Source: a virus
DNA: 31,315 bases
Reading direction: 5' to 3' (one strand)
IMG/VR virus record: IMGVR_UViG_3300027881_000050
Span: 1-31,315 of that record
The notes beneath the pieces were generated by a model. It had not been told where the DNA came from. It ran no database searches and saw nothing but the letters and a program-made list of their open reading frames with translations. Positions 1-31,315 of the stretch are shown here, piece after piece; within the stretch, counting starts at the first letter, position 1, and every line of letters begins with the position of its first letter. The translations under genes and the position numbers were made by a program.

Positions 1-973
1 CTAAGTGAGTCCAGATACAAGCACCAACCTCAATACGTCCCCATAATCCAACGATCTCATAAATATATACTTCTGTTCCATGTAGCATTGCTGCTCCAGC
101 TTTTGGATTATACACATGCGGTCCTTTACGAATATTCAGGGCTCTTGCAGTAACCGAAACTTTCTTAATTGCCCCTTCAGGCCATTCCGGTTCTGGTTCA
201 GGTTCTGGCTCAAGTTCCGGTACTTCACCGTTCTCAGCTAATGCTATAAGCTCCGTAGCAAATGCCTCTGAACAACAATTTGTATCTAACCGCAAATTAA
301 TTCCATGAACAGGAGGAACAATAATCCTACTCTGCACCTGCCACAAATCCCACCCAAGGGTATTATCTGGCATCCGTGGTTCTCGACCAGCAAAATGTGT
401 TCCCCAAAGCCACTCCCAAGTCTCCCAAGATATTTCCCAGTTTGACAACCACAACTGGGTATAATCTGCCCACCAATTACGTCCAGGAAATTCTCGAATA
501 GCTGTAATTAACGGTGCTCCATACAAATCGACAAACCATTTAGCAGAGTACTGGAAAGTTCGATCATACGGAAATTGTGTATCTCGATAAACTTTCTTAT
601 AGATCGTGCGAAAGTTTGTTACTACCTGAGTAGCAGACAAACGACCAGCCGTTCCACTGTAATAAGCATCCCAACTATCCCACCAATGTTCAACATCGTA
701 ACAAATATAGTCCGGCTTATACTTACGAATTTGATCAGAAAAAAAGTTTGCTTGTCGATCATTGCTCTGTGTAGGATCACACCAATGGTACAGTCCAACA
801 AGTAACCCCGCTGCTCGTACTGCCTTTACATGGGCATCACACTCCCGATCATACCCACCACCCATACTTGCCTTAATAAATACAAGAGACACACCATGTG
901 CTTTCAGTTCCTTATATGGAACTTTATCTGCGTGTTGCCATTTCGAAACATCGATAACAACTACATATGCCAT
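1..973 (-). CDS. GH25 muramidase endolysin with SH3-like C-terminus (partial, 3' end outside window)
   Basis: The frame is open from an ATG at 973 to the window edge, giving 324 codons with no stop seen, so the 3' end is missing. AGGAG seven bases upstream fixes the start. The protein opens MAYVVVIDVSKWQ, and D8 plus the D93-V-E95 motif (YDVEHW) match the acidic catalytic residues of glycoside hydrolase family 25, which cleaves the MurNAc-GlcNAc bond of peptidoglycan. The catalytic domain fills about residues 1-230. A short Glu-Pro repeat linker (PEPEPEPE) follows, then an SH3-like cell-wall-binding repeat beginning around ARALNIRKGP. The gene follows the tail fibre genes as the last late gene in the window, the usual place for a lysis enzyme. 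No holin is visible, though one could lie beyond the edge. The linker and modular layout resemble endolysins of phages of Gram-positive hosts. The family call is strong; host type is inference. Confidence 0.93.
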   Translation of the reverse strand, partial: MAYVVVIDVSKWQHADKVPYKELKAHGVSLVFIKASMGGGYDRECDAHVKAVRAAGLLVGLYHWCDPTQSNDRQANFFSDQIRKYKPDYICYDVEHWWDSWDAYYSGTAGRLSATQVVTNFRTIYKKVYRDTQFPYDRTFQYSAKWFVDLYGAPLITAIREFPGRNWWADYTQLWLSNWEISWETWEWLWGTHFAGREPRMPDNTLGWDLWQVQSRIIVPPVHGINLRLDTNCCSEAFATELIALAENGEVPELEPEPEPEPEWPEGAIKKVSVTARALNIRKGPHVYNPKAGAAMLHGTEVYIYEIVGLWGRIEVGACIWTHL

Positions 974-1001
974 AGTATTACTCCTAATTCCTTCAATTGG
1001 T

Positions 1002-2294
1002 TTAGGTCTTCTCGCACCAAATAACTTCTTGGTATGAAGGCCAATTATCAGCCGTCTCAGAAGTTCCTGTAGCTACACCAACAGCATCATCAGATGTTCG
1101 TTTTGTAGAGTTACTACTGTGTGCGTCCGCAGTAAAACTATGTGTGTGTCCACCTCCGGAAAGCACACTAGTGGTCCCTCCAGCACTTGAAGAGTCCATA
1201 GCCAAACCAGAACCACTACCAGACCCCTGTTTAGAAATTTTGTGTTTATGTGTACCTTCAGCAACTAAATCAGCAGCTTGAGAAGAAATTGGATGAGTAT
1301 GCTGTGGAATATCTGTGTACTCATGTGTGTGTGTGTCTGTTCCACCCGTATTTAACGGACTGGTAACTCCTGTTGGGGCTCCCTTAATAAGCCGTCCATC
1401 AGCCGTAGTATATCGAGTCCATCCAGGAGGACACGATCCACCATACTCGTTAGTAATATCTGTCTCTCTAAAAGCAGAAATTGTTCCTACCGGGGCTCCA
1501 ACAATCTTAACCCAGTCAGCACTCGAAGCAGTTCCTTTAGATATATAAAGAAGTTCTGTGTCTGTTTCATAATAAACTTCTCCCACATAAGTTGGAGTGC
1601 CCGAACGTCCAGAAGCCAGTCCATTTTGTACACGACCAATACCTAAGACTGCCGCATAACCATGATCATGGGTATCTCCACCTTGAACATGCCCACCAGA
1701 TAATCCATCATGCCATGTAGCTGCTCGGGAGGCATTATGATATGCGTTTCCTCCAGTATCATGATCATCCTCAGTTGTTAAATCATCAAGATCAGCATGA
1801 TCATCCCGATTTCCTACCCAAGTCCAACTTCCAGCAGACAGACAGATATAGAGTTTATTCGTATCCGTTGCAAAGTAAACCGCATTTTGAAGTGGGGAAC
1901 CAGCTTTTGATGCATCTACGCCTACAAGACCTTGAAATTTCTGACCTGCAATTGTAGCTTCTCGATACATATTGATCTGTTGTCCAGAAAGAATCAAAGA
2001 CATACTAGCTCCGGTAGTATGACCTACGGCAGTTGTACCTCGGGCTCCACGTACACAACTTGTAAAATCACTACCTGATTTACCTTCAGCAAAGATAATT
2101 TCATCGGTTGCATCCGTGAATAAGATATAACAAGGAACTTCAACATCTCCTAGACTTCCTATAACAGTAATCGTTTGAACTACATTATTAATCGTTCCAT
2201 TCAACGTGAAAGTTCTCTGATCGATCTGATCACCGATTAGAGTAGTATTATCATCATAAGCCGTAGGCATCTTAGTTGCTGTAGGTTCAGCCAT
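1002..2294 (-). CDS. Tail fibre protein with His-rich collar-like tip (paralogue 3 of 3)
   Basis: This 430-residue fibre protein is the third of three related genes. The N-terminus (MAEPTATKMP...YDDNTTLIG) matches the other two and probably anchors the protein to the tail. A middle module, FQGLVGVDASK followed by ATDTNKLYIC, is almost shared with the 496-residue paralogue, and then come a DDH/HDH segment and an RAATWH motif. The C-terminal third resembles phage collar tips: a PPGWTRY motif is followed by glycine/serine-rich sequence with spaced HxH motifs (HTH, HTH, HKH, HTH). In T4 gp37, HxH motifs bind iron along the fibre axis; the same role here is inference. The ATG at 2294 sits four bases after the stop of the previous gene, with GAAGG in that gene's last codons. 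The stop lies 28 bp before the endolysin start. Likely role: receptor recognition at the tail tip. Confidence 0.82.
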   Translation of the reverse strand: MAEPTATKMPTAYDDNTTLIGDQIDQRTFTLNGTINNVVQTITVIGSLGDVEVPCYILFTDATDEIIFAEGKSGSDFTSCVRGARGTTAVGHTTGASMSLILSGQQINMYREATIAGQKFQGLVGVDASKAGSPLQNAVYFATDTNKLYICLSAGSWTWVGNRDDHADLDDLTTEDDHDTGGNAYHNASRAATWHDGLSGGHVQGGDTHDHGYAAVLGIGRVQNGLASGRSGTPTYVGEVYYETDTELLYISKGTASSADWVKIVGAPVGTISAFRETDITNEYGGSCPPGWTRYTTADGRLIKGAPTGVTSPLNTGGTDTHTHEYTDIPQHTHPISSQAADLVAEGTHKHKISKQGSGSGSGLAMDSSSAGGTTSVLSGGGHTHSFTADAHSSNSTKRTSDDAVGVATGTSETADNWPSYQEVIWCEKT

Positions 2295-2297
2295 CGC

Positions 2298-3545
2298 TTA
2301 ATCCTTCTCACACCACACAAGTTCTTTATATGGAGATTCACTATTTTCAACAGTAGTTAACGGACTTGCTACTCCTGTTTGTTCGCTCGTAGTTGCAGGA
2401 ACAGTAGCATCATGAGACCACCCACCTGTACTTGTTGTATTAAGTGTATCTGTGACAATCGCTGTTCTAGCACGTCGAGTAAAACCTCCTGATCCTGAAT
2501 GGTGCTTCCATTGATGACGATGAGTACCTGGACCAGTTTGATCAGACGTAGTTGGTGCATCCATTCCATGATAATGCTCACGAATCGCTGAATAATCATG
2601 CTGGTGTGTATGTGCTCCACCACTTGATCCCGGACTAGTATTATCCACATAAATATACTTACCATCTAAATTCGTATATCGAGTCCATCCAGTTGGACAA
2701 GCGCCCTCATAAGCAGCAATAGCCCCAGTTGGAGCACCTGAAATCTTATTCCAAATTACACCATCAGACGAAATATAAAATGTTCCGCCCTCAGCAGTAT
2801 CCGTTGCAAAGTAAAGCTGACCAGCATAACTTGGTGAACCCTTACTGGCATCTAACCCACTTTCAATTCTTAAAACAGCACTACCTTCATTAGTACTATA
2901 ATGATCATGATCATCCCCAGAATTAATATGTGCTCCACTTTGTCCAGAGTGCCATGTATCCGCTCGTCCATCCGTATGGTACTGGGAGTGATCATCATCA
3001 CCCAAACCAGCAAGGTCACTATGTGAATTATAATCTACTCGGGTAAAAGTTCCTGCACTAAAACAGTAATAAATATGCCCTGTATCAGTTTCAAGCCAAC
3101 CTTCACCTGCAAGTGCACTTGATTCATGCGTGGTTTTTTCTGCGGCTGTACCAAGACGAAATCCATTTTGTTGAAGTGCTTCAATCGCTTTTTTATACTG
3201 ATTCATATGAGTCGAAATAAGGGTAAAGTACGCTTCCTCACCAGCATTATGCGGCTGAAGAATACTATTATGAAACGCTCGTTGATCCAAAGTATCCAAA
3301 GAAATTGTGGTATCTCCATCAGCAACAGTAATATCATCATCTTCAACCCACCAGATTTCACCACCCTCAAATAGAATTGCTAATGGACCAGTTAATCCAG
3401 TGAGTGGCTCTTCAAAAGTAATCTGAAGATCAGCAACACCAATACTCGTCTTAACAACTACTGTCTGTCGTTCCTCTAGAGGTCCTAGAAGCGTAGTATT
3501 ATCCTCATATGATGAGGGATAATTAACTGTTGTCGGCTCCGCCAT
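2298..3545 (-). CDS. Tail fibre protein with His-rich collar-like tip (paralogue 2 of 3)
   Basis: This 415-residue protein has the shared N-terminus (MAEPTTVNYPSSYEDNTTLLG) and a central DDHSQYH / RADTWH segment that is the most conserved stretch across the three fibres. A LYFATDTAEGGTFYIS module reads like a repeated cofibre element. The C-terminus is the collar-like tip: CPTGWTRY, then glycine-rich sequence with HTHQH, HYH, HRH and HH motifs, ending in ESPYKELVWCEKD, closely matching the end of the neighbouring paralogue (SYQEVIWCEKT). The ATG at 3545 lies inside the end of the preceding gene (23-bp overlap), suggesting translational coupling; its ribosome site is weak (AAGAGAG). The protein probably trimerises through the tip, as collar fibres do. 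Function is inferred from family resemblance and from its place between the tail-tip genes and the endolysin. Confidence 0.82.
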   Translation of the reverse strand: MAEPTTVNYPSSYEDNTTLLGPLEERQTVVVKTSIGVADLQITFEEPLTGLTGPLAILFEGGEIWWVEDDDITVADGDTTISLDTLDQRAFHNSILQPHNAGEEAYFTLISTHMNQYKKAIEALQQNGFRLGTAAEKTTHESSALAGEGWLETDTGHIYYCFSAGTFTRVDYNSHSDLAGLGDDDHSQYHTDGRADTWHSGQSGAHINSGDDHDHYSTNEGSAVLRIESGLDASKGSPSYAGQLYFATDTAEGGTFYISSDGVIWNKISGAPTGAIAAYEGACPTGWTRYTNLDGKYIYVDNTSPGSSGGAHTHQHDYSAIREHYHGMDAPTTSDQTGPGTHRHQWKHHSGSGGFTRRARTAIVTDTLNTTSTGGWSHDATVPATTSEQTGVASPLTTVENSESPYKELVWCEKD

Positions 3546-3945
3546 TCTCTCTTACCCCGTAAAAATCATTCCAAACTTGTTTTTGGTCTACTAATAGTAT
3601 ATCCATATAAAGCGCACCATTATGCGCTGCAATCTCTGCTTCAAATAAATTCATCCCAATCGCAGAAAACTGAACTTGGTTTGTATTTGGGTTCCAAACA
3701 ATACAAAGTCGTCGGTCATCTGTCGGTTCATCAGGCCATACCTTAAAATCATCAATCACACTATCTCGATTCCAGGTTCCTCCATTAAGAATAAACCGAA
3801 GAAAAGATTCAACTTGTCGAAAAACCGAACCTGCTTCTACAATAGTCATTTCAATTCGATCTATCCTAAAATTACGCAATTCGGTTAGATCATGCTGATG
3901 AACACACAATCGTCCATCATCTTGCAATTTTCCATTCTCACTCAT
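3523..3945 (-). CDS. Hypothetical protein between tail fibre genes
   Basis: I do not recognise this 140-residue protein. It begins MSENGKLQDDGRLCVHQHDL behind a good ribosome site (AAGGAG, six bases before the ATG at 3945). It has no signal peptide or obvious membrane segment. It is mixed in charge with several aromatic residues, and the composition suggests a compact beta-rich fold (for example LCIVWNPNTNQVQFSAIG). It lies between two paralogous fibre genes, ten bases after the stop of the first and overlapping the second by 23 bp. That position suggests a small tail-tip component, a fibre connector or a fibre assembly chaperone. These are guesses from context only. Confidence 0.7.
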   Translation of the reverse strand: MSENGKLQDDGRLCVHQHDLTELRNFRIDRIEMTIVEAGSVFRQVESFLRFILNGGTWNRDSVIDDFKVWPDEPTDDRRLCIVWNPNTNQVQFSAIGMNLFEAEIAAHNGALYMDILLVDQKQVWNDFYGVRENGGADNS

Positions 3946-3955
3946 TTCTCACTCC

Positions 3956-5446
3956 TTAAGTCTTTTTGCACGCTCTTAACTTATAATATGCTAACAAATT
4001 AGAAGCACTGTCTGTGTTTGCCGGATTACTGCCAGTACCACCAGAATTATACGCCGCAATAGTAATCGTATGACTGTGCTCTCCACTTCCAGTTGTATTT
4101 GAATAAGTTTCACCCACCAAAGTATATTCATATGAATATGTACCAGAACCAGCAGAAATACGAACATTAAAGTTATGATTATGGCTACCTTTACTTGTTG
4201 AAGTTATTCCTGCTTGTGCATTTACACTATGACTATGTGTCACTACATCTTGCATTTCATGTATATGCGTATCGACTCCACCAGCATCAAGTCCAGTCCA
4301 TTCAGCAGCATCAGCTTGCTTCACAAATTTACCATCAAGCTCTGTTACTACAGTCCACCCAGTTGGACATGCTGCGTTAAAGAACATAACCGTACCTTTA
4401 GGCATTGCCGTATACCGGGTCCAACTTGATCCATTGGCAGAAAAATACAGGTTATTCTGATCATATCCATAATATACTTGCCCAACTACCGAAGGTGTAC
4501 CTTTATTTGCGTCTAATCCTGTTGAAAACTTTTTAGTTGGATTGCCCTCTGTACCGCTTCCCCTATGATCATGGGCAATCGTAGTTAGATGGTCTCCTGT
4601 AAGTGCTGTATGCCATGTTGCTTTTCGAGAATCATTATGGTATTGAGTATGATCATCAGCACCTAAATTAGCGTAATCACCATGATCTGATCGATTAAAC
4701 GTTTTCCAGGTATTAGCTACAAAACAAACATAAACTTTATTTGTATCCGTTGCAATGTATACTTCACCAGGAACAGGCGTTGCTGTTTTACTGGCATCTA
4801 CTCCCACCAAACCAGCAAATTTCTGTGCTGCAACCAATGCTTCTCGAAGAATCGTAAAATCATACTCAACCGGGTCCTGTGTTGCTTGAGCATCATCAGC
4901 ATGTGCCATAGCCACGCTACCATTGAACGATCTCAAAATATTGAGAACACCCGTAGCTCCATGACCCGAGATATTAATAATTTCAAATCCAGAATCCCAT
5001 TCCCATTTGTCGGCTAGGGTATGTCCTGTGGTAGATGTCCAATATACTGTAAGTCCTTCCTCCAAAGTATAAGGACTACCTGAACCAACACAATCCTTTC
5101 CTGTTTCTACCCAGGTTGAACCACCATCATTAGACCATTTAAAAGTATCTGGTGAACCTGTACCATCAATTTCAACTACATATTCAGTTTTCTTTCCATG
5201 ACCAACATAAGTTCCACCAAGAGTTATATCATCTGTAACACCAGTAAATGTAATAGGACTAGACCCCTTATCCTTAAATACCAAACGAGTATCTACGTCA
5301 AGGTTATCAACCATAGAAAGTTCGTTAAATGTTGCAGATAAAGTGTTATATGTAATAGAACCATCCAGGGTTACCACCACAAAATCATCTAGCTCCCCGA
5401 ATAAAGAAGCTTGATCATCATAACTAGTAGGAAAATTAACAGTCAT
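3956..5446 (-). CDS. Tail fibre protein with inserted beta module and His-rich collar-like tip (paralogue 1 of 3)
   Basis: At 496 residues this is the largest of the three related fibres. The N-terminal module (FPTSYDDQASLFGEL) matches the start of the other two. Residues about 74-152 form an extra module absent from the paralogues, with a GTGSPDTFKWS motif and GHTLADKWEW. That sequence style recurs as a small beta module in many phage structural proteins. The body resumes with AAQKFAGLVGVDASK and IATDTNKVYVC, nearly identical to the 430-residue paralogue, then GADDHTQYH and RKATWH. From about residue 348 a collar-like tip follows (ACPTGWTVV, then HIH, HSH, HNH, HSH motifs). The protein ends in YYKLRACKKT, unlike the WCEK ending of the other two. 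The ATG at 5446 has only a weak GAGAG ribosome site. Likely role: host recognition fibre at the tail tip. Confidence 0.82.
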   Translation of the reverse strand: MTVNFPTSYDDQASLFGELDDFVVVTLDGSITYNTLSATFNELSMVDNLDVDTRLVFKDKGSSPITFTGVTDDITLGGTYVGHGKKTEYVVEIDGTGSPDTFKWSNDGGSTWVETGKDCVGSGSPYTLEEGLTVYWTSTTGHTLADKWEWDSGFEIINISGHGATGVLNILRSFNGSVAMAHADDAQATQDPVEYDFTILREALVAAQKFAGLVGVDASKTATPVPGEVYIATDTNKVYVCFVANTWKTFNRSDHGDYANLGADDHTQYHNDSRKATWHTALTGDHLTTIAHDHRGSGTEGNPTKKFSTGLDANKGTPSVVGQVYYGYDQNNLYFSANGSSWTRYTAMPKGTVMFFNAACPTGWTVVTELDGKFVKQADAAEWTGLDAGGVDTHIHEMQDVVTHSHSVNAQAGITSTSKGSHNHNFNVRISAGSGTYSYEYTLVGETYSNTTGSGEHSHTITIAAYNSGGTGSNPANTDSASNLLAYYKLRACKKT

Positions 5447-5478
5447 ACTCTCTACAATCCTTTAATCCCACAAAATTC

Positions 5479-6156
5479 CTACGTCATCCAAATTATTTGA
5501 TTTCCTGCTGTCGGTTTTGGTACAAATGCTGCCCGTATTAAGTGTCCAGTACGCTCAACACTCATATTACCACCCACAGCCATATCCGAATCATCACACT
5601 GTTTGTACATCAATGCTGCACGTAATGATTTTTGGTTTGTTGTACCTGTTACACCAAGCTCACTTACTTCAGTCATCTCATCCGGTATCCAAGTACCACT
5701 ATTACGGATATGATTCTGTGTTGCAAACATAAACCGTGTTGGATTTATCCCGGTAACAGTCTTAGGCCAGTCAGAAACCCAAGAAAACTCAGACTCACCA
5801 TGATGATACGGAGTAAGACCTAACAACCCACTAACTCGTACTGCCCAAGCTACTACGGCATGAGTACTATCACTCAAGTTAACTCGCAAATTGGCTGTCA
5901 TGACCGTAGGAGCAACCTTACCCCAATATTCTGTCCGAAGATCGTTTGAACTATTATACGCAAAAATCTTAGATAAAGGTTGGTTTACACCAGTAGGGTC
6001 CCATTGAACCGAAGAAACACTTCGTGCAGCCCCATCATGTTTAATCCCCACAAATACTAATAATGATTCTCCTGTAGCAAGAGGAATACTATCGCAACGA
6101 ACAAAAGCAACAACCGCACCTGTATCCGTATATGCTCCCAAATATTGAATCGGCAT
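5479..6156 (-). CDS. Hypothetical tail-tip or fibre-associated protein
   Basis: This 225-residue protein starts MPIQYLGAYTDTG. Its ATG overlaps the stop of the large tail-tip protein gene by one base (TAATG), so the two are very likely co-translated. It is rich in short hydrophobic beta-strand-like stretches (GAVVAFVRC, SLLVFVGIKHDG, HAVVAWAVRVSG) and has no signal peptide or transmembrane helix. The pattern suggests a jelly-roll or lectin-like fold, possibly carbohydrate binding, but I cannot name a family. The neighbours are the hub/fibre genes and the three collar fibres, which makes a virion tail-tip role plausible. It could also be an assembly chaperone for a fibre. Confidence 0.72.
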   Translation of the reverse strand: MPIQYLGAYTDTGAVVAFVRCDSIPLATGESLLVFVGIKHDGAARSVSSVQWDPTGVNQPLSKIFAYNSSNDLRTEYWGKVAPTVMTANLRVNLSDSTHAVVAWAVRVSGLLGLTPYHHGESEFSWVSDWPKTVTGINPTRFMFATQNHIRNSGTWIPDEMTEVSELGVTGTTNQKSLRAALMYKQCDDSDMAVGGNMSVERTGHLIRAAFVPKPTAGNQIIWMT

Positions 6157-8774
6157 TATTGTGTCCTATCAAAAATTAATAGCAGTGATAATCGATTGAA
6201 TCCAGAACAGCTATCCACGTTTAATCGCCAACAATCTTCAATGCTGGCTGCTTTAGCCCACCCAGTTAATGTCGAATCTTTACCTTTGTGTGCTGCTGAA
6301 ATTGTTGGCTTCGCAGAAGCAGTTATACTATCACCCACCACCGGGTGAGTAGAGTTATCAAACTCAGTATAAGTACAATGCCATAGGTCTAACACTGCTG
6401 AACCAGACTGATCCCCATACATTACCCATTCTTTGATCGTTAGTCCATCAGGAAAAATGATATCTATTTTGATTCCAGTTGAAATCACCGAACCACTACC
6501 ATCCAGAACAATCAAACAACCAACGTTTCCACCAACCTTGATCCACTTAACCGTACCCGACGCATTATCATACGTAGCTTGCTGTTGATCATCACCTGCC
6601 ACTGGTGTATCAACAGCTTTACCCTTGATTTTTGCAGCATCATGATCCAGATCAGTAATATCCTCTTCAACATGGTCGTGAGATGCGTCAGCAAAATCAT
6701 CAGCATGTTCACCGTCTACCGTATCGGCATTGTCAGCATAATCCGCAGCTTCTACTTGATCGTCTAAGTCAGAGTCATAAACTGATCTAAACATATCACC
6801 AAGCTCACGCTCAACTTCAGTAGCATCGTCCTTTAAACGACTTTTAAGTTTGAGCGTTCCACCATCATTAACAAACCATACTTTAGCCTCATAATTTGCA
6901 TACGCTGGAGAACTAGTAACCTTTGCAAATCTAAACGTTTCAGATTTTATTCCAGTTTTACCAATACTAGAGTCAACATCCGTTCCGGAAAACTCAATCC
7001 GTAGTCCATCAGTTTGATCATAAGCAAAATATTGGTTATCATCACCAAAAAATGCACCCCATTCTTCACTAGTATAATCAAGGATACCATTCAAATTACC
7101 GATTCGGACAACATCAATAATCTGGTCATACACTGGACCATATCGAGCGGAAACACCAAAAAATGGACCAAAACTACGTGATCCCTCAAGAATAAGATAA
7201 CCACCACCCGTACTTGCACCAGAACCAGCTACTTGATACTCACCATATTCACCACCAGCTTCACCAGCAGATAACGGATAACCAACATTAGTTTGTTCTG
7301 CTGAACCAAGTCGTACAACACTTTCACCAGCATAAAAATCGTAAGGTCCATCCCAAGTCGGTTCTGCATCATTTAGTCCACGAGCAACATAGTATTTAAA
7401 TCCATCGGCTACTATAGTATACGGAGAAGTAATTCGCATCCATTCATCTCGGACAGCATCAGGTTTGAGACGAATAATGTCATTCTGTTGAAGAGTATCT
7501 GCATCAACCGTAATATAATCATCGGTATCCGTACAATCCACTGATAGTACTGCACCATCAGAAATAATTAACTTGCCAGAAGCAACGGAAATAGCTGCTT
7601 CAGCGAATACCATAGCCTGCAAACGACCACGAGCAATAATCTGATCGAATTCAGCTAATCCAGAAGAATCCAAACTAAACCCTTGCTGACCACTAATAAA
7701 GTTCGTACTCTTAAGTGTGCCCGTGACAAACGCATCGTACATATACATTTGTCCAAGTTTATTAACTCGAAACGGAGCACTGGCTGCTGTAGTATGTCCT
7801 ACCCAAATTCTCCAAGTTGGGTCCGCAGCATCAATTTGTATAAGCTCATTTCCTGTACCAGCAACAATTCTACCTACTGAATTCAAAGTAAGATCATTCT
7901 TTGAGATCGTTGTAGTATCAATATCCCATCCAGCAATCTCACCATCTACAGCATAAATCGATCCATCATTTTCCACACGAAATGGAGCACTACCAGCAGC
8001 AGCAGCACCAGCCCAAAGTTTATATGTACTATCAGTACCATGAAGAGTAATCGAGTTGTCTCCTCGACCAATCTTTACATAAGTTGTTGGAACATCATCA
8101 TCATAAATATAAATTGCATACTCAGACGAAACCAGTGCACCAAGACTAATCGAAGCTTTACTCGTATCAGCCGTAAAAATCATGTTGTGGGGAATTGCTT
8201 TAAAAACTTTGTCGTCAGGAAGAAATTGCCAACCAGCAGAACGATCCTGAAGATGTGTAAACATCCAGTCACCCGTAATAATTTCATCTTGGGCTCTTTG
8301 CGTATACTGAGGATGATCATCAGCATCCAATCCACTTAAATCAGAGTGTGCTAATTGTGCACCGTCACTACCTGTTCCAGTATGCGTATGCTCACTAATA
8401 TCAACACCATCAATTGTTGCACCAGCAACAACTGCCATATTTCCTTCAAGGGCCCGTACTCCACTTTTTAAGAGTGCTGCTGGATAAACTTCAATAGGAA
8501 ATACGGCCTGCGGGTCCAAAGCTAGAAGGTTATTTGGAAGCGGGTTCTGTGCAGCATCAAAACCATCAACAGTATCCGCATCACCACCACCTCCTCCACC
8601 TGCAACAGAATCAGCAAAAACATTTTCTGCGTAGATATTCTTCCAACGCTTATTGGTACGTCCAAGATCATGTGTATCCGTAACATTTGGACTAATATCA
8701 CCACGAACCACACCACCATTCTTAGACAGGAAGTATGATTTCAATCGTCGGATATCACGGGTTAATCTACTCAT
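6156..8774 (-). CDS. Large tail-tip / fibre protein
   Basis: This 872-residue protein has a layout common in siphovirus tail-tip proteins. The short charged N-terminus with KNIYAENVFADSV is the motif that fibres use as a beta-strand address segment. A run of six glycines and DADTVDGFDAAQNPLP follow, then LDADDHPQYTQR, the DDHxQY motif also found in the collar fibres. The central part is long, beta-rich and repetitive; APFRVENDGSIYA and APFRVNKLGQMYM are two copies of one module. The C-terminal domain of about 130 residues (from WIKVGGNVGC) resembles compact C-terminal domains of other phage fibres. ATG at 8774 overlaps the stop of the upstream hub gene by one base. Likely role: central tip spike or host-specificity protein attached to the hub. 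Confidence 0.82.
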   Translation of the reverse strand: MSRLTRDIRRLKSYFLSKNGGVVRGDISPNVTDTHDLGRTNKRWKNIYAENVFADSVAGGGGGGDADTVDGFDAAQNPLPNNLLALDPQAVFPIEVYPAALLKSGVRALEGNMAVVAGATIDGVDISEHTHTGTGSDGAQLAHSDLSGLDADDHPQYTQRAQDEIITGDWMFTHLQDRSAGWQFLPDDKVFKAIPHNMIFTADTSKASISLGALVSSEYAIYIYDDDVPTTYVKIGRGDNSITLHGTDSTYKLWAGAAAAGSAPFRVENDGSIYAVDGEIAGWDIDTTTISKNDLTLNSVGRIVAGTGNELIQIDAADPTWRIWVGHTTAASAPFRVNKLGQMYMYDAFVTGTLKSTNFISGQQGFSLDSSGLAEFDQIIARGRLQAMVFAEAAISVASGKLIISDGAVLSVDCTDTDDYITVDADTLQQNDIIRLKPDAVRDEWMRITSPYTIVADGFKYYVARGLNDAEPTWDGPYDFYAGESVVRLGSAEQTNVGYPLSAGEAGGEYGEYQVAGSGASTGGGYLILEGSRSFGPFFGVSARYGPVYDQIIDVVRIGNLNGILDYTSEEWGAFFGDDNQYFAYDQTDGLRIEFSGTDVDSSIGKTGIKSETFRFAKVTSSPAYANYEAKVWFVNDGGTLKLKSRLKDDATEVERELGDMFRSVYDSDLDDQVEAADYADNADTVDGEHADDFADASHDHVEEDITDLDHDAAKIKGKAVDTPVAGDDQQQATYDNASGTVKWIKVGGNVGCLIVLDGSGSVISTGIKIDIIFPDGLTIKEWVMYGDQSGSAVLDLWHCTYTEFDNSTHPVVGDSITASAKPTISAAHKGKDSTLTGWAKAASIEDCWRLNVDSCSGFNRLSLLLIFDRTQ

Positions 8775-9913
8775 TATCGAATACTCGCTGAACCCATTCC
8801 CAATCGAGCCATAAGAAGATCAAGAGCCACGTTCTTCTTTCCAAGCTCAACTTGAAGTGTGTTTTTCTCTGCACTATATCGTGTACGATTAATAAAAGCT
8901 ATTGCTGCATCCTCACCACTTGCAGAATCAACGATCTGTGCAACAGTAGGATCATAATCATTTACTCGAAGTACCTGTCCTGCTCGTACCATATATGGAT
9001 AATCTGGCGCTCCAGCTTGTGTATAGATGCGTCCTGAAATAGCTAATCGAGAAGCCTGTGTAGGTTTAGCATAGCTATTTATTGCAAGTTGGGCCATTGT
9101 GTTCGCAATTCCCGGTAATGCAGGGCCAATGTTCAAACTTCCTTCTCGTATACCAAACAATCCTTGACTTACGTCGTCCTCTTCCCAATCAGTAAACGTC
9201 GGTCCAATGTCTGGATCATCGTAAAGAACTTGAATCTTATTAAAAAGTTGTCGTCGGCTACGACTTAACGTTAGCCCAGTTCCCGATCCAAAATCTTTTA
9301 CAAAAACCTGCCAATCAGGTTCAACCGTAGTAATATCTGGTTGAGCAAAAAGATAAGGTTGACGATGATCCCAAATTGCAAAAAAGATTGGAACAGGAAT
9401 CACCCCATCATCACCAAACTTAGTTACCGCTTCAACTGCATCTCGAAGTTTTTGCTCCCCAGTAAAATCCTGAGGAGTAACATCGGTAACTGTGGTTTTA
9501 ATCCGTGAATGGTCCTTCCACCATTGATCCGATAAATCCACGGTATCCTCAATCATCTCGGAAATCGACGTAGGCGTACCAGCAGGATAAATGATGCCGT
9601 GTGTTAAATCTTGGGCATGAGCATAATAACCAACACAAGCAACTTTAACGCCCTTGGCATCAGCATCCGTTGCATCAATTCGTCCTTCGTATAAACGACG
9701 ACCAAGATGATCAAAAATGACTGCGTGGTAACCCACATAGTCCCGATACCAACGAATAGCATTATACCCACCGACTTCTACTTTGAAATTTGCTGTTCCG
9801 TATCCACCATGAAGGAATGTGTCAAACCCCAATCCAGTATGGCGATCCGTCATTTCCTTGAAGTCCGCAGGATTCTCGTTGTAATTTTTCCAGATCGCTA
9901 TTGATAGTTTCAT
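8774..9913 (-). CDS. Tal-like tail hub protein (tail-associated, gp27-like)
   Basis: This 379-residue protein follows the Dit-like gene and precedes the large tip protein, the usual slot of the hub/Tal N-terminal domain in siphoviruses. It begins MKLSIAIWKNYNENP. Its body is a beta-rich hub-like sequence with alternating hydrophobic strands (ANFKVEVGGYNAIRW, YEGRIDATDADAKG). The C-terminal part, with an RAGQVLRVNDY motif and then RTRYSAEKNTLQVELG, resembles the hub domain that closes the tube end. It is short for a Tal protein and has no peptidase or lysozyme domain, so the tip functions appear to be split off into the next gene. The ATG overlaps the previous stop by four bases (ATGA). The assignment rests on synteny plus sequence character. 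Confidence 0.78.
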   Translation of the reverse strand: MKLSIAIWKNYNENPADFKEMTDRHTGLGFDTFLHGGYGTANFKVEVGGYNAIRWYRDYVGYHAVIFDHLGRRLYEGRIDATDADAKGVKVACVGYYAHAQDLTHGIIYPAGTPTSISEMIEDTVDLSDQWWKDHSRIKTTVTDVTPQDFTGEQKLRDAVEAVTKFGDDGVIPVPIFFAIWDHRQPYLFAQPDITTVEPDWQVFVKDFGSGTGLTLSRSRRQLFNKIQVLYDDPDIGPTFTDWEEDDVSQGLFGIREGSLNIGPALPGIANTMAQLAINSYAKPTQASRLAISGRIYTQAGAPDYPYMVRAGQVLRVNDYDPTVAQIVDSASGEDAAIAFINRTRYSAEKNTLQVELGKKNVALDLLMARLGMGSASIR

Positions 9914-12228
9914 ACAAGCACATTATATGTTGGAACTACATAGACCTGAACATTCATCTGACGAGTAATTTCACAGTTCTTCGCAGTTCCCTCTTGGAGG
10001 AAGTAAACTCTGTGATCCACACCGGGCTCCAATTCAATTCGAGGCATCAACCCAAAAGGCAAACCTGTCTTCTTACTACTGGAGTTAATGTGATAAACAA
10101 CTTCTTCCCACCCATCGTCTAACGTAAATTCAAATTGAGCTACCCCTGTTGTACGATACTCCAGGATACGGTAACCACCATCCTGAGGCATCAAAGCGAG
10201 ATAATCAAAACGAAGTGTCGAAACACCCGTTACATCTCTCTTAGCTCGAATCGCAATATTCAAACCTGCTAAATCAGTCGGCGTACCAACTAACCATGGA
10301 GGCAAATAAACCGTACCAAAATCAAAAAGCTCTGTAAGTGTATCAATTGGTTTACGCCACTCACTTTGAAACAGTACATCCGTTCCATACTTAACCACAA
10401 TTGCATAACTAGAATTCTGATCCCAATGATCTGTCTCATGACAACGACCAAAAAACCGGAAAGGTCCTTGTGTTGCTTCTACCTGTGCAGCAGATAAAGC
10501 CCACTCAAGAATATCGACTTCTCCATCAGAATAATCATGTTGTATTTCTGTCCAAGTACCTCCTGAAGAATAATCACTATCAGCAATTTCTTCAGTAACC
10601 CAAGCCTGCTGACCCAATGGTTGTGTTGAAATGCTGGTATATGCGCTCACTCGTCCTCGAATAAAGTAAGCAACCTGTGGAACAAGCCAAGCTTGCTGAC
10701 CTAACGGTTGTGTGGTTATTTCACTATATACACTTACCCGAGCACGCACGTAATAGTATGGTCCTTGACTGTTAATCGTTGTTGTTGCCCAATCACTAGG
10801 AGCCACAGACCAACCAACAGAATTTGTTCCGGAGGCTGTGAAATCATCCGTATCATCTGTAAGTCCAGGAATCGTCTGCCAATCTGATCCATCAAAATAT
10901 TCCCAAACGATTGTCCAACTACCAACACCTGCTTGACTAATATTTAAATCAATCTGATCAAATGGATTACTCGATCCAAAATAATAAGCATCCTCTACTA
11001 CTGGTTCAGCAGGAAGAAGCGTCATGTCATCGGTTGTAGCGTTATTGGCTTCAGTGGTTTCATCCGTATACGCTCCACCATCATCAGCAATTGCAGCAGC
11101 CAATGAAATCTGATCTACTGCTTTAACCGCCCAATCACCCGGAAGCGTGAAACTAACAACGTTTGTACCAGAAACCGTAAATCCAGTTGTATCGTCAGTA
11201 ACCCCTGCAAGAGCATCCCAAGAATCACCATCCCAGTATTCCCAGGTAATCGTCCAAGTTCCTGCTCCAGCCTGACTAATATTAATTGATATTTCACTAA
11301 ATTGTGTATCTTTACCAAAATAATATGCGTCGTTTACCGCTGGTGTAGCTGGAAGCAACGTCATATCATCAGTTGTAGCATTGTTTGCTTCAGTGGTTTC
11401 ATCTGTGATTGTTCCACCATCATCTGCCAATGCAGAACCAACCGAATCATCCTTTCCAGAAGCAGAAACAGCATCATCTTCCAGAATATGTACAAATCCC
11501 AGATTCCCCTTACGAACTCCAATATAAATCTTACTGGTTTTTTCAGACTCACCAGAATCAGCCTCAAGAACCAGTTTTACCTTAGCAGGAAAGTCTCCTT
11601 CAAAATCTGATCCATCGATCTCAACCCAGGTATCGTGTCCTGAACCTGCGTCATCATGATTCCAAACAGCAAGTCCACCAGTCTGATCCGAACCATTTCC
11701 ATTAGTAAGTCCAAGCTCCGCTGGTGTACCACTAACCGGAGAGATTGGATAAGCAAATGGGGCACAAATCAGCACGAGATAAAAATTTTGAAGAATCCAA
11801 CGTCCATCTTCATCCTTTTGATGAACACCTTGAACCGACATTGTATCCTTTGGCCAACGAAGTTCCCCATCAAGAACCTCAAAAAATGTAGCTTCGGAAG
11901 CACCATCCCACTTATACTCAATTTCTACACGAGAACCAGTCTCCGCAATAGAACGTTGTCGAGCATTTTCTAAAAGACGCTCAACTCGACTCACGTTAGC
12001 CGCAATTTCATCTCGATTTATTCCTGTGACATGAAACCACATACGAATCCTTCGATTCTCAAATGTAGACGTAACAAGCTGTGAACCGTGTGCATAAACA
12101 GATTCACCACCCCAAACCTGTTTTTTCTTAGGTGTCCAAATATCTAATCCACGATCTCGAAGATGATAAGCTGTACCTAGAAGGTTAACTGCTTGTGTAT
12201 CATCCCTTAAAATTAATGTAAACGTCAT
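9910..12228 (-). CDS. Distal tail (Dit)-like protein with tandem-duplicated insert
   Basis: The 772-residue protein directly downstream of the tape measure is in the Dit position. Residues 1 to about 160 look like the N-terminal ring-forming domain of Dit proteins (TFENRRIRMWFHVTG; FFEVLDGELRWPKD). The insert carries two tandem copies of a module of about 113 residues, roughly residues 265-377 and 378-490. Both copies contain DETTEANNATTDDMTLLPA and a WTI-WEY-DG segment, a beta-sandwich-like pattern. A second, shorter duplication follows, in which TQPLGQQAW occurs twice 28 residues apart. The C-terminal part includes a beta-rich FFGRCHETDHWDQN segment. Dit proteins with large inserts (evolved Dits) carry carbohydrate-binding modules used for adsorption; that role for these copies is inference. 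The start ATG at 12228 has AGGTG seven bases upstream. Confidence 0.8.
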   Translation of the reverse strand: MTFTLILRDDTQAVNLLGTAYHLRDRGLDIWTPKKKQVWGGESVYAHGSQLVTSTFENRRIRMWFHVTGINRDEIAANVSRVERLLENARQRSIAETGSRVEIEYKWDGASEATFFEVLDGELRWPKDTMSVQGVHQKDEDGRWILQNFYLVLICAPFAYPISPVSGTPAELGLTNGNGSDQTGGLAVWNHDDAGSGHDTWVEIDGSDFEGDFPAKVKLVLEADSGESEKTSKIYIGVRKGNLGFVHILEDDAVSASGKDDSVGSALADDGGTITDETTEANNATTDDMTLLPATPAVNDAYYFGKDTQFSEISINISQAGAGTWTITWEYWDGDSWDALAGVTDDTTGFTVSGTNVVSFTLPGDWAVKAVDQISLAAAIADDGGAYTDETTEANNATTDDMTLLPAEPVVEDAYYFGSSNPFDQIDLNISQAGVGSWTIVWEYFDGSDWQTIPGLTDDTDDFTASGTNSVGWSVAPSDWATTTINSQGPYYYVRARVSVYSEITTQPLGQQAWLVPQVAYFIRGRVSAYTSISTQPLGQQAWVTEEIADSDYSSGGTWTEIQHDYSDGEVDILEWALSAAQVEATQGPFRFFGRCHETDHWDQNSSYAIVVKYGTDVLFQSEWRKPIDTLTELFDFGTVYLPPWLVGTPTDLAGLNIAIRAKRDVTGVSTLRFDYLALMPQDGGYRILEYRTTGVAQFEFTLDDGWEEVVYHINSSSKKTGLPFGLMPRIELEPGVDHRVYFLQEGTAKNCEITRQMNVQVYVVPTYNVLV
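10760..11440 (-). repeat. Tandem ~339-bp duplication inside the Dit-like gene
   Basis: Two adjacent copies with a 339-bp offset (113 codons) are readable at DNA level. The segment at 11009-11100 is strongly similar to 11348-11440. At protein level both copies begin ADDGG, then DETTEANNATTDDMTLLPA, and both contain a WTI-WEY-DGD/S-W motif. The reading frame is preserved, so this is a domain duplication rather than an assembly artefact. Boundaries are approximate. Confidence 0.85.
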
Positions 12229-12241
12229 AATCTACACCTAC

Positions 12242-12259
12242 AATTCTCACAGGAGAATT
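12242..12259. promoter_or_regulatory. Short perfect hairpin at the tape measure / Dit junction
   Basis: AATTCTC and GAGAATT form a perfect 7-bp inverted repeat around a four-base loop, and the repeat overlaps the tape measure stop codon. No T-run follows it in the reading direction, so it is not a typical intrinsic terminator. It could stabilise the mRNA end or modulate translation of the next gene, whose ATG is 13 bases beyond the hairpin. Confidence 0.3.
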
Positions 12260-15200
12260 AGAGTTCTTCTCCGAACGCCATTCCCACACTCATATTTCCT
12301 TCTGCACGTTGAGCTAACACTCGCTCAACTGCTTCAGCAATATCTTCAATATCCTGATCGCTGCGCACAGAATCCTTACCAAACTGAAGAGTAATTGACG
12401 GATTACTCCCATCACCTGTAACAGCATTAACAGATTGAGGAATAGCCCCACCAAAATCAAAAGCAGGTTCAAGATCAAGACCACCAGCCTCACCAAATAA
12501 ACCTCCCGTAGATGCACCAAGAGCCAATTTAAACTCTTCACTCATTGACTCGATACCTTCAACAGCACCTCGGACAATAAACTTGCCGGATTCAAACATG
12601 ACCTTAGAAGGTGATCCTAATCCCCAAATTTTATTCCACCATGCTAGAGCGGTATTATAAATTTCTCGAAGTGCACCAACAACAGCCTCGGTTTTACTTG
12701 TAATACCAGTAACCACACCACTAATCAAATCTGCACCAGCAGTCTTAAAGTCTTCCCAACCTTCCTCAATAACAGCAACCCAATCCTTTATTTTTTCTTC
12801 TACTGTTGTTTTAACATCATCCCATTTTTCAGACAACATTGTTTTAATTTCTTCCGCCTTTGTATCTATTGCTGTTTTAACAAGAAGCCATTTTGCTTCT
12901 ACTGTAGTTTTAATCTCATCTATCTTTGTGCCTGTCGTTGTTTTAGCTGTTTCCCAGGCTGTAGAAATTGCTGTTGTAATCTCTTCCCACTTTGTAGTTA
13001 CAGCGGTTACAATTTCTGCTATCTTCGTACCTATAGCCGTTTTAATTTCTTCCCACTTTTCACTTGTCACTGTTTCAGACGCTTCCCATGCTGTAGAAAT
13101 CGCTGTTGTAATTTCTTCCCATTTTGTAGCTACAAGTGTTACGATTTCTTCTATCTTTGTACCCAAAGCTGTTGTAATTTCATCCCATTTTGCACCTGTT
13201 ACCGTCGTAATTTCATCCCACCACGTAGAAATAATCGTTGCAATCTCTTCCCATTTTGTGGATATGGCTGTTTTAATTTCTTCTACTTTTGTATCTATTG
13301 TTTCTTTTATTCCCTCCCAAGCATCAGAAATCTTTTCTTTAACATCTTCCCAACCTTCTCCGGCTACGGCAGTTGTTTCTTCCCACCACGCAATAATTGA
13401 TTCGCCTGCTCCTTTAAGTCCCTCACCAATTCCCTCAAACCACTCAATAACACCTTCAACTACTTCACCAGCCCAAACTCCAGCCTTACTCAAAAATTCC
13501 ATAAGTTTAAACTTAAGAATAAACCACAAGTCTTTTAACGTTTGCCATGCTTGAGGCCCTTTTGTAATAAGCACAGTAACAAGTAATGCAAGAGCACCCG
13601 CTAATGCTGTTACAGGACCAAGAAGAGTAACAAGTAAAGTCATGATCCCCATTATACCACCACTGGATAATGCTGTTGGAATAAGAGTAATAAATGCTCC
13701 TAAGTTTCCAAGGGCTCCAGATGTTAAGAATCCAGTAAGACCTGCAAAAGAAAATCCAGCTATTGCTCCAAGAATTGGCTTAAGCAAAGCAAATGTTCCT
13801 AAAAAGATCAGAATTTCATCTAGATTATTTGTAAAAAAATCAGCTATTGGACCAAGTGCATCCGCTATATCTTTAATACTATCACCCAATCCTTCAGGAA
13901 GAATATCAATCTTTCCTTCAGTAAGATCACTAATAAACGTTTTTGCGTCCTCAATAAAACCAGAAATGTTTTCCCAAACACCACCAACATCTCCACCAAG
14001 TTCATGCATTCGTTCCATCTTACCAACAATCTCAGCAAGGTCTGGATCAATATTTTCAAGACCGTAAAACTGTGCAAGCTCAATTTCTTTAGGAGTCAAA
14101 TTCTCTGCTAAGAATCCAGCAATATTTAATGCTTCACCCTGGAAACCAGCAAGAAATGCATCCCAAACAACAGACATCATTCCAATGCGCTCTTCCAGGG
14201 TAACAATGTCTTCATACGTATTTTCTAATTCTTCCTGCCACGCACCTGTATCAAGCGCAGCCAAAGAAGGAAATTCGAAATCACCTAGCGCATTCAATGC
14301 ACCAGACATCTTCTCCAAGGAATCAATAAGTTTCGCTTGAAGATCATCTTGATGCTGCATTGCCTCGATCATAGCTTTCTGCGTTTCTAATTGTTCTTGA
14401 GCAATATCCTTTTGTTTTTCTAGCTCTCGTTCTTCCTGCGCTAAGATACGAAGCTCCTCATCTCGATCACGCATAGCCTCTCGAATTGCATCAGCTTTTT
14501 CTTCCGCTGTCATGTTCGACTGAGCAATAAGCTGAATCTCCTGACGATATAAGTCAAGCACTGCTTCACGCTGCTTTTCAATTTCAGCTAATTCTTTCTG
14601 AATACGATTATAATCCAACCAAAGTCGGATAAGTTCCTGAACTTCATCAGCAGCCTCACCCAGATTAGCTGTGATGTCATTCAAAACGTCCTGAGCAACT
14701 TGACCTGTATCATTAAAAATATTAATGAGTTTTGCTAGGTCTTGTCGAGCTTGCATTGCGAACTTAAATTGAGCTTTATCCCCGATAAGTTCAGTTTTTG
14801 CTAAAGTAGCAAAAACCTTCTCAATGATATTACCAACCTGTTGTAAAATACCAAAATCAGCTTTCAAGAATCCACCCAAGAAAGCATCAAAAACATTTCG
14901 TCCCCACTTATCAATATGGGAAAGTGGTCCTACATCCGGAGGAGAACTACCAGCCAAAAACCTACCAATAAAATTACCAATAGCTGAGAGTACTCGGGCA
15001 AGAACCGAAACCGCTGCGGACAACATACCCGCACCATAGGTTATAATAAGATTTTCTCCCCAAGCTTTAGCACGTTCTCCTAAATTGATAAAGAAATCGG
15101 AAAGAATTTTACCAAGTCCTGTAAATCTCAAAACCAGAAAAGCAATACCCGCAACTAATCCGGTAACCATCAAATTTCCGGCTGTAAGTAATCCTCCAAT

Positions 15201-16712
15201 CGAACCCGTGATACCTACTATCGCTCCACCCAATTTTATAAAACCCATAGATAATGAACCGATAACTTGAAGTGCTCGTCCAAAGGACATCATAACCATT
15301 GCAATACCAAATCCAATTTGTGAAAGGAATAGAATCAATGGTCCAGCTACACCTAATAGTAGAGCAACAACAAGAATCGCTTTCTTAACTTCAGGTGAAA
15401 GTCGTTTAAATTCTTCTGCCAACCAACGAATCGCAGGAATAGTCATTTGAACAATTTCGTTTATAACAGGAAGCAGGGTATCACCTAATACAAGAGCAAT
15501 CTCACTTACGTTATTACGAAGAACTTTCAATTGATTTTCAGTAGAAAGAAGTGCTGCCTGATACTCGTACCAGAGAGACATCCCACTTGCTACTTCATCA
15601 TTGGCAACTGCTAGAGCCCTATCAAAAGTATCAATACCACCAGCCATTGCAGCCCAAGCCTTACCACCTCGAATACCACCAGCTTCAATAGTTGCAAATA
15701 ACGCTTGCGCTCGTTCATCACCCATAGAAGCAGCATGAACAAGATCAGTAAGAACCTGTACAGCATCCTCATTAATCGCATTCATAACTGCCTGTGCATC
15801 TCCGTAACCTTCGGTTGCTGACATTAATTGAGCAACCTCATCAGCATTCTGAACAACCTTGATTGTCATATTACGAAGAGCAGTACCAGCTTCTTCAGCA
15901 CCGAAACCAACATCAATTAAAGCAGTAACAAATGCGGCACCCGCTTCAGGTGGAAATTCAATCAAACTACCAACCTGAGCAAAATTCTCCAATGCTGCTA
16001 AAATTTCAGGAGCCGCTGCTGCAAAATCATTTTCAAGTCGGTTAATAACTGAAGACAGAAGTGCAATTTGCGCAGCCCCTTCTTCAGTATTTAGATCAAT
16101 ACCAAAAGCATTAGCAATCTTACCCATCGAATTAGCAACTTTATCAGCACTAATATCGGTTGCCATAGTAAGCATATTAAAAGTATCGATCAAGGATAAA
16201 ATTGCAGGAACATCTCGCACACCAAGCTGACCAATCTGCTCAGCCATCTTTGCGAGGTCTACTTGTGATGTGGCAGTCGTAACTCCCATTTCACGAATAC
16301 CCAAAGCAAGCTCTTTCAAACGAGCCCCGGTTAATTGTGTCGTCTTAGAAACACGAACTAACGCAGCGTCAAAACCAATTGCTACGTCCGCAGCCTTTTT
16401 AATTATTAGAAAAATTGCAGGAGTTAGGAACAATGTCATGGACTTACCAATAGACATCATACCTTGTGCAGCAAGTCGCAATGAGTTGCTGAAATTCATG
16501 AAGGTGTTGACAGCAGTTCTACCACCAGCAGTAATTGCAGAAAGGGTTTTAACAAATCCCCCACCCTGTACGGTAGTTTTACTCATTCTTTGAGAAAAGG
16601 TATTAAGCCCCTTACCCAAAACCTGAATACCACGACTCGTTTTATTGATCGTGGCTGAAACTTGATCTTTACCTGTAAACTTCAGGGTAATGGTATGGGT
16701 TGATCCCGCCAT
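12258..16712 (-). CDS. Phage tail tape measure protein
   Basis: At 1484 residues this is the longest gene and follows the G/GT chaperones, the canonical place for the tape measure, which sets tail length and fills the tube. Residues about 105-310 form a TP901-type tape measure core (GVTTATSQVDLAKMAEQIG; GFGAEEAGTALRNM). Long hydrophobic stretches lie near 90-110, 440-475, 510-530 and 985-1065. Residues about 690-800 form a charged coiled coil. Residues about 1134-1310 are hendecad repeats of KWEEITTAIST type. The tail end carries a GSPSKVM...GKFIVRG motif typical of tape measures, and a related GSSPPDVGPL segment sits mid-protein. At the usual ~0.15 nm per residue the tail would be near 220 nm. 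The ATG directly abuts the TAA of the frameshift product (TAAATG), with GAGG eight bases upstream, which implies tight coupling. Confidence 0.95.
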   Translation of the reverse strand: MAGSTHTITLKFTGKDQVSATINKTSRGIQVLGKGLNTFSQRMSKTTVQGGGFVKTLSAITAGGRTAVNTFMNFSNSLRLAAQGMMSIGKSMTLFLTPAIFLIIKKAADVAIGFDAALVRVSKTTQLTGARLKELALGIREMGVTTATSQVDLAKMAEQIGQLGVRDVPAILSLIDTFNMLTMATDISADKVANSMGKIANAFGIDLNTEEGAAQIALLSSVINRLENDFAAAAPEILAALENFAQVGSLIEFPPEAGAAFVTALIDVGFGAEEAGTALRNMTIKVVQNADEVAQLMSATEGYGDAQAVMNAINEDAVQVLTDLVHAASMGDERAQALFATIEAGGIRGGKAWAAMAGGIDTFDRALAVANDEVASGMSLWYEYQAALLSTENQLKVLRNNVSEIALVLGDTLLPVINEIVQMTIPAIRWLAEEFKRLSPEVKKAILVVALLLGVAGPLILFLSQIGFGIAMVMMSFGRALQVIGSLSMGFIKLGGAIVGITGSIGGLLTAGNLMVTGLVAGIAFLVLRFTGLGKILSDFFINLGERAKAWGENLIITYGAGMLSAAVSVLARVLSAIGNFIGRFLAGSSPPDVGPLSHIDKWGRNVFDAFLGGFLKADFGILQQVGNIIEKVFATLAKTELIGDKAQFKFAMQARQDLAKLINIFNDTGQVAQDVLNDITANLGEAADEVQELIRLWLDYNRIQKELAEIEKQREAVLDLYRQEIQLIAQSNMTAEEKADAIREAMRDRDEELRILAQEERELEKQKDIAQEQLETQKAMIEAMQHQDDLQAKLIDSLEKMSGALNALGDFEFPSLAALDTGAWQEELENTYEDIVTLEERIGMMSVVWDAFLAGFQGEALNIAGFLAENLTPKEIELAQFYGLENIDPDLAEIVGKMERMHELGGDVGGVWENISGFIEDAKTFISDLTEGKIDILPEGLGDSIKDIADALGPIADFFTNNLDEILIFLGTFALLKPILGAIAGFSFAGLTGFLTSGALGNLGAFITLIPTALSSGGIMGIMTLLVTLLGPVTALAGALALLVTVLITKGPQAWQTLKDLWFILKFKLMEFLSKAGVWAGEVVEGVIEWFEGIGEGLKGAGESIIAWWEETTAVAGEGWEDVKEKISDAWEGIKETIDTKVEEIKTAISTKWEEIATIISTWWDEITTVTGAKWDEITTALGTKIEEIVTLVATKWEEITTAISTAWEASETVTSEKWEEIKTAIGTKIAEIVTAVTTKWEEITTAISTAWETAKTTTGTKIDEIKTTVEAKWLLVKTAIDTKAEEIKTMLSEKWDDVKTTVEEKIKDWVAVIEEGWEDFKTAGADLISGVVTGITSKTEAVVGALREIYNTALAWWNKIWGLGSPSKVMFESGKFIVRGAVEGIESMSEEFKLALGASTGGLFGEAGGLDLEPAFDFGGAIPQSVNAVTGDGSNPSITLQFGKDSVRSDQDIEDIAEAVERVLAQRAEGNMSVGMAFGEEL
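12781..13310 (-). repeat. 33-bp (11-residue) tandem repeats in the tape measure gene
   Basis: About fifteen consecutive 11-residue units run through residues about 1134-1310, for example KWEEITTAIST, KIEEIVTLVAT and KWDEITTALGT. Most carry an aromatic or aliphatic residue at position 2 and Ile/Val at position 5. Eleven-residue periodicity favours right-handed coiled-coil or helical bundles. The DNA shows the same period on the minus strand (for example repeated TTCTTCCCA-type blocks on the plus strand), with copies diverged but in frame throughout. Confidence 0.88.
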
Positions 16713-17518
16713 TTAGTCCTCAGCTTTTTTCTTTGTCCGGTCACCTGCTAACGTTGCGCCTTTAAATAAAGGACTTTGTGGATCATCGTCAGCATCAAAA
16801 GTGACAACTACTTGGGAATCCGATTCTCTCATTCGTTTCCCGTGTTTTCTTCGCAAAGCTGTGAACTTCGAATCATCCGTCCATGGAGTCATACTCTGTA
16901 GAGCACGATCAAGCTTTTGCGAATAAGAGCGCAAAGATTGACCGCCCCGCTTATCCATAGGGGTTTTTCCTAACGGCGCAGTAAGCATCATCCAACGATA
17001 ATGCTGTGCTTTGTCTTCTCTAACATACTTCCACGTCTCAAACAACCACGTCAGCCCGTATATCTCGATGTGTTCAAAGATGATATCGTCTACCCATCCG
17101 TAGGCAACTCTGACATCGTGGAGGGCTCTTCCGTATTTTCTACGGACGTAGCCGCTGAGAAAAAACGGCTTATAACTTTTCCAATAGAAGGTTGTGCTTC
17201 ATATACAAGCGTCAACCCTTCAACTAACACACCAATATCAAAGTTTTTATTGGCAAAAGTCTTTGAACAACCAAAAACCAGTACAAACAGATCGATAATA
17301 GCATCGACCGTCAACTTTTCAATAACATCGCCTAAAAGGTCAATTCCGCTAACGAAGGAAATTTCTCCTTCTTCATTCATCATTCCGGAGAGGGCCGGAA
17401 TGCCATACTCGTTAATCCATTTACCAAGTTGGATAACCTGCTCAGCTTGTTCTCGACCCACTTTCACTAATTCAAACGTCTTTCCTGCAACTTCCAGTTT
17501 CACACTACTTTCAGACAT
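16713..17518 (-). CDS. Tail assembly chaperone GT (predicted -1 frameshift product)
   Basis: This is predicted as a fusion made by -1 ribosomal frameshifting from the G frame (start 17518) into the overlapping frame that ends at 16713. The second frame is open from 17198. It has no good start of its own (only a TTG at 17045 with no clear ribosome site), but it overlaps the G gene by more than 100 bp. The switch site is T TTT TTC at 17165-17159. After the slip the protein reads RFFLSGYVRRKYG and continues YGWVDDIIFEHIEIYG to the end AGDRTKKKAED. The result is about 268 residues: 120 from G and 148 from the T part. As in lambda gpG/gpGT, the T domain would recruit the tail tube protein while G coats the tape measure. 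The stop abuts the tape measure start codon. The basic C-terminus (RTKKKAED) fits a binding tail. Confidence 0.85.
17090..17518 (-). CDS. Tail assembly chaperone G
   Basis: This 142-residue protein begins MSESSVKLEVAGKTFELVKVG. The ATG at 17518 with AGGAG eight bases upstream is preferred over a GTG three codons earlier, which would sit on top of that ribosome site. The all-helical C-terminal half (LTVDAIIDLFVLVFGCSKTF) resembles G-type chaperones of siphoviruses. It lies between the tail tube gene and the tape measure, as expected for a chaperone that keeps the tape measure soluble during tail assembly. The in-frame product ends SELPTDG at 17090. A fraction of ribosomes is predicted to shift frame at 17159 and make the longer GT product. 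Confidence 0.85.
   Translation of the reverse strand: MSESSVKLEVAGKTFELVKVGREQAEQVIQLGKWINEYGIPALSGMMNEEGEISFVSGIDLLGDVIEKLTVDAIIDLFVLVFGCSKTFANKNFDIGVLVEGLTLVYEAQPSIGKVISRFFSAATSVENTEEPSTMSELPTDG
17130..17165 (-). promoter_or_regulatory. -1 ribosomal frameshift signal: slippery heptamer plus hairpin
   Basis: The heptamer T TTT TTC occupies 17165-17159, in phase with the G frame (codons CGT TTT TTC). It is the classic X XXY YYZ type, and both tRNAs can re-pair after a one-base backward slip. Twelve bases downstream, TCCGTA (17146-17141) and TACGGA (17135-17130) form a perfect 6-bp stem with a GAAAA loop, which could act as the stimulatory structure. The -1 frame is open across the site and leads to the T domain. 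The spacer is a little longer than the usual 5-9 bases. Confidence 0.82.
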
Positions 17519-17540
17519 TTCTCTCACTCCTATTCAATAT

Positions 17541-17578
17541 AGAAATAACCCCGACCCGCACCAAGGCAGGCCGGGGTT
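17541..17578 (-). terminator. Terminator-like hairpin after the tail tube gene
   Basis: In the reading direction, AACCCCGGCCTGC pairs with GCGGGTCGGGGTT through a 13-bp stem with two G-U pairs and a six-base loop, followed by ATTTCTAT. It lies 27 bases after the tail tube stop and just before the ribosome site of the G chaperone gene. The T-rich run is weak, so it may be a partial terminator or an mRNA-stabilising hairpin that lowers expression of the tail chaperone relative to the abundant tube protein. Confidence 0.75.
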
Positions 17579-17604
17579 CTACTAAAGGCTATCTGTCACT
17601 TAGA

Positions 17605-18021
17605 TTATGAGCTTACTCTGTCTAGAGAGCCCACGCCTTCGAAATCCACTGATAGTGTTGCAAAGTCTTCGGTGGTAACACCGTGCTCAACTGATGTGAG
17701 GAGGGCATCGCCTTCCCAGTACTTTGTAGTAATCGCACGACTATCATAGAATCGAAGCATGACGACATTTCCTGCCTTCATAGTATCAAAAATGGTGTCA
17801 TCAGCATCATCGTAGTAACCACGTAGAGAACCACTCCAGTTCATCCACGTTCGAGCCTTGTAAACCCACGCATCTGCAAGCGATGCAACAAACGGCCTAC
17901 GCTCAGCTACATCGACTGAAATCGTGATGGTGAACTCGTTTCGTTCAGAAAGAGGGCTCCAGTTCTGTCCACTATCAGTTGAAAGGTCCACTCTTGCGTC
18001 AATTCCAACAATTGCAGCCAT
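17605..18021 (-). CDS. Major tail tube protein
   Basis: This 138-residue protein starts MAAIVGIDARVDLSTDSG at the ATG at 18021, which has GGAGG ten bases upstream. An upstream in-frame start at 18066 is disfavoured because this ribosome site lies inside that extension. It is a compact beta-rich protein; MLRFYDSRAITTKYWEGDAL followed by a VEHGV-TTEDFATLSVDFEG stretch is typical of siphovirus tube proteins of the short lambda-gpV/TP901 class. The position between tail terminator-like and tail chaperone genes supports the call. It is preceded by a gap of about 100 bp and followed by a strong hairpin, which fits an abundantly made virion protein with its own mRNA control. Confidence 0.88.
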   Translation of the reverse strand: MAAIVGIDARVDLSTDSGQNWSPLSERNEFTITISVDVAERRPFVASLADAWVYKARTWMNWSGSLRGYYDDADDTIFDTMKAGNVVMLRFYDSRAITTKYWEGDALLTSVEHGVTTEDFATLSVDFEGVGSLDRVSS

Positions 18022-18124
18022 GTTTAAATATCCTCCGTAAAGTATCTTCTTATGCACCTCCGTCACACAACAGAGTACGCTGTCTTAGTTCACAATTTTT
18101 TCCTTCACCTACTTCCTTCAATTG
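18022..18124. other. 103-bp gap upstream of the tail tube gene
   Basis: This is one of the two largest gene-free stretches. It holds the tail tube ribosome site (GGAGG near 18033) and an imperfect 12-bp palindrome, CAGAGTACGCTG, at about 18071-18082. A weak promoter-like pair can be drawn (TTGTGT, 18 bases, GATACT in the reading direction), but it matches consensus poorly and I do not call it. No small gene is visible. Confidence 0.35.
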
Positions 18125-18655
18125 TTATTGTGCTCTAAACGCCACAAATCCATCAGGTGCATCCTCTTCTACCCGTTCCCAAGATTTAAGCAAAGTAAAA
18201 CCTGCCAAGACCTCCGGAACATAAAGGATACCACCCTTAGCAACTCTCCAAGAAGTAAGTTCTAAACCAAACCATTTCTGCTTAGTTCCACGACCAAGAT
18301 AAGCCACACGTTCAGAAATACCCTGACGACGAAACGAGGTGTCACGAAGCATTTTCTTAACAAGTGCTGCACCAACAATTTCAGTTCCCTCAGGGAATTT
18401 TACTTCTTTATCTGGGATTAAAGGTACTCGACCAGACAACTCGGGTTTTTCTTCTTTCGGTTGAAGATGACGATCAATAGATGCTAAAGGAATAACCTTA
18501 TCTTCCTTCTTCTTTTTCTTCGAAGAACGTGATCTCTTAGGCTTTGGTTCCTCAACTATAATAGCCTCATCTATAGTCTCCTCAACCACGGCCTTCTCAA
18601 CTACTTCTTCTTCAACAGGCTCAACTTCAGGCTGTTCATTTGAATCTTGGAACAT
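18125..18655 (-). CDS. Hypothetical protein with acidic then Lys-rich N-terminus
   Basis: This 176-residue protein has an unusual two-part N-terminus. Residues 1-36 are strongly acidic (EPVEEEVVEKAVVEE), followed by a basic block (PKPKRSRSSKKKKK). The folded part, about residues 75-176, contains GILYVPEVLAGFTLLKSWERV and looks beta/alpha globular. I do not recognise a family. It has a strong ribosome site (AAGGAGG, four bases before the ATG) and sits between the tail terminator-like and tail tube genes, a slot often used for neck or tube-associated proteins. It may be a minor tail component or an extra decoration. The low-complexity N-terminus is probably disordered. Confidence 0.72.
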   Translation of the reverse strand: MFQDSNEQPEVEPVEEEVVEKAVVEETIDEAIIVEEPKPKRSRSSKKKKKEDKVIPLASIDRHLQPKEEKPELSGRVPLIPDKEVKFPEGTEIVGAALVKKMLRDTSFRRQGISERVAYLGRGTKQKWFGLELTSWRVAKGGILYVPEVLAGFTLLKSWERVEEDAPDGFVAFRAQ

Positions 18656-18664
18656 ATTTCCTCC

Positions 18665-19114
18665 TTAAAAATCAGGTCCTTCAACCACACGTATCTCAAA
18701 AGGTAACCAATACATCGGTACATCATTCATCTGTGTAACTTCTGGTTGATCTATTCTTTCTATTCTAACCCATGGTGTTTTACCATCAAGAGTGTGATCC
18801 CCCTCAAATAATGTTGCTAGGATTTCAATAATCTCTCGAAGTTCATCCTCAACTTCTTTTATCTCTCCAGTATAACGGAGCATAAATACCCCAATAATAC
18901 TCCAATTCCAAATCTTTTTCTTGAAGGGTTCAATAAAACTTCGACTTCCTCCACCAAAATCTAATAGACATCCGTACTTTTTACTTTCACCAAATAATTG
19001 CGTTAACAAGGTATCAATATCTCCAGCAACCACCTGATCCGTATGATCCATCTGTTCACTAAACGCTGCATAAATCGCATCAATAACAGCTTGCTCTTTT
19101 TCTCTATATCCCAC
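18665..19114 (-). CDS. Tail terminator-like / neck protein
   Basis: This 149-residue protein starts at a GTG (19114) with GGAGG six bases upstream, two bases after the previous stop. The sequence begins with a helix (YREKEQAVIDAIYAAF). Its central strand-turn-strand part ends with MYWLPFEIRVVEGP, similar in style to siphovirus tail terminators (lambda gpU type), which cap the tube before it joins the head. Its place in the order connector, gp10-like, this gene, tail tube is the expected one. Sequence similarity between tail terminators is weak, so this rests mainly on synteny and length. Confidence 0.68.
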   Translation of the reverse strand: MGYREKEQAVIDAIYAAFSEQMDHTDQVVAGDIDTLLTQLFGESKKYGCLLDFGGGSRSFIEPFKKKIWNWSIIGVFMLRYTGEIKEVEDELREIIEILATLFEGDHTLDGKTPWVRIERIDQPEVTQMNDVPMYWLPFEIRVVEGPDF

Positions 19115-19116
19115 AA

Positions 19117-19854
19117 CTATCCTCCAAACTCCCGCTTACCAATTTTACTTATAAATCCACGACGAATGAAATTAACATACAATCTAAACCAAGTAGAATA
19201 CCCTTTCCGTACCATCCGATGAAAATGTTCAGCCCCAGGAGTCCTAGACATAATCTCACCGTAGTAATCATATCGAGGAGTTCCAGGTGGATATTTTGAT
19301 GTAAAGTGTGACATACCCCGTTCAGCAATTTTATTCGCAATAATTCCAGCAGCTTGCTTAAGGTCCCGCTTAAAAGGTCGAGATGGTCGGCTACGAAGAT
19401 TCGCTCTAGGACCACCATACTTGGTCATTCTCCATGTCCCACGTTGATCCGAAGGACGTTTAAAAACAAACCCCGGCTTAGTCACCATCCAATCTACAAT
19501 TGCTTTGGCAGGAGGCTTCTTAGCTCCTTTAGAACGACCCTCACGAATAAAAATATTCGCTCCTATAGGTCCTTCATAAATTACTGCATCATGCTCACCT
19601 GATTTTCTAACAAAAATATTCTTGGCAGATGCACCACTGGCACCAACATTCTCTTTACCACCTACAGCAAGGCGCTGTCGTGCAAGTTCAGCAATTCGTT
19701 CAGCAACCGACAGTGCAGCCGTCTCTAAAAAATCATCAGCGATCCTTCTATGTACAACACGATCCTTTAGAAGACCTTGAACCTCATCAAGATCAACATG
19801 AACTCGTAAAGCTCCTATGCCATAATCAGCAGTCATATCAGACTTAGGAAGCAC
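19117..19854 (-). CDS. HK97 gp10-like tail component / head-tail joining protein
   Basis: This 245-residue protein is in the HK97-gp10 position after the head-tail connector. The GTG at 19854 overlaps the previous stop by 11 bp and has GGAG seven bases upstream. The ATG six codons later has no ribosome site, so I prefer GTG. The N-terminal half has a helix (RIADDFLETAALSVAERIAELARQ), and the centre has a basic, glycine-rich stretch (IFIREGRSKGAKKPP) and RPSRPFKRDLKQA, similar to gp10-like proteins. The C-terminal 80 residues (MSHFTSKYPPGTPRYDYYGE onward) extend beyond the usual gp10 length. It likely belongs to the neck or tail completion complex. Confidence 0.7.
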   Translation of the reverse strand: MLPKSDMTADYGIGALRVHVDLDEVQGLLKDRVVHRRIADDFLETAALSVAERIAELARQRLAVGGKENVGASGASAKNIFVRKSGEHDAVIYEGPIGANIFIREGRSKGAKKPPAKAIVDWMVTKPGFVFKRPSDQRGTWRMTKYGGPRANLRSRPSRPFKRDLKQAAGIIANKIAERGMSHFTSKYPPGTPRYDYYGEIMSRTPGAEHFHRMVRKGYSTWFRLYVNFIRRGFISKIGKREFGG

Positions 19855-20407
19855 GAATCTTCTCCCTACGAAGCATACGCTTCATAATCTGTGTTAGGTG
19901 TGAGGTCAAACCAACGTTTAAATTCGGAGTTGTCTCTCCTTCTTGTCGATCTGGAGAAGCCCACTTAATCGTGGAATCAGCACCATAACGCTGACGATAA
20001 TTAATAATCGCTGCAATCATAGCAGCCGCAGTTGCCTTAATCTTAGGAGAAACCGTAGTATCTCCTGAAGTATAATCAATCTGAACGTTCAGTACACCCT
20101 CAGGAAAATTCTGAGTTGTAAGTTCTACTCGATTAGAATAAACAACATAATCTCCTGAAATCAGAGCAACACCATGAATTCGAATTGCTTCAATCGAAAT
20201 AATTGGGGGTTCTCGCACGATAAGCAAGTTTGTTCCATCCCCATCATGTGTTTCATTTGTAAGTACAATAGACAATCCTAGATTAGGCGTACCCATCCGT
20301 TCTCGAATCATATCATCAACCACTTCACTCCAGAAATCTTTTAAATCACTAACTGGAAATGGATGAAGTGATACTGCTTCTTCTTTAGAGCACAATTCCC
20401 AAGCCAT
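19844..20407 (-). CDS. Head-tail connector (gp6-like adaptor)
   Basis: This 187-residue protein starts MAWELCSKEEAVSLHPFP. The ATG at 20407 has GAGG six bases upstream. A longer reading from 20482 would run through the terminator hairpin and is rejected. It opens with a helix that includes FWSEVVDDMIRERMG, has a central beta section (IVLTNETHDGDGTNLLIVREPPI) and then a helical C-terminus (KIKATAAAMIAAIINYRQRYG). This matches the layout of gp6/gp15-type connector proteins that ring the portal outlet. Position right after the major capsid protein supports the role. Its last bases overlap the next gene. Confidence 0.78.
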   Translation of the reverse strand: MAWELCSKEEAVSLHPFPVSDLKDFWSEVVDDMIRERMGTPNLGLSIVLTNETHDGDGTNLLIVREPPIISIEAIRIHGVALISGDYVVYSNRVELTTQNFPEGVLNVQIDYTSGDTTVSPKIKATAAAMIAAIINYRQRYGADSTIKWASPDRQEGETTPNLNVGLTSHLTQIMKRMLRREKIRAS

Positions 20408-20451
20408 AATATCCTCTTTAAAGTCTAAATTTGGACTAAGTACTACAATCG
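20408..20451. other. Leader of the connector gene with near-palindrome
   Basis: After the hairpin, the 44 bases before the connector ATG contain AGTCTAAATTTGGACT at 20422-20437, a 16-bp palindrome with one mismatched pair (14 of 16 positions match), and the GAGG ribosome site. It could be an operator or an mRNA stem. I see no convincing promoter beside it. Confidence 0.3.
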
Positions 20452-20485
20452 AAAAGAAAAATGGGGTGCCCACAAGGGACACCCC
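20452..20485 (-). terminator. Intrinsic terminator after the major capsid gene
   Basis: In the reading direction, GGGGTGTCCC and GGGCACCCC form a 9-bp GC-rich stem with one bulged base and a TTGT loop. It is followed by ATTTTTCTTTT, a good U-tract. It begins about 29 bases after the major capsid stop codon. It fits a strong intrinsic terminator that would let the capsid gene be expressed in excess of the connector and tail genes, with read-through or a further promoter supplying those. Confidence 0.88.
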
Positions 20486-20513
20486 ACCAGATTTCTCTAA
20501 AAGACCTATGGGA

Positions 20514-21887
20514 TTAGGCCAGTTTAACGTGACGGACTACACTAACCAAGTTTGGATGAACGAGACGTGCTGCGATGTAACCCTTCAACATATAGTCAAA
20601 GGTATCCTTAATACGAGCTAGTTCAACAAACGAGAATAGACGGTCAGTCTGTCGTCCCATATCATCGATCTTACCCAAGAATGCTCCACCACGACGAGGG
20701 TTGTAATTGGCAAGAAGAATATTCTGCTCACCAGCAGACAACGGCTTGATTGCCTTAAGAGTTGTTCCTGCGCCAGTATCGATAGAACCATCATCCAAGT
20801 ATGCTTCAACTGAACCATTGACTGTACCTGCGGAGTCATAGGTCAATGCCGGGATGATATCAAGAATCTTCAAGTTTGCATTTCCGGTTGCAAGACCTCT
20901 CCAAATAATATAGAGAAGTGCAGTGGCATCAGCGGTCCACGCAAGGTTGACTTCGTTGTTGGTTGTTTCCGTGGTATCACTATCCTCTGTACCAGCAACC
21001 TGTTCGCCATAAGCGGTCACAGATGAAATAACGTAGAAGTACTCGTCATCAATCAATGAGCCTGTGGCACCCTTAGTTGCGGTAACAGCAGGGGAAGTTG
21101 TGGTTTCTGCCGGAGAAATGAAGTCAGATTCCATGATCGGAACGTTTGCATATGCTGCCATGATGATTTTTCCATCGGCCAATACTGCTTCGGTCAATGG
21201 AATTTGAACCTTAGTCTGGAGGCCATCGACAACCTGCTTCATACGGGTGCCCATGAGCCAAACCTTCGGGTCTCCCCGAACGCCTCGGAATCCTGTTGCC
21301 TTAGCAATTGCCTGATCCAAGTCATCCAGTGCGACTATGTTTCCACCACCATCAATGATGTTGGCAGGAGAATAGGCGAACATACGAGGAATAATACCTG
21401 AGTACTGATAAGCATCACCAGTGAAGGTAATGTCATCTGCACAGCCCCACATGAGACCATATTCAATGATGTTGGACATACCTTCGAGCGAACCCTCAAG
21501 TTCAGTGGAGAGCGCATCAATGAAGCCCTCATCCATAGACTGAGCAAAACCAGAAACCGATCCCCAAATACGCTGAATCTTCATCTGGACAGTTTTGCGC
21601 TGGTAGACCGAGTTCTTTGCATTCGCCGGGGTGACCTCACCTTCGAACCAAGCCTGCGGGTGGCTAGAACGAACATTGTACTCGTGGGTCTTGCTTCCTG
21701 CCTCAAGAACACTGAACAATACAGCAAGAGGCTGAAGCTTCAAAAGTTCCTCGTGGAGAATCGGGTCAAGATCGTAAGGCAAAAGTGCAGCACCATCACC
21801 AGTGGTTAGAAGTGCCTTTCGGAGTTCTTCTCCACCGCCGATCTGCTCCATGATATTCTTATAAATACGATCCTTTACGGTTTCCAT
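20514..21887 (-). CDS. HK97-fold major capsid protein with Ig-like insertion
   Basis: This 457-residue protein lies directly after the protease gene. It starts METVKDRIYKNIMEQIGGG at the ATG at 21887, with AAGGA six bases upstream. Residues 1-255 show the HK97 major capsid pattern (LLPYDLDPILHEEL; FEGEVTPANAKNSVYQ; VWLMGTRMKQVVDGL; MAAYANVPIMESDF). Residues about 257-379 are an inserted beta-sandwich module (DEYFYVISSVTAYGE; NNEVNLAWTADATALLYIIWR) of FnIII/Ig type. The capsid fold resumes at NILLANYNPRRGG and ends LVSVVRHVKLA. It has no long N-terminal scaffold (delta) domain; that role probably falls to the protease's acidic tail. The inserted domain would project from the capsid surface. 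A strong terminator hairpin follows. Confidence 0.92.
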   Translation of the reverse strand: METVKDRIYKNIMEQIGGGEELRKALLTTGDGAALLPYDLDPILHEELLKLQPLAVLFSVLEAGSKTHEYNVRSSHPQAWFEGEVTPANAKNSVYQRKTVQMKIQRIWGSVSGFAQSMDEGFIDALSTELEGSLEGMSNIIEYGLMWGCADDITFTGDAYQYSGIIPRMFAYSPANIIDGGGNIVALDDLDQAIAKATGFRGVRGDPKVWLMGTRMKQVVDGLQTKVQIPLTEAVLADGKIIMAAYANVPIMESDFISPAETTTSPAVTATKGATGSLIDDEYFYVISSVTAYGEQVAGTEDSDTTETTNNEVNLAWTADATALLYIIWRGLATGNANLKILDIIPALTYDSAGTVNGSVEAYLDDGSIDTGAGTTLKAIKPLSAGEQNILLANYNPRRGGAFLGKIDDMGRQTDRLFSFVELARIKDTFDYMLKGYIAARLVHPNLVSVVRHVKLA

Positions 21888-21907
21888 GATTTTTCCTTTA
21901 AAAAAGA

Positions 21908-23269
21908 TTAACTGCGCTCACGAATCGTAACTCGTGGCTGATCACTTAGATAATTGCGAATTGCTGACTTTAGCATATCAGGCTTTTTACCACCTGCGCT
22001 CTCCGAAGACTCTTGAATTTCTTCAGCAGTCTCATGTGGAAGAGCAGTTATTGCTGTCTGTCCCTTTCGCTTTGCAGGCTCCATAAGATTACTTACCATC
22101 TCTGTCAACTCTGCAACTTGGAACTGAAGGTCTAAAACCTCAGCTACTAATGTGGATTCCTCCTCATCAGCTTCCTCTACATCTTCTACTTTCTCCGCCT
22201 CTGGCTGCTCAGTTCCCTGAACCTCTGCCTCGGCCTCTGAGAGAGCATCAATTAGAGCCCTTGCCAATGGAAGATACTCTTCCACGGTAGCTGGACTAAT
22301 GCCCAGTTCTTCCTCTTCAATCGATTCTTCCTCGATTGTGTCAACCTCGGACGCAACTTCCTCCTCAGGTTCGAGGTCCGTCTCTTCGGTAGCTTCTTGA
22401 GAATCAAACAAAACGCTATCTGGATCGTTCTCTTCATCTTCCTCAGTAAGTCGAACATCAAGGTCTTCAAGAACTTCTTCAACACCCTCATCTTCTTCTA
22501 CTGCTTCAAGAGCTTCCTCTTCTTCATCAACAGAAGATTCAAGTACTTCTTCAGTCTCTTCCTCAGCCAATTCCTCAGCTTCGTCAACTGATGCCTCGAT
22601 CTCTTCTTCGATAGTTTCCTCCGCCACGATCTCCTCTTCCGGCTGGAGGTCCTTTTGTAACTTTGTCATATCGATTCCCTCCTCCGTTGCAGGGGTCGTA
22701 ACTGCGCCCAAGGCTTTAGAAACCATGGCGAAACCATGTTCAACAACCATTTGACGCAATTCTCGATTCATAGGAACACTTTTTTCTTCATCCAAAAAGA
22801 GACGTGCATCATAGTTAGCAGGATGATCTACCAAACTAATCTCAACAAGATCATAGTTAACAATCGTCCAACCACCTGTCTCTTCATCAATCTCAATGTC
22901 AGCCCATGAACTAATAATAATACCAACACTTAAAGCTTTCAAAAGCCCATTCTTAACCTGGAACACGGCTTCGGGATCAATAACATGAATCTCCACCTCA
23001 TTCCACTTAAGACCATCATCTTTACCAATGTTAAGAACTTTTGCAACTGGCTTAGGCATATGCATATAACGAATATTGCCCCATTGTCGGTACTTCGGAA
23101 TAGCGTTTTCTGTTGCTTCCCTTGTGATAATGTCACCAACTTCATCAACTGCATCACTAGTAAAAAATCCACGAACAAAGATACTTCCATCTTCCTGAAC
23201 TACAAAACCCTTACTAAGTGGAACACCAATATGCTTGTGAATAAACTGTCCTCGTGATCGTACAGCCAT
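21908..23269 (-). CDS. Prohead protease (HK97/S78-like) fused to acidic scaffold-like domain
   Basis: This 453-residue protein starts at the ATG at 23269, where AAGGAG precedes by seven bases. An upstream TTG at 23284 is possible but has no such site. The first 160 residues look like an HK97 prohead protease, with His70 (IRYMHMPKP), Ser114 (LLKALSVGI) and the EISLVDHPAN segment as likely active-site elements. The enzyme would cleave scaffold and capsid precursors during maturation. From about residue 195 to 375 the protein is extremely acidic (EEEIVAEETIEEEIEA style) and low complexity. A helical region follows (VLDLQFQVAELTEMVSNLM), then a basic tail ending RVTIRERS. The acidic stretch plus coiled coil fits a scaffold. 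The capsid gene lacks its own scaffold domain, which supports a protease-scaffold fusion. Confidence 0.87.
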   Translation of the reverse strand: MAVRSRGQFIHKHIGVPLSKGFVVQEDGSIFVRGFFTSDAVDEVGDIITREATENAIPKYRQWGNIRYMHMPKPVAKVLNIGKDDGLKWNEVEIHVIDPEAVFQVKNGLLKALSVGIIISSWADIEIDEETGGWTIVNYDLVEISLVDHPANYDARLFLDEEKSVPMNRELRQMVVEHGFAMVSKALGAVTTPATEEGIDMTKLQKDLQPEEEIVAEETIEEEIEASVDEAEELAEEETEEVLESSVDEEEEALEAVEEDEGVEEVLEDLDVRLTEEDEENDPDSVLFDSQEATEETDLEPEEEVASEVDTIEEESIEEEELGISPATVEEYLPLARALIDALSEAEAEVQGTEQPEAEKVEDVEEADEEESTLVAEVLDLQFQVAELTEMVSNLMEPAKRKGQTAITALPHETAEEIQESSESAGGKKPDMLKSAIRNYLSDQPRVTIRERS

Positions 23270-23287
23270 GTCCGTCTCCTTCAAAAG

Positions 23288-23557
23288 TTAGAGGGCTCCC
23301 CTCTGCGCAGCTTCAATAAGTAGTTTTGCACGACGAACCCCATAAACTCGTGATAATTTTTGAAATCCAACATCTTTCACCATATCACAGGTGAGTGACT
23401 TGGCTCCACCATGCAGTACAATAGGAATACCCCAAATATTCTTCCAGCGTTCGTAAAGAACAGGAACTACCGCCTCTGGAAGAAATCCATCAATATCCGG
23501 GCTACGAGGAGCCAATCGATGCGTTCTACGTCTAATTACTATGTTTGACATATTCAT
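23288..23557 (-). CDS. Small hypothetical protein between portal and protease
   Basis: This 89-residue protein starts MNMSNIVIRRRTHRLAPRS, with GAGG six bases before the ATG at 23557. It is basic at the N-terminus, has a central hydrophobic segment (VPVLYERWKNIWGIPIVLHG) and a C-terminal helical part (VRRAKLLIEAAQRGAL). I do not recognise it. It sits between the zinc-ribbon gene (59-bp gap) and the protease gene (18 bp). It may be a head-module accessory protein or a DNA-binding factor. No transmembrane signature is clear. Confidence 0.65.
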   Translation of the reverse strand: MNMSNIVIRRRTHRLAPRSPDIDGFLPEAVVPVLYERWKNIWGIPIVLHGGAKSLTCDMVKDVGFQKLSRVYGVRRAKLLIEAAQRGAL

Positions 23558-23616
23558 CTATTCCTCTACAATTGAATCCACACAAAATCGGAAACTTCCT
23601 TTTTTATAAAATCTCT

Positions 23617-23901
23617 TTATTCTTTTCTAAGAGTCAACTCACTAACTTTAGAAACCATTCTTCGTGCAGCTTGAGTAGAAATTGCGTCTACCAATTGATA
23701 CATCGCTCTTGTAATTGGATCAGCAGTATACCAAACCTTCGGAGTATTACAATCAGGACAACGAATTACAAGATTGGGTCCTCTTGTTTGCATATACTTT
23801 CCCCCAATATCTTCTGCCGGATGAAATTCACCACCAAGAACACTCCCCAAACATCGTCTGCACTCCTCATTAATGCAAAACCACTCGGTTGTTTTAGCCA
23901 T
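23617..23901 (-). CDS. Zinc-ribbon-like small protein after the portal
   Basis: This 94-residue protein has two CxxC pairs, Cys14/Cys17 and Cys48/Cys51, consistent with a zinc ribbon, plus Cys9. The start is the ATG at 23901, whose first bases overlap the portal stop (ATGGCTAA), with GAGGAAG upstream; a start 12 codons earlier lies deeper in the portal gene and lacks a site. The C-terminal half is helical (VDAISTQAARRMVSKV). Small Cys-pair proteins in phage head modules may bind DNA or act as regulators. The exact role is unknown. Confidence 0.75.
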   Translation of the reverse strand: MAKTTEWFCINEECRRCLGSVLGGEFHPAEDIGGKYMQTRGPNLVIRCPDCNTPKVWYTADPITRAMYQLVDAISTQAARRMVSKVSELTLRKE

Positions 23902-25666
23902 TTTGAACTTCCTCCACAATTCCAAAAACATTCTCAAAAATTTCTTTTACGGCTTCTACATCATGGGCATGTTCAAGCCGTTTTTGTACTAAACTTGCAA
24001 TTTCTACGGGAATATGTTCTGTTCTATATGAACGAAGTTTCATCCCTCGTCTCATTCGACCTACAGCAAATTTACGCCATGCCCGAATCTCTGCAATTAA
24101 CCTTCCGGTAACCTCGGTTCGAAAAGTATTCGCAAGTCCCTGTGCTTCATCCCAAGATTCAGCATTAATCTCTGGACCTTGCCAATCACCTAATTGAGGA
24201 TTAGCTTCAGAACGAGTTGTTGTAAGAAACGGACCAACTCCAGCTTCAAGTTCTTGAAGTTGCCTAGCAGCATCATCATGATCATCTCCACGAGGCGGGT
24301 CTTGATCATCATTAGTTGGTTCTCCCGTTTCAGATGGAGAATCCTCTTCGTCTTCTCGACCTTCAGGTGGACTACCTCGTGGTTCTTGACCTACATTAGA
24401 AGGCATTATATAAATATCACCGCCTTCCCTATCTTCCCGCCCCAATTCTTCACGAGCTTCATTAGGACTCAAAACTCCAAATTGAATATATCGCATATGA
24501 ACTGTTGCTCGTTCCACTGCGGTCATAAAATCTGGATTGTTAAATTGAAAAACCCAACCTTCAGAAAGAAATTCACGAACATGAACCTGTTCATAAAGAG
24601 CGGTTTCAACTAATTTAAAAAGCGGCTCCATAGTTGTTTCATGAAACTGTCTACGAGCTTCACGAATATTAGCACTTGATAAAGTCTCTCCAATTCCAAG
24701 AACCGGACCACTTGTTCCGGCTACAGCCAACGTTTCTTCTCGAACATCATCTCGGGCTTCAATATACGGAAGAGAATCCGGTAAATCATCTACCCGCTCA
24801 ATTTTTAATTCGCCTTGAACAGCAACCGGATTACGCCCTCGATTCTGCGGTCCAGCATATTTGCTATTTAAAAGTGAAACAAATGTGTCAAAGGCTTCAT
24901 CAGAAATGTCGTGCGGAAGCATATAAATAAGTTCCGGACGATTGCTATTTTTCATATACTCACGAGCAGCCGTTTGAAGATACAAATCAAGCGGAAGCGT
25001 GTATTCTGTTAGAGCCTCGATATCTGATCCACCAAGAGGTGATCCTTCCCAATCAGGATTCATAATAAATACAATATCGCCTGGATCATCAATTTCAGTT
25101 CGAATTCTTGGGTCTTTGACAGGATACTGAATAAAGGCTGGACTCTTAAAATAACCGAATTCATCCACGTTAGGAACAACAAGTCCCGGTAGATGGTCAA
25201 AACCAATTGTTTGCCCTGCATTATTGCGAATTAAAAGATACGCAGCCTGACCAAAAAAACGTAGATACTCTGCACCAATGGTAAGTTTATACGCCAAACT
25301 TTGATAATCTTTAATGTTATCCCATTCACGCTCTTGATTAGCATAAAATCGAAGTAGCCTCGTGCGTTGTTCGTCTGTAGCCGCTTCTCCCCAGTCATCA
25401 TGCTTCGACAATTTCCACCATGCACCAATCGTAGCACGACCAATAGCACTCATAGCCGCACGAGTATATCCATGCACTTTAATCGTATCCATCATTGTCC
25501 AAAAAAGAAGGAACTTTTTTAGGCTAGGATATGCTTCATTTTTAAATAGTGCTTGTATATCTGCCGGAAAAACTGGCCTGTATTCTGATTCCGCTGCTCT
25601 CTGAATAACAGCGATCCTACGGTCACCCGTAGAAACATTCCTTGACAAGCCAAGTACTCTACTCAT
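23894..25666 (-). CDS. Portal protein (HK97/PF04860-like)
   Basis: This 590-residue protein is in the portal position ahead of protease and capsid genes. The ATG at 25666 has GAGG seven bases upstream. Residues about 60-440 match the HK97-type portal pattern (IGAEYLRFFGQAAYLLIRN; FNPDF-type segments; VLGIGETLSSANIREARRQF; VLSPNEAREELGRED). The portal dodecamer forms the DNA entry channel at one capsid vertex and binds the terminase and connector. A Pro/Asp/Glu/Gly-rich disordered linker (about residues 445-490, PPEGREDEEDSPSETG) joins a C-terminal extension of about 100 residues (WRKFAVGRMRRGMKL) that is more basic and helical, longer than in many portals. No terminase is present; it may lie beyond the right edge. 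Confidence 0.9.
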   Translation of the reverse strand: MSRVLGLSRNVSTGDRRIAVIQRAAESEYRPVFPADIQALFKNEAYPSLKKFLLFWTMMDTIKVHGYTRAAMSAIGRATIGAWWKLSKHDDWGEAATDEQRTRLLRFYANQEREWDNIKDYQSLAYKLTIGAEYLRFFGQAAYLLIRNNAGQTIGFDHLPGLVVPNVDEFGYFKSPAFIQYPVKDPRIRTEIDDPGDIVFIMNPDWEGSPLGGSDIEALTEYTLPLDLYLQTAAREYMKNSNRPELIYMLPHDISDEAFDTFVSLLNSKYAGPQNRGRNPVAVQGELKIERVDDLPDSLPYIEARDDVREETLAVAGTSGPVLGIGETLSSANIREARRQFHETTMEPLFKLVETALYEQVHVREFLSEGWVFQFNNPDFMTAVERATVHMRYIQFGVLSPNEAREELGREDREGGDIYIMPSNVGQEPRGSPPEGREDEEDSPSETGEPTNDDQDPPRGDDHDDAARQLQELEAGVGPFLTTTRSEANPQLGDWQGPEINAESWDEAQGLANTFRTEVTGRLIAEIRAWRKFAVGRMRRGMKLRSYRTEHIPVEIASLVQKRLEHAHDVEAVKEIFENVFGIVEEVQNG

Positions 25667-25700
25667 AAAGACACCTCATAATAGTAATCACTACAATCGA

Positions 25701-25991
25701 TTAGCCCTTAAATCGAGCGTAAATTTCAATTGAAGTCAAGTTGCCCACTTTCTCAGCAGTTCCAAAGGTAACAGACGCATGAAAAAACCAAATACCTTCT
25801 TGATCAAGATCATCTTCCACAGTTTGGTACTCTAAATAATATTCGTCCTCAATTGAAGCAATCCATGATCCCTCAGTTCCGTCAGGTTTCTGATAAAGAA
25901 TTTTTGGGTTTGTTGCTCCAAGAAGACTATTTATACAATCAATCCGAATTAAGGGATCGTCGTCAACATAAAATTTCTGTTCATCTGTCAT
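25701..25991 (-). CDS. BppU-like small beta protein
   Basis: This 96-residue protein starts MTDEQKFYVDDDPLIRIDC. The ATG at 25991 follows the preceding stop by one base, with GGAGAG upstream. The sequence resembles the BppU-type N-terminal module of phage upper baseplate proteins (ILYQKPDGTEGSWIAS, LEYQTVEDDLDQEGIWFFHASV): an Ig-like beta-sandwich that holds fibres or attaches to the virion. It is short, consisting of that module alone. It is probably a fibre adaptor or decoration element for the adjacent repeat protein. Assignment is by pattern resemblance. Confidence 0.72.
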   Translation of the reverse strand: MTDEQKFYVDDDPLIRIDCINSLLGATNPKILYQKPDGTEGSWIASIEDEYYLEYQTVEDDLDQEGIWFFHASVTFGTAEKVGNLTSIEIYARFKG

Positions 25992-25992
25992 A

Positions 25993-28974
25993 TTAATATC
26001 TCTCCGTTTCAGTCTGAGAAACCAACTCGATTACCAATGAAATTCCAGAGTCTAACATAAGTATTGCTGGAAGTTTAGAAACCATTGGAAGTACCGCTGA
26101 AAGACGAGAACTTCTTGCTATCGTCATAGAAATCTGAGATTCTTCTTCTACTGTAATTCCCAACAATGATTTCAAAAGAATAATTGCTCTTCTTAAAATT
26201 CTAGAAATTGCTAAAAGTGTATCGGTGATTCCTACAGAATCAGCAAGAACAACAATAATTCCTCTAATAGCTACAATCGCATCAGTAATTCCAACGGCAT
26301 TACTTATTGAAACTACCCCGGCATAAATTTTACTTAAGGCATCTGTTATCCCCATCGAATCAGTTAGACTTCTCCTAAACTGTCCAATTCTACTAAAGAC
26401 ATCAGTGACTCCAACAAAACCAGCGATTGAAATTACTCCAGAGTAACTCCGACTTAATACATCAGTTATTCCCACCGTATCAATTAATGTCGTAATTAAT
26501 ACAAGTGTCGAAGAAAACACATCGGTAATTCCGACAGTATCGACAAGTACCACAATTCTTCCTACCGAGATAGAAATCGTATCGGTGATTCCTTCTGCAT
26601 CGAAGATTGGTCTTATAAATGTTCCAACCTTGGAAAGAACATCTGTGATTCCCACTGGGTCAGACAAACCTATCACAAAATCAATCGATAGAGAAACAAC
26701 GTCTGTAATTCCCACATTATCCAGTAAAACTACGATCCTACCAATTGACACAAAAACTATATCAGTTGCTCCCACATTATCCAGTAAAACTACGATCTTA
26801 CCAATTGACGTAAAAACCACATCAGTTATTCCCACATTATCCAGTAAAACTACGATCCTACCAACGGACACGGAAACCACATCGGTTATTCCTACAGTAT
26901 CGACAAGTGCCACAATTCTCCCTACTGCTGTAGAAAGAATATCAGTGCTTCCAACAGTATCAGCAACACCTCTAATATAGGTTCCAATCTTTGTTAAAGT
27001 ATCAGTGATTCCAACCGTGTCTACTAAAGTTGCTAAGATTGCTACAAATACACCAACAGTATCTGTTATACCAATTGTGTCCGCTATGTTTATAACATAC
27101 TCTATTATAATTGAGGTGGTATCTGTGATCCCTTCTGCATCAGAAAGTGCTCTTATAAATGTACCAACTTTAAATATAGCATCTGTAATTCCTAGAGTAT
27201 CTACTAACACTACAATAACATCTACTGATGTTGAAACAACGTCCGTAATTCCAAGAACATCGCCCACAACACTTCTTACAAGATATCTTATAGTTGTTAC
27301 TATGTCAGTGATTGAAACTGCGTCAGCAAGAGCCACAATTCTTCCTACCGATTTAGAAACAATGTCTGTAATCCCAACGAGATCAGTGAGAATTATAAGT
27401 TTCTCTACCGATTTAGAAATAATGTCTGTAATCCCAACGGGATCAACAATTGCCAACACATACTGAACCGAGATAGAAAGTACGTCCGTGACTCCTATTG
27501 TATCTGCTAATGATACAATCCTCCCGATTAATATTGAAGCTGTATCAGTAATTCCTTCGACATCAGTAATACTTCTGATATAAGTTCCAACTTTTGATAC
27601 TGTGTCTGTAATACTGATTGAATCAACTAAAACAACTACTTTTTCAATCGCTGTTATAAATATGTCCGTAATCCCTACAGCATCAACAACGAACACTATT
27701 CTTCCCACTGATTTAGAAATAGTGTCGGTAATTCCTACAGGATCAACTAAACCTTTTACATAATCAAGTGCAATGGTTAATACATCGGTAGTTCCAACCG
27801 AATCAGTAAGTCCTATTACCTTTCCAACGATAATTGCAATTGTATCAGTAATATCAACCGTTTCTAAAAGACTTACAACAACACCTTTTGCAGTTGATAT
27901 AACATCCGTAATTCCTACAGTATCAACCAATGTAACAAATATAGTTAGAAGAGTGTTTATATTGTCTGTGATTCCGACTGCATCAGAAATGCTTCTTATA
28001 AAGGCTCCAATAATACTTATAACATCAGTAATACCTTCGGCATCGGCAATACTTCTTACATATGTACCGATTAAAGACATGGTATCAGTGATTCCTACTG
28101 CATCTGTTAAAGAAACGATTCTTCCTACTATCGTAGATAAAGCATCAGTGATCCCAACGGCATCTGTAAGTACAGCAAATCTAGCATCTCCCGAAAGAGC
28201 ACCACCAATACTCCAAATCAAACCCTCAAGCTCAGTTAAACGAGTTTCGATAACAGAAATTACGTCAGTGATTCCTACAGTGTCTGCTAAACTTACTATA
28301 CGACCAACAATTAATGATATTACATCAGTGATTTCTTCTGTATCCGCAAGAAAAATTGTTATTTGTCGTGCAGTCGATAAAGCATCTGTGATTCCTACAG
28401 TGTCTGCTAAAGCTACAACTACTTCAACAAGAGTAGAAATAGTATCAGTTATACCAACCGTGTCTACAAGAGCTACGATAACTCCTACAAATGTGTCTAT
28501 AGTATCAGTGCTTCCAACAGTATCAGCAACACCTCTAATATAGGTTCCAATCTTTATTAAAGTATCAGTGATTCCAACCGTGTCCGCTAAACCTTTAATA
28601 AACGTTCCTATTTTAGAAATTGCGTCTGTTATTCCTACTGAGTCAGCGACGGCTTTAATAAGTCCTCTAGCATTGGTTACAGTATCAGTGATGCCAAGTG
28701 CATCTACTAAGGCTGCATAAATGGCTTCGCCGGATACAGGCTCATCGAAGCCTATCTCTCTTGCAAGCCACCCTGTATCTCCCGTGGTTTCACTATAGCA
28801 ATCAAAGCCAGTCGTAGTTATGCTGGTTGCGCCCGTTCCCTTACATGGAGAAGCCGTACTATAGCTGGTAACAAAAACCATAGGCGTTGAATCGAAGGTA
28901 TCAGCAAATGTTACGGCTTCCTGAGCCTTTGAAACCTGTTGGTCGTGGATACCACTGTCATACTGCTTTGCCAT
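25993..28974 (-). CDS. Repeat-rich putative fibre protein with 41 copies of a 20-residue GITD repeat
   Basis: This 993-residue protein begins with an H-type-lectin-like module (about residues 20-75, including FADTFDSTPMV and ITTTGFDCY), homologous to the second module of the gene two upstream. From about residue 88 to 930 it is built of 41 units of 20 residues whose core is D-x-V-G-I-T-D, with alternating hydrophobic residues between cores (VGRIVSLADTVGITD). One non-repeat block (LEGLIWSIGGALSGD) sits near residue 255. A short basic/hydrophobic end (ILRRAIILLKSLLGIT; ISMTIARSSRL) follows. The start has GGAG nine bases upstream. No signal peptide or sorting motif is visible. Neighbours are other fibre-type genes and the portal. 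The most likely role is a long adsorption fibre or surface decoration whose lectin head binds sugar. The repeat fold is unknown to me. Confidence 0.8.
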   Translation of the reverse strand: MAKQYDSGIHDQQVSKAQEAVTFADTFDSTPMVFVTSYSTASPCKGTGATSITTTGFDCYSETTGDTGWLAREIGFDEPVSGEAIYAALVDALGITDTVTNARGLIKAVADSVGITDAISKIGTFIKGLADTVGITDTLIKIGTYIRGVADTVGSTDTIDTFVGVIVALVDTVGITDTISTLVEVVVALADTVGITDALSTARQITIFLADTEEITDVISLIVGRIVSLADTVGITDVISVIETRLTELEGLIWSIGGALSGDARFAVLTDAVGITDALSTIVGRIVSLTDAVGITDTMSLIGTYVRSIADAEGITDVISIIGAFIRSISDAVGITDNINTLLTIFVTLVDTVGITDVISTAKGVVVSLLETVDITDTIAIIVGKVIGLTDSVGTTDVLTIALDYVKGLVDPVGITDTISKSVGRIVFVVDAVGITDIFITAIEKVVVLVDSISITDTVSKVGTYIRSITDVEGITDTASILIGRIVSLADTIGVTDVLSISVQYVLAIVDPVGITDIISKSVEKLIILTDLVGITDIVSKSVGRIVALADAVSITDIVTTIRYLVRSVVGDVLGITDVVSTSVDVIVVLVDTLGITDAIFKVGTFIRALSDAEGITDTTSIIIEYVINIADTIGITDTVGVFVAILATLVDTVGITDTLTKIGTYIRGVADTVGSTDILSTAVGRIVALVDTVGITDVVSVSVGRIVVLLDNVGITDVVFTSIGKIVVLLDNVGATDIVFVSIGRIVVLLDNVGITDVVSLSIDFVIGLSDPVGITDVLSKVGTFIRPIFDAEGITDTISISVGRIVVLVDTVGITDVFSSTLVLITTLIDTVGITDVLSRSYSGVISIAGFVGVTDVFSRIGQFRRSLTDSMGITDALSKIYAGVVSISNAVGITDAIVAIRGIIVVLADSVGITDTLLAISRILRRAIILLKSLLGITVEEESQISMTIARSSRLSAVLPMVSKLPAILMLDSGISLVIELVSQTETERY
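26200..28710 (-). repeat. 60-bp tandem coding repeat array (41 units)
   Basis: A near-perfect 60-bp period runs for about 2.5 kb, always in frame. Each unit carries an ATCAGT/GTCTGT-type core on the plus strand, encoding GITD on the minus strand. The only phase change is one extra codon near 27290-27303, and one 60-bp unit at about 28183-28250 has no core. Units vary in the rest of the sequence, so this is an old array with recent local copies (26701-26880). It is coding, not intergenic, and has no invariant repeat with unique spacers, so it is not a CRISPR. Confidence 0.93.
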
Positions 28975-28978
28975 CTAC

Positions 28979-29629
28979 TTATGCTCCACACCTATCGCAA
29001 TTGCCTGTTCGCATTCCTTGGGGATTGAAATTGTAGCTGCACGTATCAATCAAACGGATGTCTTGCTCAAAATATGGAAAAGCACCACAACGCTTGGGCT
29101 TACCTCCTGATACGTGCCAACTGCAACCATCCTGGCTTACGTTCATGCAAGGAAATCCCTCGTCAGGATGGTTCATTTCCCAACCCCACTCCGGGTCATC
29201 TTCCTCATTCAAATCTGGGTCGCCACTGGTAGCAAGTTGGAAGAGGTCTATTGCCTCACCATGCACAAGATAGATATTAGCAATGCGGTCTAAATCTAAT
29301 GAAAAGATAAGATGGCAACATTTATTTAGCATATCTGGATTATCTGCCCTAAAGTTCACAAGGTCAACATCAGGGTGGATAACGGAAAGAAGATCAATTT
29401 TGGCTTGTCGATCAGCCTCTACTTCTGTTAAAATCCCTTCTGCTAGTAGTTCTAATTTCCGTTGTTTATAGATAGCAAAACATTCTTCATTGTCTAAATA
29501 TGGACGATTCTCAATCGGCTTTTCCGCTAAATCCGAAAATTTATGGCTACTTTCCCAAGCACCCTTCGGCCAATTTCTTGCTTCATCTGGATGTACATCT
29601 TTCTTTTTCCTATTATAATTGACAGTCAT
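28979..29629 (-). CDS. YkgJ-like cysteine-cluster protein (PF03692-like)
   Basis: This 216-residue protein starts MTVNYNRKKKDVHPDEA. I prefer the ATG at 29629, which overlaps the previous stop by one base (TAATG) and has GGGAG eight bases upstream, over an earlier start that would run 48 bases into the neighbour. Nine cysteines lie at 50, 104, 105, 161, 169, 181, 197, 211 and 214. The pattern KCCHLIFSLDLDRIA then PCM, GCSWH, RCGAFPYF and TCSYNF resembles the CxxCC...C...C...C family, which includes YkgJ and the flagellin methylase FliB and is thought to bind iron-sulfur or zinc. The C-terminal CxxC could complete a site. The role is unknown; it may modify a fibre or host surface protein. Confidence 0.75.
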   Translation of the reverse strand: MTVNYNRKKKDVHPDEARNWPKGAWESSHKFSDLAEKPIENRPYLDNEECFAIYKQRKLELLAEGILTEVEADRQAKIDLLSVIHPDVDLVNFRADNPDMLNKCCHLIFSLDLDRIANIYLVHGEAIDLFQLATSGDPDLNEEDDPEWGWEMNHPDEGFPCMNVSQDGCSWHVSGGKPKRCGAFPYFEQDIRLIDTCSYNFNPQGMRTGNCDRCGA

Positions 29630-30129
29630 TAACTTGTCTCCCAAAAACCATTCGTATACATCGCTACCCAGTTGCAATTGTCCCCCGCCACTTTTATTTC
29701 CGTCGCCACATCACAGCCCGTGGTCGTGATGTTAGCCGCTGATGTTTTTCCACCCTTCCAGTCCGTCGCCCCTCCGGAATATCCAGTAATCACTATCGGA
29801 GCAGAGGCAAACGTGTCGTTAAATGAAACTGCCTCAAGTATCTTTGTGACAGCTACTTGCAAAGTACCGCTGTCCATTTCTGGATGTGTACCTGCCGCAC
29901 CCGCATCGTATCCAGGCTCTTTTGCCAAATATCTCAATCCGGTAACTTCCCCGCCTACGTCTGCTTGGGTGGTGGTTACACTACCCTCCTCGACCATTGA
30001 CTTCTTTTTATCTGTGTCCGCCGCAACAATAAGGTCAACGGGGGCACTATCAAAGGTGTCGTTGAAATCTTCTGTATTGGATTGGGCCGCCGTTATAGTC
30101 CAAATATCTGCGTCTGTCATTAAAGCCAC
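29629..30129 (-). CDS. Tandem H-type-lectin-like module protein
   Basis: This 166-residue protein contains two related modules. The first, around residues 18-75, has DFNDTFDSAPVDL. The second, around 98-158, has VSFNDTFASAPIV, ITTTGCDVATE and NWVAMY. The pattern (aromatic-x-x-Thr-Phe-x-x-x-Pro, then an ITTTG segment, then Trp) resembles the H-type lectin domain, which binds N-acetylgalactosamine-type sugars in animals and occurs in phage fibres. A GTG at 30129 is supported by GGAGG six bases upstream; the ATG three codons later would be at 15 bases from it. The GTG overlaps the previous stop by one base (TAGTG). The third module of this type starts the 993-residue repeat protein. The protein probably caps or decorates fibres. 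Lectin function is inference. Confidence 0.75.
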   Translation of the reverse strand: MALMTDADIWTITAAQSNTEDFNDTFDSAPVDLIVAADTDKKKSMVEEGSVTTTQADVGGEVTGLRYLAKEPGYDAGAAGTHPEMDSGTLQVAVTKILEAVSFNDTFASAPIVITGYSGGATDWKGGKTSAANITTTGCDVATEIKVAGDNCNWVAMYTNGFWETS

Positions 30130-31315
30130 TATCCTCCTCCTTTAGCAATACCACGCATAACTCCACGATTGGCTCCTCTACGACTAGCAAAACCTTCTCC
30201 ACCACCTTCCTCATATTCTAGATGAAGTTCTGGGGCCTTTCCAGTATCATCATCCCAACTGTAATAATTCATAAACACAGATGACGATCCATTGTCAAGG
30301 TGTAGCATCACCAAGTCTTGATTTGCATTCCATCCACCACGATCAAAAATATCAGCGAGAACGGTCTTTAATTCTGGTGTGTCATAAGGGGTACTACCCC
30401 CTGCCCATGCTGATGGCGTCCAATCAACCCCTGTGGCTGTGGTATTTCTATCCTTAACCTTCTCTCCAGCCGAATCTGCAAATTCTGGAGCATCATCAAT
30501 AGCCTCGCCGTAGAGTGTAGAAAGTACCGAGGTAGGGCTCACGTTAGAGTCATTAGATACCAACGTAAGATATGCTGTTTGTACGATTGGCGTATTTGGA
30601 ACATTGACTGTCTGAAAACGCATACCTGATTCAAAAATATCCGTTGACCAATGACCAACCATAAGAGTACCGTCCAGGTCTATACCACCAGCATCCTCCA
30701 GAGCATCGTCTAGACTTGCCCCTACTACCTCATCGACATCAGTATCCACCATGACTGGAAAAGTTGCATTGGTGATGAAGTCCATTGGGACTAAGTGTGT
30801 AATGTATAAAACGTTACCAACCTTCTTGAATCTGAGCGTACCTAATTGCTGAGTTCCACCAGAATCCCATGACTTCGGTAGACCAAACCACCAGATTGCG
30901 TTGTCACCGCTATCTCGAAATTCAACGTATCCTTGTGTATCACGATCTTGCTGATGTCCAAGCATTCCCCATTCTTCCCCGTTGATATAAGGCGTCACAC
31001 CTGACGAATGGGCAAAAATCATATTCAACGCAAGAACAGGATTACCACCGTCGATGATATACTGCTCCATTGTTGGAAGGTCAGTTAATACACCGATTGT
31101 CAATAACTTTCTTAGCCTTTCCGATTGTGCTTGCCAAGAGAAATCCAACCCTGGTCCATAACCATCTTCCCAGAATAGTTTATTGCCGCCTTCAATAGAA
31201 GCGACTACAGACTGAGGTATCTCAATCTGCTGAATCTGTTCTAGATCATTGGTATATTGGAGAGCGTGGGGCTGGAATCTTACCCATTCGTCGTTAACGG
31301 GGTTTCGATATTCAA
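30129..31315 (-). CDS. DNRLRE-like structural protein (partial, 5' end outside window)
   Basis: The frame is open to the right window edge, so the start lies outside; 395 codons are seen. A TTG at 31148 inside the frame is not its real start because sensible coding sequence continues beyond it (NPVNDEWVRFQPHALQY). The N-terminal half contains LWFGLPKSWDSG-style sequence and a beta-rich module (LRFKKVGNVLYITHLVPMDF) also seen in large phage structural proteins. The second half (FESGMRFQTVNVPNTPIVQT to APELHLEYE) resembles DNRLRE/jelly-roll modules that decorate surfaces. The C-terminus is glycine/arginine rich (RRGANRGVMRG). It is part of a virion decoration or fibre; the family assignment is by resemblance and not certain. 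Confidence 0.72.
   Translation of the reverse strand, partial: EYRNPVNDEWVRFQPHALQYTNDLEQIQQIEIPQSVVASIEGGNKLFWEDGYGPGLDFSWQAQSERLRKLLTIGVLTDLPTMEQYIIDGGNPVLALNMIFAHSSGVTPYINGEEWGMLGHQQDRDTQGYVEFRDSGDNAIWWFGLPKSWDSGGTQQLGTLRFKKVGNVLYITHLVPMDFITNATFPVMVDTDVDEVVGASLDDALEDAGGIDLDGTLMVGHWSTDIFESGMRFQTVNVPNTPIVQTAYLTLVSNDSNVSPTSVLSTLYGEAIDDAPEFADSAGEKVKDRNTTATGVDWTPSAWAGGSTPYDTPELKTVLADIFDRGGWNANQDLVMLHLDNGSSSVFMNYYSWDDDTGKAPELHLEYEEGGGEGFASRRGANRGVMRGIAKGGG

Follow-up and report, generated by a model that had tools for sequence, protein, structure and literature searches.

A GITD repeat protein with exchangeable heads, a candidate adhesion fibre of tailed phages

Results

The GITD gene and its structural neighbours

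The sequence examined here, IMGVR_UViG_3300027881_000050, derives from an uncultivated virus and is referred to as the window, meaning the whole stretch of 31,315 bases. The minus strand carries its main genes, and this block comprises the structural genes of a tailed phage. The phage late operon proposed in the first-pass annotation was thereby borne out, as a portal, a protease, a major head protein and a tape measure could all be assigned. The features of relevance are:

1002-12228, at the opposite end of the block from the GITD gene: large tail-end proteins with collar-like C-termini
12258..16712, minus strand: tape measure protein, separate from the GITD protein (PhageMin_Tail, 1.3e-17)
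20514..21887, minus strand: major head protein (phrog_752, 4.5e-10)
21908..23284, minus strand: head maturation protease (phrog_9427, 3.7e-11)
23894..25666, minus strand: portal protein (PF04860, 4.8e-26; phrog_12, 1.2e-34)
25701..25991, minus strand: small protein of 96 aa, Ig-like in appearance, one base past the stop codon of the GITD gene
25993..28974, minus strand: GITD repeat protein gene, 993 aa in a single open frame
25996..26205, minus strand: C-terminal segment following the array (aa 924-993), with a basic amphipathic stretch at its start
about 26206..28728, minus strand: array of 42 slots of a 20-residue unit, 41 with an ITD core and one degenerate
27247..27309, minus strand: sole unit of 21 residues (aa 556-576; step from aa 555 to 576)
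28189..28248, minus strand: degenerate unit slot without ITD core (aa 243-262)
28741..28974, minus strand: N-terminal head, H-type-lectin-like (aa 1-78; H_lectin 18.9 bits, cut-off 24)
28979..29677, minus strand: Cys-containing protein of 232 aa, directly upstream of the GITD gene
29629..30129, minus strand: protein of 166 aa with two domains related to the GITD head (H_lectin 23.0 bits)
30129..31148, minus strand: beta-rich-looking protein of 339 aa, upstream of the GITD gene

The portal and major head proteins display a distant likeness to their counterparts in cultured phages, the nearest annotated match of the major head protein being to the Leptospira phages LE3 and LE4 at ~25% identity. 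For the 232-aa protein, which is conserved at the equivalent place in the related locus L004, a family profile search yielded no match, and the 339-aa protein had no family match in profile and PHROG searches. In other loci, the small proteins encoded downstream of the GITD gene gave Ig-type matches that were all below threshold. Several further features of the block were observed. The protease gene encodes a long, Glu-rich acidic tail and contains a 27-bp tandem repeat at 22473-22525, while the tape measure gene has tandem repeats of its own (33/66/132 bp at 12951-13293), which are read as an amphipathic TTxWEEI-type repeat. Three paralogous proteins of 430, 415 and 496 aa with GGxDTHTHEY-type collar-like C-termini are encoded at 1002-5446 and are probably alternative tail-end adhesins.

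A 20-residue repeat conserved at the protein level

The consensus of the GITD unit is VGRIVsLaDtVGITDtIStI, and the array is rich in V, I and T. ITD cores were located at aa 95, 115 and onward to aa 916, and all steps between them measure 20 residues, save the one of 21. The first-pass annotation had described some 41 D-x-V-G-I-T-D units in a 993-residue product, spread over 2.5 kb; our count and the mapped span agree with this, and the strict 60-bp period that it had reported holds to within one codon, the 21-residue unit being the exception. Residue identity at a lag of 20 amounted to 0.42, as compared with 0.106 in 500 shuffles (s.d. 0.010, maximum 0.133), and at lags of 19 and 21 it was at or below background.

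Within the unit, D9, G12, T14 and D15 are nearly fixed. T14 is nevertheless specified by all four ACN codons (ACT 19, ACA 12, ACC 6, ACG 4), all four GGN codons are in use for G12, and the mean pS between units (0.68) exceeds the mean pN (0.41). The variety of codons at fixed residues, together with the excess of pS over pN, indicates that the repeat is maintained at the protein level. At the DNA level the units have diverged to a mean identity of about 50-54%, depending on the lag, and younger copies were recognized in units 32-34 and in the pairs 3-4 and 29-30. This wide divergence with few younger copies indicates that the array is old and has undergone some later duplication. The C-terminal segment (aa 924-993) is possibly an anchor, judging from its sequence, and the GITD proteins of relatives have comparable short C-terminal tails.

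The N-terminal head resembles H-type lectins

Both the GITD head and the two domains of the 166-aa neighbour align with the H-type lectin profile (PF09458), for which Pfam applies a curated cut-off of 24 bits. This cut-off was missed by both window proteins, with 18.9 bits for the head and 23.0 bits for the neighbour, whereas the homologue of the neighbour in L004 exceeded it with 26.9 bits. The lectin-like head claimed earlier thus stands as a profile likeness below the cut-off, and since the neighbour's homologue passes, we refer to the head as H-type-lectin-like and not as a proven member of the family. The head is 86% identical in L004 and L007, and a search of viral contigs with the window head returned one close relative. 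An H-lectin-like domain is also present at the C-terminus of the siphophage DUF859 tail protein with a Gp53-like_C tip in L008.

Searches for known relatives of the repeat

Profile searches of the array gave no Pfam, NCBIfam or PDB match, so that no named family or solved structure covers the repeat, in agreement with the earlier statement that no named phage fibre fold is known to have it. The sole PHROG match of the window protein was to phrog_38265 (E 0.003), over 15 residues. PHROG 12240 matches the arrays of relatives in L018 (8e-16), L034 (3e-22), L035 (1e-27) and L037, and PHROG 22415 those in L014, L018, L020 and L031; neither was matched by the window protein at E 0.1, and both lack an assigned function, fold or description. 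The GITD shaft repeat is therefore undescribed as far as these libraries go. No match to tape-measure families was obtained for the GITD protein, the window tape measure being a different gene.

No GITD relative was found in annotated phages. A tblastn match in Aminay was rejected as it runs antisense to an annotated Aminay gene, and so was one on a Staphylococcus plasmid, where the matching ORF has no name, faces accessory Sec genes and an LPXTG fragment on the other strand, and is probably the shadow of a serine-rich adhesin. On this plasmid, which is from Staphylococcus chromogenes (L006, about 3001-5508), the annotated plus-strand 'hypothetical protein' next to the accessory Sec genes is likely a misannotated antisense ORF over that adhesin. 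Pfam matches of relatives' arrays to TAF, AAA_lid_5 and Homeodomain were dismissed as repeat-driven chance, because no stretch passes alone. In a collection of genomes from 84,980 species, exact peptide patterns retrieved no GITD relative, a type of search that diverged prophage or host repeats could escape. The query of a second scan of this collection was a composite of family-like segments and not one natural protein.

Conflicting indications for the fold of the repeat

The first-pass annotation had envisaged a solenoid, a beta-helix or a trimeric fibre. In the average unit, positions 13, 17, 20, 4, 7 and 11 are hydrophobic; they follow a 4-3-4-3-4 pattern that is interrupted at Gly12. For the 18 residues running from position 14 round to position 11, the helical moment was larger than in nearly all permutations (p <= 0.0003), although the p values are optimistic because the segment was picked after the pattern had been seen. 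In none of the segments tried did a strand-type moment rise above permutations, which does not favour a triple beta-spiral of the adenovirus type. The best PDB profile match was to 5cwl, a designed helical repeat with G-x-T-D-type turns between its helices (E 0.011), and 6e9r, likewise a designed helical repeat, was matched at E 0.12; these matches are suggestive, but not significant.

The spacing thus fits an amphipathic helix that would be broken at Gly-Ile-Thr-Asp. Against a helix speak the richness of the array in V, I and T and two AlphaFold runs, which predicted two strands per unit, albeit with little confidence (pLDDT about 48-62 in the repeats). A Foldseek search with the first model (pLDDT 52) gave no match, the best E being 0.73, as is to be expected at such a pLDDT; for the head, this outcome carries no information, since two head rows were misplaced in the alignment underlying this model. 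The low confidence for the monomer would suit an obligate oligomer, yet in itself it is no evidence for one.

The repeat occurs in viruses with unrelated capsid genes

Repeat-alignment searches identified ~17 further distinct viral contigs with the GITD repeat, among which the genes of L011 and L013, and those of L031 and L032, are near-identical. In the relatives examined for spacing the step is mostly 20 residues, and the arrays range from a few to about 54 units. Most arrays of the set L010, L012, L014, L015, L016 and L020 contain one longer unit of 22-24 residues, whereas that of L012 has two; such units often carry a D-x-I-x-A-[VI]-K-G-A-like insert. The arrays are preceded by diverse heads. 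According to Pfam, those of L028, L036 and L037 are laminin-G-like, L037 has an LVIVD head as well, and L034 has a Gly-rich head that also matches a tail-fibre-assembly PHROG; further heads without a Pfam match appear propeller- or sandwich-like by eye. Two unusual C-termini were observed. The array at L019:3-938 is of the GITD type and continues into a 10-residue AEDRTLRV repeat, and the protein at L036:2648-7933 terminates in a Trp-rich VWTGAGW...KQWDGTQWKLVR motif, which presumably recalls actinophage minor tail proteins.

The window major head protein is shared with three GITD contigs (59-84% identity) and was not found in seven others tested, although these records may be fragmentary. Contractile tail sheaths are encoded by L018 and L028. 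The unshared major head protein and the contractile sheaths imply that the repeat crosses virus lineages. Families encoded near GITD genes include portal, major head protein, protease, head closure, Neck1, head-tail adaptor, tail terminator and terminase. As the GITD gene lies outside the head genes in L020 and L031, its siting among them is no more than a trend; moreover, the position of the gene in the genome does not prove a position on the particle. One conserved protein family is co-encoded in 13 of the 18 GITD loci, with members matching phrog_5417; the window yielded no such member.

Independent exchange of heads and shafts

The closest relative, L014, is syntenic with the window, its major head protein, portal and small protein at the equivalent place downstream of the GITD gene being 83%, 65% and 77% identical to those of the window. 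Its GITD head, however, displayed no similarity to the window head at E 0.01, and the two arrays are not colinear, with 20 units in L014 versus 42 in the window. The converse was observed for L004, which keeps the window block of the lectin-like pair, the Cys-containing protein and the head. Here, at L004:8885-9763, the window-type head is followed by a long poly-serine stretch instead of a GITD array. The combination of a different head on a GITD shaft in L014 with the window-type head on poly-serine in L004 points to exchange in both directions, and as read from these sequences, comparison of the loci showed that heads and shafts move between viruses independently of each other. Other observations on L004 were an out-of-frame ORF of 794 aa after the poly-serine stretch and, upstream, glycosyltransferase-like and further genes that look sugar-related.

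Discussion

We consider it most probable, at roughly 60%, that the product of the GITD gene is a virion adhesion fibre of extended and modular build. This interpretation builds on the conservation of the repeat at the protein level, the presence of different heads on the same shaft and the structural-gene neighbours, and also on the protein family co-encoded in most loci and the tail-fibre-assembly match of the L034 head; in the window and in many relatives, the gene lies within the structural block. The lectin-like N-terminal head would bind a ligand on the host surface, probably a glycan, and the array, of which the change in length was directly observed, would serve as a spacer with its length set by the copy number. 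The short C-terminal segment, perhaps together with the downstream small protein, would fasten the fibre to the virion, with the head or neck as possible sites. Given the independent exchange of heads and shafts, binding specificity and reach could change while the rest of the particle is left untouched. Such exchange is as expected of an adhesion device, and it strengthens the earlier proposal of an adsorption device; its presence in the virion, its site there (head, neck or tail) and its binding of glycans are properties that we infer for the protein. Since the gene often resides among head and neck genes and not in the tail-tip block, such a device is not necessarily a tail fibre.

Nonetheless, the product could be an ordinary tail fibre, i.e. 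a receptor-binding fibre of the tail tip or baseplate whose gene lies upstream of the portal gene by mere coincidence. We regard this as rather unlikely. A member of the co-encoded family, that of L018, does match a tail-fibre PHROG, the H-lectin-like domain ends a siphophage tail protein in L008, and the GITD genes of L020 and L031 are close to genes that appear fibre-like. However, the window encodes a full set of tail-end proteins at the opposite end of the block (1002-12228), many GITD genes sit within head, connector or packaging genes, and the variable head is N-terminal, which is the reverse of most tail fibres. A protein that is released or displayed on the cell, for instance a lectin that modifies the surface of the host or of neighbouring cells, would not belong to the virion at all; lectin-like and poly-serine versions exist, and glycosyltransferase and epimerase PHROGs occur near some relatives. 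This is improbable in view of the N-terminus (MAKQYDSGIHD), which has no evident signal peptide, and of the late structural context with its tight gene spacing.

It is very improbable that the GITD protein is a tape-measure-like or other internal structural protein, in which the number of repeats would set a length inside the particle. Its length, its richness in repeats, the helix-like hydrophobic spacing and the variation in copy number would suit such a ruler, but a separate tape measure is present, and an internal component would not be expected to have exchangeable heads of the lectin-like or laminin-G-like type. Lastly, repeats of this kind do yield antisense shadow ORFs over Ser/Thr-rich genes, of which the Staphylococcus plasmid and Aminay matches are probably examples. 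For the window this reading was rejected: the GITD gene is a single frame of 993 aa with a conserved head, while the ORFs on the plus strand are broken into 131, 153 and 256 aa; the neighbouring genes are also on the minus strand and tightly spaced; and homologues keep the GITD frame, with pS above pN. For the preferred virion fibre, a further and more tentative proposal is that the GITD unit represents a new fibre-shaft architecture, which unrelated tailed-phage lineages, including contractile ones, would have in common as an exchangeable spacer that carries glycan-binding tips on the head or neck. Such a shaft might be a multi-chain supercoil of short helices that are broken at each Gly-Ile-Thr-Asp.

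Known systems provide parallels. The gp17 protein of a Cutibacterium (Propionibacterium) acnes phage, which has a weak H-type lectin similarity and a gene near the tail genes, has been proposed to bind carbohydrates (PMC3094311); it shares the lectin likeness with the window head, whereas that paper reports no GITD shaft. The head fibres of RcGTA (Rcc01080 on Rcc01079 spikes) are flexible and bind the host capsule for first attachment (PMC7296036). As described there, the fibre is a 325-aa protein for which no GITD repeat is mentioned; the likeness is functional, and no sequence relationship is shown. Head and decoration fibres mediate attachment in other phages, a role that has been discussed for phi29 (PMC7602432). 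The stem of phi29 gp8.5 is a three-stranded helix-turn-helix (PMC6542822) and thus helical, whereas a helical state of the GITD repeat is a candidate; no phi29 chain was among the PDB profile matches up to E 1. The exchange of carbohydrate-binding modules has been documented for lactococcal neck passage structures and for other receptor-binding proteins (PMC10684548), which swap a C-terminal domain, unlike the GITD proteins with their N-terminal heads. The comparisons with RcGTA, phi29 and the neck passage structures concern how such devices may work, and carry no sequence relationship.

Modular phage adhesins are well known, and a further one as such was to be expected; what is new is the GITD shaft repeat, its breadth, and the independent exchange of heads and shafts. 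The repeat is common to viruses with unrelated capsid genes, and yet it belongs to no named family and has no solved fold. If it does form a virion fibre, these phages would possess a second adhesion system, perhaps on the side of the head or neck, that evolves by swapping tips and by changing the length of its shaft, and searches for such adhesins in uncultivated phages could start from the GITD sequence.
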